Assembly (NCBI GenBank): GCA_033675265.1
Contig: JAUJYZ010000504.1
Span: forward strand, 684,128-748,127
Origin: Actinostola sp. cb2023
Lineage: Eukaryota > Cnidaria > Anthozoa > Actiniaria > Actinostolidae
Direction of reading: 5' to 3'
Length of the DNA stretch: 64,000 nucleotides
The translations under genes were made by a program, and so were the position numbers. The notes beneath the pieces are model-generated. The model did no database searches. It was given only the letters and a program-made list of their open reading frames with translations, and was not told the DNA's origin. The stretch's first letter is position 1; every line of letters starts with the position of its first letter. Below are positions 1 through 64,000 of this stretch, piece after piece.

Positions 1-3000
1 ATGAATGGATGCCTGTGGCAGTGAAGACTCTAAAGGTCGGCTCTTCACTTGAAGAAAAGGTAGGTTAATTAATGTACAATATAGTATTCTACACCTACCT
101 AGCTTACGAAGACGAAACCTTAGATCCTCCCGTCCCTAACGGGAAGAGGAGGAATGGAGAAGAGTCTGGATACGTAGTTGATGACGATGCAGTCACTATT
201 TATTTGTATTATTCTGTTTGTTGATTTCCTAACAAGAATATCGACAAATTTGATTATTTAAATTATAGTGTTCGTTCTGCATGCATATACACAGATCCTC
301 CCATCCCTAAATGGAAGAGTAGGAGGGAGAAGAGTCTGGGTACGAGAGATTTATTTGTCTCTTTTGTCGATTTTCTGAGTGATGCAGCTGAGTGATGCTG
401 AAACCATCAACGATACACTCACAATTATATATTCGATTATGTAAATTATAGTGTTCTATATATACACAGACCCTCCTGTCCCTAAATGGAAGAGTAGGAG
501 GGAGAAGAGTCTGGGTACGAGAGATTTATTTGTCTCTTTTGTCGATTTCCTGAGTGATGCAGCTGAGTGATGCTGAAACCATCAACGATACACTCACAAT
601 AATAACTTCGATTATGTAAATTATAGTGTTCTATATATACACAGACCCTCCCGTCCCTAAAGGGAGGAGGAGGGGAGAAGAGTCTGGGTACGAAGATAAT
701 GTAGATTTATTTGTGTCGTGTTCGTCCGTAGCTTGAATTCCTGAGCGAGGCAGAAACCATGAAAGTATTCACTCACAAGAATATCGTGAAGTTACTGGGT
801 GTGTGTACCAAAGGCGAACCTGCACTGGCCGTAATGGAGTTAATGATTCATGGTAAGCGTATGATAAGAGTAAAGACCTTGGTCCATTACCATGGGAACA
901 GGACAGGGAGCCCAGTACTGTTTATTAGACCAGTAAAGACCTTGGTCCATTACCATGGGAACAGGACAGGGAGCCCAGCACTGTTTATTAGACCAGTAAA
1001 GACCTTCAATGGTCCATTACCATGGGAACAGGACAGGGAGCCCAGCACTGTTTATTAGACCAGTAAAGACCTTGGTCCATTACCATGGGAACAGGACAGG
1101 GAGCCCAGCACTGTTTATTAGACCAGTAAAGGCCTTGGTCCGTTACCATGGGAACAGGACAGGGAGCCCAACACTGTTTATTAGACCAGTGAAGGCCTTG
1201 GTCCGTTACCATGGGAACAGGACACACGGAGGAACTTTGCATGCAATGATACTAATAATAATAAAGACTTTATTTAAAGAGGGTGCTGGCAATATATCAT
1301 TGCACATATACAGTCGTTTTCGTATGAGTAGGAAACCTACGGCACGGAGTTACGGTCACGGTGTGGAATCGAATGATATCTATTCAACCAATCACAGCGC
1401 GCGAAATCATTGCTCAACCAATCAGAATGCCTGGACACGGCACGATCACCGCACGGCACGAACCGTACCGTAACTACTTCCCACTCATACGAAAACGACT
1501 CTATTGCAGAAGTAGGATTATGTACATGCATTCATATTGCGTGTAATATATCCTTTTGTAATCTCAACGACTTTCTTCTTTAATTTCCTTTTTTACCCCA
1601 CTTGTGGGTTTTTTTCTACTTTTTTCCACCTCTTTTTTTTTCTTTTTCTTTTTTCCCTCCTTTTTCTCCCCTTTTTTGTAAAAGAAAAGGTTTTTATTGA
1701 TGCATGCATTTGTGCATCCTCTGTAACCCAGGGGTATATTCTGTCGCTCGTTACTCGCTCCAAGAGAAAGTATTTTTCTGGGAGCAAGTAACGAGCGACA
1801 GAATGTACCCCTGGGTTCCCGAGGATGGCATTTGTGTTATAACACAAGAGCAAATGTTTCATTTCCTTTATGTTTCACAGGCGATTTAAAAAGTTTCTTG
1901 CTCGCGAGAAGACAGTTCGTCAATCAGTCTTGTAAAGAGGTAACGTTGTGCATCAGTTTGAGCGAACAATACGTTACACAGTTTGTCAGCTTTAGTTTGT
2001 TGTTTTGTGCTAGGCTGAAGATGTTACTCCAGCGACGTTGACCAACATGGCACTAGAAATAGCCAGTGGATTAGCGTACTTGTCGAACTTGAAATACGTT
2101 CATCGGTAAGACATTTAACTTTATTCTATTCTCTTATTACGACATGCTCGAGGATCCAGCGGTTTTTGTCCGCGCTCCGAAGTGACTTCGGAGTTGACTT
2201 CGGAGTGACTTCGGAGCGCGGACAAAAACCGCTGGATCCTCGAGCATGTTATTACGAAGGTACAACAAACAATCATCGAACGAACGAATGAAGGAACTTT
2301 TGAGTGAAGGATGGAAGGAAAATAGGGAGGAAGGGAAATGAATGAGTGAACTGATGATTTAATAAAAAATGATGGAAGGAGAAAAGGGATGAGAGAGGAA
2401 GGGAATAAATGAGTGAACAAATGGATGAATGAGTAAATGATGATGAGTGAACAAATGGATGAATGAGTAAAATGATGAATGAGTGAACAAATGGATGAAT
2501 GAGTAAATGAATGAGTGAACAAATGGATGAATGAGTAAATGAATGAGTGAACAAATGGATGAATGAGTAAATGAATGAGTGAACAAATGGATGAATGAGT
2601 AAATGAATGAGTGAACAAATGGATGAATGAGTAAATGAATGAGTGAACAAATGGATGAATGAGTAAATGAATGAGTGAACAAATGGATGAATGAGTAAAT
2701 GAATGAGTGAACAAATGGATGAATGAGTAAATGAATGAGTGAACAAATGGATGAATGAGTAAATGAATGAGTGAACAAATGGATGAATGAGTAAATGAAT
2801 GAGTGAACAAATGGATGAATGAGTAAATGAATGAGTGAACAAATGGATGAATGAGTAAATGAATGAGTGAACAAATGGATGAATGAGTAAATGAATGAGT
2901 GAACAAATGGATGAATGAGTAAATGAATGAGTGAACAAATGGATGAATGAGTAAATGAATGAGTGAACAAATGGATGAATGAGTAAATGAATGAGTGAAC

Positions 3001-5162
3001 AAATGGATGAATGAGTAAATGAATGAGTGAACAAATGGATGAATGAGTAAATGAATGAGTGAACAAATGGATGAATGAGTAAATGAATGAGTGAACAAAT
3101 GGATGAATGAGTAAATGAATGAGTGAACAAATGGATGAATGAGTAAATGAATGAATGAGTGAACAAATGGATGAATGAGTAAATGAATGAGTGAACAAAT
3201 GGATGAATGAGTAAATGAATGAGTGAACAAATGGATGAATGAGTAAATGAATGAGTGAACAAATGGATGAATGAGTAAATGAATGAGTGAACAAATGGGA
3301 TGAATGAGTAAATGAATGAGTGAACAAATGGATGAATGAGTAAATGAATGAGTGAACAAATGGATGAATGAGTAAATGAATGAGTGAACAAATGAATGAA
3401 TGAGTAAATGAATGAGTGAACAAATGGATAATGAATGACTTACCTTTTTTCAAAGGGACCTGGCACTACGAAACTGTATGGTCGGTTCGGGTCACGTGGT
3501 CAAACTTGGTGATTTTGGTATGACGAGGGCAATGTATGATTCAGATTACTACAGATTTGGACGAAAAGGTACTTGATCTGTTTTATGATAGAAAATATCT
3601 CTTTTCCTTCCTTCGGTGTAACTTCCGGGAAAAGTAGCATTTTTAAGGAATCAGATTCAGCCAGGCATCTCTTTGGGATTCCTGTGGTGCCTGTCCTTTC
3701 ACACAGGGATACCGCAATAATAAAATAGAAGTGATTACAAAGAAAATTGGGCTTCCTGTGGACTTTATTTTCAAAATACTTATTTACCTTAATATACTTA
3801 TTACAGTTGGTTTACAAATACAGTAATATACATGTAAATATAATGGTACTAATTTGCGGTACTCCCAGTCGGTCACCTACTGATTTTTTCTGTAGTTTCC
3901 TGTGGACTTGTCTAGGTACGTGCACTAGTAATTGCTTGATTTCATAAGACGTCATTTCCGGTCTCGTGAGGAATTTTCATCAGCTGAATTCCACCTTTTC
4001 AATAGAATACTCTCTGCTTGATAGCACATGGAGGGCAGTGTTTGCCCGTCATTTGAAGCAAATAATGAGATTCAAGGAGTTTTAACAGCTGATTGAAACC
4101 AAGCAATTCCGCACACAAGAATATCGTTCTATTAAAGCAATCATCGCCTCAGGATAAATGTGACTGAACTCAATGCTAAGTTTTTGCTCATTTTTTCAAT
4201 CATTTTGTCTTTCTTTACAAAGGCATGCTTCCAGTGCGCTGGATGGCCCCAGAATCCCTTGCAGACGGATTATTTACTACGAAATCAGACGTGTGGGGCC
4301 TGGGGGTCACTGTATGGGAGCTTTGCACTCTGGGTAGCTTTCCGTACCAGGGCCTCTCGAACTCAGAGGTCGTTGTATTCGTAAAAGAGGAGAATATTAT
4401 GGATATGCCACGTGACTGTACCATTCAACTGTAAGTAGACGAAATTTATTGAAACTATTCAAAGTATTCGCTTTAAATAATCGCACAGCGGCCATCTTGG
4501 ATTTGACGTCACGATTTTTATCATGAAAACGAGGTCACGCGTGGTAGCGTTGCTTGAGGCGGACATGTTAGCTCAACAGTGATTTTTGTAACGCGTGACC
4601 GAACTGTCCATCTGAAGCAACGCTTCCACGCGTGACCTAGTTAGTTTTCATGATAAAAATCATGACGTCAAATCCAAGATGGCCGCTGCGCGATTGAAAC
4701 ACTTCGTAACCGACTGACTTTGTGATATATTTTCTAAAAGTTTATTATTATTATTATTTTCTAAGAGTTGAACTATTACATCAGTGCTGGCAAATAGACC
4801 CTAACGATCGCCCTGAGCCAATCACGATCATGGAATTTCTAACCAATTACAGCAAGATGATCACGCCCTGTTTAAATGCACCAATCGCTAGCATAGCCGC
4901 TGATGACGATTTGCTTGACACTGACAGCTTTACCGCTGACCAACCAGCAGCGAGCCCGCGACGTATCTCGCGCAAATTTTCACCCCCTATGAGGCCTCCT
5001 AAGTGGTCGCCCATGTCCACGCCCACGTTCACGCGTGTTCAAAGGCTCTCAGCTGCCAGAAGACTGTCGACGGACCAGTTAAGGACGATGATCGAAAGTC
5101 TGACGCCACCGGGAAGCCCGTCGCTTGGTGGGAAAGTGGAACGCAAAGAGGAGTTTGTATAA
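1..5162 (+). CDS. Insulin-receptor-like receptor tyrosine kinase, kinase domain and C-tail (5' part outside window)
   Basis: Seven exons: 1-59, 732-852, 1881-1939, 2014-2105, 3456-3568, 4223-4430, 4766-5162 (TAA). All junctions are GT-AG and phases agree. Together they encode most of a tyrosine kinase domain: VAVKTLK with the beta-3 lysine in exon 1, FLSEAETM with the alpha-C glutamate in exon 2, [11 protein letters not shown] catalytic loop across the 2105/3456 junction, GDFGMTR, an activation loop MYDSDYYR with the Y-x-x-x-Y-Y pattern of insulin/IGF receptors, then [11 protein letters not shown] and the [10 protein letters not shown] helix. Known family role: the trans-autophosphorylated loop activates a membrane receptor for insulin-like ligands. 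A Ser/Pro-rich cytoplasmic tail of about 95 residues follows. The glycine loop, membrane segment and ectodomain lie before base 1, so ligand type cannot be judged. The ATGs inside exons are not starts. Introns are loaded with repeats. InsR-type kinase is firm; orthology is inferred. Confidence 0.93.
122..790 (+). repeat. Tandem ~175-bp duplication carrying decayed copies of a kinase exon
   Basis: Four head-to-tail copies begin at about 122, 294, 470 and 644, each with 'cctcccgtccctaa' or a close variant followed by 'gagaagagtctgg'. The last copy runs into the real exon at 732-852. The second and third hold degraded versions of its start (ctgagtgatgc, ctgaaaccat, cactcacaa) with frame-breaking changes. 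The first keeps only 'aacaagaatatcg'. So intron plus the exon's 5' part was duplicated, and only the 3'-most copy stayed coding. Confidence 0.8.
870..1222. repeat. 63-bp minisatellite, about 5.5 copies
   Basis: The unit contains ccttggtccattaccatg and cagcactgtttattagacc. The copies are nearly identical, and one has a 4-6 bp insertion. The period is divisible by three, which explains the spurious open frames on both strands. It lies in the receptor intron 853-1880. Confidence 0.9.
1312..1500. mobile_element. MITE with 18-bp perfect terminal inverted repeats
   Basis: The ends are agtcgttttcgtatgagt and its exact complement at 1483-1500. Internal sequence has two 'caaccaatca' CCAAT-like motifs. 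A partial copy sharing the left end and the CCAAT motifs lies at 34893-35010, so the element is dispersed. Confidence 0.8.
1725..1816. repeat. Hairpin-forming inverted repeat
   Basis: Arms of about 43 bp (aacccaggggta... to ...tacccctgggtt) with a few mismatches around a short loop; 'ctgtcgctcgttactcgctc' pairs with its complement at about 1780-1802. It ends 64 bp before receptor exon 1881-1939. Probably a small foldback element. Confidence 0.8.
2143..2248. mobile_element. 106-bp foldback element with 9-bp target duplication
   Basis: Arms of 41 bp are perfectly complementary (catgctcgaggatccagc... to its complement ending 2248) around a loop of short 'acttcgga' repeats. The element is exactly flanked by the direct repeat ttattacga at 2134-2142 and 2249-2257. 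A 9-bp duplication is typical of Mutator-like insertions, but the superfamily is inferred. Confidence 0.85.
2408..3436. repeat. 32-bp minisatellite, about 32 copies
   Basis: The unit is 'gaatgagtgaacaaatgg' followed by 'atgaatgagtaaat', with very few variants. The minus strand has no stop in any frame of the unit, and 32 is not a multiple of three, so three long overlapping spurious frames arise. It fills the receptor intron 2106-3455 and ends about 20 bp before the acceptor at 3454-3455. Confidence 0.97.
4479..4697. mobile_element. Foldback/MITE with ~75-bp inverted repeats
   Basis: Left arm aatcgcacagcggccatc... and right arm ...gatggccgctgcgcgatt pair over about 75 bp with few mismatches, including 'ttttcatgataaaaat' and 'cacgcgtgacc' blocks. 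It lies in the receptor intron 4431-4765. No clear target duplication was seen. Confidence 0.85.
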
Positions 5163-6340
5163 AGCCCTGTAAGATATTATGTAGACTCGTTGTATTGATT
5201 CACAGGGACAAAGGTCTGTTTGTGAATGAGTACAAGCTGTTTGTGAATGAGTACAAGGGGTCTATATTCTATTATGATACTGGAGGTGATACGATATAAA
5301 TTATCTCACAATTTACATTATTATGATCGCAGCAAACATACACGGGGTTGTGTTGGCTCGCGATTTCTCTTATTATATCAATGTCTATATTATTATGTTC
5401 TATATATATTCTATTCTATTTCTCTTATTATATCAATGTCTATATTATTATGTTCTATATATATTATATTTCTCTTATTCCTTCCCCCTTTCGTCTCTTT
5501 CCTTTTCTTCCCTTGCAATGCTATCTTATTTCTTTTCTTATTTCTTCTTTTTCTTTTTTTTCAACTCCAAGCACTCCCGAAGGTACTCTGAGAAATTTGT
5601 TTCTGACGAATGAATCCAATGATTCTATTCTTTATCTTGTATTGATATTTTTATATCATACTCGAATTTATTTGAAAACTTGAAAACTTGGTTTATATGC
5701 CTTAAAATGAGGCAGAAAGTATTTTATAAATTTGACGAAAACTCCTATCAAAACCGGAAATGACGTCTATTGATATCAACCAATACCATTACTCTATTTA
5801 TGACATCATATCTATTTCAGCCAATAGAAATAGTGTGCTTCAACCATGTGAAATAATTCTAATTTATATTTGTGAACTCATATTTCAATACACACATTTT
5901 GTGGGTAAATTATATAATGTGTATATAGATTATTATTATTATATTTTTGTCTGTATTGATTTCACTATATTTTATTTGATGACACTCAAAATATCTTCTC
6001 ATCTTTGTAATATTAATAAATCCACGCCTGAAGGTGTTGACTGTCTTATTCACCTACAATTCGACTAGTCCCTTTCAGTGCGGCAAGTGCGCTTTTCCCA
6101 TGGCAATGTCGCGTCCCGCACAAACTGGTTTCTGACGCATCATTTTGAGATTTGGTTATTGTACATATATAGAGTGAAAATTGGACAGTTTTTAAGTGTA
6201 ATTGTTGCGTCTTTGAGAAAACATGACAGCAATTCGTGAGAGTAGCAGAGCAAATAACTTGTGCAAGGGTAGGCAGCTGAAAAGCCCGATGGGAGTGTCC
6301 AATAAAATGTGTGTATGTAGCACTATAGCTACTGCAAATG
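5163..6340. other. Receptor 3' flank, no further gene seen
   Basis: AT-rich sequence after the receptor stop. A 55-bp direct duplication (tctcttattatatcaatg...) occupies about 5367-5466. Short direct repeats of 'tttgtgaatgagtacaag' lie at 5218-5257. An AATAAA at about 6015 on the plus strand is a possible polyadenylation signal. Confidence 0.4.
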
Positions 6341-6350
6341 CTGCTACTGC

Positions 6351-6536
6351 TGTACACACGGTGTAACATTGCGCGCAATATTGCCTACAACATGCACAAT
6401 TTCAGTACGTCCACCTCTGCAACATATTGAACGCAGTGTTGCAGAAGTAGGATCGCACAACAATTGCAGAGGTAAGACACGCTGCAACAAAATTGCCAGT
6501 AATATTGCGCGCAATGTTGCACCGTGTGTCTGTACA
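6351..6536. mobile_element. MITE with 'acattgcgcgcaatatt' inverted repeats
   Basis: Left end tgtacacacggtgtaacatt... pairs with ...gcaccgtgtgtctgtaca over about 35 bp. Internal palindromes 'attgcgcgcaat' recur. A related copy lies at 40830-41060, sharing the 'gcaacattgcgcgcaa' and 'gttgcagaggta' blocks. Confidence 0.75.
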
Positions 6537-6730
6537 TTAATAGTAGTTGCACTAACAGCAGCAGCAGTTGTGCGGGAGGAGTACTTTCAGCGGTAGCAGT
6601 AACCTCTTTCCTCTCATCCTCTCACCTCCCCATTTCCTTTAACCACAAGCTTTGTAGATCACATCAGTAATAACAGCAGGGAGTAGCAGTGGTGTTAAGG
6701 GAGTTGGCCCAAGCTCTATGCAATACTATA

Positions 6731-6906
6731 CAATCATCAAGAATTCCAGACTTTCGGTACGCGAGCAATCCATTATGAGATTATTACAAAGGAAACTAGA
6801 CACAGGGAGCCCAAGCTATGTTTTTGCTCACTTGGTGCTCTCTTCCTTTGTAATAATCTCACAATGCATTGCGCGCGTACCGGAAGTCTGGAACTCTTGA
6901 TGCTTG
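6731..6906. mobile_element. MITE with ~63-bp inverted repeats and TA flanks
   Basis: Left caatcatcaagaattccag... pairs with right ...ctggaactcttgatgcttg. The flanking dinucleotide is TA on both sides (6729-6730, 6907-6908), as expected for a non-autonomous Tc1/mariner element. Confidence 0.8.
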
Positions 6907-7436
6907 TATTAGTTCATTCAATGATAATCACTGCAATAAGCTTCGATGTTTTATTAAGCAAAACTATCGCTAAACTTCCATCGTCACACTTCGTTAAAAT
7001 ATCTGTACAATCATTCCGCGTATCTATCTGATATACTCTGTCATGGTTGAGAATATGTAATGTATACAATTCGTGTAAAACTGTAACTATATAAGCATTA
7101 GGAACAACCCATTGCGCGGTCTTCCTGTGCGATAACAAACGTTCGAGAACTGGAGACGAAACTCCATAAGTGAGCCCACTGTTGTATAAATGAATTGTGT
7201 CAGCGGTGTTTACCTTGAGAATTACAAATATCTCGGTTAGAAATTCAAATCGTAAAGATATTGTTAAGCACTTGACTTTCTCTAGTCGTACGTTGCTAAG
7301 TTGTAACGGCTTACAACAACTTGCGTTCTCTTGTGGGAAATGTGATCACTCTTAAATAAACAGTAAATGCCTTCAATTGGCAAGCTGGTGCACGATTGGG
7401 ATTAAGGCAGCTTGAGTGTTCGTTGGACCAAAGCCA

Positions 7437-7646
7437 GGGGGAGTACTCCCATGTATAAGTGGTATGGGTATGTGCCGCCCAACAGGGTTTTCTAGCGTTC
7501 CAGCCTTGAAATAGTGTAACAAATCTGCACTGCAAAACGCATTTTTTGAACTGCAATAGGGGTATGTAAATGGTGATTTTTGCACTAAAACAGGGTCAGA
7601 GGTCTGGGCGGCACACCGCTACCCCAAATTATGGTGAGTACACCCA
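7437..7646. mobile_element. Dispersed element beginning 'gggggagtactccc'
   Basis: Imperfect terminal repeats gggggagtactccc (left) and ggtgagtacaccc (right). The interior includes 'ggtatgtgccgccc' and 'acagggtcagaggtctgg'. A diverged relative of the right half lies at about 23060-23150 (acagggtcaggattg, agtgagtacctccc). It resembles a repeat I remember from coral genomes; this was not verified. Confidence 0.6.
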
Positions 7647-7832
7647 AACCACGGCGAAACCAAAGCCTCGCTTTCTGGTGAATATAATTGTCGGCACCAC
7701 TAACATGAATGGATTATATATCACGGTCTTTATACATAGATAACTGGTACATAACACCAGTTGTTTGTCGTAATATCTTATCGTCTTTGTAACATTTGTG
7801 CCGATTCCACTCGGTTTGCTGTCGCTTGCAGT

Positions 7833-8100
7833 TCCGTGGTATGTCGAATGCATCGTCTCAATAGATTCTCGCTCACAATCTCTCGCTCACTTCTCCAGTT
7901 GTGTTGCTTGTTTACTCTCATGGTATGTCGAATGCATCGTCTCACTAGATTCTCGCTCACTTCTCCAGTTGTGTTGCTTGTTTACTCTCATGGTATGTCG
8001 AATGCATCGTCTCACTAGATTCTCGCTCACAATCTCTCGCTCACTTCTCCAGTTGTGTTACTTGCTTGTTTACTCTCATGGAATGTCGGATGCATTTCAG
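7833..8100. repeat. 70-bp minisatellite overlapping a coding 3' end
   Basis: The unit contains 'ctctcatggtatgtcgaatg' and 'tctcgctcacttctccag'. There are about 3.5 copies, some with an extra 'aatctctcgctcac'. Its right end overlaps the last codons of the minus-strand membrane protein ending at 8027. Confidence 0.85.
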
Positions 8101-10354
8101 TTCGACTTATAACATTCAGCGCGCTCGATATACTCGCACTGTGTTCCTCCATTATTGTAGTAAACTTTAACCTAGCCTTCGGACTACTTAACTCCGGCTC
8201 TGAATCACTGTCCGACATATCCGTACAGGGCGTGGTGCATACCACGTGGAACGAGTTCCCTTGCATCATTTCGCGGTAAGCTGGATGACGTAACGCACCG
8301 GAAGTGCTCCGTCGTGGAGACTGACTTCCGGTTGGCTTGGACTTTTCTTTACCATTGCGCGAACTCGACTCTCTGTAGCTTGGTGAAAACATTTTAACGT
8401 CGTAAATTCCCGAGTCAGATTCTGATGTGTTGTCGCTTTCCTTTCTTGGAGTGACGGGACTGTTGCTACGGGATTGCTCCAGGTTGCGCATGTAATACAT
8501 GAACTCGCGTGGACTCCTGGGTACCCCTAGTGAGTCAAAACTCTTCCACTCGGGACTCCTGAGAGTACTTTCTGTACCACTCCCAATAGTGTTTCTACCG
8601 TCTTTAGGGAATGAGTTGAGCGGGTTTTCTATCATTCCCATGATGTTAGTCTTGCTTGTCCCTCCCCCCTCCATGTACACTAGTGGTGGTAGGTCGATGG
8701 TGGAGGAGTGGTGATGACCTGCGTGTTGTAGACGTCGCTTTTGACGAGGACTTTTCACTTCGGACTTGCTTTTGTTTTCTACAAATCAAACAACATTTGT
8801 TAATTAATTAGACATGTGAAAAGTAGGCGAAAATATAGCTTCATCAATCTATATAACTTCATACATATATTTTATATCTTCTTTTAAACATATTTAGTGC
8901 ATTATTATTCTCATTATTATTTATTTTTGGTCTTTACAGTATGGACACTCGAACCGTGAACACTTAGGTTTTTTCTAACACATATATAGAAATTATCCAT
9001 TGAGCAAACTGATCAGAAAAATGATTTATTTTGATCACTAAGTGTATTTAAACTCCATGCTCCATTTGAAAGGCTATAAGGCAATAGAAAGTTCGGGAAA
9101 AAAAGTTCGAAAAAAACTTGAAGTGTTCACGGTTCGAGTGTCCACACTGTAAGTTTAGTTCCCTATTTATTTTATTTTAAATTTTTTCAAGATTCGCTCA
9201 TAAGGCAGGTGTTGTACAATAGGACACGAAGTCCCCTTTACAATACATGACACCACGTCCCACCCAATAAGAAGGTTACCCAGTATACCCGACCCCTGAT
9301 GAATTCCCAATATGAAAAAAATATTCACAGATGTAGAGCTACCATGTAGAAATACTGTGAATAAACCGTTATTATTATTATTAAAATGAAAGGTGTGGAG
9401 TTTAGTTTTCAGTTAGGCTTATTCAAGTCGATTATTTTTCAAATTTATGCATTCTTCTTTTATTATTTCTTTCTACCACACCCACATTCGCTTCGATGAC
9501 CGCGATCAATGGTTTCAAGTCGAGATTGGAGTAGACAAAATACAGTAAATCAAATACAGTATGGAAATGTCTTTGGAGCAAATGCGAGAAAGATCTCCTT
9601 ACTTCCATTTGTCTTTCATCCGTTTTATTGATTTCATTCTCAGTGAACCGCAATACTAATTGATTTGTTAACCTACTGTACTATTTATTTTACTCCCCAT
9701 GTGGAATACTCTAATTAGGTCAAAACGGACGGACAGGAAACGCACTTCAAGTGCGCACTATTCAACGTCCTCAAACACTGTAGACTGAGCCAGTGCGCCA
9801 ATTATCATACGTACAGTCAACATGTGCTAATAGCCTCGGGAAATGTTCGTCTGGTGCGCTTTTGGCTTCCGTTTATTGACTCGACACTCAGACGAACGTT
9901 AATCTCTAAAACCGCACCACCGTAGAATACTGCACTAAACAATTTCAGCTACATACAGAAGAAAGTGTGATTCAACGTGCGCTTTTTGGTGCTTTTTCAC
10001 TTTGACCGTTTAACTCTGATGTAGATACGAGCTGAGCTCTTTGAAAGTGCACGCAATGCACATCAGTTACACCCATAATTATATGAAAACATTATTTCAC
10101 CAAGAACAACACAAAACCCGCGCAAAACCATGGAAATATTCATCGACTTATTTTAATGATTTATAAGAATTTCCACAACAAAACCCACTCGGAAAATCGA
10201 GATTATGTTTGAAATTTTTTCGGTAGAAGTACGTTCACTCACCTCGACTCTGCTTGCACAGTAGAATAATAAGCACTACGATCACTGCTAACATAATGGC
10301 GCCACCACCAGCCAATAGACCGATCTCCAGGGATGAGAGGTTAGATAGAAACAT
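8027..10354 (-). CDS. Single-pass membrane protein with long Ser-rich cytoplasmic tail (unrecognised)
   Basis: Two coding exons, 10243-10354 and 8027-8778, joined GT-AG in phase 1, giving 287 residues. The start is the first ATG (TACACGATGT) after an acceptor at 10397-10398; the exon's upstream 42 bases are open but probably 5' UTR. A short N-terminus (MFLSNLSSLEIG) precedes a strong transmembrane helix (LLAGGGAIMLAVIVVLIILLC), then a basic stop-transfer stretch (KQSRENKSKSEVKS). The rest is hydrophilic, rich in Ser/Pro/Arg with SPR and TPR motifs suggesting phosphorylation, and acidic DSDSEPE. Orientation N-out/C-in is inferred from the charges. No known domain recognised. The last ~20 residues are encoded within a 70-bp tandem repeat. 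A 5' UTR exon may lie near 18.2-18.4 kb, where donors AG|GTGAGT and GC|GTAAGT occur on this strand. A longer ectodomain from unseen exons is possible. Confidence 0.6.
8937..9149. mobile_element. Tc1/mariner-type MITE, 213 bp
   Basis: Ends are CAGTATGGACACTCGAACC and the complement of CAGTGTGGACACTCGAACC, with arms of about 37 bp. TA lies on both sides (8935-8936, 9150-9151). It sits in the intron 8779-10242. Confidence 0.88.
9150..10242 (-). other. Intron remainder, no gene seen
   Basis: Rest of the intron of the membrane-protein gene. An open frame at 9432-9653 shows no domain or splice context and is not called. Confidence 0.4.
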
Positions 10355-10396
10355 CGTGTACTGAGCAGAACTGTGAAGATGTGTTGATATATGTAC

Positions 10397-12790
10397 CTGA
10401 AGAGTAAGAGAATATTTAGCATAAAGATCTCGACGCATGGCGCGCGTAGAAGCCGTACCTGCGTTAAAGCATGACAAAACGGTCTATAACACAGATATGG
10501 ACTGGTAGATTTACACGGCTCGGCTATTAAACACTAGTATTCCGTATACAGAGAGATTTGTACGCTCGGCTAAAGCGTCTTGTTATCTCTCGATGGTTCT
10601 CGCTAAGGTTTCTTCTACCAATAACTTTACCCTCCTTTCAATCCCTTTGTTCAAATGTACCAAAACACGTGGTGACGCTAATGCGCATGCGCAGATCCAA
10701 GGCCACCAGATGCGCAAATTCCAAAACCCAAACATTTAATAGCCTCGGCCAAGCCGCAGCGTGACAGGCTTTGACATTTGTTATGAAAAACGACTCGACG
10801 TTTGTTGGAAGATTTGAAAACCATAGAAAATGGAGGAGCATTTTGTTTTGTTTTTGTTAATTTTGTGTTTTGATTCATAATATGAAGACAGGAAATCCTT
10901 GACTGGTTGTCATGAGATCAATACAATAGTCTGACACAAATAAAGTGCGACTATATTTAAACCGAAAAATAGCTCGAGAACACTTGATCGCGCGCAACAA
11001 AGAACACTTAATCGAGTACTTTGTCAGACTAAAAAACAACATTGAAATAGACACAAAAAACTAATTACGTGCAAAACATTATCCACACACAAATAGCTCG
11101 AGAACACTTGATCGAGTACTTTACCAGTCAATTTCCAAACTGAAAAATATCATCGAAATAGACACTAAAAGTTAATTACGTAAAATAATATATTTCACTT
11201 TCTTTTCAATTTTCAATTTGATCGTTACCAACGCGGTTAATTTATTTATAGCATTTTATTTTCATTTAGGCGAAATAGAACTGAATTAAAGTAATAATCA
11301 CAGTTGTAATATGAATGGATTACAGTACTTTCCAGTAATAGCGTGTTTTAACCGTGTGAACACCTTCTAAAGACGCCAACACCAAAATGTCACTATTTTC
11401 GAGTGAAAAATTATAGTTAATTTCAAGAGTAAGCCCGAGGGAAGCATTTTGTTACCAAAACAATGTCTTGTATTAAACGTAGAAACTGAGATAATATTTT
11501 TTTTTACAACAATACAATACAACAATAACAATAATATTTTTGTTTCAAACTTATCTCCCAAATTGTCAGATGGCATTTATCATGATAACTATTTCGAAAT
11601 AATTTCAATCATCAAGGAATTAGTGTTTTTTTTTTACCTTTTGTCGTTGTTGAGTGCTTTGATAATTGTAGCTGTGTACCTCTCAATGGAACTTAGGAAT
11701 CGCAAAAATACAATTTTTCGAACTATCCCCCAATTTTGTATAAAATATAATTCAAAGTTCAATCAAGGTATTGATTTCTATGATATTAATATAAAAGCGA
11801 TGTTGAGCCATAGTATTCGCGTCCCCAAGGGCTATTCAATATTAATGACACGCGTTCTTGATCGATGTACGTGATGTAGACGACTATGATGATTCTATAT
11901 GCTGATGCCATGCCACTGATTTCACAATCTCTTTGGGTCATACAGCGTTTCATGCGTTACAGCTTGTTACTGAAAACCCGCAAACGTTTATACAAATGTA
12001 ACTTGAAAAAGATTGCATACTGAATTTTAGCTCAAGTGGTTGTGATATTTTATTTTATTTCACTTAAAAGTCTTTTTAAAAGCCAAAACCATTTTTCTTT
12101 TATTGTAAAAGCAACAAAAAAAAATTTCAAAAATACTAAATTATAATCTTGGAATGTACAATTCACTATTTACAAGACGACCTTTTCTGAAATAGTTGTT
12201 TATACAATTAGCAATATCCATTCACTAAAATGTAAAGTAAAACTAGCAACTGTAACATGATGCGAGATAGAATCAGGAAATCTTTTGTGTTCAGACTTGA
12301 CGCTGGAGCATCAATGAAATACGACACACTGTTGTAGTACAACTAGTGAATTCAGCTTATTCCGTCATTCAGAGGTCAGAGTAACTTATAGCCTGCGTCT
12401 CCTCCCCCTCCCACTACCTGCATGTGAGAGCCTGGCTATGCAGGCTAAGCCCGCAACTTACAGAGAGCACGGAGAGGAACCGAAGATGTCGTGCTAGTTG
12501 CATGTTTCCTGGACTCTCGACAGAACAATAACAAACGTATTTTCGTTACGTTTTTCATCAGTCCTACTTTGGCATATGACTGAGCAACTTGTATGTCATT
12601 AATAAACCTCTGTATAGCGAACACCCGCTAATGTAAGCCATTTTCTAGGTCTCCTGGGGCTCTGCACAAACGCGACGGACGGATTTACCCCCGAGACCAT
12701 ATGGTGCAAGACACATTCTAATTGAATTTGTTTTCATTAAAATTGCGCCGATGTCTCTGCACGAATAGCTCCGACGTTTCCTACTGCAAT
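10397..12790. other. No gene supported; diverged ~100-bp duplication
   Basis: Two copies starting 'aaatagctcgagaacacttg' at about 10965 and 11090 share 'gaaatagacac' and 'taattacgt' blocks. The rest is AT-rich without splice-supported frames. A short 'tagcctgcgt...atgcaggcta' hairpin lies at 12391-12451. Confidence 0.45.
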
Positions 12791-12794
12791 TGAT

Positions 12795-13745
12795 TAGTTG
12801 GTTCTAAGAAAGACAGCTTTTATCAGGGAATTTATTGGTTGGTTCAAAGTAAGACAGGTTTTATCAGAGAATTTATTGGTTGGTTCAAAGTAAGACAGGT
12901 TTTATCAGGGAATTTATTGGTTGGTTCAAAGAAAGACAGCTTTTATCAGAGAATTTATTGGTTGGTTCAAAGTAAGACAGCTTTTATCAGAGAATTTATT
13001 GGTTGGTTCAAAGTAAGACAGGTTTTATCAGGGAATTTATTGGTTGGTTCAAAGTAAGACAGCTTTTATCAGGGAATTTATTGGTTGGTTCAAAGTAAGA
13101 CAGCTTTAATCAGGGAATTTATTGGTTGGTTCAAAGTAAGACAGGTTTTATCAGGGAATTTATTGGTTGGTTCAAAGTAAGACAGCTTTAATCAGGGAAT
13201 TTATTGGTTGGTTCAAAGTAAGACAGGTTTTATCAGGGAATTTATTGGTTGGTTCAAAGTAAGACAGGTTTTATCAGGGAATTTATTGGTTGGTTCAAAG
13301 TAAGACAGGTTTTATCAGGAATTATTGGTTGGTTCTAAGAAAGACAGGTTTTATCAGGGAATTTATTGGTTGGTTCAAAGTAAGACAGCTTTTATCCGAG
13401 GGAATTTATTGGTTGGTTCAAAGTAAGACAGGTTTTATCAGGGAATTTATTGGTTGGTTCAAAGTAAGACAGCTTTTATCCGAGGGAATTTATTGGTTGG
13501 TTCAAAGTAAGACAGGTTTTATCAGGGAATTTATTGGTTGGTTCAAAGTAAGACAGGTTTTATCAGGGAATTTATTGGTTGGTTCAAAGTAAGACAGCTC
13601 TTAATCAGGGAATTTATTGGCTGGTTCAAAGTAAGACAGCTCTTAATCAGGGAATTTATTGGTTGGTTCAAAGTAAGACAGCTTTAATCAGGGAATTTAT
13701 TGGTTGGTTCAAAGTAAGACAGCTTTAATCAGGGAATTTATTGGC
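12795..13745. repeat. 41-bp minisatellite, about 23 copies
   Basis: Unit 'gggaatttattggttggt' + 'tcaaagtaagacaggttttatca'. Variants alternate aggtttta/agctttta/agctttaa, and a few copies have 'tccgag' insertions. The plus-strand frames here are the repeat read through. Confidence 0.95.
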
Positions 13746-15142
13746 TACGACAGGATTTTCTTATCGCTACTCTTCAGGTTTAGGTTGCCTTTGAGATTAA
13801 TCTCGTCAGATCCGTCGTATATCCTTAATAATCACTACTCTCTCTCGTCTACATCGCCTTGGGCCTTGATCTCAATCAGTCGAACAAAACTACACATTGA
13901 AAGTCTGCGGTCTTATACTTGCGTTACTTCAATTTCTGCAGAAGCGTCAAAAACAGTTAACTTAATGAAGCGCTACAATGCACGTATTGTAACTACATCA
14001 ATATTTCTAGACATCGCAGTGCTCGGTCATCAACTATCTCCCAAACTTATCCCCTCTCCTTTCGTGCGTAATTCGAGAACCCTTCGTCGTAAACTCTCTA
14101 CAATAACATCAACAAAAGTAGACGAAGTTGTCGGACGATTCAAACTTACTATTTTGTAGATTCCTTTGCCGAGTAAAGCGAGCTTTACGATCCCCTGCTA
14201 CACACCGACACTATAATACCGATACCATTCTACTCGTCACTATTTCTTATCCAAATATTCAAAGATAATAAACGGGTCAACAGGGGGACGAGACAGATCT
14301 TCCTGCCTGGGGGGTGAGGGGACATTTTTGTTTATCATTTCTAAGAGGTTAAACTACCCTACTCTCCCACAGTCAAAATGGTTGTGGGAGCTTTGTTTGT
14401 TCAATCAGTTAGGATCAGGCCCACGACAGGATGCTGTTGGATCTTGAATTGAATTGATAACAGATCCTAGGAGACTCGAAATGACACCACCATAACTTAG
14501 GGTGGTGGGGGGAGGGGGTGATTGCACAAATGTCGATGTTCATACCCTGTTTCAGTGGAAATCTGATAGCCGAGTTTAATCCCCTTTCAGACCACATACA
14601 GCATACTGGGAACACTGCCACACTGATATCAAGCTACCGTACCATTCAGCGTACGACACCATAGAAACAACGCTTCGTTGTATTACTTTATTTCTCTCTT
14701 GCTAAGATGGCGATCGAGTATACCGGGACACAGGGCGAGAGTCGGGCACTGAACATAGAGTTTTGCGTGGTCTTCCGCGCAACGCGCAACAAACGGAGCA
14801 AAGGATTATAAAATAAAGTGGAATTGCTGTCAAACTCGTGCTCTCCACGTGTAGCCTCAAATGAAGTAAAAAAACGTGAATAGTTTCGCTAATAAAGCCT
14901 GTGTTGAACCAACAATGCGTAGGATAGATGTAGGTCGATTTCTTTACGCAGCAGGGTAGGGGTAGGGTCATGAGTTGGTAGATATAGTTATATCTATAGA
15001 AAGCATTGTTGACCAGAAATATAAAATCATAAAGGTTCGTTTAGTACGTGCTACCCGTAGACATGCTTATCATGAATGCTATCGAGACGCGCCGGTCTTA
15101 CTTGACCCACTGTGGATTAGCATTGCACTGATAACAGTGTGA

Positions 15143-15263
15143 TAGCCTGCGTGGCCGGCTCTTGGGGAAGGGAGATGAGAGGGGAAGGAGAGAGGAGGGG
15201 AGGGGGTCCCCCTCCTTCTCTCCCCAATCCCTTCCCCTCCCCCAGGGCCGGCTACGCAGGCTA
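15143..15263. mobile_element. Small foldback element, 'tagcctgcg' ends
   Basis: Ends tagcctgcgtggccggct and agccggctacgcaggcta enclose a G-rich then C-rich arm pair (gggaaggg.../...cccttccc). Similar flanks 'acagtg' on each side may be a degraded target duplication. Confidence 0.65.
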
Positions 15264-16681
15264 ACAGTGCAATAATTCACCGTGCAATAACAGGTCACGT
15301 GATCACGTCTGGACCCCTTGGCACGAAAACCAACTTGGAGAACAAATATTTATTTTCCCGCTGTTTTTGCTGTATCTAGTCTGGAACAGCGACACGACAT
15401 CCCTACCCACCCCTCCCCACGTGATTTCAGTACGTCACGTGACTACGAAGATTAAATAAGTCACGTGACATTAGCTCTATCTACAATGTACCTTGAAAGT
15501 AAGGTTTATTACTGAGTAAGATGTGTTTCTATGTCAAACAGAAGAAAGCGATCGTACAGACAGTTTAAATCGGCGAATATATGATAAGTCACGATTGTTC
15601 GTCTACTATTAGAAATGAATCAAGATAACAGGTCAAAGTGATACAATTATTGACCGCTAAATATTAACACCAAATTGAACTCCCGATAAACTGGTTATTG
15701 TAGGGAAATTAGTATTGAAGACGGCGGGCCAAATTACATGGTCTTGATGATATGAGGACGCTGTGAGAACATGATAAGACTAGGTCGACAGTGGGTCGTA
15801 GTGGGTCGCAGCAAGAGAGCATAACTGAAAAGTATCTTGTTATTAAAGCGTATTCTAAAAAGAATAGAGTTTCTAAAAGATGGAGGGAAACCACTGACAG
15901 TCGCACCTAAAATTCGTTAAATTATTGCATCGGAATCCTGTCTTTCGTTGAGTCTTTTAACAAGCTGAGAAATGTGGACAAACGGCCAGTCAAGACCCCG
16001 TGCGTCATTACAAGCGCCCTTGGGAATAAATAGATGATGTAAAAATATACACCCAAACAGACACAGCCCCACCCTGGAAACACCTGCATTTTAAAGATTT
16101 ATTTTCAGAAGCAAAAATCAATGGAATGTGTCTGAGCGTCACTGGGGGGGGATTTTCAACTCTGGAAAAAGTTCAGTGGATTATTAACTGAAATCCTTAG
16201 TTTAGAGGATTGTGGCTTGTGTTGTCTTGGTACTTGAGAGCTAGAGCCATGAGGTTGAGGTGAACTGTAAGACGTGTATCGATGACAGTGATTGTCTGAT
16301 AGGTGACTTAATAGTGCAGTGTGTTAGTTTATCTATTACACAAGGCTAAAATTAATTATCTCTATTAAAACATTACTCTCGCTCTCTGGAGACTTTCTCT
16401 GTGACTCTTCGAATAGTTTAATACTACGTACAGTAGCTCCTAGGTGATTACGTGGTGAAATAAATTATTAGTAGTAGTAGTAGTAGTATTCGTCTTTTAT
16501 AAACGAGTAAAACTGGAATCTGTTCGTAGGGAAGTTCGGGTACTGAGTTAAAAAATAGAGAAATGAAATGAAATGAAAAATAAACGAGCAAGCAATTCCA
16601 AAATGAGCAAGAAAGAGGTTTTTCAAAGGGAAAAGAAAAAATAAGTTAATAGAAGAACCGAAAAATATCGTATACAACACC

Positions 16682-16754
16682 TAGCCTGCGAATACAGCCG
16701 CTTTTTGGCGGTCGTGCCACAGGGTCTCGGGAGCGCGACTGTATTCGCAGGCTA
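16682..16754. mobile_element. 73-bp foldback element with ~10-bp flanking repeat
   Basis: Ends tagcctgcgaatacag and ctgtattcgcaggcta; the interior is 'ccgctttttggcggtc'. The direct repeat atacaacacc flanks it on both sides (16672-16681 and 16755-16764). A shorter relative lies at 17456-17513. Confidence 0.75.
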
Positions 16755-17455
16755 ATACAACACCTAGCTATTATATATATTATATGCATTACAGTCCCCT
16801 AGTAAGATTTAAATACTTATTAATGTGTTTCTAACATAAACACCTGAAGCTGGTTTGTGTCTGACATGTGCTTTGAATTTACTCTGTATATACTTCTGCA
16901 TGTCTCTATACACACTGTAACCAAGAAACTATTGGCGCGCAATCAAATATGCAGTGAGCATTCAAGAAGTTAGAGGGTCAATATAGAACCGAATATCATA
17001 CTGATAGTATTGTAGACGCCGCAGTGGAACATCGGTAAACCACAAACTCGTACAACTATGTGAAAAATAATTACTCGCAAACAAACAAATATTATGTGGA
17101 ACTTTTAGCTCTATCTTGTAGGAAATTGAAAGGTTCTCCAACTTTAACACTGTGTGTAGTTTTGTACAATTGCAAGACATCTTTAATTTAGCTGATAAAA
17201 TAGCAATATTTTTTGAAAGTTTTGAGGAATGCTGCGGTTGCAATAGATCTTTTTATCCTTTTATAACTACTTCTCTTTGGTCAAAACAACTTATTGTAGT
17301 ATTTCCTTTCGTAAAGAGAGGAATTCCAGAGTACATTTTGGTCGAATTTTAGTTTTCTATTAAAGTCAGCATCCATAACCCTTTGCGACAGAATTGTCCG
17401 ATCCTCGTTGAACTGAACCAAATCCTAGCTCTGAATTTTCACATACACGCTGGTA

Positions 17456-17513
17456 GCCTGCGAATACAGCCGCTTTTGGTGGTCGCGCCACAGGGTCTCC
17501 CGCTCGCAGGCTA
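17456..17513. mobile_element. Short relative of the 'tagcctgcgaatacag' hairpin
   Basis: It shares tagcctgcgaatacagccg and 'gccacagggtctc' with the copy at 16682, but its right arm is shortened to 'ctcgcaggcta'. Confidence 0.6.
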
Positions 17514-18175
17514 ACACACTGGGGGTTGTCAGATTATAACTATGATTCGGTTCGGCTCGGCTTATAGTTGGTAATGCCCTGAAGGCAGATGAACTACTGA
17601 TATACTGGATTTACATCGTGTTGAACGAGGGACTTCAGAGGCCCGCTCAGAGAGTCCACAAAAACCTTGTAAAATGATCCTGTTATTCGCCGATAAAATG
17701 GCGGGTAAAATGGTCAATACCTTTAGTCCTTTGCCGCCAATGAATACGTGTAGATTTGTATGGTTGTTTGTTTTGAACTACTCAGTAGTACAAAGAGTTC
17801 AAGAGAGAAATTCAATTCATTATCAAATGAACTACCGAGTTCTTGCAAAAGTCGTTGAACTTTTAAATGTTCGAGAGAGTTCGAGAGAAGTTCAAGGATT
17901 TGAACAACTTTGAACTAAGAATGAATTATCTAGAAGGATAAACAGAGACTTGTTCGTGCATACACTAAATGAATTTCAGCTTTACAAAGGACTGTGTTAC
18001 TAGCTTCAGCGCAGTATAAATTAGACTCAGTGACATGAACAAAATCGATTCACGAACAAACGAGACGTTGTGAAACTTGTCATACAGTCAAGCTGAACCA
18101 AAGCTATTCGCCACTGAAGCAAAACACAGCATAATAACATCAGATAACGCTGACTACTACTAAACTACACTCACC

Positions 18176-21100
18176 TTAGAGATAAGAAAGTTTGGGTTCT
18201 CTGAGACAGGGTTACAAAGCGAAGAGAATTGAAACGACTTGACGAAATCTCGGCGAAATCAGCCAGAATCTTTGACGCAATTTCAACCAAGCGACGCGGC
18301 AAAACGTGAACGTTTTCACAACTCAACAACAAACTTACGCACTAAAATCCTTGAAGCGAGACTTTGTGAACGAACAGAAAAAGACGATGGTCTTTGACCT
18401 CAAGCTGACGCCAAAATAGATCGAGTACTGGGTTTTTATAGGCTTGGTAAACACGCGAATAGAAGCCGCGACCGACAAACACCCTTCCGCCTCGAACACT
18501 CGAATCACAATACGAGAAACTTAACCGCACCGGATACACGAGGAGGAGTGTAAGATATCGCCACATCTCAAGTTTCAATAGATTCAATGTAGAAAACAGG
18601 AAAGATAAAGATTTTGGAATTACAAGTGTAATGTACATAACATACTCAACAACATTGCACTTTCCTGAAATCAAGCTCTTTCGGTTTCATTTTAGTCTCA
18701 TTTTCCCATCTTTTCTTTCATCCTTTTTTTCCTTCCAATTGGTATATTTAGTGGGCCCGAAGTTGTACAACCAATCTAGTATCCAAATATTTATGTTTAG
18801 TTATTTAAAAAAACATGAGAATTATTATGTCCTCCATTGCTTTGACCGGAAGTACCGGCTGTCTCAAGTACAATACCGCCGACCTCGCACCGGAAATGAA
18901 AAACTCAATCAACAGTAAGACGATCACGAAGACGACAGCTCTGAGGAAAGCAAAACAACGAGTTTTCAACAAATATCAAGATATTTATTTTTTAACGCCA
19001 AAAATAAGGTAGACACTGGTTGTTTGTGGGGAACTTTGAAAGCTTAGAAACTCAAAGCAGACAAATTTTGTACGAAGTGTTTGATGCTCCCTGCGATTAG
19101 TTGGACAATAGAGGTACCCACCCACCCCACCCTTGATGTTATCTATTGTCATCTCTTTGGTCGGCTCTTTTTAATCATTTGACTACAAGATTTATTCAAG
19201 ATTTATTTATTCTTTGCATGATATTACAGTTCACCATGTTATTCCCAAACGGCAGGAATATTTTTGGATAAAGATGTTCACAACCAATATCATGGAAATC
19301 TTTACACGCTATGTCATGGTTTACTCAGAGGGGAGGGGATGGTTTCCTGTGACTAACTACAGATGTATGTGACGCTCTAATTACCCTCCCCTCCCTAGAA
19401 GCAATCAACCGTCACCAGTGCGGGGTCACTGAACCGATAGTTGGTGGTCTTAGTTTCTCTGCCTTGGTGCGCACAGCAAGACACCGTTTCATATTGATAT
19501 CAATAATCCGCAGTTTATTACCATAAATGATCATAAACGAAAAACCCTTTCCGAGTAGCGATGTCCCACTACGAAACACGATCTTGTTCGTTCTCAGCAG
19601 ATCATTTCACCCGGTAGGGGGTCTTGTATCAACACCGGCTAAATACCGGGTGTGGCATTGTATCGGTTACCCCAGTCGTCAGGCGAGGGTTATTTTTAGA
19701 GGAGATATAACTGCTTCAGTATATTACAATACACGTGCATCGAATTCGTTTTGATTGCCAGAGAATGTGTTCCAACTGAGTGAGGGTTGCTTGTCTAAAC
19801 TGACTGAGACGGTGCGCGGGGAATTCCAACCGTAGTAAACTGCAGTAGCCGAGAGAACGTGACTGAGAAGATGTCAGTGACATACATGATTCGCGGCAGA
19901 GTATAGCCCGGATTCTAGAATATTTAACGATGCGCATTTTGCTTGCATGAAAAGGCGTGCCTTGCATCTTGTCGGCTATATAGCCTCTCGAGTATAGAGG
20001 GGCCCCTAAATGTTGTTTCAAGAACAACAAGGAAAATATTGATTGATTGAATGCCTTTTTGCTTTCTGTCCTTGCCTGTTGAATTTGTTCTACATTTGTG
20101 TCTATTTTTACTCTATTTTAAGATAAAGACATTACCTGCTTTTTTCAATTACATCTTTGGTTTTTCGGTTTCCGTTGCCGAACTGTACATAGCAACTAGA
20201 TGAACTCGCGCGGCGTAAGTTCCCTCGCGCACTTCAAGTAGCGTTTTTCCTGCCGACATTTCCTGTCATTAGTCTCTATTAAACAACAATGTACACAGTA
20301 GAAAACATGGTTACAAACCAGCGCTTACTCGTGTCAAAGGAATGTTATTTCCTTAATCGTGATTTAAATAGTTTTGTTGTAAAATTATTGTATTGAAATA
20401 ATGAAAAACATTACTGCTAAACAAGTTAAAAACGATGAAAAAAGTTACTGCTAAAAACGATAAAAATTTACTTCTAATTAAGCTAAAAACAAGTGAAAAA
20501 CGTCTTCAGAATGATGCTTCAGCTACATCAAGCCTGACACTACAGTATTCAACGTTAATACTGACTATTTTAGTCATTTATTCCTCGCTTTTCAGCTCGG
20601 CTATTTGTGTTAGTTGCAAAACTCCAGCATGTTGACCAGAGGAAGTGGTAAACAACAGCAACCAGAAAACGCGACTCGGAAGATTTTCAGATAAAAATGC
20701 AACATATTTCCTGCTTTCTTGTCAATAAAACATGTCATTGTCTTGTAAAAGGAAACAACGCCGAGTAGAGATAGCCGAGGATTAAAAGCTTATGCCCTTG
20801 AATTCAGGGGGGAGCTGGATGATATATGCTATTTTCAATAAATAATACATGCCACTACAAGCCCTTTGGTCTCAAATTGTCTGCTCCAAAAAGTGAAAAC
20901 TTTCATTTCTCAAGGAGCACTGAAAGACATCTCCAAACTTTAGATTTGTGGTTCCATGCACAAGCCGCCGACCAAAAACTCGGTCGTTTAGTCTGTACAG
21001 TGCGTTGTTTTGACAAAACAGCATTGTGACATCAATTTCACCGAAAGTTCAACGCCGAAAACTAACGTTGAAATAGTTTCTTGTGGAATTCACAAATTCC

Positions 21101-21555
21101 ATCTTAACTTTGGACATCGAACATCTCCTCCCTCTAGTCTTGCGGCAGTATATCCTCTAACCACAGAAATTCCTCTACTGAGTGAATCATGCACACCGCT
21201 ACCAATGTCAATCAGTAGTATTTAATTAGTAATGTTGTGTATTGTGACATGGTTTGTCGTCTATCCAGAACGTGCCAGTGTGATTAATGACGAGGGCAGG
21301 AAAGAAAGGAAAAGACGTGAAGTTAATGTTGTACAGGACATTGTACAGTTAGCTATAGAACCGCACATGCCATCACTCAAGCATAGGAATACAATAGCCT
21401 CCTTTGCAAACTGTTTTAGGAGGCTAGGAACACGAGATAAAGTAAAATTGCCGAGGTACTAATTAATGATCTACTGATGTGCTGACATGCTTCAAACCAT
21501 GTTTCTACAGTACGTGATTGTTTTCTTGCTCTTGGAATTTCAATGTGTGGATGAG
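18176..21555. other. No gene supported; possible minus-strand 5' exons near 18.2-18.4 kb
   Basis: On the minus strand, good donors lie at about 18175 (CTAAG|GTGAGT) and 18337 (TAGTGC|GTAAGT). They would suit untranslated first exons of the membrane-protein gene to the left, but nothing links them directly. No domain-bearing frame was found in the remainder. Confidence 0.2.
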
Positions 21556-21559
21556 ATAT

Positions 21560-22376
21560 TGTCTCGGGATACCCTCGATAACACGTCGACGTTACCTCGG
21601 TATAGTACCTCGGAGACACCTCGGGACTGACCCTCGATAACACGTCGACGTTTATACCTCGGTATAGTACCTCGGAGACACCTCGGGATGACTCTCGATA
21701 ACACGTCGACGTTTATACCTCGGTATAGTACCTCGGAGACACCTCGGCATACTGTCGATAACACGTCGACGTTACCTCGGTATAGCACCTCGGAGACACC
21801 TCGGGACTGACCCTCGATAACACGTCGACATTACCTCGGTATAGCACCTCGGAGACACCTCGGGACTGACCCTCGATAACACGTCGACATTACCTCGGTA
21901 TAGTACCTCGGAGACACCTCGGGACTGACCCTCGATAACACGTCGACGTTACCTCGGTATAGTACCTCGGAGACACCTCGGGACTGACCCTCGATAACAC
22001 GTCGACGTTACCTCGGTATAGTACCTCGGAGACACCTCGGGACTGACCCTCGATAACACGTCGACGTTTATACCTCGGTATAGTACCTCGGAGACACCTC
22101 GGACATACTTCGATGACACGTCATAGTACCTCGGAGATACCTCGGAGATACCTCGGGACATGACCCTTTGATAACACGTCGACATTACCTTCCAGAACCT
22201 CGTTTGCTTCGGGACTCCTGAAAAAATAAACTCGACGTTACCTCGGTATAGTATTCGGAGACACCTCGGGACTGGACGATAACACGTCGACGTGTATACG
22301 GTATAGTACCTCGGAGACACCTTGTGTCGAGGTACGTCATAGTTTATTCGGAGATACCTCGCCATACTTCGCCATA
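21560..22376. repeat. ~59-bp minisatellite, about 13 copies
   Basis: The unit carries 'ctcgataacacgtcgacg', 'ttacctcggtatagtacc' and 'tcggagacacctcggg'. Copies from about 22090 onward are degraded and include a unique insert near 22190-22235. Confidence 0.93.
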
Positions 22377-24984
22377 ACATTTGTCAGTGACAAAGTGACA
22401 AAGTAGGACAAAGTTTCCAGAATTTTTTGCTTTTTAGCTCATGAAATAATAAACTCAATTCCACCACTCATTCCGATTGACTGTCCAAGGGGTGGACAAT
22501 ACGCATCAGTGTGCAGTGTGATACTAATTACTCGAATCAAAGCCTTGTGTCAAGGTATTAAATACGGCATTTTGACCCTAATATTGCCCAACCCCGCAAG
22601 GTGCAGTGTGCTATTAGTATGTACGTACGTACAAATGTGTGACAACATCACTTTTTTCCTGATGGAGGGAGCACTTATTTCACAGGGGAGTCTAGTTTCT
22701 TCACGTTGGCCCCAAGTTTTTTCTTTACTTTTAGGTAACGAGCAACGCATCAGTGTGCAGTGTGAACCAAATGAATTGGATTATTTCAAATTCGGCACGT
22801 TTACACTGAAACAGGCTAACAAATTCTGTAATTTGCACATGAAAAAAACGGGATAACAGTCAGTCAGACGTACCAGGGTAGCAAAGGGAAACACGTGACG
22901 CGTGATTTGGCTTAAATGATTCTTTTAGTCGTGAATTTACGAAAAAATGGGACGTGAAGCGTGATCACAACCCCTCCCTTTGCTACCCTGTATACGGGTC
23001 AGGAAAACGAAGTAAAACCACGACGACCAATTCCTGTGCGCGTCGTTTCATTATTAAAGCAGGGTATGAAAATGGAGTTTTGGTACTGAGACAGGGTCAG
23101 GATTGAAAGGTCCATGCTGCACACCCTAAATCATAGTGAGTACCTCCCCCGTGGGGGTCGGTGTATCTCATTCAAACAAGTGTAGAATATCTGCACTACA
23201 CTACAAAATCACTGTAAAGGACTTTTTTGACCCACATGAATCGGTCAGGGTTTTTCGCCGATCTCAGATGTGGATATAATTTGCAGTCGGTAAAAAATCT
23301 CGTAGAAGAACTTCAGTTTTGATTTTTCTTCGCTGGAATGCAACGGCTCCGTCAATGCGTCTCCTATACTTAAATGAGAGCACTTCCTTTGGAGTTCGAT
23401 GTTTCACTGTAACTCAAATTTCCCATGTGAGAATGCCGCTAGCCGTACTAAGTAAGACGACGCTCCCTACAATCTGTCTTCAAGGATTTGTGAGACAGAG
23501 ATTAAAGTATTGTAAGACAAGCAACACATTAGCTGAACGTTGAACACTCTCTCAGCACACAAGCAGGACAAGCAGATCTACGACGTGTAGACACGAGTAT
23601 CGTTTGCATGCCTGACCTGTAAAGGCTTTACAGCAATGAAAGACTGGATGTATCAACAACTGTGAATAGCTCTTTTGGGTTGGGGGGGATTTTACATTCA
23701 AGGCATTCATTCTGTATTGAACTTTAAGTTGAGAACTCATAATCGTATTCAACATACCTCTATTTTTTTAGTTGTTTCTGACGGCTCTCCGGCCGTAGCG
23801 TGCATAGCCAGGCTCTCACAGGCGCCGGCCGATCCTCTCCGTCGCTTTGCGATGTGTCGGTGTACACCGGGTGTACAGTACCGGGAGATAACGCCGAACT
23901 TTTCATATTGGGGGGCTGAAGCCTTCAAAACCCCTGAAAATGGCTGAAATTGTATAGAAAATGTTGGGAAACCTGCCATTATCAAGGGGGCTAAAGTCCC
24001 TGGAAACCCCTCCCCCCCTCTCCGCGGTCCTTGATAGTCATCCCATCTGATTATTTTGTACATTGGCATGCATTTTCTTGAAGGGATCGAGGGGAGGGGA
24101 GGGGTGGAGTTGGTGCCAAATCCTGTCGCTAAAAGCAGAGTTCGGATGTGTGTCCGTCAGTGGGCGTTTATTTTACTGTCATTTTCTCTTTCTTCTTCGT
24201 GTATTTTTTCTTTAGTTCTGCGTGGATTGAAATACACGACGTTTCGTTATATCTTTCATCGTGTTCAAGTAATCTACACTTGATAATCGCTTACGTTAGT
24301 TTGTTCAATAGATTCTTATACTTCCGGTATCTCAACACCCAAAGCCTATTATGGTTTACCTTGTTCTATATTTGGAGATAATCCCCAGCGTCACTCGCGA
24401 GACTCTCCCAGGTCACTTCCGGTCGAATTACGACATGTAAATATTTTCACAGGTAATTCAGATTATCAGCGTGGGCGCCAGCTAAAGCGAGAAACCATCG
24501 CCTAAAGTGTTCATTCAAACTCACAAACTGAACTTGACAAAAATACATTTTCCTGAGCCAGTATTTCTGCTGGTCAGCAGTAATACACACAAGCACACCA
24601 TGCGGTCTCTCACTACAAATTCTCTTGTTTTGGAAGTGAGGAGAGCCTGGTAATAACAAACAAGAATATCTGGTAAACGCGGAGTTTTTTCAGTCGCCAA
24701 ACCGCGTTGGCCAGAAAAGGACGCTACCGGAAGTAACAGTGTCATTCTAAAACCAACCCGGAAGTGAAACTTCTAGAATGCGGATATGGTTATGATTTAA
24801 CCAAGTAATAAAACTTTAGTCTACGTATTTACAGACATGACCTAACAGTACAATTATTTGAAGAATGCATGCAACCTTAAGTGGGAGGAGAGACGGTGGG
24901 GGGAAGGGAAAGTAGTCGGCCATATTAGTAAGTAACTTACCGGTATATGAGGGTCTTTTCGCCAAATTTCAACACACCAAAGAA
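22377..24984. other. No gene supported
   Basis: It holds a 21-bp direct repeat (acgcatcagtgtgcagtgtg) at about 22502 and 22746 and a small MITE (listed). At 24410-24770 several 'cttccgg'/'ccggaag' ETS-like sites cluster around a minus-strand frame (24521-24745), which may be a promoter-proximal exon, but I recognise no product. Confidence 0.3.
22875..22989. mobile_element. Small MITE with 'agggtagcaaaggga' ends
   Basis: 15-bp inverted ends agggtagcaaaggga / tccctttgctaccct, 115 bp overall, with 'gacgcgtgat' and 'gaagcgtgat' inside. Confidence 0.7.
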
Positions 24985-24992
24985 ATACAAAT

Positions 24993-25415
24993 GTACTCTC
25001 ATGCTTAATCACATCAAGATAGTTTGAACCATAAATGCGCGCAACGTTTGTTTTATTAGTACGTAAGAATTTTACGTTGATACTTGCGTAAGTCAAGGAT
25101 TGCTTTACCTCATATTTCAGACAGGCGCGGGACTGTACTCTTATGCTTAATCACTTCAAAATAGTTTGAACCATAATTGCGCGCAACGTTTGTTTGATGA
25201 GTACGTAAGAATTTTACGTTGATACTTGCGTAAGTCAAGGATTGCTTTACCTCATATTTCAGACAGGCGCGGGACTGTACTCTTATGCTTAATCACCTCA
25301 ATATAGTTTGAACCATAATTGCGCGCAACGTTTGTTTGATGAGTACGTAAGAATTTTACGTTGATACTTGCGTAAGTCAAGGCTTGCTTTCCTTCATATT
25401 TCAGACAGGCGCGGA
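24993..25415. repeat. 141-bp tandem repeat, 3 copies
   Basis: Each copy contains 'atagtttgaaccataa', 'gcgcgcaacgtttgttt' and 'cgtaagaattttacgttgat' (itself an inverted repeat). Copies begin near 24993, 25134 and 25275. Confidence 0.85.
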
Positions 25416-26516
25416 ATTACACTTTACTTTTACGGTACGCTTGCGTCGACTACTCAGTGGCGACTTCTCCGGTACGTGGAGGGTAGAGTAGTTACGCTTG
25501 CGTTACATATCCTTTTCGGTCAGGTGCGTGGGACGTATGGTCAAGCTTTCTCCACGTAAAGTACGTGTGTATGAAATTCACGCCATGTTTGACTCGCGTA
25601 AAGCGTTTACGTAAGTGTTTACGTTTTAGATGAAATCTTGCCTTGCCAAACCACCGATGATTAGAGACAACATTCATTACTCTACTAAGCTTTTAATCGT
25701 GACAATACATGTATTTTATCGATATTTTTATCGTCTTATTTTTCTGATGATCAACCGCTTTATTTTTAAAACTTGCTTCAGTATAGACACCATTTTGTGC
25801 CTCACTACAATAGTAATTTTGTTGTCTTCTATTGTACATGAAATTGCTCAGAAAAATCATTTCTCGCGTTAGCCTGCGTAGTTGGTGCTCAACGGTTTTG
25901 TGGGGGAGGAGAGGGGACAGGGGAGGGAGAGAGGAGGGGAGAAAGGAAACACCGCGTGTCCGTCTACTGATGGATGGTAAATGCTGATTGGCTGAAATGG
26001 AGTCAAGTGTTTCATGTGGTTGATTACTCATCCCTGGCCTCCCCCGATAAAAGACTGCAAGTTATATGCAGGCTCACGTCACGCTAGCCAGGGAATCTTG
26101 TCGGTTTGTGCGCAATCGTTTAGCGCATTTGTTACTAGTAACTACGCTGACCACTAGCGAAAGAAATGCGAGCTTTCATTGTTTCTTTGTGTGAAAGGTT
26201 CTCCATGTGATAAGCTATCCTACTTAGATAAGACATCGTTCTAATAGTTAACTCTCTCTAAGGCAAATTTGGTATTAACAAAACAGTGCAGCAGACAAAC
26301 TGACTACAAGACAAAGGTTAAGCAGGCACACGTTGCGCTAGGGAAACTCCGCTGACCACTAGCAAAAGATATACAAGCTTTGTTTCTTTTGGAGGGGCGT
26401 TAGTGTAGAGAGAGCTGACTATACTGTAAGCCATATACCCCGTCGTTTGCGACCATTCTCAAAATGTTCTACTAACTTTTACTTTTTAATTTGTAAACTA
26501 GAATGTGGCATCAGTT
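25416..26516. other. 3' flank of the CRD/kringle gene, no gene seen
   Basis: Contains a 'tagcctgcg' start near 25870 with a G-rich purine run (25905-25945) and a partly matching 'gcaggct' near 26070. ATTAAA on the minus strand at about 26487-26492 could serve as the polyadenylation signal of the gene ending at 26517. Confidence 0.35.
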
Positions 26517-29500
26517 TCACCGACCCATTTGCTTTGACCGGCCATTGTTATTTCGTTTGTTCTTGTTGTTAGATACTCTACCCTTGCCTGACTGCTTTTT
26601 ACCACCGTTCTGTTGGCTAGATTTGACTTGAGTCTGTCCTGTGTGTATTTGAGTGGGTCCTTGAGATCCTCCTTGTCTTTGAGACAGTGTTTGACTAAGT
26701 TCTTGTCTCTGAGTCAGTCCTTGGGTTGGCCTATGTGCTAGTAGTTTCTCAGCCCTCCCTTGTGTTTGAGTCTGTTGTTGGACTTTGCTAAGTCCTTGTG
26801 TTTTAGCTGCTCCTTGTCTCTGAGTCAGTCCTTGCGTTGGACTATATGCTTGTGGTTTCTCAGCCCGCCCTGGTGTTTGAGTCTGTTTTTGTGTTTGCCT
26901 TGAGCTCATGATATGGGTTTGTGATTTATCAGCTGTACAAAAAAGAGAAAATTCAAGTAAGCAAAACATGGCAAACTAATCATTGCACAACTGAGTTTTA
27001 GACTGCTGAACCCAACACGAAATATGGATTTTTTTTTCTCCTTCCTCTTACTATGACACTTCCCGTCACGACCACAACACGACCACAGCACGATCAAGAT
27101 ACGACCACGTTACGAACCACGATACGACCACGGTACGACCACGATACGACCACTGTACGACCACAGTACGACCACGGTACGACCACGATACGACCACAGC
27201 ACGATCAAGATACGACCACGTTACGAACCACGATACGACCACGGTACGACCACGGTACGACCACAGTACGACCACGGTACGACTACTGTACGACCACGAT
27301 ACGACCACAGTATGACCATGATACGACCACTGTACGACCACGATACGACCACAATACGACCACGGTACGACCACGATACGACCATGATACGACCACAGTA
27401 CGACCACGATACGACCACAGTATGACCACTACGCGACGACATTTTTATCGCTGCAACTTATGGCCGTGTCATTGTTATCAAGGCTCACACATATCTCATG
27501 CATTTTATTCAAAGAACAGTTCAATAACCTTACCATGTTTACAGCGAGTAATCTTACAGTATTCCCATCTTACATTAGGATTTGTAGTGTAGCACCAAGG
27601 ACCGCTCGGAGCCTGGTGACCAGGGTTCCGGCATGCATTGCCCGCCCCGATAAGTTCTTTATATTTATCCGGAGAACGGAAATGACGATGTGGACATTGG
27701 TCAGACCATGATTGACACTTGTACCCAGACTTCGTGACGGAGACATTCCCTCGGTAGGCGTACCCGTTTCCATAGAAACAATGTTGGGACGATCCTTACA
27801 AATGATATGATTGATTAGTAAGACTTGACTTTGTTATACACTGTTTTCATTGTGATATTTTACTTACCATTTCCTATCTCGTTAGCTGTCTTATCATCTG
27901 AAAGAAAGTATTTGTTAGCATGAACCTTAGGAAACCTTTTTTGCACGATAAGGCTGAAGAGGGGTTATGTTCCCTGTGGCAATCCTGAAAAGCGCGCGCA
28001 CGGAACCTTATTCATTCTGGCAAAGTCTCAAAGAAGAGAATTGGGTTTCCTATGGCAATCCTGAAAATTAGTGCGCGCGCACGGAACCTTATACTTTATT
28101 CTGGCAAAGTCTCAAAGTAGAGAATTGGGTTCCCAGTGGCAATCCTGAAAAAAAGCGCGCGCACACGGAACCTTCTTATTCATTCTTGCAAAGTCTCAAA
28201 GTAGAGAATTGGGTTCCCTGTGGCAATCCTGAAAAGCGCGCGCACACGGAACCTTCTTATTCATTCTTGCAAAGTCTCAAAGTAGAGAATTGGGTTCCCT
28301 GTGGCAATCCTGAAAAGCGCGCGCACACGGAACCTTCTTATTCATTCTTGCAAAGTCTCAAAGAAGAGAATTGAGTTTCCTGTGGCAATCCTGAAAAGCG
28401 CGCGCACACGGAACCTTATTCATTCTGGCAAAGTCTCAAAGAAGAGAATTGGGTTTCCTGTGGCAATCCTGAAAATTAGTGCGCGCGCACGGAACCTTAT
28501 ACTTTATTCTGGCAAAGTCTCAAAGTAGAGAATTGGGTTCCCAGTGGCAATCCTGAAAAGCGCGCGCACACGGAACCTTCTTATTCATTCTTGCAAAGTC
28601 TCAAAGTAGAGAATTGGGTTCCCTGTGGCAATCCTGAAAAGCGCGCGCACACGGAACCTTCTTATTCATTCTTGCAAAGTCTCAAAGTAGAGAATTGGGT
28701 TCCCTGTGGAAATCCTGAAAAGCGCGCGCACACGAAACCTTCTTATTCATTCTTGCAAAGTCTCAAAGAAGAGAATTGGGTTCCCTGTGGAAATCCTGAA
28801 AAGCGCGCGCACACCACGGAACCTTTTTCATTCTTGCAAAGTCTCCAAGTAGAGAATTGGGTTTCCTGTGGCAATCCTGAAAATTAGTGCGTGCGCACGG
28901 AACCTTATACTTTATTCTGGCAAAGTCTCAAAGTAGAGAATTGGGTTCCCAGTGGCAATCCTGAAAAGCGCGCGCACACGGAACCTTCTTATTCATTCTT
29001 GCAAAGTCTCAAAGTAGAGAATTGGGTTCCCTGTGGCAATCCTGAAAAGCGCGCGCACACGAAACCTTCTTATTCATTCTTGCAAAGTCTCAAAGAAGAG
29101 AATTGGGTTCCCTGTGGCAATCCTGAAAAGCGCGCGCACACGAAACCTTCTTATTCATTCTTGCAAAGTCTCAAAGAAGAGAATTGGGTTTCCTGTGGCA
29201 ATCCTGAAAATTAGTGCGCGCACACGAAACCTTATTCATTCTTGCAAAGTCTCAAAGAAGAGAATTGGGTTTCCTGTGGCAATCCTGAAAATTAGTGCGC
29301 GCACACGGAACCTTATTTATTCTTGCAAAGTCTCAAAGAAGATAATTGGGTTTCCTGTCTTACTTACGTAGTAATTCTCGTGAGATGTAGCATTCAGGGA
29401 TATGAGGTCCCATCATCCTTGGCAGCCCGTCACATCTCATAAGTATATTCTTGGTTATATAAGTAGCAAACGTGTCGTGTTCCTCCTTCTTCTCACCTAT

Positions 29501-32500
29501 CTCATCCTGGGCTGACCACGTGACGCCAGGGTAATTCTGCATGAGAGAAATCCACTCCCGTTTGCAAAGAAAGTTTAACATCTCACACGCTTCTCTGAGG
29601 AAAAAGATCAGAATGAGAAATTGTCTTCACCAGTCCTTTCAATGTTCGCGGTGGTTTTAAACAAGGCTTGTAATTACTCGGCGAGCTGCCTGTGGCACGC
29701 CGAGTAGAAAATGGAAGTTTTACTAGTTGTTGACTACTTACCTGCAAACGGCCTGGGGCTGAGTACTTGATGACGTCATATCACAGCTCGGGAAATAGTA
29801 GTGACAGTACATATCCTGTATGAGTTGAAAACATCGGCTGCGCAGTAACGCTCTTGGGTTCGGCAAACGTAAATTGCCGAAGAACTCTCGCTTTATCCGC
29901 ACAGTTCTCAGTCTCTTCTCGTGCTCGATTTGCTGTTTTCTGTCGACGAAGATGAGTGCGTGGGCGGGGATGGAGTAGTTGCATATGCTGGTGCTGTGGT
30001 TGTAGTATGGATGACAATATGATGCAGGTGAAGACTTCTTATACACTGGGTTACACTGACTACATGTTAATCAGAAACATAGGTGAGCTACTGCATACTT
30101 GTTATAATATAGCAATGATATAACGCGCGCTCTGATTGGCTAGAGTTCTATGAACTATTCCCCCATGGGCTGCACGCTATCGTCAACTTTCCACTGGCTT
30201 CGTCTGTTCGAAATAACGCGCGCTCTCATTGGCTAAAATTGCTATGAACTATTTCCCCATGGGCTGCACGCTCTATAGATGCCATATTATAAATCAAGCT
30301 AAATCAATTAGTCAACGAGCGTCCATGCGCCCATTGCGTTATAGACGCACGAGAGAAAATATAAAGAACTCTTAACAAGCGTAAGAGTGGCACGAGGCGT
30401 AGCCGTAGCCGATCTTTTATAGTGATTTTAGTAAAGTTGCTTTAAACCTTATCACTACTGTATATCAATGCTTAATGTGTAATAAACAAATTAGGACATG
30501 TTAAGATCATGATATTGTTTTTATTCACTCGATTTTATTCGACAAATCACTCAATCGCTCGAAGACTGGCTCGTTCGTGATTTGTCATTAAAATCTCGTG
30601 AATAAAAACAATATCATGATCTTAACATGTAATAATCTCTATACTAATATTAGATATATGTACTTTACCTTGCTGCGTTGTTCAGTGTTTTATTTGACGC
30701 TGCTTTAGTCGGAACGTGACTAGGAGCTAAAAAACAACAAATATATGTTACAGTCCACTGAGAGCCCAGACCCCTTGAACGTATATAGTACTGCGCATAC
30801 TTAAAAGTCGAACCTCTCGTAAACGACCAACGTTATTGTCAGGTGGTCGAGGTAGTCTCTTTCAGTCGCTTATTAGAGGTTTGACTGCGAAACAACATTG
30901 TTTACGTTGATTCTACTTTGCGGACACAGGTAGCGCGAGTACGTATAATTATTATGTTGGGCTCCCTGTGTTGTTACGCACGGAAACCCGTGCGCTCTAC
31001 CACAGGAAGCCCGCCAAAGACGCGCACATGATTTTATATTTTGAATAATAGCCTCAGGAGAAATCATTGGGCTTCCTGTGTCCCTACAAACAGATAAACG
31101 TCTTCAAGACACTTTTAGAGAAAGGTTGTGTTTAATTCCGCGTTAAGAGGATTAGAAAGTACTTTAATAGCACTTGAAATTGTGACGCGAAGAGAGTCAA
31201 GTCAAGAGAGACTGTTGAAGTATCATACCGCGAAGACAAAATCCAGCAGAGAAGAAGAAAGAAAGACACAACGAAGAGATCACATGAAAAGAAGATTTTA
31301 CGTTCGCATAGAGTACACTAAACAACCGTTTTGAGGATGTCATTTCCAATCATTCTGTGCCGTACTGTTATTCACTTGTTCTGCTTGTTCCACGCAGAAC
31401 CCAACGCTTTTTGTATGTCATTCAAGGATTTACGTAAGTCGCGCTATTGACAGATTTGACAGATAGTTCATCTTGACAGTTTAGTGGAGAATTTTAAAAA
31501 CGAATAATCGATATTTTCTGACAGCAGAATCATCGTTCTCTCATCTTCTTAACTTTGGACGTCAAAGGTTCATTTATTTCCACAGATTCGTGAAAGTTAG
31601 TATTTTCCCTGGTCGCAATAGACGTTATTATGCAACTAACTTCTAAGGTTTTGTACAGAAATTCCCATTTTATTTTCATTCTATATTCTTTCAATTTTTC
31701 ATTACGCAGTATTCAGCCAGATAGCCTTTAAAGTTAATTCAACAGTTGGCTGCGCAAAGTCACAAACATTTCATTTTAATTACAATAGTTAAATAGCGCA
31801 TCTGACCATTTGGCGCGCATTTGACTCGGGACAAGAAAGATGATCAATTAATGTCACGTGACATCAGAGCAGAATCTGCCAGATTCTGCTCTGATGTCAG
31901 TAAGTGCTGTCTCTGTGGGGTTAGAATCACACAAAGTGCATGCTTGGCCTCTCCCGATCCATATCAACCACTGTCTGGAATTTTATCGATTTTTTACATG
32001 GTATTGTCTAGTGGGTAGATAGTACTAGATAACAAGATGAATAGTTTTGTATTTTTTGTGTTTGTCTTTCAAAATGACTGCCATCTTTGACAATATGCAT
32101 GCTGCTTGCCATGGAATGATCAAGAATATTTCAACGTGAACCATATGTAGGTTTTGTCAAATTCTGCAGAATATAGACGACAGTTGGTGAAGTAGAGTTT
32201 GGTTGCCAACTATCTTGACCTGTACTTATTCTACTTAGAAAATCGCTCTTTAACTCAAAGAGGAATTTGTCGTATTTTTTTCCTCTCGTGAATGAAACGT
32301 CACAAGATCAAGTCTTAAATTCCTTCAAAAGTCCATTTTAAAGCTTCTTTGCGAAATATTTTCTAAAACTAAAACATTTAGTTTACAGTCAGTATATTGG
32401 TTGAGCTCGTTCAAGAAGATTGGTATTGTATTCATGTTTTCTGACAACAAAGTTAGCCTTGAAGAGTCATCTAAAAAGAGCATGGAATTCATTTTTACAT

Positions 32501-34056
32501 GCTTCTGTTTGGCACATGCAACCATAAAGAAAGTTCTGTTTGTGCAATGCATGGATATAGAGCTTAGTGATAGACATATCGATAAAGATATTAAATAGAT
32601 TGTAGTTTTTCTGTGTAATGAGTACCATGCATGAAAATAACTCAAATGGTCGAAGACAATAGGTAAAACGTACGTCAAAGGTTCATTTATTTCCACAGAT
32701 TCGTGAAAGTTAGCCATTTTCCCTGGTCGCAGGGAAAATTAATTTATTTTCATTCTATATTCTTTCTATTTTTCATTACGCAGTATTCAGCCAGATAGCC
32801 TTTAAAGTTAATTCAACAGTTGGCTGCGCAAAGTCACAAACATTTCATTTTAACTACAATAGTTAAATAGCGCATCTGACCATTTGGCGCGCATTTGACT
32901 CGGGACAAGAAAGATGATCAATTAATGTCACGTGACATCAGAGCAGAATCTGCCAGATTCTGCTCTGATGTCAGTAAGTGCTGTCTCTGTGGGGTTAGAA
33001 TCACACAAAGTGCATGCTTGGCCTCTCCCGATCCATATCAACCACTGTCTGGAATTTTATCGATTTTTTACATGGTATTGTCTAGTGGGTAGATAGTACT
33101 AGATAACAAGATGAATAGTTTTGTATTTTTTGTGTTTGTCTTTCAAAATGACTGCCATCTTTGACAATATGCATGCTGATTGCCATGGAATGATCAAGAA
33201 TATTTCAACGTGAGCCATATGTAGGTTTTGTCAAATTCTGCAGAATATAGACGACAGTTGGTGAAGAGTTTGGTTGCCAACTATCTTGACCTGTACTTAT
33301 TCTACTTAGAAAATCGCTCTTTAACTCAAAGAGGAATTTGTCGTATTTTTTTCCTCTCGTGAATGAAACGTCACAAGATCAAGTCTTAAATTCCTTCAAA
33401 AGTCCATTTTAAAGCTTCTTTGCGAAATATTTTCTAAAACTAAAACAATTAGTTTACAGTTAGTATATTAGTAGAGCTTGTTCAAGAAGATTGGTATTGT
33501 ATTCATGTTTTCTGACAACAAAGTTAGCCTTGAAGAGTCATCTAAAAAGAGCAAAACGAATGAAACGTCACAAGATCAAATCTTAAATTCCTTCAAAAGT
33601 CCATTTTATAGCTTCTTTGCGAAATATTTTCTAAAACTAAAACATTTAGTTTACTGTCAGTATATTGGTTGAGCTCGTTCAAGAAGATTGGTATTGTATT
33701 CATGTTTTCTGACAACAAAGTTAGCCTTGAAGAGTCGTCTAAAAAGAGCATGGATTTCAGTCATTTTTGCATGCTCCTTTTTGGCGCAAGCAACCATAAA
33801 GAAAGTTATGTTTGTACAATGTATGGATATAGAGCTTAGTGATAGACATATCGATAAAGATAAACAAAAGAGATTGTAGTTTTTCTGTGTATTGAGTACC
33901 ATGCATGGAAATAACTCAAATCATCTAGGACAATGGTAAAACGTACATACCAGATGTAGGCCATGACGTAGGCGACTTCGTATTCGCAATGGACGCTGGT
34001 TTGCCATCAGCAAATGCAACCAGGAAAGCAAGCAAAAGGACGAATTTTGATGTCAT
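26517..34056 (-). CDS. Secreted Frizzled-CRD plus kringle protein with basic Gln/Thr-rich tail
   Basis: Seven coding exons: 33951-34056, 30669-30726, 29742-30059, 29368-29594, 27868-27897, 27534-27794, 26517-26932. All are GT-AG with matching phases, giving 471 residues. Residues 1-19 are a signal peptide (MTSKFVLLLAFLVAFADG). From C57 to about 230 lies a Frizzled-type cysteine-rich domain (CNPVYKKSS, YCHPYYN, MYCHYYFPSC, AVCREACEMLNFLC, RCDGLP). From C252 to about 332 lies a kringle (HCFYGNGYAYRG, KCQSW, NACRNP, PWCYTTNP, EYCKITRC) with all six canonical cysteines plus one extra. The final exon is a low-complexity QTQ/TQG tail with an internal repeat (PTQGLTQRQ twice), ending in a very basic KNKRNNNGRSKQ run. 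CRD-kringle order is that of ROR receptors, but there is no membrane helix or kinase. CRDs bind Wnt ligands, so a soluble Wnt-binding role is inference. Confidence 0.88.
27063..27432. repeat. 11-bp minisatellite 'tacgaccacgg', about 33 copies
   Basis: Units tacgaccacgg/ga/ag, with a longer duplicated block that includes 'cacgatcaagatacgacc' and 'cgttacgaaccac'. Intronic, between the kringle exon and the last exon of the CRD/kringle gene. Confidence 0.9.
27960..29356. repeat. ~81-bp minisatellite with Z-DNA-prone core, about 17 copies
   Basis: The unit contains 'gttccctgtggcaatcctg', 'aaaagcgcgcgcacacgg' and 'cttgcaaagtctcaaag'. Variant types (short 'attagtgcgcgc' units, long 'cttcttattcattc' units) alternate. 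It fills most of the CRD/kringle intron 27898-29367. Confidence 0.95.
30118..30275. repeat. Tandem duplication with 'cgcgcgctctgattggct' motif
   Basis: Two copies about 95 bp apart share 'ataacgcgcgctct', 'attggcta' and 'ccccatgggctgcacgctat'. Intronic. Confidence 0.75.
30496..30630. mobile_element. 135-bp MITE with ~33-bp inverted repeats
   Basis: Left acatgttaagatcatgat... pairs perfectly with right ...atcatgatcttaacatgt out to 'tttttattcac'. Intronic in the CRD/kringle gene. Confidence 0.88.
31559..33930. repeat. ~1.07-kb tandem duplication with nested partial third copy
   Basis: Sequence from about 31559 recurs at an offset of 1074 bp with few differences (for example 'acatcagagcagaatctg' at 31861 and 32935). 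Part of it recurs again near 33679 ('caagaagattggtattgt'). Each copy holds a 20-bp-arm palindrome around 'cagaatctgccagattctg'. The duplicated 65-residue frames look non-coding. Intronic, between the signal-peptide exon and the second exon of the CRD/kringle gene. Confidence 0.9.
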
Positions 34057-35149
34057 CTTTGAAGCGTTTACGAACACTTTTTCTTTCGTTAGTCAAGAAC
34101 AACTCGTTCACACCACTGTCCTCGAACGAGTCTGTGCATTGGAATTCCAACGTTTGAGCTTGAAAGGTTAAGGGTGCTATCAATACATGATTTGTGCCTA
34201 AGAAAGGGTCACTTTCGACTTTGACAAGATCCACCAGATGGACTTTAGAGAGATGGCGAGATTTCATATTTTACTATCTGCAGCAGTTCTTATTCCGTCA
34301 GAAACAGCATCACCTAAAACTCATTGTTTTTCTTTTCAACAAAAAGACTGATTAAAATAATTATGAACAAATTATACTGATTATCATAAATTATGCAAAT
34401 TACACACTATGCTGGACCTTTGGTGCAAAACTGGATTTTTAAAAACTATCCTTTATCTTACACAGTATAAATAATTGCAAGGTAGTTTGACTGACATTGA
34501 TATTGAATGCTTTTAAGTTCAAATTAAACAAACTCCATCCAATCATAGATTTTAATATGTACAATGATAAAATGCACGACCTTGAGATGGCGACGGCGAT
34601 TGATAGTTACAAACGATAACTTAATATCAAGAAACAAAGCAGGAAATATGCCAAGACGGAAAAATGCTTAGGCTTGATTGAGAGCGTGCGCGCTTTGCAT
34701 GATGGGACGACAGGAATAACCATTCGCGTCACGTGGGTTTATATAGAGGGTGCATGAGTAGGTGCTTTGTTGCAAACATTTAACATACCAAACAATCGTT
34801 TATTTTTCCATTTTTTGTAAACACTAACTACAATCACGTGTTTGTTAACTGAACTAAGAGATCTTACATCAGTACTGCACTGTTGCTGTGATAGAGTCGT
34901 TTTCGTATGAGTGGAAAATCTACGGAGTTACGGCCACGGTATGGAATCGAAGACATTCTATTCAACAAATCACAGCGCGCAAAATCATTGCTCAACCAAT
35001 CAGAATGCTTGATGGACTATATAGCCCATGCAAAAAGCTAAAAAAATGGCCCAAAATGACGATATTTGATGGACTGTATGTAGTCCATGCAAGAAGCTCA
35101 AAAATGGCCCAAAATGACGATATTTGATGGACTGTAGCCCATACAAAAA

Positions 35150-35459
35150 CGCTAGGAGAGGGGGACGTTGGGGGATAGCTGATACCGCAATACCGCATCA
35201 AACAACTGAAAAATACCGTAATACCGTATCTAAAATTGAAATTTGAAACAACAGTAGTAATGTTTTGGAAACCACCGGAATACCGAAATACGCTAAAGAA
35301 ATTTGAATTTCACCATATACCGTAGCCCCAAGTCGCCAAATACCGCATACCGCAGACCAGGACGATACCGCAATACCGCATCTCAAAAAAAAACCCTGTA
35401 ATATCGCACAAAAAATCGACGGATACCGCAATAACGCGCCCCCGTGTCCCCCTCCTAGG
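35150..35459. mobile_element. Element rich in 'ataccgcaataccgc' with inverted ends
   Basis: Left 'ctaggagagggggacg' matches the complement of right 'gtccccctcctagg'. The interior repeats taccgcaata/taccgta on one strand. Confidence 0.65.
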
Positions 35460-35547
35460 ACTAAATATCTAATGTACGAAATCCCGAACAGAAGTTATTT
35501 ACACTTCCGGTTGACGTTCGCCGTCGTAGATTTTAGGATTTTTAGTC

Positions 35548-35657
35548 CTGGCCCCGGTTGCACGAAAGGTGAATAGCGCTATCTACCGGATAAGTCCTAT
35601 CAACGGATAAAATTTATTGGATAACTGTGTTGGATAGGACTTGTCAACCGGGGCCAG
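35548..35657. mobile_element. 110-bp 'ctggccccggttg' MITE
   Basis: Ends ctggccccggttg and caaccggggccag; the interior has 'gaatagcgctatctaccgg' and 'ttggataggacttgtc'. It resembles a repeat I remember from anthozoan genomes; this was not checked. Confidence 0.8.
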
Positions 35658-35807
35658 AACTGTACCCACCTTTCTCAATAACTATATAAATACGGCGCGC
35701 GAAAGAAATATTCAGACAATGTTTTGGTACATACTCTATTCTGTATAATAAATATAGCAATAATTTCCCTTGTTACGTGTAGATACGAACTGGTATCACA
35801 TCATTAA

Positions 35808-36263
35808 AGTGCCTATAACCCCTGTGAGATTCTTTCAAAAATCTATTCAATATAAGCTGAATAGTTGGTGGGTTCAGTATTTTGTGATTTGAACCTTGCG
35901 TTTATGAGTTATAGAGGTTTGAAATCTCAATATGCAAATTTGATGACGTCAACCCAGGAATTTGCCATAACTTATGTAGACATTTTCAAGAAGAGCTTAT
36001 ATTTTGAAATGGGGAAAAAGTTATAAAATCATTTATAAAGACTGTGAAAATATTCTGTAAGTTTTCAAATGTCAATAATCAGCACAAGGGCGTTTTTGTA
36101 TAATAAATGAAGTCTTAGTAGACGTCATCAAATTTGCATATTGAGATTTCAAACCTCTATAACTCATAAACGCAAGGTTCAAATCACAAAATACTGAACC
36201 CACCAACTATTCAGCTTATATTGAATAGAATTTTAAAACAATCTCACAGGGGTTATAGGCACT
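35808..36263. mobile_element. 456-bp MITE with ~145-bp inverted repeats and TTAA target sites
   Basis: Left agtgcctataacccctgtg... pairs with right ...cacaggggttataggcact over about 145 bp. TTAA lies exactly outside both ends (35804-35807, 36264-36267), as in piggyBac/Kolobok-type insertion. No internal gene. Confidence 0.9.
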
Positions 36264-37000
36264 TTAAAGCTTTTCCCATTGGAGCAAGTGTTCTACAAAC
36301 ATGGTATGTATGTCACCATGGCAACACGGATATACCTAACTCGGACAGTTATAGAAATATGTAAATGAATTATTATTATTATTTTACCAGCTTAAATAAT
36401 ACCTTTCAATAGGAAATTATCTATAAAACAATGTTATTAGATTTAAAAGGGAAAAAAAAAAGGAAAACAAATAAATGTCATGACTGGGAGTCGAAATAAG
36501 AAAAGCATGCCGGGAAATTCTTCAAAAAGCGACCAACACCCAGACTTTAATGCTGAGTCACCGTATGTTACGTATAGGATGAAGATTTCGGCCCCATCCG
36601 CGCTATCGAGCAGTACATCAATCAACTTAGCATTCAAAGAGGGAGGGAGCAGTCGGATCCTAAGCCATCAAGAACTGTCCCTACTAAGCTATTGAGCCCG
36701 CTTACTGATTTGGACGGCAAGTTTAGCTAGTCTATCTGAACAATGGTCATTGTTGGGCAAATTCGATGCCTGAAGTCCTGAGGGAAAGCGCAACTAATGA
36801 GTGTTTATTGTCACATTACAAAGAACTTAATGAACTTGTTGTGTCTCCAGATCTTGTAAAAAGACGCATGCCTTTCATTGTGTTACTATCATTCCCTAAG
36901 GCTTAGTTACTTATGATAATTCTGATCAAACGAGATGTTCTTTACCGCAGGTGTTGATCTCGAGATTTGGGCTCACGAACATTCGTATGAAAGACTGTTG

Positions 37001-37136
37001 CCGTGTTTACACTTGGAGGTTTACTGAAGTAAACGAGTTACCGAACCTTGCTAGAAATTGGAAAGCTATTGTTTATTGAGCGGTTAACCTTGGTTTCTGA
37101 TTTGTACCTTGGTAAAGCGCTCAAGTGTAAACACGG
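37001..37136. mobile_element. 136-bp MITE with 'ccgtgtttacacttg' ends
   Basis: Left ccgtgtttacacttg and right caagtgtaaacacgg are perfect 15-bp inverted ends. It lies about 150 bp downstream of the desaturase stop. Confidence 0.75.
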
Positions 37137-37286
37137 CATGTATAGCCCATGCATAATGCTCAAAAAGGCCCTAAATAACGATATTTGATGGACTATAGCC
37201 CATGCAAAAAGCTCAAAAATGGCCCAAAATGACGATATTTAACCATGCCTACAAAATTATTCGTGGTCTCCCTGTGCCCTATCCCA

Positions 37287-40192
37287 TCATCCTACGCGTG
37301 CGTCAACAATCCTGGCCTCACTATTCTGGCCCAGTCTCTTGAGGTGTCCGATATGCGCGCCAAGGGCCTGGGTAAAAGTAGGGAGGTAGTTGTATTTGAT
37401 ATTGAACTCTTCGCAGGTCTTGCGCACGATGGGGGTGATCTGGGGATAGTGGTTCTGACAGATTCCTGGGAACAAGTGATGAGTCGTCTGATGGTTGAGA
37501 GCGCCTGGGGACGAATATACAGTACGTTTACGTATTACACCACAGGAAGCCCGTCACATACTTCAACAAACCTGTAAAAGTGTTCCAGAACCAGTTGTCC
37601 GTGCAGTAGTCGAGGGTGGTCAGAATTTGGAGCTCTGCCCTACAAAACAAGACGAGATAAACTAAGGTATAAAGAATGTATTTTTGTTCGGTTTACTTGG
37701 TATGTAAGTCCCTTATTGTGAGATGGGCGCGAGGGCAGAGCTGGTAGCTAGGGGCGGGGAATTCAAGCAGGGACATTATTTTTTTAAGTTGAATTGAGTT
37801 GACCATCTCACCAATCCCGCGGGACGTGATTATCTTCATTTGGTTGTGGCCATTCAACCTGTAAAGAGGCAAGGAAACAAACCCGTTAAGTATCTCAATG
37901 GAGAGCTCTCCCGTCCATCCAATCAACGTTAATTGAACATTGAAAGAAAGGATGTAGATGATACGATGGGAGGAGAAGGAACGGAAACACCGCCATACCT
38001 CGCTGACTACGTGAGAGATCTGGAAGATAAGAGCGAGCCAGTAGCTTGCAGTAGCATCGGCAACAACGTTAATCCATAACTATAACAATGAACGGAAAGA
38101 AAAACAATCGCTTAGAAAATGTAACGGCGAGAGAAGACATTTTAGTAACAGTTGTGCGGAATTATGGCTACGGGAACATCCAAGGAACATCCAAGGAACA
38201 TCCAAGGAACATCCAAGGAACATCCAAGGAACATCCAAGGAACATCCAAGGAACATCCAAGGAACATCCAATTAAGGAACATCCAAGGAACATCCAAGGA
38301 ACATCCATGGAACATCCATGGAACATCCAAGGAACATCCAAGGAACATCCATGGAACATCCAAGGAACATCCAAGGAACATCCAAGGAACATCCAAGGAA
38401 CATCCAAGGAACATCCAAGGAACATCCAAGGAACATCCAAGGAACATCCAAGGAACATCCATGGAACATCCATGGAACATCCAAGGAACGTCCAAGGAAC
38501 GTCCATGGAACATCCAAGGAACATCCAAGGAACATCCAAGGAACATCCAAGGAACATCCAAGGAACATCCATGGAACATCCATGGAACATCCAAGGAACA
38601 TCCATGGAACATCCAAGGAACATCCAAGGAACATCCAAGGAACATCCAAGGAACATCCATGGAACATCCAAGGAACATCCATGGAACATCCAAGGAACAT
38701 CCAATTAAGGAACATCCAATTAAGGAACATCCATGGAACATCCAAGGAACATCCAATTAAGGAACATCCAAGGAACATCCATGGAACATCCAAGGAACAT
38801 CCAATTAAGGAACATCCAAGGAACATCCATGGAACATCCAAGGAACATCCAATTAAGGAACATCCAAGGAACATCCAAGGAACATCCATGGAACATCCAA
38901 GGAACATCCAATTAAGGAACATCCAAGGAACATCCAATTAAGGAACATCCAAGAAACATCCAAGGAACATCCAAGGAACATCCAAGGAACGTCCAAGGAA
39001 CATCCAAGGAACATCCATGGAACATCCAAGGAACATCCAATTAAGGAACATCCAAGGAACATCCAAGGAACATCCAAGGAACATCCAAGGAACATCCAAG
39101 GAACATCCAAGGAACGTCCAAGGAACGTCCAAGCAACATCCAAGGAACGTAAGGAACATCAAAGGAACATCCAAAGAACGCCCAAGGAACATCCAAGGAA
39201 CGCCCAAGGAACATCCAAGGAACGTCCGAGGAACATCCCAAGGAACGTCCAAGGAACGTCCAAGGAACGTCCAAGGAACGTCCAAGGAACATCCAAGGAA
39301 CGCCCAAGGAACATCCAAGGAACGTCCAAGGAACATCCAAGGATCATCCAAGAAACGTCCAAGGAACGTCCAAGGAACATCCAAGGAACATCCAAGCAAC
39401 GTCCAAGCAACGTCCAAGGAACATCCAAGGAACATCCAAGGAACGTCCAAGGAACGTCCAAGGAACGTCCAAGGAACATCCAAGGAACATCCAAGGAACA
39501 TCCAAGGAACGCTCAAGGAACATCCAAGGAACGTCCAAGGAACATCCAAGGAACGTCCAAGGAACGTCCAAGCAACATCCAAGGAACGTCCAAGGAACGT
39601 CCAAGGAACATCTAATGTACTTATGAATGTGTACTTGCGTGACGGTTTTGCCGAACATAAACTTTTCCTTTACAGAGAAGATTTCAGGAAGAAAAACTTA
39701 CCACTCGTGATAACGGCAAAAAGTAGAGAGGAATGACAAATCGTTGGATCAGGAATGCAATTTTCCCAGCCCAAAACAGCACAGAATTAAACATCGATAA
39801 AGAATTCATTGGCATCGTGCCTGCAAGGACAAATTGTAACAATGATGAAATCGAATTAGCAACGACGGTCGAGGAAAGAATAAGCGATTTGTAGATCCAG
39901 GAAATGGCCGTGTGATTTAGTGGAAGGGAGAGGTTCGAGTTTAACAAACTTTTCAAGCAGCTTCTCTTCGGCTGCATACAGCAAATGGAAGCTTGTGAAG
40001 AGGTTCTCAGTGATGGGAATTGAGGGAGAGAGAGAGAGAGAGAGAGAGAGTGAGAGAGTGAGAGAGAGAGAGAAGAGAAAAAGGGAAGGTAAAGGTAATG
40101 GATATCACTTACTGTTGTATCCTTTTAGTACCACAACACAGTCTTGTAGTCGGGTTTTTAGAGAAAGCTATGATAATAATAATAATAAAAAA

Positions 40193-40253
<61 letters not shown>

Positions 40254-41448
40254 GAAAGAAAGCTAGAGATTCAATAACATTGTTTTTTGTTTTTTGGTTT
40301 TTTGGTTTTTGGTTATGAGACGAGGAAGCAAGATTCGTTTCAGCAGATCAGAACGATACCTACCACAGCATAAATAATGGGCGCGTAGATATGTTGTGCA
40401 ACGTAAGGCTGAATCCATGTTTGGGTGTCTTTGATGCGACGAATATCGTGATGCTGCAAATAGACAAACACATCAACTGCTAGGCATGACCTGCAGCTAT
40501 GCTGGTGTAGGTGTGTCCTCCACCCATTCCAGTTGAGGGAGGCTTACTAATGAATGACACCCTAACACCTGGCTGAAAATCCTTCACAACAGAATCATAT
40601 ATAGACGTGTTACCTTTTCAGAAGTCGCGATGTCAGGATCAGCTCTATCGATGTTTGTGTACGGATGATGGCCGAAGGTGTGCTACAAGAAGAAAAAGTT
40701 TGTGAGTGACATTGAAATCCAGGTACAGATACACGGTGGAACATGGTGTGTAATAATGCTGGCAATATGATTGCAGCGTGTGCCCACTCCCGTGCAACTG
40801 TTGTGGCCAAGCTTATTGAAGTGCAATGTCATCATACTTTGCAACATTGCGCGCAACAAGTTGCAGAGGTAAACACATGCTGAAATCGTGCATGTTGACT
40901 GCAATATTGTGCAGTGTTGCACCGAGAAACATTGCACGCAATATTAACAGCAATATGATTACGTGCATGGAATCGTGCATGGCACTGCCCGAGTAAAGGA
41001 ATCCTATATCTACTTCAATATTGCATGCAATAAATGCAATGGCTACTACATACACTGCAATCTTGCAATTGCCAGTAATATTGCATTACAATGTATCTAC
41101 ATGTACATGATGATGATGATGAGATATCTCAATGTGCTAAATACATATATAATATTTTTGTCGGGCCGCTATTAAAGGCGCAATTTGCAGCCACTTGGCT
41201 TACATCCATGAGAGAAGTTACTGTAGTAAATTAGCGTATGTTAGTCATTGGAGCCAGTCAGACGAGGCGCCAGGGTTTGTTATGTCCTAAGTGGTTCGTC
41301 TTTTACGTCCCTCCAGTTCAGGTTAGTGAGTGTAGTGTAGAGAGATGGGGCCCCCATTTTATGTGGTTGTCGTAGCCACATGAAGGTCTAACCATTTGCG
41401 TAACAGTAACGTATTCATTTATCTCAATGCGATAATGTGTTATTAAAC

Positions 41449-41481
<33 letters not shown>

Positions 41482-44400
41482 AGCATTGTACACACTAAGA
41501 AAGGTATTTGGGATCAAATCTTTGCTAGCCTACATTGGTTACCTGGAGTATCCACACGTAGTAAGAACATCCAAGCATAAAGTTATGCGTACTGATACCA
41601 ATCGCCTTCCACACCCATGGTGAGTGAGTAATTGCAAAATGACTAAAATATCAAAGTGTAGCATGCATTCAGTTATTTTAAATCACAATATTGTTGTTGT
41701 TGTTGTCATCATTGTTGCTGTAGTTGTTGTCATCGTCGTTACTGTTATGGTTGTTGTTGTCATCATTGTTGCTGTAGTTGTTGTCATTGTCGTTATTGTT
41801 ATGGTTGTTGTCATCATTGTTGCTGTAGTTGTTGTCATTGTCGTTATTGTTATGGTTGTTGTTGTCATCATTGTTGCTGTAGTTGTTGTCATTGTCGTTA
41901 CTGTTATGGTTGTTGTTGTCATCATTGTTGCTGTAGTTGTTGTCATTGTCGTTACTGTTATGGTTGTTGTTGTCATCATTGCTGCTGTAGTTGTTGTCAT
42001 TGTCGTTATTGTTATGGTTGTTGTTGTCATCATTGTTGCTGTAGTTGTTGTCATTGTCGTTATTGTTATGGTTGTTGTTGTCATCATTGTTGCTGTAGTT
42101 GTTGTCATTGTCGTTACTGTTATGGTTGTTGTTGTCATCATTGTTGCTGTAGTTGTTGTCATTGTCGTTATTGTTATGGTTGTTGTTGTCATCATTGTTG
42201 CTGTAGTTGTTGTCATTGTCGTTACTGTTATGGTTGTTGTTGTCATCATTGTTGCTGTAGTTGTTGTCATTGTCATTACTGTTATGGTTGTTGTTGTCAT
42301 CATTGTTGCTGTAGTTGTTGTCATTGTTGTTACTGTTATGGTTGTTGTTGTCATCATTGTTGCTGTAGTTGTTGTCATTGTCATTACTGTTATGGATGTT
42401 GTTGTCATCATTGTTGCTGTAGTTGTTGTCATTGTCGTTACTGTTATGGTTGTTGTTGTCATCATTGTTGCTGTAGTTGTTGTCATTGTCGTTACTGTTA
42501 TGGTTGTTGTTGTCATCATTGTTGCTGTAGTTGTTGTCATCGTCATTACTGTTATGGTTGTTGTTATCATCATTGTTGCTGTAGTTGTTGTCATCGTCGT
42601 TATTGTTACTGTTATGGTTGTTGTTGTCATCATTGTTGCTGTAGTTGTTGTTGTCATCATCACTGTCATCATGATTGATGGTTAATTATATTGTTCCTGT
42701 TCTTAATGTTGACATCATTCTAGTTGTTGTTATTGTTTTCATTGTCATAGTCGTTCATAATCATTAATGATATGTTGTTGATGTTTACCTCGAGTCATGA
42801 ACATGAGTCATAGCAATGATAGCTCCAATCCATCCTGTCACGAGAGCAGCAACAGTCGACCACAGTAAACTACTGGACAGCCATGATAACTAAAATAAGA
42901 ATAACATATAACTATATTAATACATTAATATAATAATAATAATAATACTACTACTACTACTGCTACTGCTACCGCTACCGCTACCGCTACCGCTACTACT
43001 ACTACTTTATTTCTTCAATAATAAAAAGAGCCTTTCAGAAAATCTCAATGCTCTTTACATAACAATTACATTTTAACGACCATTGGAATAAATGAGTGAT
43101 CATATTTACCTGTGCATAACATAACGTGTAAAAAAGTGAAGGAAATAAAATAAGACGCAGCCACATCCACTCGGGATCCTTGGGATCCTGCAAGGTACAA
43201 AAATGGACAACAATGATGAGTTATTCATTCATTCAGTCAATTGCAATGGCTGACTGACTACAATTATCTTCAGCACAAATACTAGCTGTGCCACTTAATT
43301 TGCCCCAGAGGATGACTTGTGACTAGACAGGGAGGAGTGTAGGAAGGGAGGAGGGGATGAATGAATGAAAGGGAGGAGGGGATGAATGAAGGGAGGAGGG
43401 GATGAATGAATGGAGGAGGGGATGCATGAAGGGAGGAGGGGATGCATGAAGGGAGGAGGGGATGCATGAAGGGAGGAGGGGATGAATGAAATGTAGGAGG
43501 GGGTGAATGAAGGGAGGAGGGGGTGAATGAAGGGAGGAGGGGGTGCATGAAGGGAGGGAGGGTGGGGAGGGATGAATGAAGGGAGGGGGGGAGGGAATGA
43601 ATGAATGGAGGAGGGGGATGAATGAAGGAAGGAGGGGATGAATGAAGGGAGGAGGGGATGAATGAAGGGAGGAGGGGATGAATGAAGGGAGGAGGGGATG
43701 AATGAAGGGAGGAGGGGATAAATGAATGGAGGAGAGGATGCATGAAGGGAGGAGAGGATTAATGAATGGAGGAGCTAGAGGATGCATGAATGGAGGAGAG
43801 GATGCATGAAGGGAGGAGAGGATGCATGAAGGGAGGAGAGGATGAATGAATGGATGGAGGAGAGGATGAATGAATGGAGGAGAGGATGAAGGGAGGAGGA
43901 TGAATGAAGGGAGGAGAGGATGCATGAAGGGAGGAGAGGATGCATGAAGGGAGGAGAGGATGCATGAAGGGAGGAGAGGATGAATGAAGGGAGGAGAGGA
44001 TGCATGAAGGGAGGAGAGGATGCATGAAGGGAGGAGAGGATGCATGAAGGGAGGAGAGGATGAATGAATGGAGGAGAGGATGAAGGGAGGAGGATGAATG
44101 AATGGAGGAGAGGATGCATGAAGGGAGGAGAGGATGCATGAAGGGAGGAGAGGATGCATGAAGGGAGGAGAGGATGCATGAAGGGAGGAGAGGATGCATG
44201 AAGGGAGGAGAGGATGCATGAAGGGAGGAGAGGATGCATGAAGGGAGGAGAGGATGCATGAAGGGAGGAGAGGATGCATGAAGGGAGGAGAGGATGCGTG
44301 AAGGGAGGAGAGGATGCATGAAAGGAGGAGAGGATGAATGAATGGAGAAGAGGATGCATGAAGGGAGGAGGTTTAAAGGTTTAAAGGAGAGGATGAATGA

Positions 44401-45894
44401 ATGGAGGAGAGGATGCATAAATGGAGGAGAGGATGCATGAAGGGAGGAGAGGATGCATGAAGGGAGGAGAGGATGCATGAAGGGAGGAGAGGATAAATGA
44501 AGGGAGGAGAGGATGCGTGAATGGAGGAGAGGATGCATGAAGGGAGGAGAGGATGCATGAAGGGAGGAGAGGATGAATGAAGTGAGGAGAGGTAGAGGAG
44601 AGGATGTATGAAGGGAGGAGAGGATGAATGAAGGGAGCAGGAGATCAAGGAGAGGAGGAAGGGAGGAGAGAAGGAGGTGGGAGCTAGGGAGAGAGCGTCA
44701 ACTTGAAGCGAAGGAAGGAGGGGGTCGAGGAGAAGAGGAGAAAACGAGGGTGGAGGGAGAAAGCATCAACTTAAAGTGCAAACCTTATTGTTGTCCTTGA
44801 AGTACTTTTGAACTCTGTCTCGTACAGTTTTAAAGAAAGGCCTGAAAGAAAACAGATTCATTGTATCCAGTCATGTGGAATACTCTGTGCCAAAAATAGC
44901 ACAAAGATATCATGGATAGTGAAAACTGAAAATGTCAGGTCATACCCAGTTTCAGGATAAGTAGGATATTTGTTTGACACCAATTCTCCAACACAGTACT
45001 TCTCTAAGACTCTGCAAGAACACATTAAAATATAAAAATCAGGTTACAATAATTTATTAATCTTCTGAAAAAATATACAGTAAATTGTGCCACCCGGCCA
45101 TGCAGGACTGAATCTCTCCTCCTTTGACAATGTCGTGCATGTTGTGGTGTATCCAGAACCATGATATATACCAGAACTTTCTGGGGCAAATTAAGTACAC
45201 AGCTGCCATAATGCATGACTGAATGAATGAATGAGTGACTGACTCAGAGTCATGTCAGTCATGTCAGTCAGTCAGTCAGCTGTCTATCAGTCATTCAGTC
45301 AATATACAGTGATTGCTTGGACTTAGTCTAATTCTTGTTGAATACCATCCACAACTGTTGGTTTCGTGATCAAACCAGGAAGTTTCAGTATTCAAATACT
45401 ACAATAATTATTATTGTAAATTTGCATATTTAAAAACCGTTGCTGTTCAAGGTCTACATACTTTGGTGCTTTCTCACTGAAAGCGTGATATGACTCAAAG
45501 ACCATGGTTACATCTCGTCCTGCAGCCATCAACAGTACATCTCTACCACCAGGATGACGATCGATGAACTTTGTCACATCGTAAACCTAACAAAGTATTC
45601 TAACCTCGATTAAAATGCAAAACATATATTATGCAAATTTCCCAGAGAATATCGTCTGGTAGATTTTGACATTCTCATTGATTTCAGAGCGGTTTTATTC
45701 CATGTCCGGTTGCAAAATGTTGTAGTTTTTGCTGTTTGTGGTTAAGGAGGTAGAAAATCTAACGAACGAGTCGTGCAACTGGTATTACAATGTCTAACCA
45801 AGTGTATCCTAACCTTTCCACGAATTGCCACATAAGCTTGCTGTTTGGTGTTCCTTTGACGAAGTTCTTCCCACGTAAAAGTCTTTTTGCTCAT
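37287..45894 (-). CDS. Cytochrome b5-fused front-end fatty acid desaturase (complete, 15 exons)
   Basis: Exons in coding order: 45814-45894, 45462-45586, 44946-45011, 44784-44841, 43110-43187, 42789-42889, 41543-41642, 40614-40682, 40364-40453, 40113-40167, 39702-39820, 37999-38079, 37812-37858, 37572-37639, 37287-37504. All are GT-AG and in phase; 451 residues. An N-terminal cytochrome b5 domain has the heme motif HPGG at 38-41. The three iron-binding histidine boxes are HDSSH (167-171), HTFGHH (204-209) and QTTHH (385-389); Gln opening the third box is diagnostic of front-end desaturases. Hydrophobic segments flank the boxes ([21 protein letters not shown]). Family role: an ER membrane di-iron enzyme that inserts a double bond between an existing one and the carboxyl end of polyunsaturated acyl chains. 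The HHPYTN stretch resembles delta-5 enzymes, but regioselectivity cannot be read from sequence. The ATG at 45894 follows open promoter-like sequence. Confidence 0.95.
38172..39612. repeat. 11-bp minisatellite 'ggaacatccaa', about 130 copies with variant domains
   Basis: The left half mixes ggaacatccaa, ggaacatccat and 13-14 bp ggaacatccaattaa units. From about 39100 rightward, ggaacgtccaa and ggaacgcccaa dominate. Both strands stay open in several frames. Intronic in the desaturase gene (38080-39701), ending about 90 bp from the exon at 39702. Confidence 0.97.
40026..40251. repeat. (GA)n and (TAA)n microsatellites abutting a desaturase exon
   Basis: GA repeats at 40026-40080 and TAA repeats at 40172-40251 bracket the 55-bp exon 40113-40167. 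On the coding strand the TAA run supplies the T-rich tract directly before the acceptor. Confidence 0.9.
40830..41060. mobile_element. Degraded relative of the 'attgcgcgcaa' MITE
   Basis: Shares 'gcaacattgcgcgcaac', 'gttgcagaggtaaacac' and 'gcaatatt' blocks with the element at 6351-6536. Intronic in the desaturase gene. Confidence 0.6.
41690..42660. repeat. 54-bp minisatellite, about 18 copies
   Basis: Unit built of gtt/gtc trinucleotides ('gttgttgttgtcatcattg', 'ttgctgtagttgttgtc'). Its 18-codon period keeps both strands open (Val/Ile-rich or Thr/Met-rich). Intronic between desaturase exons 41543-41642 and 42789-42889; not a gene. Confidence 0.95.
43330..44650. repeat. 20-bp minisatellite 'ggatgcatgaagggaggaga', about 65 copies
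   Basis: A left domain with 'ggaggggatgaatgaaggga' changes near 43740 to 'ggagaggatgcatgaaggga'. Strongly purine-biased. Intronic between desaturase exons 43110-43187 and 44784-44841. Confidence 0.95.
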
Positions 45895-46446
45895 GATTCT
45901 GTATTGTAGTAAGCTTACGACATATATTTATCAGATCGACTTCATGCCGAGCGGTCTACATAACATTGTGTATGATTGCGTTACGCGTGACCCAGATCAC
46001 CCCATATACGTCATTGGTCGTGATTGGTCGGGGTCGGTCGGTTCAGTGGATATCAGATATCTATCTCTTCTTATATTGGCTAAATATACAATTTATTAGC
46101 AAAACTAAGGGATAAAAAGAGACGTTTCGTTGTCAATTTAATAATCGCTAAGTCTTTCTAATAAATGGCTATCCAAAGAAAAAAACATATATTTGTAATA
46201 AATATGTCAGCGGTCACTAAACAATTTTGTATTTTCTCCTGTTAATATTTGTAACTTATTGATACTTTACTGCCTTGAATTTAAGAGAGGACCAATCGTG
46301 CTCTGACTATTTTCTTTCCATTTTACGTATTCCTTTTGTAGAGAGTCCGCAGTCCACGTCCTACCGTCTATTCCTGATTTACATATTTTATCGCACGTGC
46401 ACCCATGATGCTCTGCGGCGGTGCGGCTACACGCGGCAAAATCAAA
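45895..46446. promoter_or_regulatory. Probable divergent promoter region
   Basis: It separates the desaturase start codon (minus strand, 45894) from a candidate plus-strand first exon at 46447. It contains three 'attggtcg'/'gattggtc' CCAAT-complement motifs at about 46013-46032. No TATA box was assigned. The role is inferred from position. Confidence 0.4.
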
Positions 46447-46498
46447 ATGGAGTCTGGTGATGTGGGAAGCAATGCTCGAAATTTCAGCTTTTTGCACG
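46447..46498 (+). CDS. Candidate first coding exon of an unidentified gene
   Basis: AAAATGG start in good context, 17 codons (MESGDVGSNARNFSFLH) plus one base, then donor CACG|GTAAGA. The frame is phase-compatible with the repeated 3' frame in the array at 49770-53573, whose apparent acceptor (gtaacaaag) leaves two bases before its frame, but that pairing is only a possibility. No homology recognised. Confidence 0.35.
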
Positions 46499-47229
46499 GT
46501 AAGAAAGCCTAAAATGGCTTAAAAAGTATTATAAAACCACGTATAAGGGCTTTATAGAACTTTGTATGGATGTATTGTGGATTTTGCTTGTCGAAAACGT
46601 GCATTTTTTTGGCGCTTTTCTTCGACGCTCAGGTTGTCGATTTCACTTTCCATGAGGCTTCACTTCGCCACAAGAAAAACTTGCCGTTCTTTTATCATTT
46701 CTCCAACAAAACTGCATTTATTGCTTTTAATCCTCTTTATACAAATTCAACTAAAAGTAGAGCTGTTATCTAGAAGTATTCGTTGAGTTTTTCGTGGTTT
46801 GTTCACAGAAACTGAATGACGTCACATGGTTGCAACTTCGACCGGAAGTTTGGAAACATTTTTGTGGAGTTTCTTCGGGTTTTGATTGGATTCACAAGCT
46901 TAACACGATCCCAGACAACTGAACAAGAGACTACACAAAGTGGTGAGCTACAGTGTAGGACTCTATGTATATGGAGTGGGTGAGTACATGAAATATTGTT
47001 GTGGCTACTTTTAGTTTACTGTTGCTCTGTTTTTATAACTGTAAAACTATAGAATTAATAGGTTTTTCATGGAAGTTTTACTTTTTGTGCTCACTAAGAA
47101 TCGTTAAACTTTAAATAGGATGAAAGAAAATTCTCCTAAAGCTGACATTTACTATTTAAAATATAGTTGACCTGTCATAGATAAACAACTCTAATGTACA
47201 CACCTCACATACATGTACTATCTACGTGC

Positions 47230-48740
47230 ATAGGTGGCTGGTAAGTTGTTTATAGGCTGCTGATAGGTTGTTTTTAGGCTGCTGATAGGTTTATAGGTTG
47301 CTGGTAGGTTGTTTATAGGCTGCTGATAGGTTGTTTATAGGCTGCTGATAGGTTGTTTATAGGCTGCTGATAGGTTTATAGGTTGCTGGTAGGTTGTTTA
47401 TAGGCTGCTGATAGGTTGTTTATAGGCTGCTGATAGGTTGTTTATAGGCTGCTGCTGCTGATAGGTGATGTTGTTTATAGGCTGCTGATAGGTTGTTTAT
47501 AGGGCTGCTTGTAGGTTGTTTATAGGCTGCTGATATGTTTTTTTATAGGCTGCTGATAGGTTTTTTATAGGCTGCTGATAGGTTGTTTATTGGCTGCTGA
47601 TAGGTTGTTTATAGGCTGCTGATAGGTTGTTTATAGGCTGCTGATAGGTTGTTTATAAGCTGCTGATAGGTTGTGTATTGGCTGCTGATGGGTTGTTTAT
47701 AGGTTGCTGCAGGAGCCCATAAGTAGGAACCTCCATCTGGGATGTATTCGTGAGACGACCTGTGACCGGATCAGGCTATTTTTAGAACACCAATTTTGCC
47801 GCGAAATTTTAACACCAGGGATTTATGATTTCGGCTTTGTTACGGAGTTTCTAGCTTTTGGCTTGGTAGGTTTACTATTTGATGTTTTTTTAGTTCCTTG
47901 AGAAACAGAACACGAACTTGAAGACTCTTGGTCACTTTCCGATGAAGTACTAAACTCTGTAAAAGAGTCACTGTAACTATCACTATCATTTTCGCTCTCT
48001 TCACTTTCAGTTTCTTCAATTTTGCCAATTTCTTCGTCCGCCACTTTGTTCATCACAAATAAACACAAATCATCTACCTCATTGATGCTGATTGGCTCTG
48101 TTTAATTCCCATGGGGGATTTCTATTGATTGATGATTAGTTCGCGGGAAAATGTGTTCTAAAAATAGCCTGATCCGGTCACAGGTCGTCTCACAAACCCA
48201 GTACGGTAGATGGAGGCTCCTACTTATGGGCTCCTGGTTGCTGAAAATAGCACAAAATGGTGGAATTTTCAAATTTCAAAAATTCATATCTTTGGGTTGA
48301 ATAATGATATCTGATATATTATTTCAGCTATATCTCTAATTTTTAGTTTTCTTTCGATTGGAATAATCAAATTAGTGTATTTGTGAATTTCAAAAATTGT
48401 TGGCGTGTTCGTGACATCATTTTCCCACCAAATAGGAAAAAAAAAAAAAAAAAAAAAAGAACAGATTTGTTGTCTTGACATGTACTGTCATGTTGCCAAG
48501 TTTCATATTGATTGGATTAAAACTGTAGAAGTTGTACAAACCCTGGTCTTTTTGGGCTCTTACATGCCCATCGTGTAATAATATAGGCTGCTGATAGGTT
48601 GTTTTTAGGCTGCTGATAGGTTGTGCATAGGTTGCTGGTAGGTTGATTTTAGGCTGCTGATAGGTTGTGCATGCATGTAGGTTGCTTGTAGACTGTTTAT
48701 GAGGCTATTGGTAGGTTGTTTATAGGCTGTTTTTTTTGGG
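47230..48740. repeat. 22-bp minisatellite split by a transposon
   Basis: Unit 'aggctgctgataggttgttt' + 'at', about 22 copies at 47230-47709, resuming in decayed form at 48583-48740. Between lie the transposon at 47710-48236 and about 340 bp of other sequence with a ~22-bp poly(A) at about 48437-48459. Confidence 0.92.
47710..48236. mobile_element. 527-bp DNA transposon with ~85-bp inverted repeats inside the minisatellite
   Basis: Ends CAGGAGCCCATAAGTAGG and its complement; homology continues inward through 'gagacgacctgtgaccgg' and 'atcaggctatttttag'. The 7-bp direct repeat gttgctg flanks it (47703-47709, 48237-48243). The CAG start and 7-8 bp duplication suggest a hAT-like or related element. 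A minus-strand frame (47823-48068) encodes an acidic Ser-rich then Lys-rich 81-residue peptide (EETESEESENDSDS), possibly a leftover transposase N-terminus. Confidence 0.85.
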
Positions 48741-49185
48741 ACATAATTAGGTTGTTGACAGATTGTCAGACTGCTAGAAAACCTCTCAGTGGTATGTAGG
48801 CTGTGGTTACATGTAGATTGTTGGTTAGGCTTTCACATGAAAATTGGAGTAGTTATAGGCAAAGTAAGCATAGTTGTTGGTGGACATCAACCTAAGTTAA
48901 TCATTCTTTAATAATTTTGGTCAGTAATAATAGGCTGCATTTGAATATATAACTAATGACTGATATTGCACCTCATAAACATCAACACACCAACTTAAAC
49001 AACACAACAACTGTAAAATGGAAATTACAAAATATAAACAAATGTACAAATCTAAAATGTTTTTGGTTAAGTGTAAATAAATATGTTATAAATTCTCATA
49101 AGTTTTATTTCATATAATTATTTTAATCAACCCAATAATTATTTTCATAAACTCAAAAATGTTGTTTTGCTAATGCCATTTAATG

Positions 49186-49541
49186 TGGAGTTTGCAGGTC
49201 TTGTGTGACATTTTAAATTTTAATCCAACAAAAACAAAAATATAATATTTGAAAAGAGCACCCAAAGTTAGCAAAAATTGAAATTTTGAAGTAATTTTGA
49301 TGAATAGAGCGAAGGTTATGGGCGACTGAAGTTGGCTTTTTTCTTAAGAAACGTATGGTGCCCACCACCGTACGTTTCTTAAGAAAAAAGCCAACTTCAG
49401 TCGACCATAACTTTCGCTCTATTCATCGAAATTACTTCAAAAATTCAAATTTTGCTAACTTTGGTGTGCTCTTTTCAAATATTATATTTTTGCTTTTGTT
49501 GGATTAAAATTTAAAATGTCACTCAAGACCTGCAACCTCCC
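49186..49541. mobile_element. Near-perfect 356-bp palindrome
   Basis: Arms of about 170 bp (left 'gtttgcaggtcttgtgtg', right complement at 49517-49541) with few mismatches, meeting at 'ggtgcccaccacc' near 49363. The transcript would fold into one long hairpin. It looks like a large foldback element; no target duplication was assigned. Confidence 0.88.
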
Positions 49542-49769
49542 CATTAATAGTTTGTAAATGTTTAATATAATGTTGCAAAAAATATGATGTATGAATGATG
49601 AATTGTACAAATGAAAATTGCATGTAAAAAAAATATTAATGTTGCAAAAAAAATGTCTCAAAGTTCCAAATGTGAACAAACTTTCCTCAATGCCAATGGG
49701 TTCTCAAACTTGAAAAGGAAGGAGGCATTTTTGATAAAAGATGAAAACACGTTTTAACAACGAATGCTG

Positions 49770-52700
49770 TAAAGATTTGTTCAGATGCAAAGAGGATATA
49801 CAAGAAAAACGAAGGACAAGAAATCTGCTACATGTACTAAAAGGGCATTCTCTGAATTGATCTTTGATTTCATAATGTTTCTAAAGCAAACCTCTATATT
49901 TCCATTACTTCTACTGTTGAAGAACCTATGATCCTTATCAATGACAACACCTAAGATCTTGCTCTTCTGGATTTGTGAATATCTAGTACTGGGGGAAAAA
50001 AATCTGAATATTTAAAACTGGTCTTCTAAAAAAAATACAACCTGGAACACTACAATGTACACCAGTTTTGTGGAATATGTGACTGGGATTTTCAACTTAA
50101 TTTTTTTGAAATACAAAACAACAACACACTTTTTTTCAAAACTGTTTCTATTGTTTGTTACAAAGAAAATGCCAAAGTATAAAGGCAACATAGATCGGAG
50201 GAGTAAAATAAATGAAATGCTCCATCAGCCAGTTTTGGAGGAGAAAAAGGAAAAGAAAGCTACAGTATTCTACATGTACTAAAAGGGCATTCTCTGGATT
50301 AATCTTTGCTTTCATGATGTTTCTAAAGCAAACCTTTATATTTTCATCATTCCTTCTGCTGTTGAAGAACATACAATCCTTATCATTGATTGACAACAAC
50401 TAAGGTCCTAATCTCTTCTGGATCTGTGAATATCTACTTGGGAAATTCAACATGTTTCTGAATTATTTCAAAGCTGGTATTATAAAAAAACATAACTGAG
50501 AAAGTATGGATAATACAACCTGGAACACTACAATGTACATCATTTTTGTTGAATATGTGACTGGGATTTTCAACTTTATCTTTTGAAATACAACAATTCT
50601 TTTTTTAAACTGTTTCTACTGTTTGTAACAAAGATTGTAACAAAGAAAAAGTATGTGCAAAGTATCAAGGCAACATAGATCGGAGGAGTGAAATAAATGA
50701 AATGCTCCATCAAGCCATTTTTGAAGAAAAGCAAAAGAAAGCTATGCTACATGTTCTAAAAGGGCATTCTCTGGATTAATCTTTGCTTACATGATGTTTC
50801 TAAAGCAAACCTCTATATTTCCATTACTTCTACTGTTGAAGAACATACGATCCTTATCAATGACGACAACTAAGGTCCTAATCTCTTCTGGATCTGTGAA
50901 TATCTACTTGGGAAATTCAACATGTTTCTGAATTAATTCAAAGCTGGTATTATAAAAAAACATAACTGAGAAAGTATGGCTAATACAACCTGGAACACTA
51001 CAATGTACATCATTTTTGTTGAATATGTGACTGGGATGTTCAACTTAATTTTTTTTGAAATACAACAACAAGACTTTTTCAAAACTGTTTCTACTGTTTG
51101 TAACAAAGCAAGAGTATGTGCAAAGTATCAGGGCAACATAGATCGGAGGAGTGAAATAAATGAAATGCTCCATCAAGCCATTTTTGAGGAAAAGCAAAAG
51201 AAAGCTATGCTACATGTTCTAAAAGGGCATTCTCTGGATTAATCTTTGCTTCAAATTTCTTTTATGAAATGCAAAACAACAAGACTTTTTCAAAACTGTT
51301 TCTACTGTTTGTAACAAAGCAAGAGTATGTGCAAAGTATCAGGGCAACATAGATCGGAGGAGTGAAATAAATGAAATGCTCCATCAAGCCATTTTTGAGG
51401 AAAAGCAAAAGAAAGCTATGCTACATGTTCTAAAAGGGCATTCTCTGGATTAATCTTTGCTTCAAATTTCTTTTATGAAATGCAAAACAACAAGACTTTT
51501 TCAAAACTGTTTCTACTTTTTGTAACAAAGAAAAAGTATGTGCAAAGTATCAAGGCAACATAGATCGAAGGAGTGAAATAAATGAAATGCTCCATCAAGC
51601 CATTTTTGAGGAAAAGCAAAAGAAAGCTATGCTACATGTTCTAAAAGGGCATTCTCTGGATTAATCTTTGCTTCAAATTTCTTTTATGATATGCAAAACA
51701 ACAAGACTTTTTCAAAACTGTTTCTATTGTTTGTAACAAAGAAAAAGTATGTGCAAAGTATCAAGGCAACATAGATCGGAGGAGTGAAATAAATGAAATG
51801 CTCCATCAAGCCATTTTTGAGGAAAAGCAAAAGAAAGCTATGCTACATGTTCTAAAAGGGCATTCTCTGGATTAATCTTTGCTTTCATAATGTTTCTAAA
51901 GCAAACCTCTATTTCCACTACTTCTACTGTTGAAGAAGATATGATCCTTATTAATGACGACAACTAAGACCCTATTCTCTTCTGGATCTGTGAATATCTA
52001 CTTGAAAACAAATACATGTTTCTGACCATTCAAAGCTGGTATTATAAAAAACATAACCGAGAAAGTATGGGTAATACAATCTGGAACACTACAATGTACA
52101 TCAGTTTTGTGGAATATGTGACTGGGATTTTCAACTTTATTTTTTTGAAATACAACAACAAGACTTTTTCAAGACTGTTTCTACTGTTTGTAACAAAGAA
52201 AAAGTATGTGCAAAGTATCAAGGCAACATAGATCGGAGGAGTGAAATAAATGAAATGCTCCATCAAGCCATTTTTGAGGAAAAGCAAAAGAAAGCTATGC
52301 TACATGTTCTAAAAGGGCATTCTCTGGATTAATCTTTGCTTCAAATTTCTTTTATGAAATGCAAAACAACAAGACTTTTTCAAATCTGTTTCTACTGTTT
52401 GTAACAAAGAAAAAGTATGTGCAAAGTATCAAGGCAACATAGATCGAAGGAGTGAAATAAATGAAATGCTCCATCAAGCCATTTTTGAGGGAAAGCAAAA
52501 GAAAGCTATGCTACATGTTCTAATAGGGCATTCTCTGGATTAATCTTTGCTTTCATAATGTTTCTAAAGCAAACCTCTATATTTCCATTACTTCTACTGT
52601 TGAAGAACATACATGTATGATCCTTTTCATTGACAACAACTAAGATCCTAATCTCTTCTGGATCTGTGAATATCTACTTGAAAACAAATACATGTTTCTG

Positions 52701-53573
52701 ACCATTCAAAGCTGGTATAAAAAACATAACCGAGAAAGTATGGGTAATACAATCTGGAACACTACAATGTACATCAGTTTTGTGGAATATGTGACTGGGA
52801 TTTTCAACTTTATTTTTTTGAAATACAACAACAAGACTTTTTCAAAACTGTTTCTACTGTTTGTAACAAAGAAAAAGTATGTGGAAAGTATCAGGGCAAC
52901 ATAGATTGGAAGAGTGAAATAAATGAAATGCTCCATCAAGCCATTTTTGAGGAAAAGCAAAAGAAAGCTATGCTACATGTTCTAAAAGGGCATTCTCTGG
53001 ATTAATCTTTGCTTCAAATTTCTTTTATGAAATGCAAACAACAAGACTTTTTCAAAACTGTTTCTACTTTTTGTAACAAAGAAAAAGTATGTGCAAAGTA
53101 TCAAGGCAACATAGATCGAAGGAGTGAAATAAATGAAATGCTCCATCAAGCCATTTTTGAGGAAAAGCAAAAGAAAGCTATGCTACATGTTCTAAAAGGG
53201 CATTCTCTGGATTAATCTTTGCTTCAAATTTCTTTTATGATATGCAAAACAACAAGACTTTTTCAAAACTGTTTCTACTGTTTGTAACAAAGAAAAAGTA
53301 TGTGCAAAGTATCAGGGCAACATAGATTGGAAGAGTGAAATAAATGAAATGCTCCATCAAGCCATTTTTGAGGAAAAGCAAAAGAAAGCTATGCTACATG
53401 TTCTAAAAGGGCATTCTCTGGATTAATCTTTGCTTCAAATTTCTTTTATGAAATGCAAAACAACAAGACTTTTTCAAAACTGTTTCTACTTTTTGTAACA
53501 AAGAAAAAGTATGTGCAAAGTATCAGGGCAACATAGATCGGAGGAGTGAAATAAATGAAATGCTCCATCAACC
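49770..53573 (+). repeat. 3.8-kb tandem array repeating a conserved ~45-codon open frame, about 12 copies
   Basis: Short (~205-bp) and long (~470-480-bp) units are mixed. Every full copy carries a frame beginning after 'tttgtaacaaag' and ending KGHSLD-stop (core GNIDRRSEINEMLHQAIF, then EEKQKKAMLHVL). Copies sit near 50165, 50645, 51105, 51315, 51525, 51735, 52190, 52405, 52870, 53080, 53290 and 53500 (truncated). The T-rich tract plus AAAG before each frame looks like a 3' splice site. The first copy is divergent (GNIDRRSKINEMLHQPV). It could be a terminal-exon array or simply a satellite that captured an exon. No homology recognised. Confidence 0.8.
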
Positions 53574-55682
53574 CCTCCATGTTTTGAACACAAAGATGAA
53601 CAATAAAACTTTAAAAACTGTTCACACTTAACTTTTTGTAACACCATGACTGGTGGTCATAATCCATATTTTAACCAATTTCTGACACCACGAAGTGTCC
53701 AAAAACGTAACGAAAAACCTCTTGGTTATTTTCAATGGTACATTATTCCCACTTGGATTATTACTGATGATGCAAGATAATTGAGCTAAAATTTCACAAG
53801 AAATATGACAAGACTTCAGGGCAACAAAGTTTTAAGGGTTGAATGACATCAATAACCCATTAATCCTCTTTTTATGGCAGACAAATTTAATAACAGTACC
53901 CACAGCAGGCAAACATTAGGAGAAAGGGCCTGCCATGGCACAGCTGAAATACTGGAACTCATTGAGGACATGTAGCTTTCTGTCTTTCTCTGTGGAATTT
54001 GCTATATAAATGTTTGCCAGGGCTGTAACAAGTTACTTTTCTGAAATTGCTAACTGGATTTTTGCATTATGCTTAACAACAAATAATATTTGTAACACCA
54101 TGAACGTTAATTGTTGACAGTTTTAAAGTCCATGTTAAACAATTTCCGACACTTATTGATGAGGAAACCATTCACCATTTCACTGATCAGTTATCAGGGG
54201 CAATAATTTCAGGTATTCATTTTTCCAATCAGTGCATTTTCAATGCAAGTTACTAATAATTCAAGATGATAACACTAACGAAATTTGGGAGAGAGCAAAC
54301 AGTCCAGCTATGGGGGCTATGATTTTGAATATCAAACAGAATATAAATTTTATTTTGGAGATGGTGTAATGTAATGAAGCAAAGGGGAAAAACTTTTCAC
54401 ATCCTTTTTATTTGAACCACTACAGTAATTTTACATTTTTATCTTGGGGGCATATTTGTTCTTCATATTTTGCAGTGGAGTTGGTCTAGGATTGTGCAGA
54501 GAGATGTTTTTGCCCTTGCAGGTGCCACTTTAACCAGAATTATTGTTGTTGAGAATCTTTAGTAACCTTAATTTCTCTTCTACCCACTGGTATACAATGC
54601 ATGCAATGATGCTTTACATTATTCCTAAAATGATAGTGAAACTTCAAGGGCAATCTTCAAACTCCTATTTATCACAGTGTTTTTCCTAACCAACTGTTGA
54701 GAAGTATAAACATCCACAATAAACCTTTAAAGTCTTTCAAATGATTTCAAAATATTTTCAAATGTTTTTTTTTGGCTTGATATTGCAATCTGCAAAATTA
54801 CAGTTTTCGGGCAAGAATATACATGCAGATAAAGACAGTTGCTCTGGAAATAAAACTCATGTTCTGCAGAAGGTAACACTGCATAGGCTACCAAGAAGGA
54901 TTTCAGCAGTGATGAAGACTTGAGCAAAGAAGAAAATGCATCTGCTACAAAGAAGTTTGCAGCCTGTTATAGTGAACACTTGATTGTTGTTTGTTTCTTA
55001 CTGCATCTACTGTAATCCTCTTTAGGGACAGATTTTTGTATTCAAGCACCTTTGAGTTATTACAGAAGAAGCAGTGCAAGTATACATGTACACAGTCTTC
55101 GGAATGATTTGAAAACGTTTTAACAATTTTATCTTGATATTACAATAAAGAAAATTACAGTTTTTGAGAAAGATTATTGGGAAATACTTAAGCTCGGACT
55201 AAAACTTAAGTTGTAAAGAAGGCAACATCTCGAGAGCATAGGCTACAAAGGCTACCAAGGAGGAGTCATGTTAATACTCAAGCTTAGAAAAAAAGAAAAA
55301 ACATGTGCTACAAAGAGGTTTGCAGTGTTAGAAGTGTTTGTTTCTTACTCCATCTACATGTAATCCTTTAAAGTTTTATAATTGAAACAGTTTCAAGTTA
55401 TTGCAGATGGACAACTTGACTTGTGTATAGAGGGTTATTCTGGCCACTACGTGTCTGGGTTGTTGTCTGCTAGGCAAGCCTTGTTATCTAACTCAGACAT
55501 GGAAGAGAATTATTTCCATTCTCTTTGGAAGAAAAAAAGGAACCAGAGCATGAACATGAATAACACAATTGTTTTTGAAACATAACATTTCTGGGTTTGC
55601 ATAAAGGTTTTGAATTTCAAACTTATATTTTCAAGCTATGGGTTTACTGAGTAATAAATTGGATACTTGTATTTGGCAATCT
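53574..55682. other. No gene supported; diverged ~350-bp tandem duplication
   Basis: 54720-55010 and 55095-55375 are related (shared 'aaattacagttttcgg'/'aaattacagtttttga', 'cataggctac', 'gtttgtttcttact'). Short frames at 54741-54923 and 55382-55585 have no splice or domain support. Confidence 0.45.
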
Positions 55683-55960
55683 ACAATCCTGGACAAAAGA
55701 GCTGTTACATGTCCAATGTATTGAACAAAATTTTAGATTTTTTTTTTTTATTCCGTTCTATTGACCCTCTACCCCCCCCCCTCCCCCTAATCAATGTTGT
55801 CTCCAAGACCCCCTCTTGCAACAAAAAGTGTAACACCAACATTGTGAGGGGGAGGGGGGGGGGGGGTGAAAACATCGCAATTACAAAACTTTATCTGTAA
55901 AAGTTAACGTACGTGAATAATTTTGCATACGTAACAGCAGGTTTTGTCCAGGATTGTCTG
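55683..55960. repeat. Inverted 'acaatcctggacaaaa' pair at the left edge of the Rep-carrying element
   Basis: A forward copy at 55683-55722 (acaatcctggacaaaa, then gagctgttacatgtccaatg) faces an inverted copy at 55931-55958. The same forward motif sits at 59900-59938 on the right TIR. Between the pair lie C-rich (55770-55790) and G-rich (55845-55866) tracts that could pair. Confidence 0.7.
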
Positions 55961-56136
55961 TGAACCATGCTAGTTTTTCAAATTGCTTTGGGACATAATA
56001 AAGCTATTGTTTTTGTGATACAATTAGTTGCTACATGCAAGTGAAGATGTGTGATCTTCATAGGTCTGAAATTTGGTTGCTAGGCAACCATATTATTAAT
56101 TAATGACATCATAATGAGTGGAAATTTGAAATTTTA
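55921..56136. repeat. Left terminal inverted repeat
   Basis: Contains ttttgtccaggattgtctg, ctacatgcaagtgaag, cttcataggtct, ggttgctaggcaacca (a palindrome) and cataatgagtggaaat, all recurring in reverse complement at the right end. It ends about 20 bp before the open transposase frame. Confidence 0.88.
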
Positions 56137-56154
56137 ATTGCAAAATGGGACTGA

Positions 56155-57240
56155 AGAACTACTTATTTCCGGACAAAAAAAGCGTATCTTCGTCTGCTTT
56201 TGAAGCAAAGACAGTATGGAGTCCTTGAAATATCCAGAATTTTGAATATTTCGCGTCAAACAGTATACAGATATTCAAAGGAACACGTTGAAAGGGATAT
56301 ATATTCAAAAACTAACAGAAACAGAGGAGGACGTCCCAGGAAAATACGTGCTCGAGACGTACGACACATTCATCGGGCTGTGCGAACCCTGCGAATAGAA
56401 GAAGGTAATTTTACTTCGAAACGTGTGGGTGAAGTTGCTGGGATAGACCATCAAGTGGTGAGCAATCGAACAGTTAGAAGAGCTATGAACAGAGAGGGTT
56501 ATAAGTATTTGCAGGCTCGAAAGAAAGGCATATTGCTTCAAAGGGATCTCAAAAAGCGTTATAACTTTGCCAAGAATGTCAAGAGCAATTATTCACAGCA
56601 ATTATGGAACAATGACATAAATTTTTATTTGGATGGCGTCAGTTTTATTTATAAACGTAACCCCGCAGATCAGGCGAGGGCACCAAGAGGCCGAATCTGG
56701 CGCAAACCTTCGGAAGGTCTCGAAATGGGGTGTACAGCCAAAGGATCGAAGTCAGGAACTGGTGGAAAATTAGTGAAACTAATAGTGGCGATTTCGTATA
56801 GTAAAGGCGTTTTGGACTGTGAACAGTATGAAATCATGAATGGCGCATACTTTAAGAATTACGTGCAAAGAAAATTTCCTCTGTTATTTCAAAAGGCGGA
56901 CAAACCACATTCTAAATTGTGGCTACAGGATGGAGATCCTAGCCAGAATAGTGCTGCCGCAAGGGCTGAGTATGAAAGTTTGGGGGCTATGCTTTTCCCT
57001 ATTCCGCCTCGTAGTCCTGACCTCAACCCAATAGAGAACTGTTTTCACACTGTTCGAAAAGAACTAGAAAGGCAAGCATTACATAATGACATAACACAGG
57101 AGACTTATGAAGAATTTTCAAGACGTGTTTGTCATACAATCAATAACCTATCGATACAAAGCATTGACAATGTCATTGATACAATGAATCAAAGAATTAA
57201 TTTAATCATTGAACGTCAAGGAAGACGGATACGCTACTAA
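56155..57240 (+). CDS. Tc1/mariner DD34E transposase
   Basis: 346 residues from 56200, and the frame is open from 56155. The N-terminal half has two helix-turn-helix regions (LEISRILNISRQTVYRYS and SKRVGEVAGIDHQVVSNRTV) joined by an AT-hook-like GRPRK (45-49). Catalytic residues are D145 (YLDG), D244 (LQDGD) and E279 in SPDLNPIENCF, with exactly 34 residues between the last two, so DD34E. It cuts and pastes DNA at TA by binding the TIRs. Length matches intact family members. No ATG lies between the upstream stop at 56152 and residue 96; an ATG at 56144 opens a different frame, so a small indel or lost leader probably removed the start. The rest is uninterrupted, suggesting recent activity. 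Confidence 0.92.
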   Translation, partial: RTTYFRTKKAYLRLLLKQRQYGVLEISRILNISRQTVYRYSKEHVERDIYSKTNRNRGGRPRKIRARDVRHIHRAVRTLRIEEGNFTSKRVGEVAGIDHQVVSNRTVRRAMNREGYKYLQARKKGILLQRDLKKRYNFAKNVKSNYSQQLWNNDINFYLDGVSFIYKRNPADQARAPRGRIWRKPSEGLEMGCTAKGSKSGTGGKLVKLIVAISYSKGVLDCEQYEIMNGAYFKNYVQRKFPLLFQKADKPHSKLWLQDGDPSQNSAAARAEYESLGAMLFPIPPRSPDLNPIENCFHTVRKELERQALHNDITQETYEEFSRRVCHTINNLSIQSIDNVIDTMNQRINLIIERQGRRIRY

Positions 57241-57491
57241 AAATAACGTGATGTGCATATAAATTGTCCTTGTAAAACTGTATGTACGTACGTACATAGC
57301 TTATAATAAGAATTTTCCTTGTTACAATATCATTTACAAACTTTAATTATTGACCGTAATAGCTGATACCACAGGTATCTCCTGAATCTTAAATATAGGT
57401 AAAACAAAATTGCAATAAAATTGAGTGAAACATTACCAGATTACCTAGTACAAAGTGAACAGAACGATTGTGTTCATAAATGATTAAATGC

Positions 57492-57611
57492 TACCACGGG
57501 TTACCACGGGTTACCACGGAGTACCACGGAGTACCATGGAATGCATATAAAAGACAATGACAGTCATCATATTACTTATATTAATGTGGTTCTCCGTGGT
57601 ACTCCGTGCTT
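57492..57611. promoter_or_regulatory. Iteron-like array: five 10-bp direct repeats plus inverted copies
   Basis: taccacgggt twice, taccacggag twice and taccatggaa run head to tail at 57492-57541. Inverted copies ctccgtggta and ctccgtgctt lie at 57592-57611, so the region can form a stem of about 20 bp. The ~45-base spacer contains TATTAC at 57570-57575, the core of the circular ssDNA virus nicking site, but the full nonanucleotide does not match. Short direct repeats near a Rep gene commonly serve as Rep-binding sites; an origin role is inference. Confidence 0.5.
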
Positions 57612-57812
57612 CGAGAATTTGTATGCATATACAATGTTCGTACATGTTGTAAAAATGGTCAATATGACTGTATATTTCGATTACATGTTATTGGATGTAC
57701 ATTTTGAAGGAACATGTTATGAGTAACACTGCTAACTCGTAGAATGACCATTGTTAGTAAGACTACTTTGCGGGTAGCCTGAATTCAGTCCAGACGGCAG
57801 GGGGTCATCTGC

Positions 57813-59226
57813 TTACTTGCTGGGCTGTAAGATGAGATCGGCAAAACATCGTGGGCATGAAGGAACTATTCGCTGTCGTTGCTCCGGTATTTGAAAATTA
57901 AATGCAAAGATTCTCCAACGACAAGACATCATTTCGCTTTCTCTGTTGTCAATAGATCCTGATTTGATGTAAACCAGTGGGTATTTGCTTGTAGCAAATA
58001 TCGGGGTGTCTCGGATGAATGTAGCGTCTCGAGCAAAGTGAGTTTTAGGCGCTGGTAAATGGACCTCTTGACCCTCAAGCATAAGCAGTAAGTCATGCCA
58101 GGGAATAATTTTTTCTCGCTCCAACGAAAATCGTTCAGGAAAATACACTCCGCGTCTTCAGCGCCCACCCACGCAAAGGTACCGGATGCCGGATTGGTAA
58201 AGGTGTCGTAAATCTTGTTCAGTGGATTCAACAAGAATGTTTTCCCGCAGTTAGCTGCTCCAATTAACATTATGTTTCTGTACTTCCCTCTTCCTTTCTT
58301 CAGTAATTCCTTCACTGCTTCACTGAAAGTATTGCTAGCAATACAGTTATTGACAAATATTTCGTTAGCACACTCTAACCACTGTCCACGACAAGCAGTA
58401 ACACACGGGCTTCGTTGGGCATCTTGTAGAATTTGGATTCTGGATTTCGTCGCACGGTCTAACTTTGCTTTGGCATTATACATCTCCCATGATTTTTGAA
58501 TTAAATGAGGAATGGCAGTGGGTTGCTTGTTAAGAATAAACTCTGCTAGATCTGTTTTTCCTTCTTCACGCTGTTCTTGAGCCAAAGCCAATAGTTCAGT
58601 TTGACTAGTGATGTTCTTAGCGAGTATAATGTCTGACACTAATAAAGGTGTTAGGCGTTTCTTTTTCTTGGGGGTTTGTTTGTGGCTTCATTCGTTCCTT
58701 CTACATCTTCTACATCACTCTCTTCTAAAGACTGCTCCCGCAGTAATGCTCTTCGTTTACTAATCTTTGCTTTGCTCGCACTGTTGGTCCTGGGCTCACT
58801 TGTTAGATCTGGGTGATCGGGGCTTTCTTCGTACACTTCATCAGACTTGGTGACGTACTTCCACGCACTATAATAGTTGTGGTGTACACTGGAGAAGTGC
58901 ACACTTATATGGAAATGATTCCCTAGAAATCTTTTGACGGGCATCCATCTCTGCTTCTTTTCCAACTTTATTGCCATATGATAATGGTATCCCCCTCTTT
59001 CGTGTTCTTCTAAACTACAACACCATTGTTGGACGGAAGCGCTACTAGCCACGGAGAAAGAAAGCTGAACAGCATTAGCAAAATCTAATCTCCTGGGGAA
59101 TTTTTCTAAGTCGGCCTGACTGTAAGTTATGAGATAAACATATCTTGTATCGCGATTGTGCAACAATTCCGCTTCTTCCTGTTGTTCGTCTAAATTGATA
59201 CCACTAGTACCTGGCTGAGAATCCAT
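57813..59226 (-). pseudogene. Rep gene: HUH endonuclease plus SF3 helicase, broken by two frame changes
   Basis: Three consecutive minus-strand frames make one Rep-like gene. Frame 1 (58651-59226, 191 residues, ATG in good context) has rolling-circle motifs: YLITYS near 31-36, HYH at 81-83 (HUH metal site) and YVTK at 124-127 carrying the nicking tyrosine. Frame 2 (57929-58639, no ATG) has the helicase Walker A GAANCGKT and a Walker B-like CIFLNDF. Frame 3 (57813-58148) carries the downstream helicase part with a sensor-like PIFATSKYP. Frame 1 ends near a Lys/Arg-rich C-run; the second break follows Walker B at a run of six T. Order and motifs are those of circular single-stranded DNA virus Reps, which nick and unwind DNA for rolling-circle replication. 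As it stands the gene cannot make full-length protein without frameshifting or undetected splicing. Likely an endogenous viral-type gene; exact family not assigned. Confidence 0.88.
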
Positions 59227-59285
59227 TGGTATTGCTCAGCTCAGTAATGAATACTCGCATGCTATACTGCTATACTTTTCGACAT

Positions 59286-59311
59286 CATTGCGTGACATTT
59301 GTCACGCAATG
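59286..59311. repeat. 26-bp perfect hairpin upstream of Rep
   Basis: cattgcgtgaca and tgtcacgcaatg are perfect 12-bp arms around TT, 60 bp upstream of the Rep start codon. It could be a regulatory or origin hairpin. No nonanucleotide-like loop is present. Confidence 0.6.
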
Positions 59312-59710
59312 TTCTTTCCTGGGCGCAATAGCCCCAAATACGGTAGTACACATTCTGATTGACCAGTCAGTTAGTAACACTACTTTGTGGGCTCCCTGTG
59401 GTAATGTGATTACGTGAAATGCGGGATCTCTGTGGTGTGGTGCAAAGATGAAAGGACAAGATATACTGTTAAGAATATATCAAAACACTGCATATTTATA
59501 GCTTTCTCTAGTCTCCTATCGATACTTCGTGTTTCTAAGTAATGTGTCTATGATTTTACGTTAAATGCTTTGCCTCGATCCAATGTACATATGACATTGC
59601 GAGTGAAGCGAGCGTGTGACGAGCGACGAAGTCGCGAGTGTAATTTAAACTTATTGTAGAATAAATTGCGAGCTTTTTCTAACTTATTTCACATTTTATT
59701 GATTTTTTTT

Positions 59711-59938
59711 AATGAATTTCTAATTTCCACTCATTATGATGTCAATTCTTAATAATATGGTTGCCTAGCAACCACATTTTAGACCTATGAAGACTACACA
59801 TATTCACTTGCATGTAGCAATGAATTATATAACAAAAGGGCAAGCAATAGCTTTATTATTATGTCCAAAAGCAAATTTCAAAACGAGCATGATTCACAGA
59901 CAATCCTGGACAAAAGAGCTGTTACATGTCCAATGTAT
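59711..59938. repeat. Right terminal inverted repeat
   Basis: Reverse complement of the left TIR with scattered substitutions and small indels: atttccactcattatgat, tggttgcctagcaacca, agacctatgaag, cacttgcatgtag, cagacaatcctggacaaaa. Confidence 0.88.
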
Positions 59939-60040
59939 TTTTTCTGAATTTATATTTAACTTTCTATGTAAACATCCGTTTCTGGAAATTATGTGCATTT
60001 TTACAAAAAGCAAAATGTATAGATTTATGAAAAATGCTTA

Positions 60041-60310
60041 TAGCTAATTGCATAATCGTTGTCGGATTGAAAATCATGAAAACTATGACCAAAAGGAATT
60101 CTGGAAAATTAAAGCTCTCAAATAACACCGTCAAATGATCGACCTTTTTATCCAGACATGTAGGATCTTAGTTAAATAGCTCATATACCTTCAAAACTAC
60201 GAGAACATTGAATATATCTGCATGTAATGTGGCTCATGAACTGATTTCCCCATCCATCCTTGCGGTTTCAGCTTCTATGATTTTGAACCCAACGATTATG
60301 CAATTAGCTA
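60041..60310. mobile_element. ~270-bp MITE with 'tagctaattgcataatcgtt' ends
   Basis: tagctaattgcataatcgtt at 60041-60060 is repeated inverted at 60291-60310. It lies just outside the Rep-carrying element. Confidence 0.75.
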
Positions 60311-60454
60311 TATATGGACCACGCCTTCCATAATGGTATACATACTAAGAAACTGCTTCATGTGAAAATATGCTGAAGAACTGATCCAGGTCAGTAATCC
60401 GACCTAATACGATATAGACGGTGCAATGTGAAAATATATCCGTGAATTCGATTC

Positions 60455-61340
60455 GATTTATAATAATAATAATAATCATCATCATCCGATCATCATCATC
60501 ATCATTATTATTGTTATCGTTATTATTATTATTATATTGTGGTTACTATTATTATTGTCATTATTATCATCATCATCATCATCATCATCATCCGATCATC
60601 ATCATCATCATTATTATTGTTATCGTTATTATTATTATTATATTGTGGTTACTATTATTATTGTCATTATTATCATCATCATCATCATCATCATCATCCG
60701 ATCATCATCATCATCATTATTATTGTTATCGTTATTATTATTATTATATTGTGGTTACTATTATTATTGTCATTATTATCATCATCATCATCATCATCCG
60801 ATCATCATCATCATCATTATTATTGTTATCGTTATTATTATTATTATATTGTGGTTACTATTATTGTCATTATTATCATCATCATCATCATCATCATCAT
60901 CCGATCATCATCATCATCATTATTATTGTTATCGTTATTATTATTATTATATTGTGGTTACTATTATTATTGTCATTATTATCATCATCATCATCATCAT
61001 CATCATCCGATCATCATCATCATCATTATTATTGTTATCGTTATTATTATTATTATTATCATGTGGTTCATATTATTATTGTCATTATTATCATCATCAT
61101 CATATTATCATCATCATCCGATCATCATCATCATCATTATTATTGTTATCGTTATTATTATTATTATATTGTGGTTACTATTATTATTGTCATTATTATC
61201 ATCATCATCATCATCATCATCATCCGATCATCATCATCATCATTATTATTATTATCGTTATTATTATTATTATTGTCCTTATTATCATCATCATCATTGG
61301 TATTATTACAATCATCATCATCAACATTATTATTATTATG
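60455..61340. repeat. Compound ATT/ATC satellite with ~107-bp higher-order unit
   Basis: The unit 'gttatcgttattattatt' - 'attgtggttactattatt' - (atc)n - 'atccgatcatcatc' repeats about 8 times, with (atc)n length varying. Long Ile/Ser/His-rich frames here are artefacts. Confidence 0.95.
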
Positions 61341-62255
61341 TTATCATTATCATTGTTATTATTATTAATCATTATTATGTTATTATTTTAATCATCACCA
61401 TTGGTATTATTATATATATCATGAATAATAATCATCATCATCACTATAATTGTTATCATTAATAATAACTAGACGCTTTACTTACTGATATGTATAGCCT
61501 ATTTGAACTAAATATAGATATCTTAGTGCGATTAAAACGGTGCTTGGTTGCGCGTTGCGTGACTCGGTAGAATAATTATGCTTTCCAGTACCATTTAACG
61601 ATTTTACAAACTCAGCTCAGCGAATCATGAATGACTTGACATAGTTTATTTGGTACCATAAAGCATTACAATGATATTATTATTATTATAATAAATATAT
61701 CCATACAAATACAAATATCGTATACATAAACTAGACATCACAGAATGATTAAAGGGGGACTAGTACGTAAATCGTTCAAAATTTGATTTAGCTGAAACTT
61801 CACTGAAATAATCTCAACGGACCCATACAATCACTGGTAAATTTGTTTCTCAAAAATTCCAATGGGAAGTAATACATTTTTATGAATCTTTAGAAGTGTC
61901 AGTGACGTCACTTACTCAACCCAAACTCAGTTCCATACATTTCTTTGTATTTTGTGATCAAAATATCTGAACGGTTTGTTTAGATAACAGCTCTGCACTG
62001 AAGAAAACTGGTCAGACAATCAATGATCCTAAGCACAAATAATGTAAGAAAACTCCTTCACACAAACGTTTAGCTTCATAGAAATAAAATAATTCAAGAC
62101 ATTAAACATGAAGAAATGTACGGAGCGAAGCCATGTTGATTGTTTGGGTTGAGTACTCGTGACGTTTAATGTAAATATGGATTTATCTCGGCTCGGTGTA
62201 AAAACCTCACAACCGACTGACGTAATTGCTTTTAATTTTCTCTTCACTGCGTGTA
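61341..62255. other. AT-rich sequence, no gene seen
   Basis: Trailing ATT/ATC microsatellite to about 61465, then unique sequence without supported frames. Confidence 0.4.
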
Positions 62256-62542
62256 GAGTGCAAACCATATGTCCGTGAAACAGTACTAACTAATTAGTAC
62301 TAAATAGCACTAATGAAAACAATAGAAGAGTGCAATTTAGAAAAGCGTGAAATAGTACTAACTTTAAATAGTACTAAATAGTGATATTTCTATTGTTTTC
62401 TATTGTTTCATTAGTGCTATTTAGTACTAATTAGTTATTTAGTTTTCAAGCTTTTCTAATTTGCACTCAAAACAATAGAGATAACACTATTTAGTACTAT
62501 TTAGTAATAGTACTATTTCACGGACATATATGGTTTGCACTC
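62256..62542. mobile_element. 287-bp Tc1/mariner-type MITE
   Basis: Ends gagtgcaaaccatatgtccg and cggacatatatggtttgcactc (complementary), TA on both sides (62254-62255, 62543-62544), and multiple internal 'tagtactaaatagt' palindromes, so most of the element can fold. Confidence 0.88.
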
Positions 62543-62994
62543 TAACAACTCACTTCGTTCTAAGTAAGTTCCGTAAGGATCTCTAAACCCTTTGCAGTAC
62601 TAGTACTGGATTGATAAATCCATATCTCTATGAATTATTGTGGTTATTTTGAAAACAAGACAACATAACCTTCCAAGAGATCGACTGTGCGATGTCTCGT
62701 GATGATAAGCCTTCGGTGATTATCTTGAGCGCATGCGCTGTAGATTCCAGTTGGCGATTTGAGGTCAAAGAAGACGAACAGACGAACGGCCTGCATTTTA
62801 CAGGAAGCCCGACTAATATTATTATTATTATTATTATTATTACATTTGAGATTAGAGTAGAGTTCAGAGATCAGTTCAGTTAATGGTTCAGCCTGTAACT
62901 GCCTGACCTGGACTAGTAACCTAGCCTTGCTGCCTTTAGTTCCTGTCTCATCATCTCGTCATATGAAAAAGTTCGAGATTTTCAGACTTAATTA

Positions 62995-63080
62995 ATAATA
63001 ATAAATAATAATAATAATAATCAAAAATTTATATAGCGCCATTTCCTTATAGCCCAATGGCGCTTTACAATGAGTAATTG
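62995..63080. repeat. (TAA)n plus 'tatatagcgcc...ggcgctttaca' dispersed motif
   Basis: An ATAATA microsatellite leads into 'aatttatatagcgcc' and 'aatggcgctttacaatgag', an end motif of dispersed repeats in many invertebrate genomes as I recall. Boundaries not determined. Confidence 0.5.
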
Positions 63081-63409
63081 GACTTATACCAACCGTGATC
63101 CCGCGTGATCACGTTCTACGCATGCACGGTAACTACACATCCGGCCGATCGTTCCAATGCAGCTGATTGAAACATTTGGTTGTACAAAATTCGTCAGAAT
63201 ATATTATTTCAATTATTGGCGGAACAGTGATCAGTTTGGAAGTCATCTGAAAGTGATGAAGAATTCATTAATATGAACCATTAGGTTGGTTTATCTACTT
63301 AACCTCCATACAGCAGCTGCCTAAAGCCGTTTCCGTTCCACGATGCACAAAATCAGTCTTACATCTCAGCAATTGAAGGAAGAGAGGAGTGATCCTCATA
63401 ATGTTGCTT

Positions 63410-63622
63410 CTATGTTCTTTCAATGCGTTCTCGTTCCGCATTATCAGCTTGGTCAGTCAACCTTCGCTTCTGCTTCTTGTAGCGTTCTTGGATTATCTGT
63501 TCCTCGGGTATTTGAATTGTCTCGAGTCTCTTTCTTATACAGAAGTTGAAAAACCTGTAATAGGCGACAGAAAAGAGTCCCACGGACGTTAGAATGGCTG
63601 CTATTACCATGACTTCTATCAT
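63410..63622 (-). CDS. Possible small single-pass membrane protein, 70 residues
   Basis: CACCATGA start; MIEVMVIAAILTSVGLFSVA forms a membrane helix followed by aromatic/basic YYRFFNFCIRKR and a highly charged, likely helical tail (EEQIIQERYKKQKRRL). An upstream donor CTTG|GTATGT at 63734-63735 on the same strand suggests a spliced 5' UTR. No family recognised. It could be one exon of a longer protein, and an internal 'ttacag|g' looks like an acceptor. Confidence 0.4.
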   Translation of the reverse strand: MIEVMVIAAILTSVGLFSVAYYRFFNFCIRKRLETIQIPEEQIIQERYKKQKRRLTDQADNAERERIERT

Positions 63623-63739
63623 GGTGACTTTAGTGTAACTTTACCCAAGTCACAATCGCTGTTATCGATCTTCGTTGACTCGAAGTTTCAAGTTATTAAA
63701 CGTTAATCTTTCCAGTGGATAAAGAAGTACATACCAAGT

Positions 63740-64000
63740 ATTTCCTTGTACTCTTTTCCTGCAAACTTTTTGCACGTTCACAGAGCCGTTGTTAATCTAT
63801 CTTCAGTCTTTCTAATAACACTACAACTTTGACTGACATTCAGCACTGACTTGTATTCCAATTCAAATGCGAAGGAATGTTTCTCTGCTCATTAATATTC
63901 TAGCATGCATGGTCTGGTGGCTTCCATTCGATAGCATGCAGCTTTTGTGTTAGTTTTGTAAAGGCATTGTATTTAAACATTTATAAGAATTGACTGAGCT
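63740..64000. other. Window end, possible 5' exon of the small membrane protein gene
   Basis: Minus-strand sequence just right of the donor at 63735 could be an untranslated exon. Otherwise nothing is recognised. Confidence 0.2.

What the first reader, a model, noticed from the sequence alone, without database searches (positions are those of the whole stretch)
55921..59938. Tc1/mariner-type element carrying a rolling-circle Rep gene as cargo
Seen: inverted repeats over 200 bp enclose both a DD34E transposase (+) and an HUH/SF3 Rep gene (-). Known: Tc1 elements normally carry only the transposase; Rep genes belong to circular ssDNA viruses and related replicons. Inference: a cut-and-paste transposon captured a viral-type Rep, or a Rep replicon uses a Tc1 vehicle, pairing two DNA-mobilising enzymes in one unit. 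I am not aware of this combination being described.
Basis: partly seen in the sequence, partly recalled or inferred. Interest (0 to 1): 0.88.

Follow-up and report, generated by a model that had tools for sequence, protein, structure and literature searches.

The report
Animal jumping gene with virus-like replicase
A cut-and-paste jumping gene in an animal-type genome carries a virus-style DNA-copying enzyme next to its transposase, the two move together as one unit, and related pairs in other genomes appear to have kept the same partnership over long evolutionary time.

Summary
The window's own genome has three more near-identical copies (0-3 substitutions per ~4.25 kb) at unrelated flanks, each with both genes, plus an older copy and what is probably one split copy. 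The real unit is larger than stated: B-internal-B. B is a 273-bp palindromic block (left B 55684-55956; the right B is cut to 39 bp in the window). The two copies complete at both ends read TA|CAATCC...GGATTG|TA, a Tc1-type TA duplication. Solo B copies end the same way (17 of 20).

The pairing is not local. With the window added, their transposase and Rep trees have the same topology. A one-off nested insertion is refuted.

Rep keeps its HUH and SF3 motifs across relatives. Uninterrupted frames of each gene exist in sister copies, though none of the four has both. That Rep replicates a circular or concatemeric form between jumps is inference. A degraded fungal Rep+transposase element is in print (PMC3198968), so this is a new variant.

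The parts
55682..55683 (.). TA at the left edge (half of the TA target duplication)
   Evidence: All four near-identical copies have TA here; L013 and L014 also have TA at the right edge
55684..55956 (+). Left B block: 273-bp palindromic terminal block with inverted Tc1-like tips; also a solo MITE-like repeat
   Evidence: single-strand fold -61.9 kcal/mol, no shuffle control; 45 matching rows, a few of them fragments or reverse self-matches
55957..56137 (+). Left inner terminal inverted repeat
   Evidence: 158/177 identical to the right inner TIR
56200..57240 (+). Tc1/mariner-type DD34E transposase; the first codons lie in another frame in this copy
   Evidence: an uninterrupted 364-aa frame occurs in 1 of 3 other near-identical copies
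57492..57608 (.). Candidate replication origin: 10-bp iterons (TACCACGG..) and a 22-bp hairpin between the convergent genes
   Evidence: (z -5.22); identical in 3 of 3 sister copies, 126/141 in L015
57753..57781 (.). Direct repeat bracketing Rep, copy 1
57813..58148 (-). Rep C-terminal part (third frame)
   Evidence: P0242 residues 342-436 match 58115-57831
57929..58639 (-). Rep SF3 helicase part (second frame; its last ~60 codons are out of frame)
   Evidence: Walker A conserved in 33/33 relatives; Parvo_NS1 or PPV_E1_C matches in relatives
58651..59226 (-). Rep HUH endonuclease part (first frame)
   Evidence: motifs LITY, HYH and YVTK; PF23343 in 29 of 33 sequences scanned, this ORF included; model pLDDT 82.7
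59286..59311 (.). Short palindrome upstream of the Rep start
   Evidence: 37/37 conserved in L015
59370..59398 (.). Direct repeat bracketing Rep, copy 2
59709..59900 (-). Right inner terminal inverted repeat
59901..59939 (+). Right B block, truncated to its first 39 bp in this copy
   Evidence: complete at the right end of L013 and L014

Best explanation
A family of Tc1/mariner-type elements in animal-type genomes that encode two DNA-mobilising enzymes, a DD34E transposase and an HUH-SF3 Rep. Shown: the unit is B - inner TIR - Tnp(+) - origin-like hairpin - Rep(-) - inner TIR - B. It inserts at TA (within CTAG) and has moved recently and whole. Well supported: the gene pair is an old, co-inherited combination. 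Inferred: transposase cuts at the outer tips of B. Rep nicks the central hairpin of a circular or concatemeric copy and multiplies it by rolling-circle replication. Because each B carries tips on both sides, the transposase can cut B-internal-B units out of a concatemer and reinsert them, which would keep the two B blocks identical while the inner TIRs diverge.
For: Mobility as a unit: 3 other copies at unrelated flanks, 0-3 substitutions. TA|...|TA in the 2 copies complete at both ends. Solo B with TA on both sides in 17 of 20 complete non-composite loci. Both genes in 5 of 5 unsplit copies: W, L012-L014 and L015. With the window, Tnp and Rep trees share 4 of 4 splits; patristic Mantel r 0.948, reached by 1 of 5040 permutations (the observed one); 0 of 5000 random Rep septets. 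Rep under constraint: motif I 27/27, HUH 29/31, YxxK 31/32, Walker A 33/33. Replication half: iterons plus hairpin, z -5.22. In the two complete copies, left and right B differ by 1-2 of ~270 while inner TIRs are 89% alike.
Against: No circle, concatemer, ssDNA or Rep activity was observed. The geminivirus-like TCATATTAC in the loop is at chance level in the window (5 found, 3.4 expected). B homogeneity could come from gene conversion or from recent acquisition of B. None of the four near-identical copies has both frames uninterrupted. Linkage in other genomes is inferred from equal contig length, not seen in DNA. Equal lengths alone are weak to moderate evidence: over all rows, 6 at offset 0 against a mean of 2.2 and a maximum of 9 over 120 offsets; with contigs of 2500 bp or more, 6 against a mean of 0.76, with 1 of 600 offsets reaching 6. 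The 24,302-bp and 4.14-Mb contigs do not by themselves prove adjacency.
Confidence: 0.6

Rival explanations
1. Rep is an old passenger: captured once, carried along by the transposase, with no role in moving or copying the element.
For: B solo copies occur without Rep. The window's Rep is split over three frames. A direct repeat brackets Rep like a capture scar.
Against: HUH, YxxK and Walker motifs are kept across relatives. Uninterrupted 470-aa Rep frames occur in 2 of 3 sister copies. Linked pairs span the sampled trees under midpoint rooting.
Confidence: 0.17
2. The B blocks are parvovirus-like terminal hairpins. Rep works by rolling hairpin on a linear single strand and the transposase is only the integrase.
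For: B is a palindrome at both ends of the two complete copies. Parvo_NS1 matches 22 of 33 sequences at E up to 0.1.
Against: B has the same absolute orientation at the 5 left and 6 right ends where it can be read, old copies included; no flip-flop. Most B copies fetched are solo and TA-flanked. Rep motifs I and III look CRESS-like (motif definitions).
Confidence: 0.13
3. Rep acts in trans on the transposition process (for example opening excision gaps or regulating the transposase) rather than replicating the element.
For: Fixed partnership with the transposase. SF3 helicases unwind DNA (recalled).
Against: The nickase motifs are kept and an origin-like hairpin lies inside the unit.
Confidence: 0.08
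4. One-off nested insertion of an endogenous viral Rep into a Tc1 element.
For: The bracketing direct repeat; the broken frames in the window.
Against: All unsplit internal-bearing copies found carry both genes. Congruent trees in other assemblies.
Confidence: 0.02

Closest known systems
Geminivirus-like transposon of Tuber melanosporum (Liu et al. 2011, PMC3198968, section 8 read)
   Same: Rep-like ORF and transposase ORFs inside TIRs, repeated in a eukaryotic genome
   Different: Fungus; Rep described as geminivirus-like; 37-bp TIRs with no obvious TSD; Rep interrupted, one transposase ORF interrupted and one truncated; transposase type not given in the section. Here: relatives in named animals, DD34E, TA duplication, uninterrupted frames in some copies, co-inheritance across relatives
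Tc1/mariner DD34E transposons
   Same: Catalytic triad spacing, Tc3-type HTH, TIRs, TA duplication
   Different: As a rule 1-3 kb, longer variants known, some over 4 kb (PMC10379824 passages); normally one transposase gene (recalled). Here about 4.5 kb complete, with Rep and terminal palindromic B blocks
Teratorn (piggyBac-like transposon fused with a herpesvirus genome; PMC10175614, start of abstract and passages)
   Same: A cut-and-paste transposon joined to a viral replication system
   Different: 180 kb, piggyBac and herpesvirus; no mention of CRESS or 'Rep protein' found in its text
Helitrons (and Replitrons, recalled)
   Same: HUH endonuclease in a eukaryotic transposon
   Different: No DDE transposase, TIRs or TA duplication; the Rep itself transposes (recalled)
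Parvovirus-like repeats of acorn worm and planarian (PMC3198968 section 8)
   Same: SF3 Rep/NS1-like genes in animal repeats
   Different: Capsid-type ORF in the acorn worm repeat; no transposase described
Bdelloid rotifer Terminons (PMC6431247 passages)
   Same: A eukaryotic transposable element that can carry a rolling-circle Rep gene
   Different: Giant retroelements up to 40 kb, not DDE transposons
Bacterial composite transposons (recalled)
   Same: Two copies of a block that moves alone flank an internal segment
   Different: No protein of note is coded in B; the transposase lies in the internal segment

Membership tests
Tc1/mariner (DD34E) | DDE transposase with 34 residues between the last two acids | tested here: met
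   In the 120 listed relatives: D145 120/120, D244 119/120, E279 120/120; spacing 34 in 118 of 119 with both
Tc1/mariner (DD34E) | Tc3/paired-like HTH and DDE_3 domain | tested here: met
   DDE_3 in 18/18, HTH_Tnp_Tc3_2 in 17/18 of the A2 members at E up to 0.01; in the window's ORF the HTH score, 28.1 bits, is below the 31.5 cut-off
Tc1/mariner (DD34E) | TIRs and TA target-site duplication | tested here: met
   2 of 2 copies with both ends complete; not visible in the window copy, whose right end is truncated; no empty site was shown
Tc1/mariner (DD34E) | Single-gene element, as a rule 1-3 kb | tested here: not met
   Two genes, about 4.5 kb in L013 and L014; length alone is not strict, longer variants are known
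CRESS-type HUH-SF3 Rep | Motifs UUTU, HUH and single-Tyr YxxK, followed by an SF3 helicase | tested here: met
   motif definitions from PMC6668415 passages
CRESS-type HUH-SF3 Rep | HUH fold by structure comparison | tested here: inconclusive
   Confident model whose strand and helix order fits by my reading; fold search did not complete. Best sequence match of relative P0242 to a solved Rep is weak (1l2m, E 0.075)
CRESS DNA virus / parvovirus | Capsid gene | tested here: not met
   ORFs inside 55684-59939 beyond Tnp and Rep are all under 100 aa; they were not searched for capsid domains
CRESS DNA virus / parvovirus | Relatives among viral contigs | tested here: inconclusive
   No confirmed relative of Rep in IMG/VR, but these scans start from short peptide patterns
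Parvovirus-like terminal hairpins | Both orientations (flip/flop) of the terminal palindrome | tested here: not met
   5 left and 6 right readable ends share one absolute orientation
Rolling-circle replicon | Rep nicks an origin and circular or ssDNA forms exist | not testable with these tools
   Only an origin-like hairpin was found

The most novel reading that the evidence does not exclude
A two-enzyme life cycle for a eukaryotic transposon. Excised or concatemeric copies are amplified by the element's own rolling-circle Rep from an internal hairpin origin. The Tc1 transposase then cuts B-internal-B units at the double-sided tips of each B block and reinserts them at CTAG. The element would be a capsid-less, plasmid-like replicon that uses Tc1 transposition as its integration step, and a bridge between CRESS replicons and DNA transposons.
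Probability: 0.35. Interest if true: 0.93.

Novelty: new variant of a known kind. Interest (0 to 1): 0.8.

Why it matters
Cut-and-paste transposons are thought to gain copies only through host replication or gap repair (recalled). A Tc1-type lineage that appears to have kept its own replication initiator over deep divergence suggests a third route, self-encoded amplification, and gives a recently active system on which to test it. It also shows a stable joining of a DDE transposase with a viral-type Rep in animal-type genomes, which bears on how capsid-less replicons, CRESS viruses and transposons exchange parts. Some 'endogenous Rep' genes in corals and echinoderms may belong to such elements rather than to virus fossils.

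Tried and rejected
Rejected: one-off nested insertion (see above). Segmental duplication as the source of the copies: flanks of W, L012, L013 and L014 (1.5 kb each side) do not match each other, except one dispersed repeat shared by L013's left and the window's right flank. A 40-bp 'extra right end' at 55683-55722 first looked like a neighbouring truncated copy; it is the start of the left B block.

Led nowhere: viral contigs for Rep, Tnp (30) and the TIR tip (87): none. Genome contigs for Rep (42) and tip (88): none. phages (33): none. phrogs (16): only weak hits. Pfam on six other window ORFs (76): no family, so the host was not identified; the protein of 4722-5159 has no PDB match at E 0.001 (68). 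The SF3 model was poor (pLDDT 70, the Walker region below 60). L013's empty site: the joined flank is not matched closely in the held flanks (8 mismatches of 32 at best). Ten paper searches listed no animal Tc1-Rep element, judged by titles and starts of abstracts plus passages of five papers; the library lacks most subscription journals and preprints, and two papers asked for by DOI are not held.

Rows dropped: P0297 (no contig length); P0303 and Rep hits under 340 aa (except P0001, P0003, P0009) and Tnp hits under 300 aa (except P0121) from the trees. The tool lists only the best 120 of 580, 1275 and 704 protein hits.
Full report
CHECK. The transposase ORF (346 aa) matches DDE_3 and, below cut-off, the Tc3 HTH. 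The 120 listed relatives keep a DD34E triad: D145 120/120, D244 119/120, E279 120/120, spacing 34 in 118 of 119. The Rep is spread over three frames; a 441-aa relative, P0242, matches it collinearly in three pieces (residues 6-137, 158-343, 342-436). Among 32 relatives, HUH motif I is kept in 27 of 27 with letters there, motif II in 29 of 31, motif III in 31 of 32; Walker A in 33 of 33 of a second set (last G or A allowed). At E up to 0.1, Pfam's REP_ORF2-G2P matches 29 of 33 sequences (window ORF included), Parvo_NS1 22 and Gemini_AL1 7. The HUH part gives a confident model, pLDDT 82.7, with strands and helices in an order that fits the HUH fold by my reading; the fold library did not complete.

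BOUNDARIES. The window's own genome (424 Mb, 1594 contigs; unnamed) has 6 left ends and 5 right ends of this element, a lower bound. L012, L013 and L014 match the window from about 55680 to 59939 at 99.7%. Their flanks do not match, apart from a dispersed repeat shared by L013's left and the window's right flank. L013 and L014 continue past 59939 with a full second copy of 55684-55956, and L012 with part of one. That 273-bp block, B, is an imperfect palindrome (67% to its own reverse complement; -61.9 kcal/mol as a single strand, no shuffle control) with Tc1-like tips on both sides. So the complete unit is B-internal-B with the B blocks in direct orientation, flanked TA|...|TA in both complete copies.

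MOBILITY. The four copies differ pairwise by 0-3 substitutions and 8-12 gap positions over about 4.25 kb, so they moved recently and as a unit. Uninterrupted frames exist for Rep (470 aa, 2 of 3 sister copies) and for transposase (364 aa, 1 of 3); they match the relatives over nearly their whole length. No single copy of the four has both. Many differences are short indels, which may be assembly errors (inference). L015 is older, with both genes, a gap in Tnp and large insertions. L016 (Tnp half with left B) and L047 (Rep half with right B) lie on one contig, same strand, in element order and about 21 kb apart, so probably one split copy. B alone is common: 45 matching rows, a few of them fragments or reverse self-matches. 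Of 22 non-composite loci fetched, 20 are complete and 17 of these have TA on both sides, all reading CTA|B|TAG (two, L041 and L042, share their flanks and may be one locus); 3 of 20 do not. 21 of 22 hold no internal sequence (the exception, L043, is the L047 locus). Composite and solo B therefore share ends and target.

FAMILY. Rep relatives (580 and 704 hits) include named cnidarians (Actinostola, Porites, Paramuricea, Montipora, Acropora) and a sea cucumber. Before the third protein search I had noted that P0009 (Rep) and P0130 (Tnp) share a contig length of 4,142,029. I expected Reps close to P0009 on contigs of the Tnps close to P0130; this was written down only afterwards. Of four such Tnp contigs, two (3811 and 3951 bp) appeared among listed Reps and two (4047 and 526,928 bp) did not. 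In all, 6 pairs share a length, among 182 Rep and 120 Tnp rows. Lengths alone are weak over all rows (control mean 2.2, maximum 9) and moderate for contigs of 2500 bp or more (mean 0.76, 1 of 600 offsets reaching 6). The trees are strong: with the window as seventh pair, Rep and Tnp trees share 4 of 4 splits, patristic Mantel r 0.948 (1 of 5040 permutations, the observed one), and 0 of 5000 random Rep septets do as well. The identity-based Mantel gives r 0.963, 3 of 5040. One Tnp split has low support (0.41). With midpoint rooting the linked pairs span the whole sampled trees, so the pairing looks ancestral to the sampled clade.

MECHANISM. Shown: unit mobility with TA duplication. Well supported: long co-inheritance. 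Inferred: cutting at the outer B tips by the transposase, and replication by Rep. Supporting signs for replication are 10-bp iterons and a strong hairpin between the convergent genes, identical in 3 of 3 sister copies, and left and right B blocks that differ by 1-2 of about 270 (plus 3 gap positions) in the two complete copies while the inner TIRs are 89% alike. A concatemer cut at double-sided B tips would explain both. Gene conversion or late acquisition of B are not excluded. The loop's TCATATTAC is at chance level. A parvovirus-like hairpin cycle is disfavoured by the constant B orientation at 5 left and 6 right ends.

AGAINST. A direct repeat brackets Rep (0 of 60 shuffles as good); it could mark how Rep was first captured. 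The L015 Rep half is about 96% identical to the window while its Tnp half is 88-92% and its B 80%, so the halves have not evolved at one rate or have recombined. Adjacency in other genomes was not seen in DNA, and no empty site was shown.

KNOWN. Liu et al. 2011 (section 8 read) describe a truffle repeat with a Rep-like and transposase ORFs in 37-bp TIRs, broken and without obvious TSD. Bdelloid rotifer retroelements can carry Rep (PMC6431247 passages). Ten searches of the held library listed no animal Tc1-Rep family. I therefore call it a new variant of a known kind. The host was not identified; 'animal-type' rests on the named relatives.

Noticed in passing
55684-55956; L021-L046: B is an abundant 273-bp palindromic MITE-like repeat; 17 of 20 complete solo copies read CTA|B|TAG, and four solo copies are 97-98% identical to the window's B, so it moved recently, probably in trans.
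   Followed up: partly
56076-56088 and 59760-59772: Both inner TIRs carry a GTTGC..GCAAC palindrome resembling an RFX X-box (recalled consensus); possible promoter or host-factor site.
   Followed up: no
57753-57781 and 59370-59398: 29-nt direct repeats bracket the Rep gene 1617 bp apart, beyond chance, and are kept in the older copy L015; they may be Rep sites or a capture scar.
   Followed up: partly
L015 (C1575:125600-135500): Older copy: the Rep half is ~96% identical to the window, the Tnp half 88-92%, B 80%; insertions of about 0.6 and 2.5 kb.
   Followed up: partly
L016 and L047 (contig C555): Tnp half and Rep half about 21 kb apart in element order and orientation, looking like one composite split by a large insertion.
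   Followed up: partly
left flanks of W, L012, L014: Three of four recent insertions have AATCTA immediately left of the element, hinting at target preference beyond TA.
   Followed up: no
window 2121-3453, 38088-39736, 41624-44538, 60421-61462: Very long simple or tandem repeats with multi-frame open reading frames (artefactual ORFs).
   Followed up: no
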